Positions 1 to 64,000 of a DNA stretch of 64,000 bases are shown here, one piece after another. A model generated the notes under the pieces. The model searched no databases, was not told the DNA's origin, and saw only the letters and a list, made by a program, of their open reading frames with translations. Source of the stretch: Tomocerus qinae (taxonomy: Eukaryota; Arthropoda; Collembola; Entomobryomorpha; Tomoceridae). The translations under genes and the position numbers were made by a program. Where the stretch lies: assembly GCA_020055645.1 (NCBI GenBank), contig CM034546.1, positions 35,092,001-35,156,000 of the forward strand, in the 5' to 3' direction. Position 1 is the stretch's first letter. Every line of letters begins with the position of its first letter.

Positions 1-9
1 AACACTGAG

Positions 10-3000
10 ATGTCCGATCTCTTTTTGTGCATTGTAACTGCAGGACAAGATATTGAGCCCCTTTGAGTTGTAAGTCGAATTAGTCTGTAGTAAAATAACC
101 ATGTACTGCTTATACATACAAACTCCTATGATAACTTTTTAATGTGCCATACTGTATTATGAACGACCAATTATGCTGCACATTAAGAAAGTAATTTTGA
201 AATCTTTAGCTTATTGCATTTCTCTATTTGGTAAACTTTGGATATCTATACGAATTTGACAAAGACTACGTTGGAGTTGTCTTTTCTCCGCATGGTAAAC
301 TACTTGAACATGGAAACTACCCACCGTGGAATAACTACTCATTTCAGGAAGTACAGGATCTCCTGTCAGTTGTTTCAACACGATTCAGCAACATTTCTAC
401 GTATGGAATGGGAGTTACTAAAGGTAAGAAACAATTTTTATGCAAATTAATCAACAACAAGAAAATTTTAATACGCAATGAGTAATCAGTTTTCTAAACG
501 TATTTTACCTCTGAAACTTTCATGCAAATAAATTTTCCAGCATACACAAATTTTCAAGGTATATTACGGTTTGCATGCAATTGCAACAATTTTTGAGGAA
601 AACGTTAAAAAAACATTGAAATCACAGTAGATATAGCTGTTTAAGTATTGCCAGTCAGTCAGGAAGTTACACTTGCGGCTATTCGTGCAATGGTGTTGAA
701 TAATTTTAAGGAAAATTTATTAGAAATTAGAAACGCGAGCCTACAAATTTCCAGAAACATTTTAAAACCATTCTAGTTTTTTGTTGCGAGTTTAAAACAA
801 CAGGTGGCATTAGATTCAATTTACTTAAAATTTTATTTTTAATTCATTTGATAATGCGCAGTTGATGCCAAGTCTTGGGATGAAGGCGAAGCAGTTGGAA
901 TGACCGGCATGGCTGCCGCAAGGCTTAATGAGCAACACAATAAAACGTTGATACGTGCATGTCTTGGTGTTTGGCATCATGACGACCTAAAATTGAATGC
1001 TGAAATAAGGATGGCAGTAAAAGTAGCCAGAGAAGCAAATGAGATTCATGAAGGGACCGTTTGGGGCATTACACTGACTAGCAATTACATTGACAATTTA
1101 TCAAAGGCACAAAGAGTACTTGATTTGATAACTTTTACAAGAAACTTAACAGAATTCTATGGCGAAAGTATTCAAATAGGAACTCGTATCAACAATTGCG
1201 AGAAATTAACGCACGTGAACGGAAATGTAAGTTTTCTCAACGATGTAATGAAAAATGTTGACTACGTTTTGTGCTCCAAAATGCCATTGGCATGGGCTGC
1301 TAAGGCAAGTGTCAAGTATGCTATAGAAAATAATCTAGATGATACTTTCAAACAAACAAAAATTGCCATGAGGCGTATCAATCCAGACATATCGGTCATT
1401 TTTGAAACTGGTTGGCCAAGCCAAGGTATCAGTAACATTGGATTGCCAACAACAATTGATAACTTGAGAGATTACTGGGAAGAAATGGGTACTTGGGCAA
1501 AAACGAACAAATTCCCAATCCATATGTTTGAAGCATTAGACCAACCGTGGAAAGCCAACATGGACATTTTTATTGACCAGTTCAAGAAAACGCGAGACAG
1601 GGAAAGTCCTTTTGGTGTTTGTGGATCAGAAGCCCATTTTGGGTGGTGGAGACGGACAGACAATTACAAAGCAGATGCAACTGTCTATGTGGAAAAGATT
1701 ACAGGTTTAAAAACTGCTTTATTTTATTATTATTTTCAAGTACATGAATATTGAAAGTTATATTGACTGTGAGTTATTGATACAAACTTTGCACTGAAAA
1801 TATTGTAGTTATATTTATAATTTACAATACAAGCATAAAATTAACTCAAATATAAAACATTGCATTTCCTGTTTAATTTAAGGTTGGCCGTCTATTTTTC
1901 TTAAACCGATCCCTAATTGCCTAATTATTATTGTACTAATATGACGTACGAATTTGTTTTCCTTGTGGTTTTTCATAGTGGCAACTTGCAGCCTTCTTTT
2001 ACTATTACTGATACGTCTTCATAGCGATTTAAAATGTTATGCTAAATATATCCATAAATGTTTATGTTAAATTTCCTAGAACCGCAACGTCCAGCTTGTG
2101 ATGAAATAGGTGCAGCATTCGCCACCAGTTTGGTACTAGGACTTTCATTGGCTATAATCCTTTTAATCTCAATTGTTCTATTCTTGTATTGGCGTCTTCG
2201 GACAACAAAGGTAATCGGTTTTTAATAATTTTCATCATCTATCATTTGGACTAGTTTCCATTCAAAGCTATACCATACTACTATCGGAAAAGGTCGATAA
2301 TTGATTCTATATAAGTATTTTTCTTCGGCAGAAGGAACTACTATTGACAGAAAAAGAAATTGAAGAGTTCGAAAAAGGAATAGGAGAATTCGACGAAGGA
2401 AGCGAGCATACTGACCTTGCTTTACTACTTCCTTATGACCGCAAGTTTGAACTGGGGAAAGACAAGTTTAATATTGGTAAAATAAAAAAAGATATATTTA
2501 CCTTATTCTAAGTTATACTACTACTTGTACTTAAATAATAATGGCAATGAGTAGGTTCAGACTTGTTAATGAATGTAGTATTTTAAATCAGAAAATTATT
2601 TTGTAATTATTTCAATAATTAACAAACATTTTGGGTTTCATGCTTTCAAGATATTTAATGTCTAATGTAGCTTCCTTCCTTAATACATTTATTAGATCGT
2701 AATCGAGTTCTAGGAAGTGGACAGTTTGGCATTGTTTTCAAGGGAAAAATAGAAGGACAAAATCATAGTGTAGCTTTCAAAACTACAAAACCACGTTGCC
2801 CTGCCCAAAATTTCAAAAGCCTTTTAGCGGAAATAAAATTGATGATTTACATTGGAACGCATCCCAACATTGTTTGCCTCCTTGGTGCTTATACTGGCGA
2901 AATAAGAGAAGGTTTTAAATATAATGCTTTCGTGTATAGCTATATGTATATACCATACTATAATACATTCACGAGTTTCTGATTCATATTTTTTGTTTTT

Positions 3001-4431
3001 AATCCTTAAAATTCCAAAATAATAGCTTCAAAAATAATTTTCTTTTAATCATAATCCTAATTTGGTTAATTCACCTTAAAGAACGATAAAATATTTTAAT
3101 TTAATTATCAGGAGGTGTTTACATAGCTTCCGAATATTGTGCCTTTGGTTCCCTGGAGAAACTACTTCAAAGTATATCTGAAAACATGGTTCAAGACGGT
3201 TATGACAATTCAGTATCAGAAAAAAGCATTTATGCAAATAAGGAAGTCCAATTTGAAAGATATGTTAATACTCCCGCGTATGTAAAATTAATTTTGAAAA
3301 ATATAATTATAGTTTTCAATCCTTGTTAATTATTTATAAACAATTTTACGTGCTCTTTCTGAATTATAATTTTCCATAGCCCAATCACAGTTTTAAGGCC
3401 AGACTCAATTCTTGATGCATCAGTAATATTGTATAAGTTACCCAATCTAATAAAATGGGCTCACCAAATTGCAAATGGAATGACACACTTGGTATCAAAA
3501 AAGGTAAAACCTGATAAGCAACAATAATTTCTTGAAACTCTAATTTATAAATTTAAAACTCTGTAATTTTAAAAACTTCATTTTTGATACTAAACTTGAA
3601 TTACCTTAGGTTATTCATGCAGATTTGGCCGCCAGAAATGTTTTGATCACCGGAAATGGTATTGCAAAAATTACCGACTTTGGACTGTCTAGAAAGTTGT
3701 ATACTTACACAGAATACGTGAAACAAAATGAAGAACCCCTTCCTTGGCGTTGGATGTCGATCGAATCCCTTAAAAAGCTGTCGTTCTCTTCAGAAAGTGA
3801 CGTATGGTCTTACGGAGTGGTTTTGTGGGAAATATTTAGTTTAGGGGACGTCCCTTATCCAGGACTCGGTTGGGAAGTTGGTTTCGTTGACAAGTTAATA
3901 TCGGGCCTAAGACTTCAGAAACCTAAACATGCTTCAGATGACATGTAATACAGTAATAAAAGTTTAACCTAAAAATTTATTGGGTGGTTAAAGTTTAATC
4001 ATCCAATTAATTTTTAGCCATTTTAACCTTTAAACTAAATAGCCAATACATGCGCGTATATTGGAATTTGCTGTAAAAATTACAATTAAATTTACTTTCT
4101 GAGTTGCAAATACGCTGGCAATACGTTTTTCACTAAAAGTTTTATTAATTTTAACCCTTTTTTGTGTAACAATCATTGAGAACATAAATGGGGGAAAACC
4201 TACCACCTTATAATTTTTATTTAATTTTAGTACACAGTTTTACCACCCTAAAGATAAACTAATTAATTAGCTGAAAGAAAGAAATGCCAAGAAAGCCAGA
4301 AATGAAAGACAATTTTTAAAAATGTGAATGTCCTTTTCAGATATGAAAAAATGGTCAATTGTTGGAAACCTGAGCCTAAGGATCGGCCAAGTTTTGACGA
4401 ACTGGCTTCTTTCTTCAAAGAACTCTCTTGA
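10..4431 (+). CDS. Receptor tyrosine kinase with a GH17 (beta-1,3-glucanase-like) ectodomain
   Basis: Exons: 10-33 (tentative), 210-423, 862-1704, 2080-2210, 2332-2476, 2696-2911, 3112-3277, 3380-3503, 3610-3944, 4341-4431. All phases agree and give one frame of about 762 residues. Exons 10-33 plus 210 onward would encode a hydrophobic signal peptide. The ectodomain (about residues 30-355) reads as GH17: YPPWNNYSFQEVQDLL near the start, the nucleophile signature FETGWPSQG (Glu near 261), then FEALDQPWK and EAHFGWW. A transmembrane helix (about 375-398) lies in exon 2080-2210, followed by an acidic juxtamembrane segment. The kinase (about 453-760) has GSGQFG, the beta-3 Lys in VAFK (481), HADLAARN with catalytic Asp 626, DFG (644) and WRWMSIESL. 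It resembles the FGFR/VEGFR/Torso-like group and is probably active. The expected acid/base Asn-Glu pair reads Ser-Asn (about 153-154), so the glucanase is likely inactive. The kinase call is firm, GH17 is strong, and the first exon is weak. Confidence 0.88.
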
Positions 4432-4849
4432 TTTTACGAAAAGATGTTGACGATAACAAGTACAGTTTGGAAGTAATTGCGATACAATTAATTTTATGTG
4501 TTTAATTTAATCAAATTCATTGCAGTGCAAATCCAGCACGAAGAATATATATTTCAGATTTATTTCTCACGCCAAAGACAAAATTTTGACAAATATTATT
4601 TCTCATGTCATATTCGGTATTCGGATGCTTATGTTTAAAATCTATAATAAAAATGGCTTCAAGTGTATTGAAAATGTTTCTATAAATCAAAATTTTATAT
4701 ACTGTTACCAAGACATTATCAATAAAATTGATTTTAATTCTTGTAAGACTGCAATATTTTTGGAAATTAATTTTTTTAATCATGATAATATCACGTCGAA
4801 TAGCCAGTCATACTCATTGTGTTGACAAAATATAGAATTTACTGGGTAT

Positions 4850-7800
4850 TTTAGAATCTATAGTCAAGACTAAAAAGGAAGGTGGTCAAAAATTGATGAA
4901 CAATTTGATTGTCACTAGAGGATCTAGTCTCGATAAAACTATTATTAGCATCATTCAGGCATTACATTTAAATTAAATTAAATTTTTATTCTCGTCATTT
5001 CACAGTCCTAAATTTGGAATAATTGCATCCATGGAATTGCTCGTATGTAACAGAAAAACTTGATGTTATAACATTAATGTCATGGGTGAGAAGGCATCTA
5101 ATTTGGAATACTAGGTATAAGTAGTTAAAGGGTAAGCGCGCAAAATATTTACAACGCAAAATTGCACACCGAGACGGAAAAGATTTAAAGTATCCCAGTA
5201 CTATCCCGTTTACAAATAATCATGCAGAAAACGCCATCTGCAAACTGGGATGAATGTACAAATACCAAAGTCATTAATGATCATAATACTATTATGTGAT
5301 AGCAATTAAAACAACTAGACACTATTCATTTTAAACTAGAAATAGCACTTGTTGCCTAAAACTTATTATCTTGCATCTAAAGCTCCATTAAATCTTTTCA
5401 GATGCGTATTGACTTGACATAGGTACATTCTTATACCGTTTGGAAAAATAGTAGGAATTTAAATCTTAGTAATAGGAAACTTTATATACTTGAAGCAAAT
5501 ATTAGATTTGCCAAAAATACATCCAATGATGTAAACGCTTTTAAATATGGATTGAAAACTTCCATCCATCCATTTTCCTTCATTGCGATGACCATGTCAT
5601 GTAATTTATTACTAACGATATGGTGATAAGCTTACTTGTCTTATGATATTGATAGTTAAATGATGTTTAAAGTACGGAAATTAATATTCGGAAGTTATTG
5701 TAATGTTCTTATATGTACCTAATATGAATTATGAACGTTTCGGATTGATTATTTCATGATGGTGAAATAAAATTAAAAATGGTTACTATAAGTTTTATTC
5801 AATATTAGAGAATCAAGGCTTTATTTATTCGATCCGACTGGCAGTACCGCGACTTACCAAAATGACAAACGTGGCACAATCTGTTGATGAAAAATCTAGC
5901 TACAGAAACACATTCATTCCATTTCTATTACTTATTCTGAATCCTTCAATGCAAACTAAATACATGATGTGGATATTGAGGATGAATGTTTTTGCAGTAG
6001 AGTAGTTTGCTCAGACTCAGTGCTTTAAGATAAGTAATAAAGACAAAGTTGCTCAACGAGACAGAAATTATTTACATGGATTTGTGAGGAAATGTTGGCT
6101 CTGTGATTGTGTAAACCCATAATTATGCTACCTGTCATAACAATTATAACAAACACACTAATGGTTGGCCAGAAATAAGTAAATTCAGTAGAAAGCATTG
6201 TGAATTTAATGAACACCTGCGATAAAGCAATGATAATGTGTCAATTAAAGATGAACAAAGCTATGTTCAGGCAAATGCATATTAAATAATTAGAACAACT
6301 TAGTTGTGGAATAATTCCGAGGTCGGATACAAAAGGATAAAGACTTTTTAGTGTTTTTAAGTAGCAATTATTGCTACTAGCCAGGAAGAAGTAAGTCGAT
6401 GTAGCTTCTTGCGCAAATCCGCAAACTTATGCATCAAAAAAACTCTAATCGTTTCATTTACTTCTTTCTGGATCTCTTTCTACTGTCTGTCTGATAAAAA
6501 GCATATTTTGTGCTTCGACATTTATGTTATTGAATAAAATTAAACACCCATTAATTTAAAAACATGGAATATAAATGCACCTGAATTTACAAGTTTCTGG
6601 TAATGTTATTCATTATTCAGGATAAGTTTCTACTTATCATATTAATGACAAGATATAATTAATTAATATTAAAACACGCCACAAACATGTATTCATGGAT
6701 AAACTCTAAAAATATTTACATGCCAAAATATTTTGCTATCTGTGTAAAATTATTCCGAAACGAACAAAGCGAGACCATGTTGCTTTTTTCTTATCAGGTT
6801 GCAAAAATTACAAAATACGTTATAGGCGTACTCACACTACCTTCATATGTGGTTCAACAAATGATGATGGCTTGGTTATGGTAACCTCATCATGTAGCAT
6901 GCAGTCCTCCCCTGAAAATGAAAAGTTGGTTCTTTGTAGTTTGCAAAATAACAATTAATTATTCAATGCTCTTCCTTCATGCCGTTTACAAATAATCGTG
7001 CAGAAAACGCCATCTATATACTGTGATGGGAACAGATACTGATAAACATCATTTATTTAGTGAATTGCAATAACTGTAAAATAGCGATTGCTACAGATAA
7101 TATTATTTAGTTCATCTACATAGGTATTCGTAGGTATAGGTATTAGTACTTTCACGGCTTGTCACAGAAGAAAATTTATAAAAAGATTTTGTTTGGTAAT
7201 ATTAAGCAGGTGATAGGTATTAATCCAATAATAAAAATAATAGGGCCTAAATCATGACATTTAGGAATAATATTTTCAATCTTTACTCCACACTTTGTAT
7301 TAAGTTACATTTATTTAGTGTTTTTATAATAGCTTTTCTATAACTGCTGGGCGCTGGGAGGAAAACGTTGAAGCACAATAGGAAGATTTAACTTTGTAAT
7401 ATTATAAAAATAATAAACTCTCCGGTTCAATAATGCCAATAATTTGGTTTCTAATTCTACTTATGAAACTTTAAAGACGTCTAGCTAACAACTTGCTATT
7501 TTAATTATCTGTTAATCTGTATGAGAAAATCGATTAATAAAATGGCAAACGTGGCAAAATTTTCTGATGAGGAAACTAGCTATACAGATGAACACATAAT
7601 ATTGTCATTGGCATCGCTTCAGACTCTTTTTCACGAATGGCCACGATGGCCACGAATGTTATTACGACACCAAAATCGCCACAGTTAAATAAATAAGTAG
7701 GATAAGTAGCCTACAGACAAAAGTTACACAACGTGATAAAAATATTTACTACTTAAGAAATGTAGGTTGTGAATTTCGAATGTGTAAATTCATAATTGGT

Positions 7801-10560
7801 ACCTTTCGAAGTGAACATATAATATGTTATTGGGCTGACGGATATGATTAAATTCAGTAGAAATCATTGTGAATTTAGCCTAACCAAAAGATAAGGCAGC
7901 AGTCATATGGAAATCAAGATACAAACAAAATACCCACACACAAATACCTACTCAATAAAACAATTAGTTATATATTAGTGGAGTAATACCGAGGTTTGCT
8001 GCAAGGTGATGAGGATGTTCGTTGTATTTGGATAAATTATAATTGCTACGTGTCAGAAGTAAATTGTTGTTGCTTGCGTAAATCCGTAAACATGAGCATC
8101 AAGGAAAAGATATGTAAAAGTTTTCCTGCATTTTCTGCGTTTCTTTTTACTGTGGGACCCTGTGCTGCCTGCTGATGAAATCCTGTTTACCTTCACTTTT
8201 CATGATATTAGAAATACATTACAATATAATATGCAATATAAATTCCCGAACTTGCAAGATTTTAATAAAATCATTCTGCTAATCATATTAAGACACGCCA
8301 CACCACACACATATGTACAGTTTTAGAGTAAACGAGCTTTCCAAAAGAATTAGTACAGTATCCATTATGGTATCGGTCCATTCTATGTGACTTAGAAATA
8401 TATATATTTGGATTACCAGCTAAAATTACTTGACATCCATTGAAATAAAGACCTAGGAATTAGAAGAAAAGGAAAACTTCCCCATCATGATATTCTTTTC
8501 AATGCCCTGAATTTATTACTTCATGAAGAGCATGGCAAAAATCTTACTTGTAGAACAATTTTATAATATCGATAATTTAATGTCTAGGTATTTTAGTGGT
8601 GTGGAAAATCTTAGAAAGTTGTTAATAGTTTCCAAGTAGTATAAAAGTTTATTTATTATTTTCGTGATGATTAAACGAAGTAAAATTATTACAGTTGTAA
8701 TTTTTATTTAAAAAAATTATCTTATGCTTCAATTTTATCTTCCTAAGACATCCGAATTACTAAAAAAGCAAAAGTAGCACACTCTGTTGATGAGAAACTT
8801 AGAAACTCACACATTTTTCCATTTGTATTGCTTCAGATTCTTTCAAGGTACGGGAATCATGAATATGAATGTTTTTACAATATAGTGGTTTACCATGGCT
8901 AGGTGGATTGTACTTGTACACACAAAGTTAGGCACCGAGTCTGAAATTATCTACATGAATATTTGTAAGGAAAGATTTTTCTTTTATTGCATAAACTCTA
9001 ATTGGTACCTGACAAAACATACATGCTAATGGTCGGACGGAAATAAGTAAACTCAGTAGAAAGCCTTCTGAATTTAATGAACACCTGCGATAAGGCAACG
9101 ATAGTATTTAATTAAAGATGAATACAGCTACAAGAAATCTGCCGACAAATACGTCCTGAATAAATAAAGCAAATTAATAATTCATTAGTGGGATAATTGC
9201 TATGATTCCCCAAGATGATGAGAATATTCGCTGTACTTGGGTAAGTCATAATTGCTATTGTCACATTGAAGTAAATTGTTGTTGCCTTAATTGTTACTTG
9301 CGTAATCCATAAACATGAGCATCAAATAAAATACACGCGAAAATGATTTCTTTTTACCTTCTTTCTGAAATCCTTTTTCTACGTCTAACTGTCTGATAAA
9401 AATCATGTTTACCTTCAAATTACAATATTGTAATAAAAGCTCATTATTTTACATGGAGTGCAAATACCCAAGCTTCAGGATTTTAAGCTCGTCCATGGGT
9501 GAAAGGAAAAAATACATTACTTAGATATTGAAATACTTTGCTACCTGTATATAATTATCATGGATTTACTTATTAAAGACTGTTGTTGTTATGACTTCTT
9601 GTGTGATTTCTTATGATAATATAAAATGATAAAGCAGGTACGATGCGTAATCAATTTACCTTCTCCTTAATAATAATTCCACCCACGGTTATTGTAGCTC
9701 ATGGCTACACATGATTACTACAAAAAAGAAACAGAAGGCCTACTAAGTCACTGGCTGTGAAAGTCTAATTACTACATTGGTAATACGGAATTAGTTCTCC
9801 TCTGTAAATAATAGTATTTTTTACAATTGCCAAGAATATTTTACATTACTCCGTTTACAAATAATCATGTAGAAAATGCCATCTATAAACGATATAAAGA
9901 ACCTAAACTAAAACTATAGGATAGAATGGCAGTTATCATTATCAATGAAACTGTTTTACTTAGATGAATAATGAAATAGCATAAAAGATACTTCTGAAAA
10001 GTAAATTGACATTTTTGCAGCCACAATGAACAAGAAATGCATCTACCTTGTGTGAATATCAAGCATTAATTGTAGCAATTAATTGATGGTTCTAATACAA
10101 AAATGCATATCATATCTAACTTGAGCCTAATTTAATAATTATTCATGACAAGTTGTTGTTGCTACTAATACTAGTAAGTAAATCATGCTACGAACATAAA
10201 ATTTAACTCGGTAGGTATAACTAAGTATACATGTATGCCAAACCAACCGCAGCCTACATATAAGCAAGACCATGGAGTTTAACACTTTACAAGTACGCCA
10301 GGTGTAAGATATCATCTCATTATGATAACTAAAGACTGAACGGGCTAATGTTCGCATCATATTATTATATCATGCCTCCTACCTAATTCAATCAAAGTAG
10401 AGAGACTTATAATGTACATTGTATTACGCTTCTTCTGTAGCTAAAGTTTATTTACAATTATCAGGAACATTTGTATTTGCACTCTGCCGTTTACAAATCT
10501 TCAAGCAGAAAACGCCATCTATAGATTGCAGCTAGAACAATAACAGTATTAAAATACAGG
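4850..10560. repeat. Decayed tandem array of a roughly 1.2-1.8 kb noncoding unit
   Basis: This 6.6 kb gap between the kinase and the first IR gene has no credible gene. It holds at least three diverged copies of one unit in the same orientation. A 35-bp core (ccgtttacaaataatc followed by gcagaaaacgccatcta, with small changes) occurs at 5206-5240, 6982-7016, 9851-9885 and 10487-10521. A second block (aaacgtggcacaatctgttgatga and variants) lies near 5865, 7545 and 8768. A third (aagtaaattcagtagaaagc, then a stretch ending in acctgcgataagg) lies near 6176, 7850 and 9046, and a pyrimidine-rich block near 6465, 8130 and 9345. The core between the second and third units appears lost near 8500. No frame is conserved between copies. 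Confidence 0.75.
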
Positions 10561-11067
10561 CAATTTCTAGCAAATTAGCACATAATGAAATACTACCCTA
10601 AATAATATACAAAAAAGCTCATAATTTTAATTTTTTGGTAGCTATTCAAACACCGATTTTAGCGAATATTATAATCCTTAATTTTAATAAATGAAAGTTA
10701 AGTAAGCATGTGGAGAAACAAGGTTATTTTTTGTTTAAAATAATCAATGTAGTAATAGATGCAAATGTTATTATGACAAGAATCATGACTTTGACGTTTA
10801 AGTAATAAGTTTAAATACGAAGGGAATTTTTGTTGCATTAAATAATACAAGTGGTACACTAAAAGTCAAATTAATCCACTTTATTTTCCCAGTCAATTTT
10901 ATAATTAACTTCGTTTCAAAATTTTAATTTAGAAGTAATAGTTATTTTTCATCCATTTCAATTTTGGTTTACAATAACGTGAGACAATGATCAGTACAGA
11001 TAGAAGTAACATAAACATATTTTCTCTGATAATACAAACAAGCTATCAATTCTTAATGAACTACAGT

Positions 11068-13089
11068 CTAAGTTGTAGTTATTGTTTTCACTTTAAATCG
11101 AATTGGTTTTACTTGAGATTTAAAAGAATTGAACTTGGTTACCGTAACTTCTAGGCAGAGCGAAAAAAGTGCCAGAGCACAGACAATGACGAAAAGAATA
11201 AAAACGCCACCTAAGTTGTCAATACTTAGAGGTTTGATAAGGCTTGTTGATTTCTTGGCTATCAAAGCGGATAGTGCTTTATAAATTTTCCCATTTTTAT
11301 TCTGCAGCAGTTTATTTCTTCCTGCTTGCTTTTGTTGATTCAGGACATCTTCTTGCCACTTGACAATATTGCCAGTATCTCTCAGTATAGACGTAATTTT
11401 GCTAAAAGATTCCGTGTACAAAGAATTCTTTCTAAGTGCAAAAGTAAGAGCTGCAAAATTAGGCGAATCTTTCGAGATGTAAATAGGATCAAAATTTTGA
11501 TTTATCGTCAGCATCTTAGCAGACGTTGGTGGAATCAACCAGCCAAGACAAATATTTTTAGGCTTCAAGATAATTGAAGCTACACAAGCTCCTGGATCCT
11601 TTGTTAGTACGAATCTAGATTTAAGACTCCTGTACACGGGGTTCGGGCTGTTGTTAAAAAAGTTATATCCTACTCCATTTAGATAATGAAAATTCAGAGT
11701 GTAATCCTTTTTAAGGTATAACTCGTAAAAAGTTTTTGGAGTAGCCTCTTTATGTGGGAACGTCAAGAAGGAAACTAAATTGGTTTTGTATCCCATTCCT
11801 GTCATTACAACAAAAATCATCCACATTCCAGAAATGAGTTTAATTCCTTTTACTAATTTTGGCAATTTATTTCCTTGGTCAACAGAAATGGAAAACGCCA
11901 TGAAAAATGTTTGCCAAAAGATGAAACTAAATTTTTTATTTCTGAATTGATTTTGCCGGAGAATATAGTAAAAAACTGGAAATATTGTAATAAAAACAAG
12001 CAGAATTAGAAGCCAGACTTCTATAGAGTAAGGGTAAAGGACACCTGTCCATTTTGTAAACACTTCAGGATGCGCTGTGGCAAAAACAAATTTGTTGTAA
12101 GAAAGTTCTGAAGGATGATCCAGAATTCCAACCCGGTTTAATATTTTTCCATCAATAAGTTTTAAATCTTTTCTTCCACTTACAACTTCTCCAATAGATC
12201 CAGTCCATGTACCATTTTTTTGAAGTATTCCCATATTTTCAACTGTAAATGGAACTGGGTTGATATCAACTGTCATGTTATAATATTCAGCAGCAGAAAC
12301 CAAAGCCTTGTAGAAAATCCCAGCTAAAGTCTTATTATCTTCCAAATAATATATAAACGGTGCAATAATAAAAGAAGTAGTTGTTATATGAGAATTTCTC
12401 AAATTGAACCACGAATTTGAAAAAACTGGAACTTTTTCTATTATCATGACTGAGTTGCGCGTTTTTTTCAAATCACGCTTGCTGGTTAACAAAGCAATAT
12501 TTTTAGGATCGTCCTTAAAGAATCCAATTCCCATTTTCAATTTCAAAAGATTAACAATCGGATTCCGGGCAAGGAAAGAACTAATTATGGGTGTAGATCC
12601 TATGAAAATAAAACGATCACTTTGAGGTTTCCCAAAACAGTGAGGTCCTTTAGAGATTATAGCTTCCAGAATATCAAGCACAAAATTTCCATCTTGAGCC
12701 ACATGTAGAATTGCAAATGTCTGACAGAAAAAATTGAACTTTAAATATTGTCTGGATATTGTTAAACGTGAATTTTCTAATTCTGAATATGATTTACGAA
12801 GCATATTCATGGAATCTTTTTCTAAAACTGAAAGTGGAACGTACTGATCCTTGAAAAGTTTAAAATCAACCAAACGCAGTCCTGACAATTCTTCAGTCAC
12901 AAAAATAACAGAACAAAATTCGTCATGCTTAATAGCAGATAATCTAACTGTGTCATAAACTGTATCTGTGACTCTTTGATTCATTGGGTTCACAGCATCG
13001 CTTAGAGAAGACAGAAAAAAGATGCACAATAAAATATTTAAAAGCTCGTAGCACAAAATTTCATGGCGAATGCAAATTTCTAGTGGCAT
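11068..13089 (-). CDS. Divergent ionotropic receptor (IR), single exon
   Basis: An uninterrupted 673-residue ATG-started frame. It opens with a charged then hydrophobic signal-like segment (about residues 10-33), followed by a long extracellular part. The ion-channel core has IR order: TM1 around WLLILLVFITIFPVFYYIL, a pore-loop region around FWQTFFMAFSISVDQGNKLP, TM2 around MWMIFVVMTGMGYKTNLVSF, the second half of the ligand-binding domain, and TM3 near the C-terminus (GVFILFVIVCALALFSLCL). IRs are variant ionotropic glutamate receptors used in arthropod taste and smell. Intronless divergent IRs of about 600-700 residues are common, so length and structure fit. Which ligand it detects cannot be read from sequence. 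It is transcribed away from the next IR gene, 2.5 kb to the right. Confidence 0.85.
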   Translation of the reverse strand: MPLEICIRHEILCYELLNILLCIFFLSSLSDAVNPMNQRVTDTVYDTVRLSAIKHDEFCSVIFVTEELSGLRLVDFKLFKDQYVPLSVLEKDSMNMLRKSYSELENSRLTISRQYLKFNFFCQTFAILHVAQDGNFVLDILEAIISKGPHCFGKPQSDRFIFIGSTPIISSFLARNPIVNLLKLKMGIGFFKDDPKNIALLTSKRDLKKTRNSVMIIEKVPVFSNSWFNLRNSHITTTSFIIAPFIYYLEDNKTLAGIFYKALVSAAEYYNMTVDINPVPFTVENMGILQKNGTWTGSIGEVVSGRKDLKLIDGKILNRVGILDHPSELSYNKFVFATAHPEVFTKWTGVLYPYSIEVWLLILLVFITIFPVFYYILRQNQFRNKKFSFIFWQTFFMAFSISVDQGNKLPKLVKGIKLISGMWMIFVVMTGMGYKTNLVSFLTFPHKEATPKTFYELYLKKDYTLNFHYLNGVGYNFFNNSPNPVYRSLKSRFVLTKDPGACVASIILKPKNICLGWLIPPTSAKMLTINQNFDPIYISKDSPNFAALTFALRKNSLYTESFSKITSILRDTGNIVKWQEDVLNQQKQAGRNKLLQNKNGKIYKALSALIAKKSTSLIKPLSIDNLGGVFILFVIVCALALFSLCLEVTVTKFNSFKSQVKPIRFKVKTITTT

Positions 13090-15623
13090 TATTATTTTGC
13101 ATGTAACCGGGAAGGTTTAAAATGAAACTGTAAATTGAGAAAAACGCAAGAAATTTTGGTGAATTATCGTATTACTTAAAAAGAGTCTACTACAGCGCAC
13201 TGATAAACAAAACTGTACCCACGAATGATAATACATTTAATATTTCCCAAAATTAGAAAGGAAATTAAATAGGTATATCGAATACATTATGAAGTTTACC
13301 TCTATGCTTCTGATTTTAATCGCTACCCTAAAATGATCACTATCGCACGTAAATTGTAACCCAACCTTGATCCTTAATTAGTAGTATTTTATTTATTTTC
13401 AATGTATAATTGACACAAGCTGCAGATTTTTCCAGAGTGATTTTGTACAAATAAATTGCTAGTATTTTACCAATACAAGTATAAAAATTTCTTGTTATTA
13501 TTTCTGCCTTCTCGCGTTTATACAAAAGTCGTGGTATTTTACTGAACTTATTTTTCGCAAATTGTTTGAAATGCAATTAATGTATACTGCGAAGAGAAAG
13601 ACATACTGTCAGCGCTGGTAACTTTATTTTTGGTAGTCCATAGTTATCATTTAGGCTTTTGATAGGAGCATTTATTTAAGTAGTCTAATACCATTTAGTA
13701 CAGCACTGTCTGAAATCCATAATTTTCAGATAAGATAATTATGGTATTATTATTAAGACACTATAAGTATTAGGCATTAGGTCATATCATAGAAAAAGTA
13801 AGTAGGTAGTAGTGCATTTGTGATTGTGATGATGGGTCGATAGCTAATTAATATTTGAGTATAATTGATTTTTTACAAGGTGAGGTTGCATGAACAATGC
13901 TATTTTAGGATCGTAATACTTACAACCAGGAAAATTAATCTGTGGATAAAAGTAGAAATTATCACATTCATTAAAAATTGCATGTCTACTTAACTTGTTA
14001 ATCAGAGGCTAATTGAATAACTTTGTACTATATATCTTATTGCTTGACGCGTTTGTAAGTATCTGCGTCTTCCATAAAATTATATAGGTATGTACACAAA
14101 ATGGTACTTATAATAATCTAATCTATTTACGTATATTATTATACTTATAGATATATTTAAAAATGGGACAGGTTAGGAAGATATTAGCTTAGCAACCTAA
14201 GGAAAAGGAATACATACAATAGAGTTTAAATGACCAAAAATGTCATTAGAAATTTAAAAATTCGTAAAGGTTTGTAAATTTGAAAATATACCGCAGTGAC
14301 TAATGACTTGTTTGACCACTGAACCTCCAAAGATGCCAAAATATTACTAAATTTAACGTAAGTAGCCTGGAGAATTTTTATTTAGTATTAGTTGTTAAAT
14401 TAGTATCCTGGCTAACAATTTCCCTATTGGAAATATGTTTATCATTTACTATTTTTTGGTCTATATTCAGGGAAGAGAAGCTCGTGAGATGTACCCCGAA
14501 ATTTAGTCTTTTAAACCTATCTCCCAAATTTGCTTATTACCTATTTCAATAGAAGAGAATCTAGTATGTTGCAAGGATGGAGAAAGGCTGTATCCATACG
14601 TTCAGTTTGGTATAGAAATTATCCACTATATATTTTTAGTTTGGTACAGGATAATGTGAAGTGTCCACTTTTCCTAGTATGAATAGTAGATGAGGTAGAA
14701 GACGTTAAAGAAGAACAATCCTTCCTATACATTATTAATTTTCTATTCCATCAGGTCTTCCTTCATCAATCGATAATTAGCAATAACAATTAAGATGAAG
14801 TACTTACACATGGAAAAATAGAGCATTCGTGACGATTTTAATTGTTTCAACCGTAAGTAAGGTTTTATAGTTTTAGTGTCGTCGTTTGACAAGTTAATAT
14901 TTATCATGACTTAGATAACTTGTATTAGGTACCTATTGGAATAAGCAGATATACTACTTTTTGCAGCTTTCTTCTGTATTTATTTTATGTATGTATGTAG
15001 ACTTTTTTCCTTCAGCAGTTTTGATAGTTTTAAATTCTATACTTAAAAAATGTCTGTAAGTTAAATGTTGAACACAAAAAAGCAGTCAGTTTCCTAAATT
15101 CCTAAAAGTTCATGGAAATATTCTCTGTTATTAATCAAGCTAGTATTTCCCTTGGTTTTCTTTAAATTAAAAATTAGCATTTACTTACGAAGGGTATTAA
15201 AAACTAAAGGTAAGAGCTTTTTCGTTAGCAATACATAATAAATAAATATCACATTAAGTTAAAAAGCATGAGTTGCTTTCCGTTTATGAATATTTCACCG
15301 ACAATAATAAATTAGTATAAGACTTCACTGCTGCAGTCTTTTTGTTCTGTCTTCAATTTAAAATATATTGTAATAGTAGTTCAGGTTAAGGTTGGATATT
15401 TATTCTGCTCTAAAATTCATAAAATCCGTATACCTTCAATCTTACGAAGCGTAGGAATTCAAATTTAAAATATAATACTCTCCGACGTTTTCTTGAAGAC
15501 TTTTTAAAAAATAAGAAATCGGTTAGTGATTTTCGATTAGCAGAAATAACCGAAAACCAGCATAAATAGTCAACCAAAATTTATGATAAAATAGAACATA
15601 ATCATAATTTGATTCAAATAGAA
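13090..15623. other. Intergenic spacer between divergent IR genes
   Basis: AT-rich sequence with no frame that looks coding and no clear repeat. It must hold the promoters of the two diverging IR genes. No convincing TATA box decides a start on either side. Confidence 0.6.
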
Positions 15624-18071
15624 ATGACTAAATTTGTAGTGTTGATCCAATTTATATTTGGATTTTGTATATGTTGGGATTTGAAAAGCATTGCTTATTT
15701 AGAAAGTGATTGTCATATAAATCTTGTTTTCCAGCCAAAGACTTTTACAAACATTTTGGATGATTCATTGAATGGTCAATTGCAAGAAATAAATATTCCT
15801 TTTGGATTAACAAAACTGGGGACTAGTAATAACAATTGTGATAAATATGAAGCAACTATACTTTACGGTAGCCCCTACTGTCGTTTTTCAAAGAGCCAAA
15901 AGAAATTGAAACGTTCTTCTCCATATTCCCTGGATCGATATGTTTGTTTGGCGTACATAGTGGTAAATTTCGTTAGATCATCAGAAGATGAGATGAAAGT
16001 AATTAATTACATAAGTGACACGTTTTCTAACGACCAATATATTTACCAAGCACAGAAAATGAATTGGGCTCCAAAATATAATTTTGAGGAACATACTTCA
16101 GTTTATCTACTTATGGAGAAAAGCACCATAGAGTTAGTTAAATCAGGCAAAAATATTTTTAGCGTCTCCGAGGATAGCCAACGTGCAATACTACATGCAA
16201 CTCGTATCTATCGTCTTTTCTACCGCAAATCTTGGTTTATTCTGTCGGACGATGAAAACGATCCTTTTGTATATTTTATCAATGTACAGGTAATAGGAAG
16301 TGTATTTGTCTTCTTATCAACTTTAAAGTATTGAATGGTCCCTTTGTGCTCACAAAAAAATTGTTTTGGACAAAATATGCGTCGACTAGCTGGGAAAAAC
16401 TTTTTTGCAGAAAGCAACATTGCAACTACATCAGGATTGGTAGTTAACACTTTTGAATCGTTTTGGAATCAAGGTGCAAGAGAAGTAGAAAATTGTGGAC
16501 CACCAATAATGAAAACTTCATTTACAAAATATTTCCCTCTAGCAGAATTTGGTCCATATATTCCTATAACTTCAATGATGTTTCAATCCCTTCCTAATTC
16601 TACTATTGTAGTTGGAGATTGTTTTGATAGTAATAATTATATGGAGATATTTTTTCAAGTAGAGAGCATCGAAGGAGATCCTTCTGGTGCTCATTTAATA
16701 TTGTTTCCTACAAAAGAAGATTCTGTCAATTTTATTTCTTGCGTTGTTCTGGAAGAAGGAAATCTTTCCTTTTATGGATATTTTCAACCGTTTCAATTCC
16801 ATGCTTGGCTTGCGTTACTCATTTCGATTGTCATTCTAATTACATTTGTACATGGTGTCACATTTTTTAAGAAAGACAAAGAAATTTCTATAACTTTCAT
16901 GGTTTGGGCATATTTATTGGAAATTAGTTATTCATCACTGACTAATAAAGCTACGTGGATCAAAGTGATAATTGGTCCATTGTTATTAATGTTTATTGTA
17001 GTAACAAATGGATACAAGGGAATTGTCACCACGGATTTAGTTGAGCCACGTCCAGTCAAAAAAATTGAATCGATGGAACATTTGGCTAATTTATCTGGCA
17101 TTACTGCTCTCAGTGAGATTTATTATAACTATGGCGACGATCCTTTCAACGTTCCTAACAATATTCTTGAAATGATAATCGGTAGAACAGAGTTATACTA
17201 CAATCAAAACTGTCCAAATTTGAGAGATGTCAATTGCGATTATATAAGTGGATTTAAAGGTAATTTTTCGTTGGAAAATGTACAGCAACGAAAAGATGAT
17301 CGTGCAGTTATTCATGCCATTAATAACGGCCGAGGAAATTATGACAACCTTTTATTTAATTTGCGAAATATGTTACAAACGATGCTTGATCTGCATAAGA
17401 AAACAATTAGTGTAAAAATGTCTAAAATTATCAAAGCAATTTTCAAAAAAAATCAAATTCCAATTGGATTTACTTACACCAGTCCTCAGAAATGGATTTC
17501 GCAATGCAATCAATCTGTATTTATTATCAGAAGTTCTCGCTTGCATTTGACTTTTAATGACTCCCATTGGAATCCACAGATTGGCGGTGTTCGCCCGATC
17601 AGAAAATTATATCAGGGAAAGGATGATACTCACTTCTTCCCTCTGTACGTTTATACTTATGTTAGAAATCGGGAAATGCCCATGTTCACTACTTTCTTGA
17701 AAGAAAAATTGTTTGCTGTTACGCAATCAGGACTTCTCCAATTATGGTTAGACCATTATAAAACACTCAATTATACAAAATGCAGAAAATGTTGGGAAAG
17801 AACTCTACCCCGTCCTATAACCTTTAATAATTCAAAAATCGGGACAATATTTTATATTTGCTCTTCTGTAGCACTCATTTATGCTGCCGCGTTTTCATTT
17901 GAAAATCGTTGGTACATAAAGAACAAAATCATTAAATTTTGGTTTTATATTCGTAAGATTTCTAAAATTGTACAACACAAAGTTAGTACTGGAATTCTGT
18001 TTTTAATTAATAATATTCGACGAAGCAGAAAAAATTATGCCCAGAAAAAGGTCCAAAGGCTTTCACGCTAA
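15624..18071 (+). CDS. Divergent ionotropic receptor crossed by one in-frame UGA
   Basis: The likely start is ATG 15624 (MTKFVVLIQFIFGFCICW, a signal peptide). The frame runs to a UGA at 16332-16334 and continues in the same frame to 18071. Together the two parts span 815 codons plus the stop, a little long for an IR. The downstream part has TM1 (HAWLALLISIVILITFVHG), a short pore region, TM2 (VIIGPLLLMFIVVTNGYKGI), an extracellular lobe with cysteines and TM3 (IGTIFYICSSVALIYAAAF). No GT-AG intron with correct phase that removes the UGA was found: a GTAATAG donor at 16290 has only out-of-phase acceptors nearby. The UGA sits where Trp would suit (TLKY, stop, MVPLC). Options are a recent pseudogene allele, stop-codon readthrough, an unseen intron or a base error. 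Everything else is intact, which argues for a young lesion or a functional stop. Confidence 0.75.
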
Positions 18072-19650
18072 ACACAGCTCTCTGCAAGACATTGAACAAT
18101 TTTTGAAGACGACAGAAACTTTCATTGGAAAATGCAACAATACTCTAGCTACCTTTTTGTAGGTGAATTTATAAACTTGTGGATTTAATTCAAATTATAA
18201 GTATATATTTCACTACTTTATATTCGTAGTAATTATATGCATTTTTAATTATATATTTTATATATTTGTGTATACTCATATAATTGCAATGCATAACTAT
18301 TTAAATAGAAGCTTCAGCACAAAGATTGTATCCCAGCCATTTAAAGGATATAGAATGCGGTTTATTTCATTGTAGTGAAATAATATTATTTTGCGGTAAT
18401 AAATACCTAAGACAAAGAAGCGTGTCTATAATATGCAATACATAGCTTAGGTATACACATTATTATTACTGCAGGTGAACTATCTGACAAGGCAAATTAA
18501 CTCGATAACCATATTTCTATTCGATTATGATGGATTAAACCATCAAATCATTACTTACTGAGCATACAAGGAGACTACTTAAAAGAAATGAATTTAATGA
18601 ATCTCTTTATTATATTCACAGTAACATTAAAATAATAATAGCTTATGACAAAAGCCTTGGCTGTTAGCCATGGTGATTTCAAGTTAGAGACAATGGACTT
18701 GAGCCATGTTACATCAGGGATGCTACTTATACTTTAAGACGAAAGAACAGCAATGTGTCAAAGGCACGATGTTTTAAGCCAAAGTTTTTAGCCTGCTTGA
18801 TTTCCACATAATATAATTTTCAATGAAGGAAGACTGTAAGGGTAATAGTAATACCGAATAATGGTTTGTACATAAATTGTATTAACCTATTTCATTGGTC
18901 GTTAGAATTAATTAGTAGCAAAAGTATTATCTTAACATTGGTGCACTCCAATTTTTAGTTTAGGTAAATAAAAAAAGCAAATGGCGATTTATTAAAAAGC
19001 AGGCGAAAAAAATAAAATTGCAAAACTAATGATGTCACTGTCTTTATTGTATAGTAAATGTTATTCTTGGAAACTAGCAACACTGACGTTGTGCTACTTT
19101 ATACTTTTGAGCAGTTTTGCTGCTGTTTATTTATAGAGATGAATGTGATGAACAGATGTGACGGCGAATAATTCAATTTTTATGGTATTTATTGCCAATG
19201 AATTTTCACAACTACATCCTGCTGACAATATATGTACATGTATTAAATTATTTTGCTTTTTAACCTTTATTGAATTTAGTTTAAATTAAAAAAATATCGA
19301 GACTGTTAATATCTAATGAGATACTATATAAGTTGGCTTTTAAGGATTTTAGTTGAGTCTTCAATTTTTTATGGCAAAATTAAATTTTACCTAAATATAA
19401 ACACTAAACACCTTGGCAGATTCGAGGAAATACTTATAAATGCACAATTGCACTCGGTCTTCGACATATGGTGTCCTAAATTGTCTGTTATTTTGAAATG
19501 CATTAGCAAACAGTATTAACCAACACGTCCTTGTTTGTTGTTTATTTACAATGCTGTTCTTCTTTGTCACTAAAACGTTCTTCTTCGTTATACCCACAAT
19601 GTTTTCATGCATGACTGTGCATTTAGGGAAGCAATTTAGAAATCTTGGTT
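18072..19650. other. Intergenic spacer
   Basis: AT-rich spacer between the second IR and the SnoaL-like gene. No supported gene, structural RNA or terminal repeats were seen. Short frames here look like chance. Confidence 0.55.
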
Positions 19651-19653
19651 TTC

Positions 19654-19661
19654 ATATATAA
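19654..19661 (+). promoter_or_regulatory. Candidate TATA box of the SnoaL-like gene
   Basis: The string catatataagtg ends about 90 bases before the ATG at 19754, a normal TATA-to-start distance with a short 5' UTR. The match is good, but AT-rich surroundings make chance matches common. Confidence 0.4.
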
Positions 19662-19753
19662 GTGAATAAACTCTGTAAAATTAGTAGTTACAGGTTTGTC
19701 TTTAGTTCTTCAAGTATTATATCATTTCAACTCATCTTAACTCGCGTACCAAA

Positions 19754-20361
19754 ATGAAGACTATTATCGTAATAACCCTAATGGTATTTTCAGGTACTTT
19801 ATTATCTACTAAATATTAAAACCTTAAAATAAATTCTATAAATTTTGTAGCATAAATATTATTCAATCTAATAGATTTCTCATTATAATTAATATGTTGT
19901 TATTTACTATTAATTTTTATATTAATAATGTTTGCATAGTTACAATCGAATGTACATGTGAATATCGAGCATGGAAGCACCCAGGTAAAGTGCGTGAGAA
20001 AAGAAATAAGGAATTGGTTCTCGAATTTTACCAGAGACTTTTCGGAGATAAAGATTTTAGCGCTATTGACGAGTTCCTGGGAGACCCTTACATTCAGCAC
20101 AATCCTCTTGTTAGAGATGGTAAAGAAGGGTTAAGAGAATTTGCTCAAACAGCGCTGAAGGATGAACCGAGACAAAGACTGGACATTAGACGGGTGGGGG
20201 CTGATGGTGATCTAGTCTGGATTCATTTGAGAATGAATCTTTTTGGAAAGGAAAATGCTATTATGGACGTTTTTAGGGTTGAAAATGATAAAATTGTGGA
20301 GCATTGGGATGTAATCCAAGAAGTGCCAAAAACATCTCTGAACAATAATACAATGTTTTAA
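19754..20361 (+). CDS. Secreted SnoaL-like (NTF2-fold) protein
   Basis: Two exons, 19754-19793 and 19940-20361, joined by a phase-1 GT-AG intron of 146 bases, give 153 residues. The first exon encodes MKTIIVITLMVFS, completing a signal peptide that ends near the Cys residues in ECTCEY. The mature part is a single SnoaL/NTF2-like domain: KELVLEFYQRLFGDKDFSAI, a YIQHNPL motif, a predicted strand-rich half (DLVWIHLRMNLFGKENAIMD) and the family ending VFRVENDKIVEHWDVIQEVP. This resembles bacterial predicted SnoaL-like aldol-condensation-type proteins, whose enzymatic role is mostly unproven; the His in IQHNP and the EHWD end are family hallmarks. A bacterial-looking domain behind a eukaryotic signal exon suggests horizontal transfer followed by secretion, but this is inference. 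Confidence 0.8.
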
Positions 20362-20904
20362 TTACATGAAAATGACGTGGAATATTGTGAATATTGCGAT
20401 TAGATTACAAAATGAATTTTATCTAATTAAATGATTTCACTTTCTGCATTACGATCAATCCTTGAATTTAAATATTATTAATATTAAACCTATCCAATTG
20501 GACCATCATATAATAATATATTCATTCCATTGCATAAAACTACAGTACGTATATATGTATATTTCAAACAAGTAAAGGTAGGCTTATAGTTTTTCCCCTA
20601 AGTACACAGTACACAGTATGAAAACTAGAAGCAATGCATAAGACGAGATAAAACCAACTAACTCCAATTTTGGTATTCGTATGGAGCATAACATCTTTTG
20701 AGACTAAATCCATGAGTGAATCTGAAATTCCTAAGTATTACTGGTGTCCTAGTATTAATAAAAAACAATCGCAACTGTTGCAAAACATTGGTTTATGTAG
20801 AGTCCGATTCTAAAAAGGTTCAGAACGCCCAATTTAAAAAAGGATTAATGATTCTACTTTTCAAAGTTGTAAAAAAAATGCTGCAACTATCTCATTAAAT
20901 AAAT

Positions 20905-22555
20905 TTAATTACACCGAGTAAAGTGATACTGCACTTTTAGCTAATTCAAAAACTAGTGCTACAGTTCTTTTTAATATGGCTAACAATCTTTTCAATGAAA
21001 TTGGATTATCCTTGAATGTGGAGAAAACTAATGTCATCAACATAGAAAATGGAAAATTAATCGAAAAGAGCTTGCAAATTACAGCTGATCAAAGCATTAC
21101 ATCAATTCAAGAAGGAACTGTTATCGAATATCTTGGGATAAATTTTTCCAATGAAATAGTTTTGGATAAAAAAGCTTTCCTCAAGGAATTAACATCTAGT
21201 CTTAATGTTCCAGTTTCAACTCCATTGCTTTTCCCCAATCAAAAGTTAAGCATAGTCAACACATTCGTTTGGCCTAAATTTGTATATTCTATACAATCAA
21301 CACCTCTCTGCAATCTATCTAAATGCTTTCTTGAGGATATCGACAAAATCATAAGAAGTTCTGTCAAGGAAATGTTGATGTTACCGAGTGATTTCCCTAA
21401 CAATTGCATGTATTCAAGTACAAAACACAAAGGATTGGGCGTTATACGATCTTTATGGGAAGCTCCTCTCCAAAATTTTAATATCAGTCTTACTTTGTTA
21501 AGATACAACAATAAATATGTTTTGGAATTACGTGACTTAAACAAACATCAGGAAAAATGTCTCGAAAGGATGGATATAATTGAAGAAGTGAAAAATATAG
21601 ATATACCTAGTCTTTCAGTAAGACAAGTTTCCCAAAAAATTCGGGAAATTTTGAGAAACAGAGAATTTTCATCATGGTGCTCTCTTAATTTTCATGGTAG
21701 AGGTGTCAGTCAGTTCAAACAATGTGAGAAAATCAATAAATCCCTTTTCTATAAGACAGGCCTGACTAGTACAGAATGGACTCATTACTTGAAAATGATT
21801 CCAAATGTGACTGCCAGTAGATCTATCCCTGGACGATCCCAAGATGGGGCCCATTGCAGAAGATGTAATGAGATTAATGAAACTTTACCCCATATTCTTG
21901 GTTTTTGTCCTTTTGGATTACAACACCGCAACACTAGGCATCACCAAATCAGAACAATTATCGCAAACGCATTCCGCAACAAAGGACTAGATGTATATGA
22001 GGAAATTCATACTATAGCTACTAACAATTCAAATAGAAGGGTTGACATTCTTGTATTAAACCATTTGGAACAATCAGCTCTCATTCTAGATCCCACCATA
22101 CGTTTTGAAAGTAATTCTGATCAGGCGACAACGGTGGATTTAGAAAAGAAAAGTATCTACGAAGATTGTGTTGCAGACCTCCAACGTAAATACTCCATAA
22201 GTTATCGTTTTGAAGTAATTGGGCTTTTTATTGGAGCTCGCGGAACAATTACTACTTTTCTTGAAGATTTCTGTAAGAGATTCAAAATTCCTACTGAGAT
22301 TTTGGAGGAAGTGGCAATTACTGCTATAAAAGGATCTACTTCAATTTTACAGAACCATTTATTTAAATCTCAAACATAATGTCATATTATTTCACTTTTC
22401 ATAATACTATTACTTACTACGTTACTTTTCTGTTTTTCGTTATTGAATTTTTCTGCTGTGTCTGAAGGCAATCTCAGTTTGAGACAGTAGTAAAATGTAT
22501 ATATACAATATGTAGTAAAATTGGTCCTCTGGGGCCGCAATCAAAATCTATCTAT
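20905..22555 (+). mobile_element. 5'-truncated non-LTR retrotransposon (LINE) with restriction-like endonuclease
   Basis: A LINE remnant that starts inside the reverse transcriptase just around the catalytic YADD region (the frame reads SDTALLANS after a stop at about 20919) and keeps the whole C-terminal half. The CCHC knuckle followed by a PD-(D/E)XK-type endonuclease places it with the R2/CRE/NeSL-type early-branching LINEs rather than the APE-type ones. After the stop there is a 3' tail of about 170 bases ending near gcaatcaaaatctatctatata, with no clear poly(A). Truncation at the 5' end is the usual result of target-primed reverse transcription. Target-site duplications could not be fixed. 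Confidence 0.7.
20976..22379 (+). CDS. LINE ORF fragment: RT thumb, CCHC and restriction-like endonuclease
   Basis: 467 residues from the first ATG; the frame is open a little further upstream. The first 60 residues match the RT region after the active site (NEIGLSLNVEKTNVI, then IEYLGINFS). A helical thumb/linker region follows. Near residue 288 is CRRCNEINETLPHILGFC, the C-x2-C-x(n)-H-x4-C knuckle characteristic of R2-type elements. Downstream are the endonuclease residues RRVDILVL and LDPTIRFE, in the places of the R-P-D and D/E positions. The uninterrupted frame of more than 460 codons suggests a fairly recent insertion. With the RT catalytic core missing, this copy cannot move on its own. 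Confidence 0.75.
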   Translation: MANNLFNEIGLSLNVEKTNVINIENGKLIEKSLQITADQSITSIQEGTVIEYLGINFSNEIVLDKKAFLKELTSSLNVPVSTPLLFPNQKLSIVNTFVWPKFVYSIQSTPLCNLSKCFLEDIDKIIRSSVKEMLMLPSDFPNNCMYSSTKHKGLGVIRSLWEAPLQNFNISLTLLRYNNKYVLELRDLNKHQEKCLERMDIIEEVKNIDIPSLSVRQVSQKIREILRNREFSSWCSLNFHGRGVSQFKQCEKINKSLFYKTGLTSTEWTHYLKMIPNVTASRSIPGRSQDGAHCRRCNEINETLPHILGFCPFGLQHRNTRHHQIRTIIANAFRNKGLDVYEEIHTIATNNSNRRVDILVLNHLEQSALILDPTIRFESNSDQATTVDLEKKSIYEDCVADLQRKYSISYRFEVIGLFIGARGTITTFLEDFCKRFKIPTEILEEVAITAIKGSTSILQNHLFKSQT

Positions 22556-22779
22556 ATAAACATGCAATCTTATCAATGAATTTCGTTCGTATTGAACCAA
22601 CGTCGTAAGTTAATTTATCTAATCAATAACTCCATTGTGAATTATTATTTCAATCTCATTAGATAGTGTACAGACGAATATTTCAATGAATGAACCATCA
22701 CAAACCAAAATAAAATGCATTCATCAGCTACATGAATTATATAATATATTTCTTAACTTTCATAAATAATATGTCTTAT

Positions 22780-24183
22780 TTAATTACATTGCCACTGCAC
22801 CAACTGATTATAATCGTGACTCCTGCCTGCAGTCAGGTCTAAGCATTTGCCAGTTCCAACATTCAAAATATAACCGTTAGAGTGATACCATTGTAAACTT
22901 CGGTCTTGGGAGTTGCAGTTCATTTGAGCAATATATACGCCGTCACATGAAGATGCATGTGGAGGTATACCGATACATTTCCTTGTTTTTACTTCTTTAA
23001 GTTGAAAAAAACTTCCAATTTGAACTCGAATCCATCGCTGGTTTGTTCCGCCATGGCACTTATGTTGTATAATCGGGTTGTGAGCCTGTGTATATCCTCC
23101 AAGGTTGTCAACGCACTTGCGCGTAGTTGCATGCCTTATTTCAAAAACTGCACCATCATTGTCGCCACCGACAACCGTCATCGTCCACTGTTGGTTTGGA
23201 TTGGCTCGTGACTGATTATTTTGCAGTGTGATTTCACCAATATCAAAAGCTGTTTAATAGAAACATATGTGTTACAAGAAGTTTGTACATACCGGACGTA
23301 TGTAAAATGCCTAGGATATATGTAAAGTGGAAATCCAAAATTTTGACTTTTAACGAACCTTACCTAATTTAAATCAACCAAATTTACATGAAGTACATTT
23401 TACAACCATTAAGTTGTTCTGAATTAGGTTAGTTTCGTTAAAAATCAAAATTTTGGTTTTTTTACTTTACATATATCCTATTCTTTTTGCATATGTCCGG
23501 TCTGTACAAATTTCCTGTAACATATCAAAAAAATAACTTCATCGTTCATTGGCGCATACTACGTTTCGTTTTTATATAATTTTGGAATAGGAACCATATT
23601 ATGGCAGACAGGGGAAGTTAAGGTAAACTTCCCGGGAGATAGATTCCCAGAGACTGATTTATTGCCCAAAGCAGACTTATGGAAGACTTAGCAATGAACC
23701 TTAGGACTACTTGCCATAGGAATTTATTTGTAGTTTTTGGTTGAGTATATTATTAGTGGGTTATTACTGCTATACGATTTGGCTGTATCATAGAGGCTTT
23801 CGTGAGTTTCCTGAGGAATCTATGGCGTAAATATCTAATAAAGGGCCCGGCTATCAGGGATATCAAACATTGAGTTACTTTATGGCGTGACCGAGAAAAG
23901 TTCCAAAACTCAATTTTACGGTATCTCCTTAGCTATCATTAACTACTGTCCTATATATATTCCCGATTTAGTAATCAGAGTTGCAGTACAGATAAAACAA
24001 AGTATTTACACAAATGACTAAATCCACAATAATTCTTAATACATGCCTAAGGCCAAACAAGTAAAATGGATGAATTTTCAACAATTTTTCAAAATCTAAA
24101 TTATAAATTTAAATCTTACCATTGGCACCCAAAATTACTTGCAAAAGTAACCCAACGGAGTAGCTTTTTAAACAAAATTTCAT
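22780..24183 (-). CDS. Secreted ricin-B (beta-trefoil) lectin
   Basis: Two exons on the minus strand, 24183-24120 and 23249-22780, joined by a phase-1 GT-AG intron, give 177 residues. The first exon encodes MKFCLKSYSVGLLLQVILGA, a clear signal peptide. The rest is one ricin-B lectin domain with the three expected subdomains: NPNQQW then RKCVDNLGG, TNQRW then RKCIGIP, and RSLQW then GKCLDLTAG and NQLVQWQCN. The repeated Q-x-W and C-(I/L/V)-D signatures are visible, with paired cysteines in each lobe. Such domains bind galactose/GalNAc-type sugars and occur alone or at the end of GalNAc-transferases. No transferase domain is present, so this is a free lectin, possibly digestive, defensive or cuticular. 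The intron carries a foldback element. Confidence 0.82.
23266..23526. mobile_element. Foldback MITE in the lectin intron
   Basis: Two arms of about 105 bases (23266-23372 and 23422-23526) are inverted copies of each other. Shared strings include aggatatatgtaaag, ccaaaattttga and tttgtaca. The arms match at roughly 80-85 percent by eye with small indels, around a spacer of about 50 bases. No coding capacity. A transcript of the lectin gene would fold here into a long hairpin. Confidence 0.75.
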
Positions 24184-24262
24184 TGTAAATTGGTCTTTAA
24201 ATTATTTCTATAAACAAGAGTTTGCTTATTTTGGTTGTGAGTTGCAACAGCGTTAGTATTTT

Positions 24263-24271
24263 CTATTTATA
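24263..24271 (-). promoter_or_regulatory. TATA box of the lectin gene
   Basis: On the minus strand the sequence is TATAAATAG, an excellent TATA box, 80 bases before the ATG at 24183. Initiation is expected about 30 bases downstream, near 24240-24235, leaving a 5' UTR of about 55 bases. Confidence 0.6.
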
Positions 24272-24836
24272 CGTCGTTTTCAAAAAAAGTAGATACGACA
24301 TGGGTCACTCATATGATATTTGCACTCATATCTGGTAATTTTTAATTTTGTTTTTGTTCTGATTATTATTTTTAAGAGTCGATTGTTTGTTACGATTTTT
24401 AATGTAGTATAATGACCTATTTACTGGTTCATTTCTGAATAGTTTGTCGGTGCATTATAATATTTCAGTAAATATTACGGTGATAGCGCAGAATTTATCA
24501 ATATGAAAACAAATCTTTAGAAATAAATGATCATATCCAACAAAGAGGAGATATAAATTTTAGGTCATTGATTCGGTTACGCTGAGCAATATGACAACCA
24601 CTTGACATTATTGTAAATCAATTGATGATTGATGACAAAGGAATTAAAAATGGTTTAAAGATACCTAGTTTATATGCTTCGTCAAATATTCATTATCAGA
24701 ATGAATGGTAAGCACGGTATATTTTGCCAGAGTAGACAGATTCTCAAATTCATATCAGTTTTATTTACGCATATTTACGTTAACATTACATTCTCATTTG
24801 ATGTCAACAACCAAAATCAGTGGTTCATTGTATTAA

Positions 24837-25130
24837 TTACGTGATCTTATCCTTTCCGTCATTTCCAAAGTGTATTAGTGTGTGTGTTAGTGGGAGAGTA
24901 TGATCAATACTATTGAAGAGTAAAGACACACTACCGCTCAAGCCGCGAGGACTTACTTGCAGTTGCTCCCTGAACAGCTTTACTGTTCGGAGAAGCCACT
25001 CATTCGTCCTGCAGACATACAAAATGAAAGCAGAGACGACAAGGGCAACCCCGGTAGAAAGTGTATTAGTAGTAGTAGGGTTTTATTTGCGCTTCCAGCG
25101 GGCTGTCGCCCATCACACAAAATAATACAT
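24837..25130. repeat. Dispersed repeat, copy 1 (also at 47.7 kb)
   Basis: The block containing gtgtgtgttagtgggagag, accgctcaagccgcgagg and acttacttgcagttgctccc is clearly related to 47770-47880 (accgctcaagccgagaggg, cttacttgcagtgactccc). The copy at 47.7 kb interrupts a duplicated unit, which shows this family is mobile. It is short, noncoding and more GC-rich than the surroundings, so SINE-like, but no Pol III box was recognised. Confidence 0.5.
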
Positions 25131-25439
25131 GTTACAGATATTCAAATTCATATGCTAATTATTACAAACATATTACAATAATCCAAGTATTCACTGTATT
25201 ACAACTAACCAACAGCCAAAAATAGGTATAGCCTCACATAATGACAGAAACCTGCACCGCTAACAGTCATAGACATGGGACAGGGAAGCACCGTCCTAGG
25301 GAAATCTTTAATTATACCACCAGTACACAAGAGAAAACCTAAAGCTCAGTTAGTACCAGAAATACATAAATCAAGTAATATGCATAGATAGGTATATGTA
25401 AATAACCTTAATACAGAAGTTACGCCTATACTCACGCAT

Positions 25440-26330
25440 AAGCGGGTTCCAGAGTAGCTTTATGGAGACAGAATGTAAATTAGCCAATAATTTGATGAGT
25501 AGACTGTGCACAGAGTGATCGGCCCTTATACCTTGACGATGTTATTGATGCTACACTGCTTGCTATCCTGCTGAATAGCTGGTACACTGATAGCGGAGAA
25601 GGCAGTCGCAGGGCCAACATGAGAATGACTAGTAAGAAAAGCACTACTAATCTGGTCGGTTGTAGTAGGCAGCACAGGTCTTCGAAGGCCGTCTTATCTT
25701 CTAATCTGCATACCGCCACTGTTCACGCCGCTGCCAGACCCAATTAGCATCCATGGCCGTCCTTCGCGATAAGGAATTCCACTCACAGCACAGAAAAAAT
25801 GGTATATCAGTGGGCTGCTTCACGCAAAAACCACCGAATTCGGACATTCTGTCCCACTTTCGTGCACTAAATTCTGTCCCGGGTGTACAGGCCTCTTCAC
25901 TCTATGCACAGCACTACTTTTTGGGCAAAAATAGGCCCAAAAATAAGCCGAAAAATTTAAAAAATATGAGGACCACGACAATGTCGTGTCCGTTCACTTC
26001 GGCAGCTACTCTGGAATCCCAAAGTGTATTATTCCCTTTCCCGATCTGATGAAGGCTGTAACCTATTTAGTAGTGTTCATGGACATGTCAACTATCGATC
26101 TAGGTATTATGCTTCATTCAGGGTACGATGGATAGAACCTAAGTTCCGTTAATTTTTAGTTTTCTTTAATATTTCATGTTTTCCTTTTTATTTTAAAAAT
26201 GTGCCTGAAAATTTGAACACTAGTTCAAAACCGTTCAAAAGTTATCGTGGCCAGAGATTTTCATATACGCAGGCAGGAGGCAGATGATGGACGGACGACG
26301 GACGGAAATAGAATTTATACATACAGAAGA
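25440..26330. other. GC-richer stretch of unknown nature
   Basis: About 900 bases of visibly higher GC than the neighbours, between two repeats. Short open frames exist on both strands but none shows a domain, a signal peptide or splice sites joining it to anything. The end contains aggcagatgatggacggacg and related strings typical of decayed repeats. Most likely an old transposon remnant. A lineage-specific exon cannot be excluded. Confidence 0.35.
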
Positions 26331-26403
26331 TAAACTTCTCTGAATAAGCGATTCGATCGATTTAACGAAATGTAACTACTAAAATACACAGTTGTGGGCA
26401 TTA

Positions 26404-26510
26404 CTAAACCGTTATTTCTTTTCCTCTACTCTTTAGAAATTTTCGCCCAACAAACAATATTGTGCCACAGTATTTCTATAATGAATAGAGAAAAAGAAAT
26501 AACGGTATAG
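26404..26510. mobile_element. Short palindromic MITE
   Basis: Inverted ends of about 33 bases: ccgttatttcttttcctcta on the left and, read on the minus strand, ccgttatttctttttctcta on the right, around a core of about 35 bases. Both ends are flanked by ta, so a TA target is possible. No coding capacity. Confidence 0.6.
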
Positions 26511-26806
26511 TACAAATAAGTGTATACATACCTTACACTGGATTTTAGTCCTGGTTTCATTTTGAATATTGCAAAGGAGATGTAGATTAGCAAATTAATT
26601 TTATTTAAACTAAGATTAAATGCAAAAGTTTCAAAAATTTAGAACTTTATCTGGGAAGCTTTTAAGTTTTAACTACTACGATACGGTAACATTTCATTTA
26701 ATATTTCAGAAGCATGATAATAGTTTATTATTAAAATAACTAATTAATTGTGGTGCATTTGTCAAATTTATTAATGACCTAATTGTGAATAGATGTTTGG
26801 AAAATC

Positions 26807-27077
26807 TTAAGGGTATGATTTCCCTACCCCTTCTTTAACTTCCCCAATGCTATATTTTCCCTTCTTTTTTAAAACAAGACCCTGTGTTTTTGTAACCTTG
26901 GATATTACCCAAGAACGAGTGTTGGTGCTGGGGTTACATGTTTGTTGCTGACAAGTTCCGTAATTACAGCCATTAGTATTGGAGTTACAATTACAAGAGC
27001 CACAGGTATTTGAGCCACAAGTATTGGTGTTACAGCTATTGCAGTTTGTGTTGGTTGTCAATTGTGCTGTGTTTCCG
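26807..27077 (-). CDS. Possible Cys/Asn/Thr-rich exon downstream of the ice-binding gene
   Basis: A minus-strand frame opening at a good acceptor (tctccttgcag before 27077) reads GNTAQL, then about 40 residues made almost only of Asn, Thr, Cys, Ser and Gly (pieces such as TNTCGSNTCGSCNCNSN), and ends at 26807. The last 35 residues look less protein-like. It is not an ATG-started gene. It could be a 3' exon of the ice-binding protein: that gene's last codons and stop contain a possible donor (cca|gtaatt style, at 27390), and the phases would match, giving a Cys-rich C-terminal tail in place of the stop. It could also be a chance low-complexity frame. Composition is unlike every neighbour. Confidence 0.35.
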
Positions 27078-27385
27078 CTGCAAGGAGAATGTACCAGCTG
27101 GGCGCGGCACCTTTGAATTTCGAAAATAAAGGCTTTATAATTTATCCAAACAATTCATTTCAAAGATGTAATTACTTCATTAAATGAGACTTGAAATAAA
27201 ATTTTCATTCATAGTAAATTGAATTCCTAATTTAAAAATGCAATAGCAATGATTCGTAATTTTAAAATATTAAACTAATTAAATTTAGCATATAGATTTG
27301 CTTTAACTCAAATTATAATATCATAGCACTATGAAAAATGAAAAGTATCATCGTCCCCCAGGAGCAGAAAGCAAAAAAAATTAAA

Positions 27386-28314
27386 TTACTGTGGTTGTGG
27401 CTGGGAAATCGTAGTGCACATAATGGTGATGCAGGTTTGTGTTAAAGCCCGGCCATCACTGAGTCTTGATCCTGTGTTGAAGATGATATTGGTTTTTCCC
27501 AAAATAATTCCGACAGTAGTACATCTAGAACCAACTGCTACAGTACCGGCTGATACCCAGAAGATATTTATCCCTCTCACACCGTTATTCAGGAGTATGC
27601 GGGTATTATCATTAAAAGTAAGCCCTCCATCAATTTGGAAAATAAAAACATCCGTAGAGCTCCCGGATAATGTCACAGTTCCACTGACAGTCAACGATGT
27701 CGTCCATTTGTAAAGCCCTGGACTCAGCACGATTCCATTAATACTTCCAGATGCGTGATCTGTAAAATCTGGGTCGCTGCGGCCGATAGCGTCATTGTAT
27801 GCTGCTTCAATATCTGATGCTGTCTAGTTATGAAGATAAATCAATGTCCATATTTTAAACAATTGCAGATGACATTTTTAATTTCGAGAGATCATTTTGA
27901 CAGAAACTGAAATTTTGTCAAAATTTCGTAAAATAAACCTGAATCCATATTATGTAAATTATTGAAATTCTATTCCCCGATATATTTTAAAATGCTTACT
28001 GTTAACAATGAGGAAGGTGTAGGAATGGCATGTCCTGATGTGTAAATTTTTCCAGTGACAATATTTGATGTTGAATAAGTTCTGTCATATGATAGCGCTA
28101 AACCAAATCCCGAAATCGTCGATGATGCCGTAGACCGTAGGCCTACATTTCCCTTTATGGTAGTACTTCCCTCTACCGTAATGGCAGAGCTTGCAAAAAT
28201 GACATAATTAGCAGCTGAACCTAGATTAACTGGTCTTTGTGCAGAGTGTACTTGAGAACTTTGCAATAACAAAACGGTTATGGCTCCTGTGATAATGAAT
28301 CGGATAGTTGTCAT
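27386..28314 (-). CDS. DUF3494-type ice-binding protein, secreted
   Basis: Exons 28314-28000 and 27823-27386 join at phase 0 (donor GTAAGC, acceptor ending ctag) and encode 250 residues. ATG 28314 gives a signal peptide (MTTIRFIITGAITVLLLQSS, cleavage near VHSA). The mature part matches the DUF3494 fold throughout: VNLGSAANYVIFASSAIT, TIKGNVGL, the AYNDAIGR and PDFTDHASGSINGIVLSPGLYKW helix and cap region, LSGSSTDVFIFQIDGGLTF, GINIFWVSAGTVAVGS, then VGIILGKTNIIFNTGSRLSDGRALTQT. These form a right-handed beta-solenoid, with ice contacted by its flat Thr/Ser-rich face. The family is widespread in psychrophilic bacteria, fungi and algae and patchy in animals, so acquisition by transfer is likely. 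The intron and signal peptide show it is a host gene rather than contamination. Length is typical of single-domain members. Confidence 0.92.
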
Positions 28315-28423
28315 TACAATTACCCGAAAATCACAAACCAATAGGATGTTTGAATAAAGTGTAGTTAAAATTGCTTTAGTTGAAACCTGAGTTGTGCTAT
28401 GTACGTAATACAGCGAATATATT

Positions 28424-28434
28424 TAAAGGAACGC
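28424..28434 (-). promoter_or_regulatory. Weak TATA-like element of the ice-binding gene
   Basis: Minus-strand tttaaatatat lies about 110-120 bases upstream of the ATG at 28314. Placement is reasonable, sequence match only moderate. Confidence 0.25.
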
Positions 28435-28747
28435 TTTAAATAAAGACCACTTACAGATTTACAGTATACAAAGTTTATAAGTAAAGGTATCGGAATAAAA
28501 TCAAAAAATAAAATAAATTTAAATGTTGGGCATGGAGGTCCTGAAGAATTTTAATTCAAGTATATATACCTTTTTGCATTTCAAATTGCATGACGTGTTC
28601 ATGCATTTCATCCCCTGTTGCATTCATGCATTTCTACCTTGAGCAACCATGGTAGAAAACTGTAGGAGTATATTCTATAAAAGCTGATTTCTTTGTTCAT
28701 CATCAAGGGAAATATGCAGGGCAGTACACAAGTGAAATATGGTGTCA

Positions 28748-29321
28748 CGTAAACTGGTCTTCGAAAACTGGTCTTCGAAAACTGGTCTTCGAGCATAAGT
28801 AAACTGGTCTTCGCGAAAAACCAACTAGTCTTCCCGTAAAAGTAAACTGGTCGTCCCGCAAAACCAACTGGTCTTCCGGGAAAAGTAAACTGGTCTTATG
28901 ACTCTGACTGTATGCAAAATAATTCACATGTCATATAAACTGTTACATGTTTATTAGTCTTTTTATATGCATCAAAAACGAAATAGTAATTAACAGTCAA
29001 GTATAATTTGAAAAAGTATAATCTGAAGAGTCAAGTACGCCAATGCGTAGCAATAGCGTTTGATAGGTATTATAGTGTTGTAGGTGCCAAGAGTGCTTTT
29101 AATTTGAGCATGTAAATTAATATCTAACGTTCTTCCCTTTCCATCTGAATTTATCAATTAATGGCATCGCAGTTTACTTTTACGGGAGGACCAGTTTGCT
29201 TTGCGGGAGGACCAATTTACTTTTGCGGGAGGACCAGTTTATTTTGCGGGAGGACTAGTTTGTTTTTCGGGAGGACCAATTTACTGATGCCCAAAAGACC
29301 AGTTTACTAAGACCAATTTAC
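28748..29321. mobile_element. Foldback element built of inverted arrays of a 20-bp motif
   Basis: The left end (28748-28895) has about seven direct copies of taaactggtcttcccgc and variants. The right end (29168-29321) has about seven copies of the same motif inverted (gcgggaggaccagtttac). The 270-base middle is AT-rich and noncoding. Arrays of short motifs at inverted ends are typical of foldback-type transposons. The outermost units differ more than the inner ones. Confidence 0.75.
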
Positions 29322-30866
29322 AAACAGCCGTAAAATATAACCGAATTGAATAACATCCACATTTATAGCCCTATAGCCATTTCTATTACATAAAAATATT
29401 TGAGGATAAAAACAGCTTTTACTTTGATTGTCACTTCGGTTCCTGGTGTCGATATTGTAGATATATATTAAAATTGGTTTTTAAAATGATCCCTGCATGT
29501 TAGAAATTTATTGCTAACACGAGATGTGTTGTTTAAACGGCTAAAGCCGCACCTATGAAAGGAAAACAAGTCAACAACAAAATTTCCACCTCTATTTGAA
29601 CTTCGCCGTTTTGACAATAGTTTATGATGTCATGATTGCACTTTGTGTTTTTGAATACCGGTCAACGAAAACGTTGAAAAAGAATATTTTGATAAATTTG
29701 TAAAGCTCATTGTCTAACATTCATGGCATAATAAACGATTTTGCATTATTTATTATGCAAAATTTCAGACTATCACGCGACGTTGGTCTGTAACGGTGAA
29801 AAGTAAGGTTTTATCTCGGCATGCACTTTTCTGCATTCTGTCCTATAATATAAATATGATATGACTAAGGGAATATAATTATATAACTTAATGGATTTCT
29901 CAACCAAACATATATATACACAGAGCATGTTTAGTATATCTGCATTAGTATTGTAGGCTAGATTTACTTCAGGTAAGCATAGGATACAATTAAAAACCAA
30001 TAGTGCAGACTGTATGCAAATATAACTATTGAAAGTGATAATCATTTCTAATACGGATGTTGATAAAACATGCAAGCTGACAGCTTTCTAATTGGGACTT
30101 ATACGTATATTGCTCATGACTCGATGACAGATATTATTAAATCATGCAGGTTAAATTGAAAAGTAGTGCTTGATGTGATTACTTACTGACAGCGAATATT
30201 ATTTAATATAACACACATACCTACAACGTAACGTACCACTTGAATGATAAGGATTTACAATTAAAACAACAAACTCGGGGTTCGTTTTATAAATAGTTAT
30301 ACCTTTAAGTTTACATTTAATTTTGTTCAAGACAATAATTTTATTGATGTATTATTATTCATAATGCACCTTAAGTATCAAAACGCAATATAAACATTTT
30401 CAGATTGGTAGTGAAAATGCGCAATATACACGAGCGTAATATTTACAGGAGAGAGCATGAGACACAAGTCGTACAAAACATGTTTTGGTAGAAAATATGA
30501 CTTACAATCACTAATAGCTCAGCTGTTTGTAACTATAAAATTTCAAAATGTGGAAACCTTACATAGAATTTTATGCTTTCTCATTTTATCATAAAATCTC
30601 ACATCACCCCTTATATGCATATTGCTCATTTTCCCTACCAACCTGAAAAAGGTATATTGCGCTTTTGATACCATAAGGTGCGATAAGGTAATATAAAGTA
30701 GTCCGTCATAAATAAACATTTGCAATAATTTGATATACTATTATTTACAGGCCACCTTCACTATTCTATTCTATAGTCTATACCACTATTCTATTATACC
30801 GGCCACGTACTAACCTTTTGGTTAAACTTAAAATGAAAAGTAGGTATCACAGTTGGCCAACTTGCT
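29322..30866. other. Intergenic spacer
   Basis: AT-rich, no credible gene on either strand, no structured repeat seen. It separates the foldback element from the 3' end of the CUB gene. Confidence 0.55.
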
Positions 30867-33800
30867 TTAAACGTTCCAGGAAAATTGAAAGCCATCAAAA
30901 TTGAATGTTTTATCCGACTTGAAAATGATAATATAAGCTGAAGTATTGTCTTGAGGTTGTATAACTTGAGTCGTCTCATTTAAAATACCGCAATATCTAT
31001 TATTAAACATAATGCAAGTTGAAAAATGATTACCACCAAACCAAATGCTATATAATATTTAAGATAGTGTTTAACATTGAATACCTGTAATCTGATTCTT
31101 TAGGTCCAAAAGCACGGAAGTCGCCCACGGAAGATGTATTGCTTTTGTTGGGCCAGTAGTCATGTAATACAATCAAACTGTCATATTGACAACGATTTGA
31201 CATTTCGATATTGAGATGTTGAAGAGTGATGGAAAAGTTGGTATAAATTAATGGGTTAATTACAAACGTAACCAACTCATTGTATTGATACTTTTCTCCA
31301 TAAAATGGATATTTGACTTGTCCAGAGTTTTGCGTGAAATGATAATGTGAATATTTGAAATCTTCGTTAACATTCGACGAAGATCCAAAGAAATGCAATT
31401 TAAATTCGGAATCGTCATCATTTTCAGGTTCCCAATGCAATGTAACGAATACTAAAGGTCCATCCACTTCGTAATGCTTGGTGTCACTCAATAAACTAAA
31501 ATTATCAATCCAAAAAATTTAGATTTAGTTAAGTTCCTACTTCACTGCACGGAAAATGCAAAAATCATATAGAAATTATTTAAATTATTTATTATCACAT
31601 TTTAGTAATTCCTGTTGATGAATTTGAAGCATTATTAAATAGTTGGTATGGTGTTAATGTAATGTAACTATTTGACCATCCGATTTCAGGTTTTGTTTCC
31701 ATATAAAATGTTACTTTCGATCTTTTATTCGCTCTAACTGTCCAGATACATTTTCTTGCTCCGATTTCATTTTTGAAAACTCCCAAACGCAGTATACCGT
31801 TGTCAGCTACCGCAGATCCTCCACAATTATTCACTATAAAGCAGAATATTTAATTTTAGCAGAGTAATAACATTATTAATAATAATGAAACTAAAATTAC
31901 TTACGTTTGTTGATTCCGTGCATCATTTCACTTTCCAGTAAAAAGGAATTTTCTAACTGAACAAAATAAAATAGAATTAGATAATTTTTTTATTATTGAT
32001 CTCACAGTATTGTTTATTAACACCATGCTGGATTACTATTTAATTGGCTATTGAATTGCAAAAGATTTAAACCATGCACAAATTGTAAGCTTTGTTTCCT
32101 TACTTGCTTCAGAGAACTATCTATCCGGTGAGGTGAACTGTTACTGTGCCCACCTGTCAATTGTTTTATATCCATTGTGACATCATCCAACTTCTTAAAC
32201 TACAATTTAAAAGCAAAATTTCTGTCAATATTTTTATCCTGCATTCAATTTTTGTGGACTATTGGGTAGTTATAGAATTTTCAATTTTTTATTTTAACAT
32301 TTTAATGTTTTTTATACCATCCTTTCAAAACCCTCCATTTTTTCTATGACTCTCCTCACTTCTATTGTGGAATTAGAGGTTTGAGAGTTCAGCCTTTCAG
32401 TTTTCTGGTCTAACAATTCGATTTTCCTGTCCGTCCTCTCAAACTAAATTCATAAAAAATTGTTCAAGATGTATAAATGTAGGTCCAGTTTAGTAATTCG
32501 AATGACAAAAACACAATGGCAATGAATTCAATTATTGATTACCGAACTTTCTGAGTTTTCTATCTTTTCAATGGCATCTTGCAATAAAGAAGTTATACGA
32601 CCGTTGTTGTCACTTAAATTTGATGTTTCATCAGCCACAGATTCTACTCTCCTATTCAATTGAATTAGCTGAAAAAATGTTATTAAATGACTTAATCTTT
32701 ATCCATTACAGCTTTTCATGCATTGCTAATGAATATATGAGCTAGAGGAAGTAATTGCATGAATAACACTCACTGACTTCTTGATGCTTTCAATTTTTCC
32801 AGAATTTCCACTTAAAATGGAGGTTCCATTTAAATGTTGTTCACTTAAAAGTGTCATTGTGGTACTTATAGATTCCAACTTTGTATTCAGATCATTAATC
32901 TATTTTAGACACAAGCGATTAGTAATAATTTTGTACAATAACATCACAATTTAATTAATAATGGATGAACATTAATGGAATGGTCTAAGCTTTAAAAGAC
33001 TCAGATTGCTTTTGCTACAAATTGAGATAGGTAACCAGCAAAAAATATCATGGGGCTAAATGCGATTCACAAAAATTCGTACTTTTTTTGGGAAATTCCC
33101 TATGGATCTAAAATCACTGATCCTACGGCCATACAATAAATTTTAAAAAATTCTTCAAATCCTAATATATTCAGTTCTTACATTGAACATTTCACACCTT
33201 TGTCTTTGGCTTGAAGATATCATTGTTTGAAACTTGAAATTTTGCCAACCGTATAGTATATTGCGAACTGTATATCTTCAAGTCAAAGACCAAATAGAGA
33301 AATGTTCAGAATATTTACTAACAAAATAGGGTGTGATGAATTATTTAAAATTTTCTGTATGGCCGTAGGACTAGTGGTCTCAGATCCTCAGGGAATTTCC
33401 TAAAAACTCTTACGAGGAAATATGATAGTCGGATTAATCTGTCCTTAACCATGCACCCGGGCTTCAATAGTTGGTAATTACCGATTCATTGCTGTTATTG
33501 CCTATTTCTTCAATCATCCGTTTTGTAACTGCAGCAGTCGAGTTCAATTCTTCAGTTTTCAACATTAAAGATTCAAATTTTTCAGTCAACTGTCTTGATA
33601 TTCCATTTATAGATACCATTTTAGTATTCACTTCACCAACCTTTAGTCATAAGTAAGATAAAAACCCTTTTAAAACTTTTATTTAGGTACACTTACTTAC
33701 AATTTTTGTATTTCTATTGTTTTTTGAATGCAGCAGGGCAAATCTACTATATCGATTTTCTATGGTTTGTAAATTATAATAACCATAAATCATTTGATTA

Positions 33801-35399
33801 ATGTGTAAGCATACTTACCAATTTTATAGTTATGTTCCCAATTCTACTTAAGAGTACTGCTGTGGCATTATTTTGTTTCTTGTGTAACAAGGTATACTTT
33901 TCTTGAATAGATTCTACAGCATTTTTCATCTCTGAAGATTGTTTACTCAAAGAATCCAATTTTTCGTTCATGGTAATTGACTTTTCATTTAAGGATTCCA
34001 TGTTTTCATTCATTACTGTCGATTTTCCATTGAACGATTCCATTTTGGTGTCGATCTCATTTACCTAAAGAGTGAAATCAGTGAATTATTAATAAAATTC
34101 AGAAATTAAATAATTATTGTTAATACATATTTGTAAAATGATTTCAATTTGTATACCTTGTTTTCAATGCCATCAATTTTTCGAATCACATCTGTAAGAA
34201 GGTTTGTCGATTGCAAGTGCTTATCGTTTAGAAAGACTATTTTGCTATCCAGTTCATCAAACTACATAAAGTTAGGTCGTTGTAATTAAAACTTCAAAAG
34301 TAATTTGGGATTCTTATTATTATCAAAAGCCTTTTAACTTTTAACTCTGTTTACGAACATTGGCCAAAGTTGCTCATTAATTTTATGTTTTGATTTTAGA
34401 CTTTTCTATCCAAAACTGTCCTTGTTCGTAAAATGTTCAAAAAATCGGCTATGATCAGCTTTAGTCATATTCGTAGAAACGAGTCAAAAATAGGGCTAGG
34501 TCTACATATATGTCTGGAAAAAGAGGTTTAAAGATTCAAACCTTATTTTTCATTTTTCGAAATTCCTTGTTTATTAGTTTTCCTAGTTCAGAAATGGCAT
34601 TAAAGAGATGTGTGTCATTTGGCAAGCTGAAAATCAAAAAATAATATATGTTAAACACATTCCGATACAAGTAAGTATACCTGTTACCAGGCATCGAGAA
34701 ATTTTTAATTTCCAGTGTAACAGGTTAAGCCCACTGCCTAATTTCCACACACTAACTTCGCTCTCAAGCCACGCCCCCTTTGGCATTCTATTGGCTGAGA
34801 ACCCGGAAACTCCTCCTACTTTGGGGAGGAGGGTGGGCGGGGCAAAGGTCGATTTTCATAGACAGTAACCAGGTTGCAAGGTTGCTAGAGATTTTCGATG
34901 CCTACCTGTTATTCTGTTAGTACAGTGAAGGGATATTTGATTCCATATTTAAGAGAAAAGTGAATTTTTAATCCAAAAATTTGCTAGGAATGTATTTATC
35001 TTAGGCAGGGCCGCAGCGAGGGGGGGCACCTGGGCATTTGCCCCCACCGAAATCGAGAAAAATAGAGAAATTTTTGGCTAAAAACGCAAAAAATTGGTAA
35101 AACTTCCCCCTCCCCTTTGAAATATTTTTCTGTCTGCGGCCCTGATCATAGGCGACTTTCAATTTCAATATGCAGATTAAACATATACTCCATTTAACAA
35201 CTCATCCTAATTCCCAAACCACAGTAGATTTTAATGATATATACAAAATGAACATTTATTAGTAAAATTCAACAAACCCCTTTTCCTCGGAATCTTCGTA
35301 ATTTTCACGGTGTGATTCAGCACACACATTATGTGTAAGAGAAACAATGCAAAACACAAACACGAAGTAAAGAGGCGAAGTACTCAATGCCATTTTCAT
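30867..35399 (-). CDS. Secreted coiled-coil protein with tandem C-terminal CUB domains
   Basis: Minus-strand exons: 35399-35278, 34626-34542, 34261-34157, 34064-33819, 33640-33482, 32899-32774, 32668-32543, 32443-32318, 32199-32104, 31956-31905, 31833-31599, 31495-31085 and 30996-30867. All 13 join in phase to 672 residues ending at TAA 30867-30869. The first exon encodes a signal peptide (MKMALSTSPLYFVFVFCIVS). The next seven or eight exons encode heptad-rich segments beginning alike (FDELDSK, VNEIDTK, VGEVNTK, INDLNTK, FERTDRK, FKKLDD), an oligomerising stalk. Two CUB-like domains follow: NNCGGSAV with RKCIWTVRANKRSKVTFYME, then RCQYDSLIVLHDY and YCGILNE, ending IFKSDKTFNFDGFQFSW. The family role is unknown; oligomer-forming stalk plus CUB heads suggests an extracellular binding protein. 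A 59-base exon-like piece at 33701-33759 does not fit the phase and was left out. Confidence 0.85.
33075..33418. mobile_element. Inverted-repeat element in an intron of the CUB gene
   Basis: Arms of about 130 bases mirror each other: left gggaaattccctatggatct and cctacggccatacaa, then ttggcttgaagatat; right, read on the minus strand, ggaaattccctgaggatct, cctacggccatacag and ttgacttgaagatat. The loop between 33220 and 33270 is unmatched. Noncoding. Confidence 0.7.
33701..33759 (-). other. Vestigial or alternative coiled-coil exon
   Basis: A 59-base segment with a GTAAGT donor at its 3' side and an acceptor (ccatag) at its 5' side reads NRYSRFALLHSKNNRN, like a stalk exon. Its length is not a multiple of three and would break the phase between exons 34064-33819 and 33640-33482, which join correctly without it. 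It is probably a decayed copy in the exon series. Confidence 0.4.
34678..34916. mobile_element. GC-rich MITE in intron 1-2 region of the CUB gene
   Basis: Ends are inverted: acctgttaccaggcatcgag on the left, and aacaggtaggcatcgaaaat on the right read on the minus strand. The inside is GC-rich and contains ccacgccccctttggc, ctattggctgag (an inverted CCAAT) and ggaggagggtgggcggggc, unlike the AT-rich surroundings. No frame of interest. Confidence 0.55.
35006..35144. mobile_element. hAT-type MITE, 139 bp
   Basis: Perfect 11-bp terminal inverted repeats CAGGGCCGCAG...CTGCGGCCCTG, flanked by an 8-bp target duplication (atcttagg at 34998-35005 and atcatagg at 35145-35152, one mismatch). An 8-bp duplication with CAGGG ends is the hAT pattern. 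It sits in the first intron of the CUB gene. Confidence 0.8.
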
Positions 35400-36620
35400 C
35401 ACGTAAATTTAACAAAACGAAACACAGATATCTATGTTAGTTGTACGTGTTATTAATTCATCCACACATTTGTTTGATTAATTGCTAACTACTTAACAAA
35501 TAAACGAACCACAAAATCTACACGAAACTAATCTTCTATTAGATTTTCTAAAAGGTAATTATTTTTTGTCTTTATATTTATATACTACGAAGGGATGAGT
35601 TATTTATTAATAATCGGCCTATAATATTATGCTGTTAGGAATTAATAAAGATAAACTTGTTTCATGGTAAAGCGGTTGACTCATTTATTTGAACTGATAA
35701 TTAGTGTTTGATGTTTACCAAGTATTAAACTTATGTCGTAGTAATACACGTTTATTGATAAAGTTGTATACTTCTTACAATTGTAAATTAGCCCTAGTTT
35801 ACAAATTACAAGTAATTTACACGATATTATGACATTGAGTATATAGTATAATGTATACACAATAAATGCAAAGAGGAGCATGATATTTTCTAATCTACTT
35901 TTTTTCATTCGTGCAGTTGGAAAGCAAAAGCATTGATAATTACTAAATGCAGAATACAAACATCACTCACTTGGCAAACTCGAGCTGTGCAGCGATTTCT
36001 TTACCTAGTATTTAGCATGCATATCCTTGCTGACTTTATAACCCTGACGACGTTTGAATTGCGTATTTAGATCCTTCTTAATCTCATTAAGTAAAGAATA
36101 AGTTCGTGACCACAATCAATAATATGACATCTTTTATATGAATATGTCGCAGTAACATTTGGTTTTTGCTTGTAAATTTCCCAGAAGAGTCAATACACGT
36201 ATTTCAGATTAATAATTCAATAGAATTTTTAGAGTGTACATGACATAGATTAATAATAATTAGCATTTAGAGCTTAACAAATCAAGCAGCAAGTAGTTTC
36301 ATGTTCAAGTTATGGTTTAATAGTATTATACATCTTATAAATTACTAAAACTATCTATACGTAAGTTATTAAATGCTATCGTTAATGCCTGTTAGGCATA
36401 CATCATTACATATATATACATATGTACTTTACTTTATACAACGTAATTACTAAATGTTGTAAATATCTATAGATTTCTATAATTATTATATTTATGTTAA
36501 ATACACATTATGTATCTGTTCTTGTTCAGTTCTGTTTCCTGTCTTTGAGTGCATATTATTTAAATGTTTAAAAACATAATAATATATGAGACTGGAAATA
36601 TATACCTACTACATACTCTA
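35400..36620. other. Intergenic spacer
   Basis: AT-rich, between the start of the CUB gene and the 3' end of the third IR. It contains the CUB promoter: minus-strand gtatataaatata near 35577-35589 is a TATA candidate, though 180 bases from the ATG. No gene seen. Confidence 0.5.
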
Positions 36621-38516
36621 TTAATAATGAATAATTTCCCTCCAAATTTTGAAAAAGACAATTGTGCATGCTATAAAGTGGCAACTAATTTCTAACAAAA
36701 AAGCGATGGCAGAAGTAGCAATTAGATAACCACATAAAATAAAAATTGTGTGAATTTTCATGTGGAGGCCTACTGCTTGCGGGTCATTGTGATTGGTTGG
36801 GAGGTACTCAGACAAAAAAGGCAGAGAAGTCTGATAGTAATATTGTTGCTGCCACAATGTCAGTAGTCCCCTTTCCCTCAGTAGATGGAAATATGCTTGA
36901 AATTGAAATCGATAATAATATATAAAGAGATGAGACACAGGATTTCTAGTAGCTGTCGAAACTGTCGTCATGCAAATTGCACCTGACTGTTTTTGTATTG
37001 AATACATAGTTACTTCAGCGTTTCGACTATCTATTAAGTCGAATAAGAACAGCGATACGTTGGTCACTAGCTTTCGCCTTAATTCTATCATTAATTCAGG
37101 TTGATTCTTAATGTACTTTGAATTATCATCATCTAAATCAACTTGGAAAATACCCGATTGCATCCTATTGTAAATTCCACGTTTGGTAAATAATATAGAA
37201 TTCGCAAACTCATCTCTTTCAACTCGTAGTAATTTATAATTATTACCAATTAGTTCATTGAAATCCCAAAACCTCTTTTTATCGGGCGGAGCGATGATTT
37301 CGCTTGTAATATAATCACCATAATATGTAGTAATTACCATTGACATCAGTATTACAATTAAATACAAAATATTCCTCCGTTTCCCGTTGAGAACAGACTG
37401 ATCCAAAAGAACTGCAACAGATGACATCATGACTAGTCCCAGTTTTCTGAAAAAAGGAAAACTCTCTCTCATTCCAAAAATTAGTACAAAAAATGAAATC
37501 GGAAACAAGAGACCAATGCACAGCCAAGAACGATTATCGAATGTGTTCTGAATTAGAACTGTCATCGAGACAGCATAAAATTGTGATTTTGCTTCACAGT
37601 AGAATGGAATCAAATCTTTATAGCCATCATTAAATGATAATAGTAAAGGGTAGAGGTCGTTGTTATGATTTTCGGAATTCATGACGATCTGACCACCGTT
37701 ATGACTTTGAGATACCATCCTTTTAGAATAAAATGCAGTGAAATTCAATTTTTCAGCCATTGTTTCCACAGCTCGAAAAGAAGGGCCGCAGCTAATTAGT
37801 TTTGTCTTCATTTCATCATAGATGGATTTCCTGCAATGGGGTAGATTTATTTCAATGTTGAATTGCAACTCATTTGAAATGCTTGCAATAGGAGATCCAT
37901 GGAGATGACCGTTGAGAGAATGCCAAATTTTTTCCCAATCTTTTTCTGACGTTTCTGAATTTATTTGGACGAACTTACTACTATCGTCACTTGTGTAAAG
38001 TTGCAGAGTGCCAATGGCAATTTTAATTTTCGTTGCATTTTGAATGATCATTAGAAAAACGGGAGCGACTAATTGTCCCCTTAAAAAATTGAGCCAACTT
38101 TGTTCAATAATTGGCTTTTGACGTATATCACTTATAATTATAGATGTGGAAAGGTAAAGCTTATTCAATGATCCTCCAATTATATCGATTCCAGTAAAGA
38201 AACTATTGGGCTGCATTAGGATATTTAGGCGACACGTCCTTTTGGATATATCCCAAAGATCAGGCTCATACTCCTCTCTTCCGTAAAAAAATTCCACGGT
38301 CCATGGCTGCAAGTGTTGATTTGCCAATATAAAGTCCGTTTCCCAGTTCTCCCACGTTTCCCACAATCCTAACATAGGGCTATAAAACCTAATCAAATTA
38401 AAATCGCAGTTTTTATAAAATGATAAAGATAAACTTCGAACGCTGTTAATAGTTTTCAAAGTATTAAATATCAATACTATTGAAATACAGAAACTGTAAA
38501 ACTTTGAAAAAGCCAT
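36621..38516 (-). CDS. Divergent ionotropic receptor (IR), single exon
   Basis: 631 residues from ATG 38516, uninterrupted. Signal-like start (MAFSKFYSFCISIVLIFNTL). After the extracellular region with CRKSIYDEMK come TM1 (WLCIGLLFPISFFVLIFGM), a short pore loop, TM2 within YLIVILMSMVITTYYGDYIT, the second lobe, and TM3 (IHTIFILCGYLIATSAIAFL). The order and size are those of arthropod divergent IRs. It differs a lot from the two IRs at 11-18 kb, so this is a loose cluster of old duplicates rather than a recent tandem. Ligand unknown. Confidence 0.83.
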   Translation of the reverse strand: MAFSKFYSFCISIVLIFNTLKTINSVRSLSLSFYKNCDFNLIRFYSPMLGLWETWENWETDFILANQHLQPWTVEFFYGREEYEPDLWDISKRTCRLNILMQPNSFFTGIDIIGGSLNKLYLSTSIIISDIRQKPIIEQSWLNFLRGQLVAPVFLMIIQNATKIKIAIGTLQLYTSDDSSKFVQINSETSEKDWEKIWHSLNGHLHGSPIASISNELQFNIEINLPHCRKSIYDEMKTKLISCGPSFRAVETMAEKLNFTAFYSKRMVSQSHNGGQIVMNSENHNNDLYPLLLSFNDGYKDLIPFYCEAKSQFYAVSMTVLIQNTFDNRSWLCIGLLFPISFFVLIFGMRESFPFFRKLGLVMMSSVAVLLDQSVLNGKRRNILYLIVILMSMVITTYYGDYITSEIIAPPDKKRFWDFNELIGNNYKLLRVERDEFANSILFTKRGIYNRMQSGIFQVDLDDDNSKYIKNQPELMIELRRKLVTNVSLFLFDLIDSRNAEVTMYSIQKQSGAICMTTVSTATRNPVSHLFIYYYRFQFQAYFHLLRERGLLTLWQQQYYYQTSLPFLSEYLPTNHNDPQAVGLHMKIHTIFILCGYLIATSAIAFLLEISCHFIACTIVFFKIWREIIHY

Positions 38517-39102
38517 AGCTGTTTTAGAATTATAGCAAATATGTCAGTGGAACTAGATAAGTCGAGTAGTTATATTATAATCAACATAAAAGTTGCCTAT
38601 CATAATCAATAACTGCTTTCTTCTGGAAGGAATCGTTAATAGTGACAAGTTCAAAACATTAACAAAGCTAACACTAACAAGAACCAGACGAGAATATATT
38701 ACTGTCCTTGAATAAAATATTTAAGGACGAATGTTCATTTGTACTACTCTAAGTTTTCATATTGTTAAATGCAAACCAAGATATACTAAGTAGAATTAGT
38801 TACCACCCTGCATAATAATAATTTTGGGATTCGACAAAACTGAACACAGGCACGCAAATTACGATTGATTAATTGCGATTAATAATTTTAAAAAATTATG
38901 TAGAGTTAAATGGTTTAATTTCATATCATCAAACATAGTAGGTACAAAAAATATCTTTACCATGAGAACATGACTTATATTGTATTAATCACTACATTTA
39001 AGTAAGACTTTATTCGCTTATTCCCCTCCATCATATGCATCATTCTCGTTCGTTATAATCTCTATATTATAACCACAGACTGAGATAAACCAATAAATTT
39101 AC
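38517..39102. other. Intergenic spacer
   Basis: AT-rich, with the presumed promoter of the third IR at its left end; nothing else recognised. Confidence 0.5.
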
Positions 39103-39439
39103 CAACCTAACTATATATCTATGTATGTCTGGTAGGAGAGCCTGGGTGACCTGCATTTATTGTGTAACGCAAAACCCCTTCCCCATCTGTAACGTAAATG
39201 CTGACTGTAACACTTTTAGGTACCTCCTCCTCCCATCAACTGCACACGTAATATGTTCACGTTCCTTAAAGACAAAATAACAAATGCGCATGCCCGCGCA
39301 TGCCCACTTTCTCTTCCATCGAAATGAGTTAGTACCTCTAATTGACTCTAATTGTCAACAATCTCATCTGCGTAAAGTGTTCTGTTATGTGACAAGTGGT
39401 GGAATTTTTGCAATTATTTATAAATTCTGCTAATGGTTG
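39103..39439. repeat. Repeat R, copy 1 (truncated by the DDE transposon)
   Basis: Contains ctgtaacgtaaatgctgact, ctcctcctcccatcaactgc, cacacgtaatat and tggtggaatttttgcaatt. Copies with the same order and orientation start near 46425 and 48140. It ends exactly where the DDE transposon begins, so the transposon probably inserted into this copy. Confidence 0.65.
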
Positions 39440-40212
39440 CTAGACGCCTACCTTTCTAAAGCACAATATCCGGAATTACGGTTAATGTTCGGCCCTATCA
39501 AAAGATGTGACTGCAAAAGTTTATAGTGCTGAAATTTTTTGTGCTTGATGCGTACATATTCAAGCGCCATATATGTAGGAATTAGCTTGTTCCTATCTCT
39601 CAAACTTGAGTAATTAATTTTTTAAGATGACAACTTTACTGTGTATTGTAATAGGCAAATAAATATTCTGAAACAATTAATTAAAAAAAACACATACTGC
39701 AAGGTCCAAACCACATGAAATTTGTGTCAGTCAGAGATTACATATTGGTAAAGAACATATGTAAGTTTTACGATGTTCCTATCTCTAGTTTCGAAAATAT
39801 TGCTGTTGAGGCTAACTTTTAGCTTAGCTTTCATACATTTTATATGCACATAAAGCCACAAGTCAATTTGGATTGTGCTTATCTGATAATGACGTCATAA
39901 ATCGTCAAGTTAGCCATAAGCATTTCTGATTTTTAGTTACCATAGTCAAAATAAAACTCAAATGTATCTTTTGTAATCTGAAACAACTATCTACAAAACA
40001 TTTTGACTCAACCAACCAATTTCAAAGTCCTTTCTTGTCATTATGCGTTTTGCATTTGTTCTGCAAACATTTCGAGCGTTTCGCTGAAATATTTAATTAT
40101 TTCAATTCTACTTGTGGTTTTATACCGTGTTTTATTCAGTTTTATCTAGTTTATCAGTACTTTAGTGTTACTTAAATAAGTATTTTACTAATAATCGTCT
40201 ACACTGGAGAGG

Positions 40213-42858
40213 ATGCCACATTTTTATTGTGCCCTGTGTGAAGTGAGGAAGAATTCAAACCTAAGAAAGTTCTCGGTCACTATCGATAGTTTGAAAATAC
40301 CTCTGGCCAACTACTATGCAAGAAATGGAATCGGACCGAAGTATCATTTGACTTTAAACGATGTAATCTGTTCCACCTGTCATGTCAATTTATGCTTTGG
40401 AAGACATGTACCAGTCCCTCGAAGGATGCAAGGCCAAGATGGTAATCCTACCCAAGGTTCCTATATGTTGGAAGGTGGTGATCCTACCCAAGGTTCGTAT
40501 ATGTTGGAAGGTGATGATCCTACCCAAGGTTCCTTAATGTTGGAAGGTGATGATCCTGCACAAGGTTCCTATATGTTCGAAGGTGATGATCCTACCCAAG
40601 GTTCCTACATGATGGAAGGTAATGACACATCACAAGATTCATATATGATGCAGCCAACCGATGGTTTGATGGACAAGTTCAATATGTCAGTGACTTCAAA
40701 CGTGGATCATAACATGAATGTCATTACCTGTGGGAGTCAAAACATGAATCAAATTGAAAACGCAAGAACGTATAAAGGTATTATGATAGAGCAATTACCA
40801 ATAACGATTTATCCAAACAATATAGTAGATTCACAGGCCACAACCGTTTCAGAAGATAATAGTCAAATGTGGTCAATTACAAATACCTCACAAGAATCGG
40901 GTCTCAATTTAAGCATGACCATGGCGTCAAATGAAGATGACTTTTCTCGCTTTTCACAAGCATCAACTTCTTCTTTCTCGGAATCAGCTACTTTTGCTTT
41001 TCCTAAGCCAGTCGTTAGAATTGATTTTCCAACTTGCTCAAGTACGATGAACAAATGTTTCATCTGTAAAAACGTAACCAACGGTAGGAAAACCATCCCA
41101 AAGGATGCAATCATTGATTGTTTTTATCGAAAAGGAATTCTAGTGCCATTTACAAACAGATGTTGCAGCGGCCATGTGCAAAATGGTGTATTTACCAAAC
41201 AATCATTAGACAGCATTGTTCCTGAGAAAGATAGTTTACTAATTACTCCGTCAGACATATCTTTGTTGCTGAGCACTTTATCAGCTAATGGGCAGACAAA
41301 GCCATTAATAAACTTCGATCAAGGGTGTTCATACACAAGTTTCGACTATAAAAATTTAACGGGCTTAACAAAAGACAATTTTGATCATTTGTACACATTT
41401 GTTAGTCCTCATCTCAATAAAAGTAGTAACCGTAGCAAAAGAAATGCACTAGGATTGTTCTTAATAAAGTTGAGGACAAACATCAATCAAGCGATACTTG
41501 CAATCTTGTTTGGATATACCAGTCAAGGCAGAGTCAGTGAAACTATAGATTCGGTCAGAAATGTCCTAGATAAATATTTCGTGCCCAATTATCTAGGATA
41601 TGAACACATTACTAGAGAAGATGCTTGTACACATCATAAATCTAAATTCGCTGACTCACTTTTTAATACAAATGCAACTTCATTATGTGTAATTTGCGAC
41701 GGCACTTATATTGACATAGAAAAACCGTCGGATCATTACGATCAAAAGAAAACGTATTCAGGTCACAAATTGAAAAATCTTGTGAAGCCCATGATGGTTA
41801 TATTTCCAACAGGATATATTTTGAATTGCGTTGGTCCCTATTTTGCAGACGGGAAGAATAACGATGCCAACATTCTGAAGTCAATGCTAAATGACAACTC
41901 AGCCACAGGTTTTAACAGTTTTTTTCAAGAAAATGATGTTTTCATTTTGGATAGGGGTTTCCGTGATTGTATTCCAGATTTACGGGCTAAAAATTTTCAA
42001 GTTCATTCTCCCGCTTTTCTTAAAGCAAAGCAAAAGCAACTGCCTACTGAAGAAGCAAATCAAGCTCGTATTATAACCATGATTCGTTGGATAGTGGAAT
42101 CAAGAAATGGGCATTTAAAAAAATTTAAGCTTGTGGGTGGTATCAGTCGAGCAACAACTGTAAGAAAGATCGGGTCCTATCTTCGCATTGTATGTGCTGT
42201 AATTAACGCATATTCGGGAAAATTTAACTTGGACAGTGAATACCAAATGAAAATTGCAGATAAGGCACTAACTTTACTCCATTCTAAAAACGAGTTACAA
42301 ACAAACATTGAAGAGATATGGCAGTTAGAAAGAAAAAAAGTATGTTGGGAGCGTGCATCTAACTTCTCAGTTCCTGAATTTCCTAGACTGTCTGTTTCTG
42401 ATATTAAAAATATCACATTAGGTACTTATCAGAAGGATCAGGCAATGTATTATACAAGACGTCATTTAAAAAATGATGGAAGTTTTACTTTTTACGTTCA
42501 CAAAGATATGCCTACGTTAATTAGAGCCAAAATTGATTCACGTCATAAATCTGCAACAAAACACCAAGTTTGGATTCAATTCGATAATTTAAAACAGGGA
42601 GAAGAATCAATTTTAGGTTGGTATTGTAAATGCCAGGTTGGATCGCGTACAATTGGATGCTGCAGTCATATAGCAACTATCATGTGGTATCTTGGCTACA
42701 CTAGGCACTGCGAAAACGACCTAACATTACAAAAGCATGCACTTTCAGACCACATTCTGGATGCTGCGCAACTGTTGGAGATGCAGTTAGGAGAGGAAAG
42801 AGTCGTTGATGATATTCCACATTCTTCCGATGCGAGTGATTCTGATAATGATGAATAG
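40213..42858 (+). CDS. DDE transposase with N-terminal zinc fingers and C-terminal SWIM finger
   Basis: 881 residues, one uninterrupted exon from ATG 40213. N-terminal cysteine pairs (FYCALCEVR, VICSTCHVN) form a probable DNA-binding finger. Residues about 75-145 are six 12-residue repeats. A second Cys/His module (KCFICKN to RCCSGH) precedes a helical region and the DDE_Tnp_4-like catalytic core: Asp in VICDGTYIDIE, Asp in FILDRGFRDC, Glu in IVESRNGHLKKF. Near the C-terminus, WYCKCQVGSRTIGCCSHIAT matches the SWIM pattern CxCx(n)CxH, followed by an acidic tail. Transposases of the ISL2EU/Harbinger group cut and paste DNA. Fusion of SWIM to the DDE core is noteworthy. The intact frame with all three catalytic residues suggests a young element or a domesticated gene. 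Confidence 0.78.
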   Translation: MPHFYCALCEVRKNSNLRKFSVTIDSLKIPLANYYARNGIGPKYHLTLNDVICSTCHVNLCFGRHVPVPRRMQGQDGNPTQGSYMLEGGDPTQGSYMLEGDDPTQGSLMLEGDDPAQGSYMFEGDDPTQGSYMMEGNDTSQDSYMMQPTDGLMDKFNMSVTSNVDHNMNVITCGSQNMNQIENARTYKGIMIEQLPITIYPNNIVDSQATTVSEDNSQMWSITNTSQESGLNLSMTMASNEDDFSRFSQASTSSFSESATFAFPKPVVRIDFPTCSSTMNKCFICKNVTNGRKTIPKDAIIDCFYRKGILVPFTNRCCSGHVQNGVFTKQSLDSIVPEKDSLLITPSDISLLLSTLSANGQTKPLINFDQGCSYTSFDYKNLTGLTKDNFDHLYTFVSPHLNKSSNRSKRNALGLFLIKLRTNINQAILAILFGYTSQGRVSETIDSVRNVLDKYFVPNYLGYEHITREDACTHHKSKFADSLFNTNATSLCVICDGTYIDIEKPSDHYDQKKTYSGHKLKNLVKPMMVIFPTGYILNCVGPYFADGKNNDANILKSMLNDNSATGFNSFFQENDVFILDRGFRDCIPDLRAKNFQVHSPAFLKAKQKQLPTEEANQARIITMIRWIVESRNGHLKKFKLVGGISRATTVRKIGSYLRIVCAVINAYSGKFNLDSEYQMKIADKALTLLHSKNELQTNIEEIWQLERKKVCWERASNFSVPEFPRLSVSDIKNITLGTYQKDQAMYYTRRHLKNDGSFTFYVHKDMPTLIRAKIDSRHKSATKHQVWIQFDNLKQGEESILGWYCKCQVGSRTIGCCSHIATIMWYLGYTRHCENDLTLQKHALSDHILDAAQLLEMQLGEERVVDDIPHSSDASDSDNDE
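40433..40648 (+). repeat. In-frame 36-bp tandem repeat in the transposase gene
   Basis: Six copies of a 36-base unit encoding variants of GDDPTQGSYMLE. The first four are nearly identical at the DNA level and the last two have drifted. Their near identity implies recent slippage or unequal exchange. Confidence 0.9.
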
Positions 42859-45800
42859 AATGTTAGTTTAAAACTATGATTTATTTAAATCTTCTTTCGG
42901 TTAATATTGACTTTATTCTTTATTTTCTAATTTGTTTTGGTTTTATTTTCAGGTAAGGGGCGCGTGGGGAACAAAATATTGGGAAATATGGGGCGGGGGG
43001 GTGGGGCTGAAGTCCTATTGCATGCGTCCACGCTGGGTAGTTTTTGTAAATTGATATGAAAAAAATTGTAAAATAGCTACCTCGCCTGCCCCGGAAACAA
43101 TGTGCAACAAACATCGGGCGTTAGTTGCACAATGGCTAAATGCAAGGGCGGCATTAAGTTCATTAATTAATTTTGCATTCTATTTTTTACAGCAATAACG
43201 CTTCTTTTTTATGATCATTTTTCATTTCCATATTTCATTTCATTTATTTATATTTTATATTTATATTTTGTATTCATATTTCATTTGCACATTTCATTTG
43301 CATATTTCATTTGCATATTTCATTTTCATATTTCATTTTCATATTTCATTTTCATATTTCATTTGCACATTTCATATTTCATTTGCACATTTCATATTTC
43401 ATTTGCACAATTCATATTTCATTTTCATACTCATACTTCTTGCATATAGGATGTCTTTTCTCCCGTTAGGTTTATGTGTACGAAAAGACATAGGTAAAAA
43501 TGTGTTTCTTAGGGTTTCACGACGTCATCACCGTTTTTGCGCAGGTGCCACTATGTCTTTTCATTTGCGTAGTATACATTGCTCTCGTTGTTGCGAATTG
43601 ATTCACTTTATGACGTCGTATTAAGGGTAGGAAATGTAGACCTTGGAAAACCATTTATTTTTTTAATTTTTTAATTTTTGATTCATTGTAATTTTCCTTT
43701 ATTTTTTTATTTCTTTCTAATTATCTCTAATGTAGAGATATTTGAATGTTTTTTCAAGGCAGTCGACCGGATAGCCCCAATCCACAGAGACTCAAGCTAT
43801 TGCTCTATTCCCTTCTGGGATTTGTTTCGGTTTTCAACGGGCAGTCAAGATATAGGTTTCTTGCATGCCGTTGCAGTAATCTTTAAGTAGTGTACTAATA
43901 CGGCATGTTTTAAACCTTCTGTCAGAGAGAAATGTATACAAGGTTAGGGAATTTGTTCTTATTTGTTGGGCTTTACGGTGCATCAAATATTAACACAATT
44001 CAGGTTTGGTTGGGGGACCAATAACCCCCCGATTTGCCGAGTTTAGTCCACCTGGCCAAATCTTTTTTGTGTTAAAAGTTTGATCCCAAAAGTCCATAAT
44101 AACACTTAGTATAAAAACTGATTCTGAGTCTCGTAGGTAGTTAAATTAAAAAAAATATGGGGCTCATTAACCCTGTTTTAATCATCCCACACGGCAATTG
44201 TAGCTTACCACGTCTGTGGTGGAAGTGTGTATAGCCGTGTAGTTACTTTGCCGAGTTATTCTAATCATTGCCCCTTGCATTGGAACCGGTAGGTTTAGAA
44301 CCCGGGTTCATTAGAACAGTTTGAATTTTATTCGTTTGCGCCACCAATGCAATATGCAAATACGACGCATTTATGTCCTTATGTCCTTTTCATGGTCTTT
44401 CCATAGTTAGAAGTCAATGCCTTGTTTTTTGTGGACATTTTTTACAAATATCGACCCTGTCAGTTGATCTTAAAAATGTTCTTTACTCATGTAGTTCGCA
44501 TAGTCATATCCAAATGCTTTTAGAAGGAATTTGACTTGAAGTCACAACTAGTGCATTTTAGTCTCAGCTAGATAGATTATTTTCATAGTTGGAAGCACCT
44601 TTAAATGTCTGTATTTAGAAATGCATACTTTCAATATTCTACGGGTATAGTTGATAAGTCTTGAAGAAAGAATTGAAGATTTCTTAATTTTTCTTCACGG
44701 ATCATGCTCGCAGCGTTTAAGGACTGCGAGAGGACTTAGATTTCAGTTTCCAGTCCTTCCATACGGCACATAGACTTGTTTTCTTTAGGTATGAAGGCTA
44801 ACAAAACAAGATCTGAGGCAGAAGCCAAACTGAAAGGCTTAAGGACTTTATTTGAACCCACCTGTAGAACTCGAAGACAATAAAACGAGAATAAAATTCT
44901 TGAAATGGCATGTCCTGATTCCTGAACCCTTGTGATCAGATTTTGGTGACCTGCAACTCATTCGAAGAATTAGGAGAACCCTGTATAATTAAGAATAGAG
45001 CAGCTGGGATGATTGTGTAACGTGGACAAGTCCTGTAATTTATGCATTGCTTTTCGTTAGATCATTCATATTTTTACTGTGTGTGAACTCTTGATGAATC
45101 ACTTCTCCATTCATTTTCTCAAGCAGTCTAGTTAGACTTGTACTATTGCATCTTGCTGTTTGGGAAATATCAAATTGGTTGGACTATGACTATATTTACT
45201 TATATACAAATTAGACATTTATACCTCTAGAGCCATTGTGCAACATTTAAGAATGGTTTGAACTGTGTTAATGGTGGATTTGGTTTTCAAGCATGAAAGC
45301 ATGAAAGTTCTGCTACGGAAGATACATTTGACAGATGACAAAACGAAAACAACTTTAGAATAAAAGACCAAGACCACCAAGCAATTGACTTATAAAAAAT
45401 AGGCTACGCTCAGCTGTCCTGTCCTCTGTCTCTTGTGACGACGTGAAGAACTAACTTTTATCAAGGTGTAGTAGTGATTACAAGACGCAATCCGAATAAA
45501 AGTGCTATTCAAAGACTACTTTGCTTAATATTTGCTTGGTACAATATGGTTGCTTTAGGGTTGAGCCTAGCACTCCAGAGAAATTCAGCAGGCCACCCAT
45601 CACAATAATAAAAACAATCCCGAAAAAATCATCGGTATTTCCCTTAGATTATTATTTAAATATACTTTTATTTTCTACAGCGGTTGGAGTCATTGTCATT
45701 ATAGATATTAACTGCAGTTCCAACTTCCTGATAAAAAAGGATTTACTATACACAACAATTACTCTTGAACGTAGCATCAAATACAGGGGACAATGAAAGA

Positions 45801-46325
45801 CTCCATTTTTAATAAACAGCTCAAAAAGTTACCAAAAAGCTCCCATTTAAAATCAGAAAAATTAGATTCCCTCTGTGATTTCGGAAAACCCGTACAAATC
45901 CCGTGAGTACAACTGACGAATAAATATTTGTAAACGATAAATAATAGCCCCCACCAGTACTGTTATTTAATTCTACAAAAAGGTGTGTACACTGACACAA
46001 AAGAATCAAGGGGGTAATAAAAAGTAAAACCACCTTTACTAAAAAATGCTAAATAAGTTTTTCGATATAGCAGGACCAAGTTGGATTAGTAGTTTTGAAA
46101 TGCTAATTAATACGCACATTACGAAATGTTCCCTTGAAAATAAAAAATTAGTGCATTTTAAATGAATTTGATTTTGGTGGGCAAATACTACGGGATGGAA
46201 CATGAAGATGAACTATTTGTTTATCGCATCAAAAATTGGTTACTATAGCTGAAATACTTTTTTACTATGACGTCACTTAAACATTTCCATGGGCCCGAGC
46301 CGGACAATGCATTTTAAATATAAAC
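42859..46325. other. 3' non-coding part of the DDE transposon
   Basis: No second gene recognised. 42950-43140 is G-rich on the plus strand (ggggcgggggggtgggg). Short open frames near 43211, 43678 and 45521 are low-complexity or unconvincing. Confidence 0.5.
43228..43436 (+). repeat. Imperfect 12-13 bp tandem repeat (catatttcatttg)
   Basis: About 16 copies of catatttcatttg and variants with cacatttc or ttttcata. Any protein read from it is an artefact of the repeat. Confidence 0.85.
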
Positions 46326-46424
46326 AATAGTCTGTTAGGCCGGGAAGTTCAGCCAAACCGGATATTGTGCTTTGCCAAAGTTTATTGGGAGCCTAGTTCT
46401 ATAATATAATCGCACTAATACCTG

Positions 46425-48105
46425 ACTATCTATGTCTTGGTACGACAGCCTAGGAAACCTGCATATATTACGTAACCTAAAACCCCCTCTCCCAAGTGTA
46501 ACACATGTGTATGTGTAAGCGCTGAACGCAACACTTCTGGGTATCTCCTCCTCCCATCAACCGCACACGTAATATATGCACGTTCCTTAAAGGCAAAAAA
46601 GCAAAATGCGCATGCCCCCATCTCTAAACCAACGAAATGAGTTGTTGCATAATAAGCCTCCTACCTAATCGTCAGCAATCTCAACTGCGTTTTGTAAGAA
46701 TTGGTGGAATTTTTGTAACTTTTTGACCTTTTTTGACTGCTACGAGTTCTCCACATTGGTGACTGGAACTGCCGCTGAAGGATACCCGTTGTGAAGAACA
46801 AGATTTATTCTTTATAATTGTAAGTAATCGCAATTAATTATTAAAATTTTAACTAACTACCATGACACCTTTAACTGTTAACATCTTTTAATTAGAATTT
46901 TTGATTATTATTATTATTTCGATTAAATAAATTTCCCACATTAGTGAATGCTAAATACAATTTAAGCCTGTTTGAAGTTGACCAAAAAATAATTATTCAA
47001 AACTAAAAATCAACCTTCTTAAGGCTTACTTGGTTGTCATTTTCCCTGTATACCACGTGTTGTCAACTGTAAATAATAAAATCTGATCGATTGATCCACG
47101 ATTCCCAAATTTGCTGACACTATAAGTTTAAAGCTAATTTTTTTGTTCACATTTGAAAAAAATATCCAACAACAGAATACAAAAACCGTTCATAAATTAT
47201 GCCAACTCTTAATGACATAATAAAATAATAGTAACTAATAAATAGGTTAACATCGCTTCACTTGTAATAGAAATTAACATAAGAAGGTTGAATGGTGGTG
47301 AGTCGTGATTGAATGGAAATGGAAATGATTAGCGAAAGGGAACGTTTCGTTATGATAGTAATGTGGCTTATTAAATAGCATTTGAAAACTTCTAATACAA
47401 ATTGGTTATGCTATACCGACAAACTTAACTTTTTTAATAGAGATGGGTTTACTTTTTTACTACCCTCTTGATTCTTTTGGCAGAATTCTTTTTGTAGAAT
47501 TAAACAACTGTACTGGGTAACTAACTATTCTTTAAAAACATTTATTTGTAAGTTGTGCCCATAGAATTTGTACGTTTTTCCAAAATTGCAGGGGGAATCT
47601 TTTTTTCTGATTTAAAATGGAGCTTTTTGAAGACTTAGTGGGATTGTTTGCAAAGATGGAGTCTTTCATTTTTCCCTGCATTTGAGGCTAAGATCTGCAG
47701 TTAATATTTTGGTTTAGGAAATTCCTTTTTATCAGGAAGGTTGGGTTGCCTGTTGCAGCTAATTTATCCACCACTATGTGTGTTAGGGTGAGAGCACGGC
47801 TACTACTATTGATTAGTAGAGCTATGCTACCGCTCAAGCCGAGAGGGCTTACTTGCAGTGACTCCCGGAACAACTTTACTAAGTGTACAGACTTACACGA
47901 AGAGACTTAGTGAAGAGTACTGAACCATGAGACGGAACGACTCAACACTGTCCCGCAACTCGATCTGGTGAGCAGGCAGAGAGGGACCGGGACATGTAAG
48001 TTGACCACCAGTGACCACCTATATCCACCACTATAGACATTAACGTATTTTAATTTAAATATACTTTGTATTTACAAAGTTAACATAACCTATTGGGATG
48101 TTTTC
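46425..48105. repeat. Repeat R plus flank, copy 2 (interrupted)
   Basis: Starts with the R block (46430-46720), continues through unrelated-looking AT-rich sequence to a second shared block (47280-47700: ataagaaggttgaatggt, attagcgaaagggaac, tactaccctctt, gtacgtttttccaaaat), and ends with ctttgtatttacaaagttaacataacc (48063-48090). The same series occurs in shorter form at 48140-48855. A separate repeat interrupts it at about 47712-48045. Confidence 0.65.
47712..48045. repeat. Dispersed repeat, copy 2, inserted in repeat R
   Basis: Occupies the place between ctgcagttaatatt and the attttaatttaaatatacttt block, which are adjacent in the third R copy (48776-48815). It is therefore an insertion. 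Related to 24837-25130 through gtgtgttaggg, accgctcaagccgagaggg and cttacttgcagtgactccc. Confidence 0.6.
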
Positions 48106-48131
48106 CTATATATATATATATATATATATAT
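48106..48131. repeat. (TA)n microsatellite
   Basis: About thirteen uninterrupted TA units at the junction between the second and third copies of repeat R. Confidence 0.95.
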
Positions 48132-48139
48132 GTACGTGT

Positions 48140-48855
48140 GAAAACAAACCCTCCCCCCCGATGTGTAACGCAAGTGCTGACTGCAACACTTTTGGGTATC
48201 TCTTCCTCCCATCAACTGCTCACGTAATATATGCAGGCTCCTTAAAAGCAAAATGCGCCAGCCCAATTCTTCTAAATCAACGAAATGAGTCGTTTCACGT
48301 TTCATAATATTATTATAAGTCTAAATAAAAATAGAAATTTACATAAGAAGGTTGAATGGTGAGTGGCGAGTGGGGATCGAATGGAAATGATTAGCGAAAG
48401 GGAACATTTATTTCGTAATGATCATAATGTGCGTATTAAATAGCATTTCAAAACTTCTAATCCAAATAGGTTCTGCTATAATATCGACAAACGTATTCAA
48501 CATTTTTTTATAGAGCTGGGTTTACTTTTTACTACCCTCTTAATTCTTTTGTGTCAGTTGGGATATCTTTTTGTAGAATTAAATAACAGTACTGGGAGCC
48601 ACTATTTATTCTTTAAAAATATTTATTCGTAAGTTGACTCATGGGGTTTGTACGTTTTTCCAAAATCCTAGAGGGAATCTTATTATTTCCATTTTAAAAG
48701 GAAGCTTTTTGGTAACTTTGTGGGAGTTTTTTCGAAAATAGTCTTTCATTGTTCCCTGTATTTGATGCTACGATCTACAGTTAATAGTATTAATTGAAAT
48801 GTACTTTGCATTTACAAAGTTAACATAACAACCTAATGGGATGTTTTCGAAATTG
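48140..48855. repeat. Repeat R plus flank, copy 3 (internally deleted)
   Basis: Carries the R block (gtgtaacgcaagtgctgact, ctcttcctcccatcaactgc, cacgtaatatatgcaggc) followed directly by the ataagaaggttgaatggtg block and the tttgcatttacaaagttaac end. It lacks about 560 bases that copy 2 has between them. The two copies match at roughly 80-85 percent by eye. Confidence 0.65.
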
Positions 48856-48987
48856 TTTTTATTACTGTGTTGGGTGGCCTGGTGAATTTTTCTTGAGTGC
48901 TAGATTTGCCCCTTAGCTGGGTTCACTAGTAATATACTATATACCATTAAAACCTTTACTAGCCAATTTTCATGAATTTCAGGCATG

Positions 48988-49092
48988 ATTAATGTTTTCA
49001 ATAATGTACCCCTATAAGCATACCTTCATGTACTAAATGTAGCACATGAAAGTGTGCGTTGGCCGTTGGGGTAAATTATTGAAAACATTAAT
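48988..49092. repeat. Short hairpin-forming inverted repeat
   Basis: Arms attaatgttttcaataatgt followed by acccc, and on the right ggggt before aaattattgaaaacattaat, pair over about 25 bases with one or two mismatches. The 55-base loop itself holds a small stem (ttcatgt/acatgaa). Size would suit a hairpin RNA or a tiny MITE. Confidence 0.6.
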
Positions 49093-49523
49093 TCAGGTCT
49101 CAATTCTCAATCCCAAAATGATCGCTTTTCTTATGTAGGTACATTCCTTTACTTTGCTCTACCTTTACGAAATGGAAGGACGAGAGAATACATTATTATT
49201 ATACCTTTCTATGTGTTAGCAATAGTAACTGGAATATAAGTGAAACAGACAGTGTTCTCAATGAACCCCAATTGTTTTCAAAAATGTGATTCACACAATG
49301 TCACATTTGTAGGCATCCGAAAATGTCCGTGAGAAGTTAGAATACGTAAATTATATTCGAGAAAGGTGTTTTGAAATTGCTTTATATGTGATATTTTGGA
49401 TCAGGTTATAAACATCTATTTTCCGAATTTTTTAAATATAAATTTTGTTGTACACTGTAAATACTAAATACATTTGGAGGTACAAAACAGAACAGAGTGC
49501 ATGTAAATTTTGGGGTACCGTGT

Positions 49524-50070
49524 AATTAATTTAGGGATACAGTGTATATTAATTTAGGGGTACAGTACACTGTATATTAATTTAGGGGTACAGTACGCTG
49601 TATATTAATTTAGGGGTACAGTACACTGTATATTAATTTAGGGGTACAGTACACTGTATATTAATTTAGGGGTACAGTACACTGTATATTAATTTAGGGA
49701 TACAGTGTATATTAATTTAGGGGTACAGTACACTGTATATTAATTTAGGGATACAGTGTATATTAATTTAGGGGTACAGTACACTGTATATTAATTTAGG
49801 GATACAGTGTATATTAATTTAGGGGTACAGTACACTGTATATTAATTTAGGGGTACAGTACACTGTATATTAATTTAGGGATACAGTGTATATTAATTTA
49901 GGGGTACAGTACACTGTATATTAATTTAGGGGTACAGTACACTGTATATTAATTTAGGGGTACAGTACGCTGTATATTAATTTAGGGGTACAGTACACTG
50001 TATATTAATTTAGGGGTACAGTACAGTACACTGAATGTTAATTTAGGGGTACAGTACACTGTATATTAAC
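49524..50070. repeat. 28-bp satellite array
   Basis: About 20 head-to-tail copies of aatttaggggtacagtacac followed by tgtatatt. Five or so copies are a 23-base version (gggatacagtgtatatt) lacking the tacac part. The short and long forms alternate in blocks, showing amplification of higher-order units. The unit includes the palindromic gtacagtacactgtat. Confidence 0.95.
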
Positions 50071-51562
50071 AGAGTAAATAAACTATATATGAATACATAT
50101 AAAAAATTACGGCACGGTTTATATTCCAGTTTAGGAGTAGTACGTATAAATATTGGTGTAAAGTATATTATGTAAGTGTGAACAAATTTAGGGGTGAGCT
50201 CTGAGGTGAGTTGTCCTAATTAAAAATAGCATATTGATATAATGGTTTATGAAGGAGTTATAACCATGAAGGACATCTCCTTGTGCGCTGCCGGGTATTT
50301 ACGTTACCGTAGGTATAATATGGGTGTAATGGAGAACATTGTCTACTTTCACACTACAACACGTGCGTCTATCTATAGTTACCTTCTCATGAAAAGAGAA
50401 ATTTAACCCGCGAAGTCATTAAGAATACAAAATAAGTTAGGTACTTTTGCTAATTTATTACATGTTAATTTTTTTGTACATCATACTTATTTCAGTCACA
50501 CATTATAACAAAGGTTATTTATTATGTACGGTCGGTATTTTATAAATTGGGGCCATACAAATACTCTTATCTGTGGAATCGGAGCATAATTCACATAATA
50601 ATTTATTGCAGGTTAGCTTTTATTAACTTCTTAATATCTTAATCTTACGTTAAGTTAACGCTTGTCCATTAATATTAAAAGTTACTTCTTCGTGGTATTA
50701 TTTTAATTCCAGCTTGCAAATTTTCTGGTAGATTACATCATCTATGGGCGTCCACATTTTTTTGGGGGGGACGTTGAAATACGAGGGCTCTACGAATTAC
50801 GGAAGATAGATTTTCTTTCAAAATTAAGATAAAATATGGAAACATTCACATTTCAAGCAAAAATGTGTCATTTATGTAAATATTAATTAGTATTCCTTGG
50901 TAAATTTTCTGAATACCTATCATTATTTATATAAGAAACAGCTTCCTTTATTGGAAGGTAATTGTTGTTGAGTTAATGTCCTTGCAACAAGCTAATAATC
51001 TACCTGTTTTGGTTCATTACACAGAGACTTTTGCTAAAAGTCCTGTACTACACCAAAATTTGGTGTAGTACAGGTGTATTTGGTGACCAAATACACTTAC
51101 AATATACTACCTGGGATTCCCTCAGTCAATTGCTTAAATCAAAAGAAGAATCTTTAAGCAATTTCTGTAAACTCCTTAACCATTATATCTTGTTACAAGG
51201 AGAAGATAAATATGTATTAATTTTAAAATATGTACTTCGCTACTTTATATAGGGTAACTTTAATACCTAGTTAAGAAGTGTAGGTACTTCATTATAAAAT
51301 TAGATACATGTATGTATATAGTTGACTTTCAATTCAGATATGGGTACGACTTGACTTTGTTTGATAAGGTAAACTATGTTGGCTTGCCTTCGGGGCTAAT
51401 TGTTGCTGACACAAGTCATCCTTTATGATTTGAACTATTGGCAAATAATTTTGATTTGACTTGATTTGAAAATCATACATTACAGCAGTAGTACGTAAAT
51501 AATTATAATTCTTATTGCGACATTTTATTATTATTATTATTCTGTATTTCAGATTTTGAACA
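50071..51562. other. Spacer and presumed 5' region of the NDH-2 gene
   Basis: AT-rich with no gene of its own apart from a probable upstream non-coding exon that was not located. Contains the double palindrome at 51042. A splice acceptor (ttctgtatttcag) ends at 51552, ten bases before the NDH-2 ATG. Confidence 0.5.
51042..51096. repeat. Two adjacent perfect palindromes
   Basis: 51042-51074 has perfect 16-base arms (cctgtactacaccaaa and its complement) with one base between. 51074-51096 has perfect 11-base arms (gtgtatttggt and its complement) with one base between. They share one base and related cores (accaaa). A single strand would fold into two back-to-back hairpins. Confidence 0.9.
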
Positions 51563-52870
51563 ATGCAATCCACATTGCACAAATTGGTTGTGGTGGGCGG
51601 AGGAGCAGGAGGATTGGAATTAGTTACTCACGTTGGAAAGACTCTTGGGAGAAAACGGCTTGCTCGACCAACACTCGTTGACGGATCTCCCACTCACATT
51701 TGGAAGCCCCTACTACACGAAGTGGCAACGGGTTCCTTAAATACTGGCGAAGACGAACTGAATTACTTTTCGCATGGTCACTCCACTGGCTACGAATTCC
51801 AATTCGGATGGATGAATGGCATCGACACCAAGAAAAAAATAATCAACATAGCGCCCATAAAAGATCTTGAAGGTCGTTTAATCGTGGGCCCTCGGGAGCT
51901 ACAATACGATACGTTGGTGCTTGCTGTCGGCGGAGTGTCAAATTTCTTCAAGACTCCGGGAGTGGCTGAACAATGCATTTGCCTAGATACCCCTCAAGAT
52001 GCAGAAAATCTCCGGAAAAGAATTTTAAGTCAAGCTTTATCTGTAGTAATGGGTACAAGTCCAGTTCCTAGACTCCGAATAGGGATTGTTGGGGGCGGGG
52101 CAACTGGGGTTGAATTGGCAGCCGAAATTCACCATACAATTTGTGAATTAAGAAACTACGGAGCTAATTTATTTCAGGAACAGTTAGAAATGACAATTAT
52201 AGAAGGAGGGCCAAGGATTTTGGGTGGCGGGCACGAATCACTATCTAAATTTGCGGCAAGTGAGTTACAAAAACGACATATTGAAATCAAAACTAATTGT
52301 TTCATAAAATCCGTCAATCAGAATGGATTTGAACTTCAGGACGGTACTCAGTTAAATAAAGATATTAAAATCTGGACAGCAGGAATCAAAGCTCCTGATT
52401 GGTTAGCAGGATTAGGGCTTCAAGTAAATAAATTTAACCAGCTGAAAGTAAATGAGTATTTACAGAGCTTAGACGACCCTAGTATATTTGCCCTTGGGGA
52501 TTGCGCAGCGGCTCCTTTTAATAAGGACCCTGTAAGAATTCTCCCAGCTACTGCACAAGTAGCCCATCAACAGGCCGAATGGCTAACGAAGAAACTCGAA
52601 GCTAAATTCACAAATCGTTCTTGTGAACCATTTATTTTTAAGCCACAAGGAATGTTAGTGTCCCTTGGGTCCAGCACAGCTGTAGGGAGTTTAGCTGCCA
52701 TTGTAGGACCCCAAAGGGACTATTATGTTGAGGGCAGGGGGGCCAAAGCACTTTATTCATCCCTTTATCGAATGCACCAAGCTGTTCTTTACGGGTGGAC
52801 AAGGGCGGGACTTTTGTGGATTGGGGACAAATTGCGTCATGTTGCTTTGCCACAATTGAAATTGCATTAG
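51563..52870 (+). CDS. Type II NADH:quinone oxidoreductase (NDH-2), bacterial type
   Basis: 435 residues in one coding exon from ATG 51563. NDH-2 is a monotopic flavoprotein that passes electrons from NADH to quinone without pumping protons. Visible motifs: the FAD-binding VVVGGGAGGLEL at residues 8-19; HIWKPLLHEVATGSL; YDTLVLAVGG; the NADH-binding GIVGGGATGVELAAEI, with the acidic residue TIIEGG at the end of the next strand (NADH-preferring); FALGDCAA, the second flavin contact; and the quinone-site signature TAQVAHQQ. The C-terminal amphipathic part (RAGLLWIGDKLRHVALPQLKL) resembles proteobacterial Ndh membrane anchors. Length equals bacterial Ndh. An in-frame stop precedes the ATG and a splice acceptor lies 10 bases upstream, so no targeting peptide is visible. 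Animals mostly lack NDH-2 and the wording is closest to gammaproteobacterial enzymes, so transfer is likely. Confidence 0.92.
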   Translation: MQSTLHKLVVVGGGAGGLELVTHVGKTLGRKRLARPTLVDGSPTHIWKPLLHEVATGSLNTGEDELNYFSHGHSTGYEFQFGWMNGIDTKKKIINIAPIKDLEGRLIVGPRELQYDTLVLAVGGVSNFFKTPGVAEQCICLDTPQDAENLRKRILSQALSVVMGTSPVPRLRIGIVGGGATGVELAAEIHHTICELRNYGANLFQEQLEMTIIEGGPRILGGGHESLSKFAASELQKRHIEIKTNCFIKSVNQNGFELQDGTQLNKDIKIWTAGIKAPDWLAGLGLQVNKFNQLKVNEYLQSLDDPSIFALGDCAAAPFNKDPVRILPATAQVAHQQAEWLTKKLEAKFTNRSCEPFIFKPQGMLVSLGSSTAVGSLAAIVGPQRDYYVEGRGAKALYSSLYRMHQAVLYGWTRAGLLWIGDKLRHVALPQLKLH

Positions 52871-53477
52871 AGACCTCAAATGAGATTTTTGTTTAGCGTA
52901 ACTACAGTACTTACTGTAAAATCCCAACCGGATTTTGTTAATGTTATTAGTCACAATTGTAGTATTAACACTCCCGATCATAACATAGTCTTTCCTCAGA
53001 CTATTGAAATCTATGGGCCGGTTTGACTAAGAACCGGATGTCGTAAAATCTTGAAATTTTTTGTATTTGTCACAAATGCATTTCTCTGCTTATATTTTTA
53101 AATCGAGGTTATTTGGCAGTCATTTAAGGTAGTAAAAAAATTTTACAAACAAAAATAGTCGCTCTTTTCCACGGTTTTACATAAGTCAGTCTGCCTAACG
53201 ACTAGTGTATAATTACTACTGGGTAGACCATCTTCCTGCCCAGCATATACTAATGTCATGCTCACCACATGACTGTAAGCTGGCCAATGCCAGTGTCTAA
53301 AATGGTAGTCGTTTGGCAGACTATGTTATGTTGTGGTGTTGATATTAGATGTTATGATCGGGAGGGTTAATCCTAAAATCAGTATTCGATAATATAATTT
53401 GGGAAAATAAGTTTACGCTTTTCACTTTTCCAATATATAATACTATGTCGTATGTTATACGTATGGTAGACTGCATG
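52871..53477. other. 3' flank of NDH-2
   Basis: AT-rich, no further gene. The sequence aacactcccgatcataacat near 52966 and atgttatgatcgggagggtt near 53350 are inverted copies about 400 bases apart, probably the ends of another small element (about 52960-53370). Confidence 0.45.
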
Positions 53478-54405
53478 GGAGGGATATAATGTTAATGTCT
53501 CTCTTAGACTATACTGAGAGGGATGTCCCGGTATCGCTATCGGCCCCCAGCCATGAGGTTTTAGGCTGGAAGGGTTATATCTCCGCACTAAACGTAATGA
53601 ATTGGTACGCATGATTATATTGTGACATGACATAATGTATGTATAAGTACCTCAAAGCTTTGATTACACTGTAACCAATAGAAGATTAAATATTCATTGG
53701 AATAATGTTTTTCTATATCTAGAAATCCGAAATTTTACTTTAATTAATTACCTCTTTATTATAATCACACATTATATTCTAGGTTAAGGTATATAAATTA
53801 AGCAACCAGTTATTACAAAATACAATATTACTCTGTGTTAATATCTTTGAGTTTGAAAAACACTGTATTAACAATTTTAGAGTCCAGCTTTCAATTTAGT
53901 AACAGCTGTCTCTAATTTATATATTTACTAGGCCACCAGTACTGCTATTGACTTTAGAAATATTTAAGCGAAAGTTAAATTTCGAAATATGTTAATACTA
54001 ATCCAGCATGTAGTTCATTTTTTATGTAATATGCTTTGCGTGAGCGTTTGTGCATTTTGCATGTCGGCTCTTCCTAGATACACGTATGTATTTATATATG
54101 TAAGTAAATTTATTCAAGACTGTTGCTATAATAAAGAGGTAATTTATTAAAGTAAAATCTCGGGGTTTTAGGTATAGGAAAAAATTATTCCAATGAATAA
54201 AATATGTTACACAGTGTAAGCAAAGTTTTGTGATATTTGTGGTACTTATACAATAATGTCATCATAGGATGATTCGTATCAATCCATTACGTTAGTGCAG
54301 AGATATATCCCTCCCAGCCTAAAACCTCATGTCTCGGGGTCACTAGCGGTACAGGGATATATCAGTCTAGTCTGAGAGAGACATTATATCTACATCCTTC
54401 TAGCA
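53478..54405. mobile_element. Long inverted-repeat (foldback) element
   Basis: Arms of about 290 bases (53478-53770 and 54121-54405) are inverted copies. Left strings catgaggttttaggctgg, taatgtctctct and cattggaataat recur on the minus strand of the right arm as catgaggttttaggctggg, taatgtctctct and cattggaataat. Identity is about 80-85 percent by eye. The 350-base centre is unmatched and noncoding. Confidence 0.75.
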
Positions 54406-56256
54406 CTTCTGCATTTATTACCTGTTAACTGCAAAGGCGTCTTTAACGTATGTTCCTAATTTATGTGTTTAATTGCAGCGTTTTCTGTATTAAGTGGTAT
54501 TGACTATGTTTAACTGGCTAGCATTTGTCCTTGATTTGTTAATTATTGTGTGTAATGTATCATAATGTATGTTTACTTAAAAACAATGTTAAACTCCCGT
54601 ACATGGCTGTCCTTATTAACTTGTTTTTAAGCCATGATGTTAAAGAATTGTATGAAGTGCCGAAATCGGGTACATTCCTTACTATCTTTACTGTCACAAT
54701 ACGACAAACTTAATACGACTTTATGACTGAACAACAATCAGAGAATGTTATTTCAATATTCGAAAAAGCAATATCGTACTTTATTAATTTATGAAATTTT
54801 GGTGTAATATTGTAGTAGTTGTGGTTTGTGGTGCTAAAAATTGTATTGTTGTGTAGTATAACAACACCAAAGCCTATAGCATAATAAATCACCTGAATAA
54901 CCATTGAATACGTAATCATTGCCCGTTCCCTGTGTACTATTTTATCACTTTCATAAACTGACAATTTTTACTAGCCTGTAATAAATTTTGGGATGCATTA
55001 AGCTTTTCGATTTATTCACTTGCATTGTTTGTATGAAATAATATTAAGCATTTGAATGTTGTTAAATATAACTGGAGGAATGTAATACTTTATTTGGCTT
55101 TATTTGGTTTCTCAGACTAGAAGTACATATACCACACAAAGTAAATTGAGACAAGACAATAATTCGGGTAAATTCACAACATTCAACACTTACAATTTAA
55201 ACATCATTTTAAATCTTGTATTTTCTGAGCTTAAATTCATTATAATATCTTAGCTCAAGATAATCACCTAGGTGCATATAGGGACTGGGATGAGGTAGGC
55301 TGCTGGTAGTCAGAGGCAAACAATCAAAATCCATTTTTTTTCATTTTAGCACAAAATTGCGGAATTTTGTGCCAAAGTAAATGTCAGTAAACCAAGGGAG
55401 ATATATAGGAACATTAGCCACTGCCATACTGCTCTACCCATGCAAATAAAATAAGAAAAAATTGGACTTTGATTGCTTGCCTAGCTTTGACTTTCTCATC
55501 CCAGTCAACATCTCCTAGGAAATTATCTTGACCTTAGCTCATTACAAATCTTAATTTTTAGTAGTTTTTAATTTACACCTTGTACTTATACATCTAAACA
55601 TATATGGAGCATTTTTTTTACTTATGAGTATTTTTTTACTTATATGAGTATTTTTTTTACTTATATGAGTATTTTTATATTAAGGGTGACTTTGGCTTAT
55701 TCCCTTATACTGATTTAGTACACATGTACATGATATAGGAATGTACAGTATCATACTATTAACATTTACCCTGTGATATAGATTGTTCCATTAAATAAAT
55801 TTTAATACTAACGGATTACTTACACTTGTGTACAACATTTTATACCTAACCAAAGCATGTTTTGACAAAACCATAAAAATAATATTCATACTAGAATCTT
55901 GGTAAAAGATATTTAATTAATTTTAACTTTCTGTCATAACTAATAAGAAAAATAGTATTAACAGTGACCAATGTCTACTAATAAAAAATACTTATATAAT
56001 GAACACATATAAAAAATATTTATATAATGGAAACACATAAAAAATATTTATATAATGGAAACACATAAAAAATATTTATATAATGGAAACATAAAAAATA
56101 TTTATACAATGAAAACACAAATCATATTTATATAATGAAAACAAAAAATGTGTAAAAACTGTTGAAAATTAAATCAATCTCGAACAATGATATTGAATAT
56201 AGTTTTGTATACAAAGCTTATATAAGATATATTTATATGCATATATATGTATCATA
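54406..56256. other. Intergenic spacer with simple repeats
   Basis: AT-rich. It contains three copies of an atttttttacttatatgagt-like unit at 55610-55680 and the tandem array at 55987. No gene supported. Confidence 0.5.
55987..56148. repeat. 27-bp tandem repeat
   Basis: Six copies of aaaaaatatttatataatgg followed by aaacacat with small changes, the last ones degraded. It lies just beyond the 3' end of the zinc-finger gene. Confidence 0.9.
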
Positions 56257-59227
56257 TTAGGTAGATGTTTTAAGATGCGTTCTTAAACGATGTTTCTTTA
56301 AATAGTCTGGGGTTGTAAAGCTTTTGTTACAAACTTCACAAGTGAAAGGTCTCTCACCAGTATGGACATTTTGGTGAAATTTTAAATAACTTGGAAGCAT
56401 GAAAGACTTGCCACAGATTTTGCATTTAAAAGGTTTGTCTCCAGAGTGTACTTTTAAATGTACATTTAAATGTCCAGTGTGAAAGAAACCTTTCCCACAT
56501 AATTCACACTTAAATTTTTTTTCTTTGGAATGAATTCTAGCATGTTTCCATAAATTACCAGAAGATGTAAAGCGTTTTCCGCAAAAATCACACATAAATG
56601 GTCTTTCTCCGCTATGTTTCATTTGGTGATTTTTTAAATGATCTTTTCTTGAATAGCTTTTAGAACAAATGTCACACTCATAAGGTTTATGAGTCAAAAG
56701 ATGATTCCGCAGCTTTTTAGGATCAGCAAACGGTTTTTGGCAAACATCACAGTTTAGTTGAACTTTTTGGTTCTTTGGATTCTTTTCTTTATCTTGTACT
56801 ATCTTCTTTTTAGAGGTACTATGATTATCTTTGACATTAGGATGCATTCTAGTAATGTGTTTTCTCAAATCGGTAGCCAAAGTACAAGATCTACCACAAA
56901 TCTCACACAAATATAGTCTCTCCCTAGTATGGGTTATTAAATGATCTTTCAAACCACTAACTTGTGCAAAACATTTTCCACAGGCCTCACATTCATAAGG
57001 CTTTAAGCCATCATGTAATCTATTATGTCGTAATAAATTACTAGGAGATGAAAATGACTTATTACAAATCTCACATTCCATAGAGTTATTACAATCCAAT
57101 GGATTTTCTGACTCATTTTCATCCAATGGATTTTCTGACTCATTTTCATCCAGTTGGACATTTCTTGCTTCATCTTCTTCAATTTGACCAGATGGACTAG
57201 AATTATTATTATTAGCAACTTCATCTAAAGAAACAAATATGCAATGTAAAAATATCAAATATTCGATGAATTTCTATTCAAAAGAGGTAATTAATTTTAT
57301 TACTGTACTACTAATGAATTTATGTTTTAAAATTGTTTTAAAATTCTTACTGATTGTTTCATTATTTGTTTCTTCTTGTTGTGAGCAGTTTTCGTAACCT
57401 ACGTCATTGTCAGTGCAATTTAATATTTCATCTATTAAAGCGGACACGTTTTCCCCATCTAACTCTTGATCATCTGGACTTAGAGGAAATAGAGGTAAGT
57501 CAACTAAATCCAAGTTTTCACAGAAATCAGCATCTTGGAAATCATTAAAATCGCTGCTGCTAATATACGCTGCAATTTAAAAATCAAAAAATTAAAGTAC
57601 GGTCGCAGATTGTCAATTTTTTCTAATACAGTGACTAATAATTTGCAACAAAATTGTTCAAAGTCCTTTAAAACAAATATTAAATACGTAACATTAAGAT
57701 TTTATCTTTTCCAACTCGGACAAAAGTTTGTTTTGTATTTCGTCAGTCGGGTTTGCATTTGCAAGTTGTACAACTCAAGGACAACACAGAAAGGTATTAA
57801 AATTTTAAGTTAATTTACTAATTGAAAAAATATATTGTATTGGTATAAGTTTATCGTCAATTTGGGATTTGGTTAATTTCTCACCTTTTTAAAATTCGCA
57901 ATTAACAATTTGGGAATGTTAATTAAAGAATTTGGAAGATTTTCCTTCGATAAAAAGACAAAATGCAATCTGAAGTTGAATATATCTGTGAAAAATCTGT
58001 CGCAAGCTGTGTACATGCAATCATGCAAATAGAAGAGCTTTTCCTTCAGGTAGAGTGGGACAATTACATTTATTCTACAGTAATCAGAAAAAAGTATGTA
58101 TTAATAATTTAATGCAGCATTTATTCTAATGTATATCTTTTACAACATAACACATAACCAGCATTAGAAACTAGAAATACTCACACCCGGTAGTATTTCA
58201 AACAAAAACTCACTTTTTTCATCCAAATAGAGTTATGGTAAGATGTAACCTAATGTTATCGATAAAATAACGATTTTATTCTCAGGATGAAAACAGAGAA
58301 TTTTTATTTGAAATAATACAGCATAAGATTACCTCTATGCATGTCTGGCTATGTTGTTTTAATTATCTTGGTAATTAGTAATTACTGTATATTAAATGAG
58401 CTTAGTTACTTCAATTATGCATAAATTAACCGACACCAGCGATAAGAACATACCTCTGTATATATACGATCTTATTTCGTCACTAATTTCACATTCATGT
58501 TCATCTACACTTGTATCTCCAAAGCTGATGGAAAATAATATTTTGTTTTTAATTTGCTTTTGTAGCTCTCTGTACTGTTTCTTCAATATCACAATTTGAT
58601 CAAAAATACTTCGACCTTGAGCCACCAATTCGAGACATGATGTACAGACGGAATACCACAGACTCGGATCTCCATAATCTTCTATAAAACCATTGCAGAT
58701 ATTTTTAGGTATTTCCAAAATTTTCCGCACCAAAAATATTACCTTCAGTTGTTCTTGTAAAGAAGCGTCGTCATTTCCAGGATCTAAAATCATAACAAAT
58801 GATTTTATTACTTTGGACATTACATTAAGTATTATTCATTATTTATTTTATTATTTTTATTGTTTTTGCCATGCAGTTTGGAATATAATAGTATTTAATG
58901 TACAGGCACGTATCTAGAAATGTGTTCAAGGGGGGCCCAACCAAAAATAATGAGAAAATTACAAGATATTCTCCCAAAGCGTGAAAAACTTTTTGGCATT
59001 TTTTGAGAAAAAAATTCTCTTTTTCTCAGATTTAGGGGGCACTGCGCCCCCCGCCACTTACTGGATACATGCTTGATAATGTAATCCATAACAAAATTAT
59101 AATCATTATAATATTTAGTTTTACTGTCACCACATTCCCCACTGAATCGCTGTTCTGGATATGTTTCGGAGGGTTTATTTGCCGCTGATGAATATTTATA
59201 ACACAAAAGACATCTGAATTGAGCCAT
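56257..59227 (-). CDS. ZAD and C2H2 zinc-finger transcription factor
   Basis: Four minus-strand exons, 59227-59125, 58783-58454, 57569-57351 and 57224-56257, all joined at phase 1, encode 539 residues. The N-terminal ZAD-like domain is split over exons 1 and 2: CLLC near residue 6, then WYSVCTSCLELV as the second Cys pair, with the helix QIVILKKQYRELQKQI. ZADs are arthropod dimerisation domains found at the front of many insect zinc-finger proteins. An acidic linker follows, including two copies of LDENESENP. Nine C2H2 fingers make up the C-terminal half (from CEICNKSFSSPSNLLRHNRLH to CEVCNKSFTTPDYLKKHRLRTH), several with TGERPF/SGDKPF-type linkers. It is a nuclear DNA-binding regulator whose target is unknown. 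The gap between Cys pairs in the ZAD is long, so ZAD is less certain than the fingers. Confidence 0.9.
58903..59075. mobile_element. hAT-type MITE, 173 bp, in intron 1 of the zinc-finger gene
   Basis: Ends caggcacgtatctag and, inverted, caagcatgtatccag. Target duplication of 8 bases, ttaatgta (58895-58902) and ataatgta (59076-59083), one mismatch. The inside has ggggggccc and gggggcactgcgcccccc. It differs in sequence from the hAT MITE at 35006. Confidence 0.78.
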
Positions 59228-61451
59228 TCTTAATTTTTGGAGCTTTTTCAAATGAATGGTTCAAATTATCTGAATTAAACTAGGTGGTTGACAAAACTTG
59301 TTAAAAATTTGAAGCATTAAAATTTTTTGTTACACTACTTTACATTACACTTTTGACAAAATCTTCTACTACTACTTACTACTACTCACTACTACTGTTA
59401 CTACTGTTATTACTACCACCTACTACCAACTATTACTGCTTTACTATTATACCACTTTGCTTTGCTGTAATACATAATAATTTATAATTCGCGGGAGAAA
59501 TGCCAAAAAGAAAATTCCTGCATACACGGAATTTAGATGACGTTTGTATATGTGTATATTACGTATATTACTTACTGGTATAAAGTATAACTAAATTATA
59601 ACAAACCTATATATGTCTATGCCTATGAAGTTAGTTATAATAGATTCTCGGAATTAACTACTACTATACTATATATGTACCCTAATAATCGGTATATTTT
59701 CGTATATATCGAAGAATGCCATTGGAAATTCATTTCGTAGATATGCTGGTTTAAGTAATTTTACGTAGATTAAGATAAGAAAATATAATACACAAAATAT
59801 CATTTCAGTTATTTTTGTATTATAGTAAATATTGTTGCATGTTAGGAAATTCGCATAACCGATGTAAGATTTACTGTTAATTTTATATTTTTATTTGCCT
59901 AGTATGCAAATATCTTAATTATGAGCCAGTGTTCGGTCGAATGTTTCAAGAGAAGGTATATACAGATAATAATAATATTTTCCTTTACTGTTTCAAATCG
60001 AGATTGCCTATGGACCCATCATGAAGCCACATATATATATTATCCACTCGTTTAATATCGGGACTGATTATGAATTTCGCGCAAATTTTTGAGGGTTATT
60101 GCTACCAGTTGCTTGCGTTACTATACTTCACTTCACAATAGTAGGCACTTAACATTAGGCGGAGTTATTATGACGTCAAAGTATTTATAATTTCCGTTTA
60201 TACTATACACATATTATTTGTAAAACACACCCGGGGCCTGAGAGTATTAATATCAACTTGTATTAAGCCCTACCGTGCTGTACTAATTAATCTCGGCTTG
60301 CATTGTAACATCTGTACGGTTAGAATTAAAACATCTCTCTGTATTGTCAAATACTTTCGGTATATACTAACATACATCTTGCATTAAATTAAAACCACAA
60401 CAGTTGTACTAATTAACCTCCTAATAGAATATCTTCCAATCAGTCAAGTTTTTAATTTTTTGAATGATTAAATAAATTAAATTGATTTTTAAATTTCAAT
60501 TTTCTCGCTCTTCTTTACGGTTTTACCGCTGTTTTTGGAGTTTTTAAGGGTACATACATGTAAAAATAATGCTTTAGGATTTTTATCTATTGTTCTCATT
60601 TTCTAAAATGTTTTCAAACCTCCTCCTCCATTGGTTTTGTGCGTTGATGGGAAAATAAGTATAAAATTTTATTTGACACTTATGTATATCCATTAACTGA
60701 GTTTCTTTCGCAGAAGCTTGCCTTGCCACCGTCGCCCCTGCAAATTGCTCAATGAAAGCCGTCAGGGTATAAAAACGAATACTCGGTTGGGGCAATACAT
60801 AATATTAATAATAATTGATTGGCAATAAATACACAATTTTCTGTTGGATGGATGGATGCGATGCTAAAATGCATAATTTTTGCCAAATCAGTGCGTACAG
60901 TATCTACGGAGATTGAGTTAGGCAAAGGAAATGGAACTGGGTCGGGAATATTGCAGGACGGACGAGATTTAATCTGCCATAATCAAAATGTAACTAAGCC
61001 TTAGCTAACCTAATAAAATCCAACCTATACTAAAATAGTCGTATACCCAACTGCCTATGTAAATGTTTACCAGGGCCTTTCCGTTTACTACATATGGGCT
61101 TTTGCCATGGGTACGTGGTACATAGATAGATAACTACGAAACTCGCCTTTGAGCCTGGCTAAGTAGTCGTGAAAGTAAAAAATGCACAAGGAAGTAGTTA
61201 TCTTCTCAACCTTATTAACAGAGATGTGAATTATTGAATTAATTGATATTCTGAGAATTGTTTGAAGCCTTCACTGATTATGATGTAATTGCCTTGCTAT
61301 TCGTGTCATTATCAAAAATATATTTCGAATTACGTCGTAGAAACGTTACATGGCTAAGCAAGGAAGAGCAATTATCGTAAAGGAAGCTTAAGCAAGAACG
61401 TATTATGATGTGATAAGTTACAATTAGGTGAAGAATGTAAATTACCGTATT
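59228..61451. other. Intergenic region
   Basis: AT-rich. A (tac)n-like simple repeat covers about 59362-59450. No supported gene; short frames at 60583 and 60819 have no recognisable features. Confidence 0.5.
59362..59450. repeat. (TACTAC)n-like simple repeat
   Basis: Imperfect run of tactac and ttactac units upstream of the zinc-finger gene. Confidence 0.85.
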
Positions 61452-62472
61452 AATCGATTTAGTTCCCCATATTGCAATAATTCCCTAGTTGGGGAACTAA
61501 ATGAATAAAATTGTGAAATATAGCTAAATGTTTAGTTCCCCATATCAAAATAGTTCTCCACACTAAAATCCTAAATGAAAGGCATAAGAACCATACAAAT
61601 TAATCAAATCAGTGAATCTGCACATAGTCAACCAGTGTACAAAATACCATTTACCACTTACCATTGGTAAATAATTTTTAATGGTGCTTAATTTTATTTA
61701 CCACCACCTAAAAATTGGTGGTAAATAGTATAATTGGTAAGAAATGGTAAAAATAATTTTATTTAAATTTGCAAAACTTTGCAGCTGTCGAATGCTAGAC
61801 TGCCCAACTTAATTTGTGTTAATTAATCCAAAAAGAGTCAACTAATTGGGAAAAAATCGTCCTTATTTACTTTTACTTACTGAATAATTAATTTTAATTA
61901 AATGAGTGTTTTTTCTAATTAAATGAAAGTTGATTGTACCAGGCGTTTAAAGTCGTTTAAATTACCTTTTCAATACTTTCAGTGAACATTCAAATATAAA
62001 TCTTAATTAAAAATATTTTACAGAAAATAGAGCATGAAAACTTATTTTAATGTGAATAATGTGCCGTTTCTGTATATCTGCTAAGTATTCACTATAATTT
62101 ACCATGTTTATCATTAAATGCGTTTGTACTATTAAATGCCATTTTACCACTGTGATGGTATAAAACGCTGAAAAGTGGTAAATCTTGTAAAGCAGAAATG
62201 GATGTTGATCCTATTGGCGTATAACTAACTATCCTCTGACGACGGCGTTGAAAACTAAATTCTTTAAAATATACTCATTTACTATATTTATAATTTTATT
62301 CTGCATTTAAATAATTCAAAAATTTGACATTGAAATTTTTTAAGTTGCCATTCGAAATATAGTTCTCCATATCATAATAATTCCCCATGTGGGGAACTAT
62401 AAGAATATTTTTGACCAAAATATGGTCTCCAAACTCCAAATGAGAGTTCCCCTGGGGAACTAAATTGATCAA
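61452..62472. mobile_element. MITE-like element with repeated ggggaactaaat ends
   Basis: Left end aatcgatttagttccccat, right end ggggaactaaattgatcaa, inverted. Several extra copies of tagttccccatat and ggggaacta lie just inside both ends (61465-61560 and 62360-62470). The middle is occupied by a second inverted-repeat element. Noncoding. Confidence 0.6.
61637..62193. mobile_element. Inverted-repeat element nested in the preceding one
   Basis: Left accatttaccacttaccatt and right aaaagtggtaaatcttg are inverted. The left part also has a perfect palindrome, atttaccacc and ggtggtaaat around a 13-base loop (about 61708-61740). Since it lies wholly within the ggggaactaaat element, it probably inserted later. 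Confidence 0.5.
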
Positions 62473-64000
62473 TACGTTACTTAATGTAGAGCGATTCGGA
62501 CATTACGTAGTATTGTGAATCATTACCACTATGTACAATTTTTGTGATGTTATTGACATCAGTTCCAAAAATAAGTTTATATTTATTTGAGTTGACAAAG
62601 AATTTTCTACACTCTTGGATATCAAAAACTATATTATGTGATTTAGTAACCCCAAATCACAAAATTGCCAGTGGGATGAACCTTCAAACGCGTTTGGGTA
62701 GCATTTTACATCATGAATTTCATAGAAGTTTTTATTTGATATCCAAAACTATATAGGGAGCTTGATTTTTGATCCCGCAAGTAAATTTTATCCAAATCGG
62801 AATTTTTGTGAAAATGATTTCCAAAATTACGAGTTTCATGACATTAAAATTTGAATCGACTAAATTTTGTTTCGTCAATCTCAACAATGGAAAAATTATG
62901 GGTAAATTGGATTCGATGAAAAATTACGATGGCTCAATTGCAAAAATGCCATTAAAAACATTTTCGTTTGACAGACTTATTTTAAAAAATCAATGAATTT
63001 TTTAATGCAAAAGTTCATTCCGTCTCCCATTAAACTTTTGTCACCAGCTGAACAAGGGAATTGGACATTGCTTAATGATTGTACCATTCTTAGTAATATA
63101 ATATTAATTCCATTAAACAACACACAGGCTAGGTCTAGAACGCGGACTTCCAACTACTAACTTATCAATATAAATTTCCGGCTTAATTCGTTGTTTCTAC
63201 AAACCACAATCTGCAACTTTGTCATTACATTTTGCTCTAACTGCAGGCTTGGATTTCTCTATAACCTAACTAGGTAACCGCCCAGGGCCTCACGATTTAT
63301 TTGGGGGGCTCCTGTATGTAGAGTTTGATGAGGATAAATAAACTATGTCTTATCTTATATTTAAGTTCAGAAACACTGGGTTTTGATTTTTACTCTGTTT
63401 TTGATCATATACTAAGATGCCAAAATTACAGATTTATCACTGCATTATATGTACATAATAAAATAAGACAAAAAATTAGGGCTTTTAAAGCTTATATGGA
63501 AATCAAAAAAGTGTCTAGTGACAAGTTATTGGTTTAGTTAGATTTTTTATGTGAATTTTGTAAATCGGAATTAAAAGCAAATATCTCCCAGAAATTTAAT
63601 GCGATTTCAACAAAAAAATTAAGCATATGGTTTTGACAAGCCAGAGCCGGCTGAAATGCTTGAATTGGCCAAAAATCATATATATTATATTGTTCTTTTA
63701 AATTTTCGATTAAATCAATGACTTCTTTGGTCCAATAACCTTATGTTTTATAATTTTTCCAGCTAGTTTGGCTAACTGATGGACAGAAGTGTATGCTATT
63801 TTGGCAACGATGTTTAATCGGTTGGCTGGTAACAGAATGTCCAATTTTAACGATTATGAGGTGACTAGCTGCAGACCTAGCCCAATGTTTTAGAAAAATG
63901 TTGAAATATGTAAATTTCTAGCGACTCCGCATTGGCCCGAATTTCAACGATAGACGGTTGAGTATTTAGTAGACCAATTTTTGATGCCTTAGCGTGTTGA
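62473..64000. other. Intergenic region to the window end
   Basis: No supported gene or clear repeat. Some open stretches of 60-75 codons are uninformative. Confidence 0.5.

Follow-up and report, generated by a model that had tools for sequence, protein, structure and literature searches.

The window, a 64,000-nucleotide stretch of Tomocerus qinae DNA, carries a gene that joins a GH17 ectodomain, a transmembrane (TM) helix and a tyrosine kinase, and this gene belongs to a family of at least seven such loci in the genome; the seven compared have all lost the acid/base glutamate of the GH17 active site. At the level of sequence, the architecture, the family, the acid/base loss and the selective constraint can be regarded as established. 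Beyond this, we lean modestly towards a receptor family in which a noncatalytic, GH17-derived glucan sensor of cyanobacterial type, acquired horizontally, has been placed on a PDGFR/KIT-type kinase. The first-pass annotation had read the gene as a direct beta-1,3-glucan receptor; its union of GH17, TM helix and kinase in one gene and its remark on the rarity of GH17 in animals stand, but the picture changes in that the ectodomain is degenerate, the gene is one of a multigene family, and the closest kin in the data searched are of cyanobacterial and springtail type.

Nine exons on the forward strand, spanning 210–4431 (Table 1), join into a single 754-amino-acid reading frame uninterrupted by stops. 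Each of the eight introns separating the supported exons has GT-AG borders, and position 210 follows directly on an AG, which bears out the chain of agreeing phases first annotated. The gene does not start at base 10, as had been proposed: the ATG there runs into a stop at 64–66. Coding support begins at the acceptor before 210, which a small splice model ranks in the top 2% of AGs, so the signal-peptide exon is missing or still to be placed. Ahead of its GH17 part, exon 1 has a hydrophobic stretch resembling the tail of a signal peptide; no upstream signal-peptide exon was found for the window gene or the paralogues examined. Two candidate first exons were set aside: one at 173–230, with a 34-base intron, would encode a good-looking signal peptide but has a poorly scoring acceptor, and one at 142–153 is possible but gained no support.

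Table 1. Exons of the receptor gene and the intron joining its GH17 and TM parts (window coordinates).
Feature	Position	Strand	Content
Exon 1	210..423	+	N-terminal part of GH17 domain, beta-1, YVGVVFSP
Exon 2	862..1704	+	Bulk of GH17 (TIM-barrel) ectodomain; TSNY, ETGWPSQG
Intron GH17/TM	1705..2079	+	Phase 1; position, phase and following Glu-Pro common to paralogues
Exon 3	2080..2210	+	Juxtamembrane EPQRPACDEIG and single transmembrane helix
Exon 4	2332..2476	+	Cytoplasmic juxtamembrane segment LLPYDRKFEL, PDGFR/KIT-like
Exon 5	2696..2911	+	Kinase N-lobe: LGSGQFG, VAFK, alpha-C Glu
Exon 6	3112..3277	+	Hinge and kinase insert; three YxN motifs (YDN, YAN, YVN)
Exon 7	3380..3503	+	End of kinase insert and alpha-E
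Exon 8	3610..3944	+	Catalytic loop HADLAARN, DFG, activation-loop Tyr, WMSIES
Exon 9	4341..4431	+	End of C-lobe (CWKPEPKDRPSF) and stop codon

That ectodomain, TM helix and kinase form one gene, as first annotated, is borne out by their occurrence in the same order and on the same strand at seven loci, the window included, which excludes chance; since five of these loci have diverged ectodomains, only 37–42% identical to that of the window, the arrangement is also not one of two neighbouring genes. Under the opposing reading, a secreted GH17-like protein would end at the stop at 1752–1754 and a kinase nearly devoid of ectodomain would begin at a methionine at 2058. The exon-2 frame does stay open to 1754, reading EKITG much as a springtail enzyme has EKSTG close to its C-terminal end, the methionine at 2058 is in frame, and the donor at 1704 (GTTTAA) is non-canonical. 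However, the diverged paralogues repeat both the order and the phase-1 junction followed by Glu-Pro, with donors of GTAATT, GTATTC or GTAAAT (GC in place of GT in L101), and when splice sites are scored by a model built from the other seven introns of the gene, the donor at 1704 comes second among the GTs of the span and the acceptor at 2080 first among the AGs of 1705–2200. Moreover, 1705–2080 contains no AATAAA, ATTAAA or AGTAAA, and the catalytic glutamate is found in five of five stand-alone GH17 genes as against none of the seven kinase-linked domains. On the paralogue architecture and the junctions we reject the two-gene reading, to which we assign very little probability.

Profile searches of both halves agree with the assignments first made: the ectodomain alone matches Pfam Glyco_hydro_17 (PF00332) at 30.2 bits (E 4.7e-7; cut-off 28.2), although within the whole protein the match falls just under the cut-off (27.7 bits), and the kinase matches PK_Tyr_Ser-Thr at 249.6 bits (E 4.1e-74). 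Up to E 10, GH17 is the only Pfam match to the ectodomain, with no Ig family and no GH16-type glucanase domain, and the three motifs originally cited (FETGWPSQG, FEALDQPWK and EAHFGWW) are all present. An AlphaFold model covering exon 2 alone has beta-glucanases and related GH17 enzymes as its ten closest structural matches; 4wtp and 6fcg are explicitly named GH17, and the rest likewise belong to that family. The ectodomain fold, as modelled, is the GH17 (beta/alpha)8 barrel. Six N-glycosylation sequons suggest that it faces the cell exterior.

The nucleophile glutamate of the barrel is kept (E253 in ETGWP, aligned with the residue altered in the active-site mutant 4wtr). The acid/base glutamate of the NE motif is replaced by asparagine (N146, in TSNY); this column is Glu in 67 of 69 homologues, is the Glu of the GNE motif in the distant GH17s P0069 and P0070, and is Glu also in the solved structure 6fcg, though that stretch of the alignment scores low. 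All seven kinase-linked ectodomains have Asn here and all five stand-alone genes have Glu, and a conserved Asn adjoining the site (N145) is Ser in each of the seven receptors. The window ectodomain is, judged from these residues, a degenerate GH17 pseudo-enzyme. One could envision an ectodomain that is still an active enzyme, with glucan cleavage linked to signalling, consistent with the GH17 fold and with a nucleophile retained at every receptor locus, but the two invariant substitutions, one of them in a column that is Glu in the GH17s just named, make this very improbable; loss of the acid/base residue from all seven loci makes a binder likelier than an enzyme-receptor.

The cleft has changed further. 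Conserved residues are altered in the window gene at residues 210 (Asn to Ser) and 212 (Tyr to Met), so affinity for glucan may have been lost, and the NxYP motif has become SKMP, FKNP or FKNQ in the receptors. These changes, the uniform N145 substitution, and ectodomains that are constrained yet diverged between subgroups would fit a barrel that has ceased to bind glucan and serves as a stable scaffold for an endogenous peptide, another glycan or a cell-surface partner, the receptor then acting in development or immunity without any link to beta-glucan. We consider such a scaffold a real but lesser possibility, because the nucleophile, GWP and D(E/Q)PWK are retained in all seven receptors, which is unexpected for an abandoned cleft, and because the beta-GRP/GNBP proteins of arthropods offer a precedent, being glucanase descendants without catalytic residues that help recognise beta-1,3-glucan (excerpt of PMC2375007).

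The count of seven receptor loci is a lower bound, and other ectodomains may exist on this type of kinase; L102 was picked up only as a neighbour of L098. Near the stand-alone genes, no such kinase lies within the neighbouring stretches examined. Two of the seven kinases are broken: in L092 a stop falls inside the insert and exon 8 is cut short, and L099 has DCG in place of DFG as well as a stop within its WRWM stretch. Together with the GC donor of exon 2 in L101, this could be taken to mean that the family is the remains of one in decay, or consists of decoy receptors, and contributes little to signalling. Against this, ectodomain dN/dS is 0.05–0.27 (seven pairs) and that of the L102/L100 kinase exon is 0.05 (in other kinase pairs silent changes are too few or saturated), and the aligned exons of the window gene, L098, L100, L101 and L102 contain no stops or frame breaks; we thus think decay or decoys hardly probable.

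A single hydrophobic segment (residues 361–395) lies between ectodomain and kinase, and the TM exon is equally placed in the paralogues. The tyrosine kinase domain is complete: the catalytic Lys, Glu, Asp and Asn and the DFG motif are all present. The Arg of HRD is Ala in the window gene, and HAD is found at six of the seven loci, so kinase activity is likely, not certain. PDGFRA is the best match covering the entire cytoplasmic part, and the kinase is split by an insert (residues 536–588) and carries PDGFR/KIT/VEGFR-class motifs. Among the YxN sites, position 547 carries a residue other than Tyr in L098, L100, L101 and L102, and in L100 and L101 the remaining two sites did not align.

In a tree that includes the paralogues, a single clade (100/99) unites the kinase-linked domains; it sits next to the springtail-type enzymes and among cyanobacterial-type GH17s. 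P0062, a secreted GH17 of Orchesella dallaii, falls in the sister group of the receptor ectodomains; it alone carries a springtail name, P0063–P0068 being termed springtail-like from their clade. Without P0067 the window row stays with the springtail-type enzymes and P0051 (SH-aLRT 100), with a loose inner placement, and in the tree without paralogues other positions for this row were not rejected by AU tests (p 0.056, 0.105 and 0.084). For all of these trees the software cautioned that long branches meet. In the data searched, the closest relatives belong to the secreted GH17s of springtail type and to the GH17s of cyanobacteria rather than to those of fungi or plants, and a fungal or plant origin is unsupported because the strong homologues are of cyanobacterial or springtail type; eukaryotic proteins seem sparse in these data, so a eukaryotic intermediate is conceivable. 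Relatives at about 30% identity were found where the first homologue searches had given none, and the initial blank thus reflects a limit of method, not absence. Among the best 80 loci of a genome scan, four matches were strong and cyanobacterial, and after these the matches fell off sharply, being weak and largely partial. A scan of viral contigs gave no match. Horizontal transfer is the probable source of the ectodomain's GH17 gene.

In the following scheme for the favoured glucan sensor, the horizontal origin, the ligand, receptor clustering, the adaptor pathway and the role are what we infer. A cyanobacterial-type GH17 beta-1,3-glucanase gene would have been acquired by horizontal transfer and then duplicated; stand-alone copies with the catalytic Glu would have survived in the same genome, and another copy would have been combined with a PDGFR/KIT-type receptor's TM helix and split kinase. 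The sensor has lost the acid/base Glu (to Asn) and other active-site residues and kept the barrel and nucleophile, and would most likely bind, without cutting, glucan chains or oligosaccharides of fungi, algae or cyanobacteria. Multivalent binding would cluster receptors, permitting trans-phosphorylation by the kinase, and YxN tyrosines of the insert could recruit GRB2-like adaptors and so engage Ras/MAPK. Direct sensing of beta-1,3-glucan by the window receptor is plausible. We put at about even the broader proposition of an animal receptor tyrosine kinase (RTK) class derived from a domesticated bacterial-type glucanase that was acquired horizontally, of which one lineage would have remained stand-alone enzymes and the other become noncatalytic, expanded receptors that directly read environmental or microbial glucans into tyrosine phosphorylation.

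The class III/V RTKs (PDGFR, KIT and VEGFR) share with the window gene a single TM helix, the LPYD juxtamembrane motif and a split kinase with an insert, but known members have immunoglobulin-type ectodomains, whereas the window gene has a GH17 barrel, and HAD for HRD. The beta-GRP/GNBP proteins, which are secreted members of GH16, are likewise glucanase relatives without catalytic residues (in the window gene, the acid/base Glu), yet they derive from a different glucanase family and have no kinase. EphA2 and EPHB2 have ephrin-receptor ectodomains, unrelated to any glucanase. The O. dallaii protein P0062 has an arthropod GH17 domain like that of the window, but it is stand-alone with an intact active site. 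In CHRK1 of tobacco and the other GH18 receptor-like kinases of plants, too, a kinase is fused to a glycoside-hydrolase ectodomain, predicted to be enzymatic (review PMC5485988); they differ in being chitinase-type GH18 on a plant receptor-like kinase rather than GH17 on an animal tyrosine kinase. OLD-1 and FLOR-1 (KIN-16 family) of C. elegans are, like the window receptor, lineage-specific RTKs, and are required for the response to an oomycete; their description in the abstract of PMC10523662 mentions no GH17 ectodomain.

EPHB2 is an animal RTK reported to respond to fungal beta-glucan (PMC12176286, in part), and EphA2 a beta-glucan-recognising RTK, going by the title of a reference therein, so a glucan-sensing RTK as such is not new. 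The new element is the GH17 ectodomain on an RTK, and no GH17 receptor tyrosine kinase appeared among the matches listed from the open-licence literature. The family would show how an animal can build a new receptor class from an enzyme that is probably foreign, and one genome contains both the inactivated receptor forms and enzymes that seem active; the family offers a case of enzyme-to-receptor conversion open to testing and a possible direct route from glucan to tyrosine kinase in an arthropod. The rarity of GH17 in animals is borne out by the excerpt of PMC11800479, which describes a secreted whitefly GH17 enzyme of plant origin, and the animal GH17 lineage described here is apparently separate from that of the whitefly.

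We have very little doubt that the GH17-TM-kinase architecture, and with it a receptor family, is real. In the first 4.4 kb of the window, the phase-consistent exon chain proposed in the first-pass annotation holds: nine exons with GT-AG introns between them (Table) join into a frame that stays open throughout, yielding 754 residues with zero internal stops and a stop codon at the end. Profile searches of the two halves bore out their assignment, the ectodomain by itself matching Pfam Glyco_hydro_17 at 30.2 bits (E 4.7e-7; cut-off 28.2 bits, with 27.7 bits when the whole protein is scored) and the cytoplasmic part matching PK_Tyr_Ser-Thr at 249.6 bits. The protein has a single hydrophobic segment (residues 361-395), and its ectodomain carries six N-glycosylation sequons. 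The gene start had been placed at base 10, and this must be abandoned because the ATG there hits a stop at 64-66; the AG before 210 ranks in the top 2% of window AGs under a small splice model trained on seven of this gene's introns, and, judged by this acceptor, an upstream exon is missing from our model.

Features of the window and the close copy of its receptor gene
Feature	Coordinates	Strand	Remarks
Receptor exons	210-423, 862-1704, 2080-2210, 2332-2476, 2696-2911, 3112-3277, 3380-3503, 3610-3944, 4341-4431	+	
Kinase insert of receptor	3112-3503	+	
Ionotropic-receptor-like ORF (by eye)	11071-13116	-	Lig_chan, 44.3 bits; the only match among the three such ORFs
Ionotropic-receptor-like ORF (by eye)	15570-18071	+	interrupted by stop at 16332-16334
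SnoaL-like protein	19828-20361	+	56.9 bits
Ricin-type beta-trefoil lectin	22783-23253	-	69.7 bits
Ice_binding	27389-28422	-	two ORFs, Pfam 125.8 and 42.4 bits, complementary profile parts
Ionotropic-receptor-like ORF (by eye)	36624-38543	-	
DDE_Tnp_4 transposase-like ORF	40195-42855	+	887 aa
Pyridine nucleotide-disulphide oxidoreductase	51560-52870	+	436 aa, single open frame
L092	C1:35318501-35328400		ectodomain exons open, dN/dS 0.05 vs window

That the three parts form one gene, as had been claimed, is upheld by their identical order at seven loci and a junction intron common to most of them. The window spans C1:35092001-35156000 of a 334-Mb assembly (115 contigs), which contains 11 PF00332 matches, counting the window's own; we compared ~10 kb around each, together with a stretch beside the L098 locus and a short stretch at the window. 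With the window protein as tblastn query, GH17, juxtamembrane and kinase exons were collinear on one strand at the window, L092 and L098-L101, and L102, a tandem gene beside L098, is the seventh such locus; around the five stand-alone GH17 genes (L093-L097), the ~10-kb stretches gave no tblastn match to the window kinase. An automatic scan found an identical phase-1 intron at the GH17/TM junction, followed by Glu-Pro, in five of the seven loci, including the window; at L099 it placed the acceptor eight bases further on, the same AG standing before AACCAGAG, and at L101, which has a GC donor, it made no call, the TM exon reading alike by eye. Two unrelated neighbouring genes are thus ruled out for practical purposes by the collinear loci and the common junction. 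Ectodomain identity to the window is 41-42% for L099-L101 and 37-39% for L098/L102, and L092 is a 98% copy of the window gene 229 kb distant. At one place an enzyme gene adjoins receptor genes: the stand-alone L097, which shares its strand with the L098 receptor gene, lies ~2.6 kb past that gene's 3' end. A GH17-ectodomain receptor tyrosine kinase was not found among the matches listed in the open-licence literature searched, and the family represents a receptor tyrosine kinase carrying a new ectodomain class.

The ectodomains have, with high probability on the residues they carry, lost catalysis. In the acid/base column, 67 of 69 homologues carry Glu, one carries Lys and one, P0067, Gln; the window has Asn there. 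The column corresponds to the GNE-motif Glu of the distant GH17s P0069 and P0070, and the GNE Glu of the solved structure 6fcg also falls in it, in an alignment stretch that alone scores only 4.8 bits. Within this genome, all seven kinase-linked ectodomains have Asn at that position and all five stand-alone genes have Glu; the conserved Asn just before it is Ser in every receptor and is kept in four of the five stand-alone genes, and NxYP reads SKMP, FKNP or FKNQ in receptors. The receptors retain D(E/Q)PWK and the nucleophile Glu; the window's nucleophile aligns with the residue that the active-site mutant 4wtr has altered. Given the common origin of the seven receptors, the change from Glu to Asn was probably one evolutionary event rather than seven. 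Ectodomain dN/dS is 0.05-0.27 over seven pairs (non-independent, with window-L100 near saturation at dS 2.5), ratios that indicate purifying selection on the altered domain.

The reading we favour is a glucanase cleft that, without hydrolysis, would bind glucan, the polymeric ligand then clustering receptors that would signal through their kinases. This sensing logic has precedents: arthropods detect beta-1,3-glucan with glucanase relatives that are without catalytic residues (PMC2375007), and a mammalian Eph receptor, likewise a receptor kinase, is reported to bind beta-1,3-glucan (PMC12176286). The ligand is the weakest step of the proposal, because the receptor cleft is changed at several positions and binding of a different ligand, not glucan, is a serious rival; we would give a glucan-type ligand about an even chance.

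The cytoplasmic part is of PDGFR/KIT/VEGFR type, with an LPYD juxtamembrane motif and an insert, and the window kinase has K473, E490, D618, N623, D636 and Y649 (numbering of the 5'-incomplete model). HRD is changed to HAD in six of the seven loci, L099 being degenerate there. All three tyrosines of the window insert (547, 557 and 567) stand in a YxN context, the GRB2 SH2 preference, which the remaining 12 cytoplasmic tyrosines lack. L098, L100, L101 and L102 are without Tyr at 547; L098 and L102 have it at 557 and 567, two positions for which L100 and L101 gave no alignment. The kinases of L092 and L099 are broken, that of L092 by a stop in the insert and a cut exon 8, and L092 may be a pseudogene or a decoy.

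Among the early matches, a protein from a Fischerella plasmid ranked first (29.8% over 91%, E 4e-35). Used together as queries, this protein and the ectodomain gave 68 proteins, seven of them with an organism name: six cyanobacterial and one, P0062, from the springtail Orchesella dallaii, with active-site motifs intact. In a tree of homologues and the genome's own GH17 genes, receptor and stand-alone, receptor ectodomains form a single clade (100/99) neighboured by P0067, an environmental sequence (95/93). Together they group with springtail-type enzymes, all five stand-alone genes among them (98/97); P0051 joins next (100/100), and the whole set lies within cyanobacterial-type GH17s. The tree program warned that long branches meet, both at P0067 and between the two groups, and AU tests run on an earlier tree did not reach significance. 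A genome scan (E < 1e-50) gave at least four matches among the matches listed, in Coleofasciculus, Rhizonema, Hassallia and Nostoc. With this tree position and the strongest matches cyanobacterial, horizontal transfer is the likely source of the domain, in data where eukaryotes are thinly sampled. To the knowledge of the authors of a 2025 paper, no GH17 was documented in animals before plant-derived whitefly genes (PMC11800479); the springtail lineage appears separate from the whitefly one. With their catalytic Glu intact, the stand-alone genes constitute a cyanobacterial-type GH17 family in an animal. P0067, in the tree the nearest outside relative of the receptor ectodomains and the homologue whose acid/base residue is Gln, may represent a further GH17-kinase receptor in a different species.

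Elsewhere in the window, the two Ice_binding ORFs are probably one ice-binding-like gene split by an intron. The oxidoreductase shares ~42% identity over 95-100% with bacterial homologues, one annotated as NADH-quinone dehydrogenase, and is possibly a bacterial-type gene.
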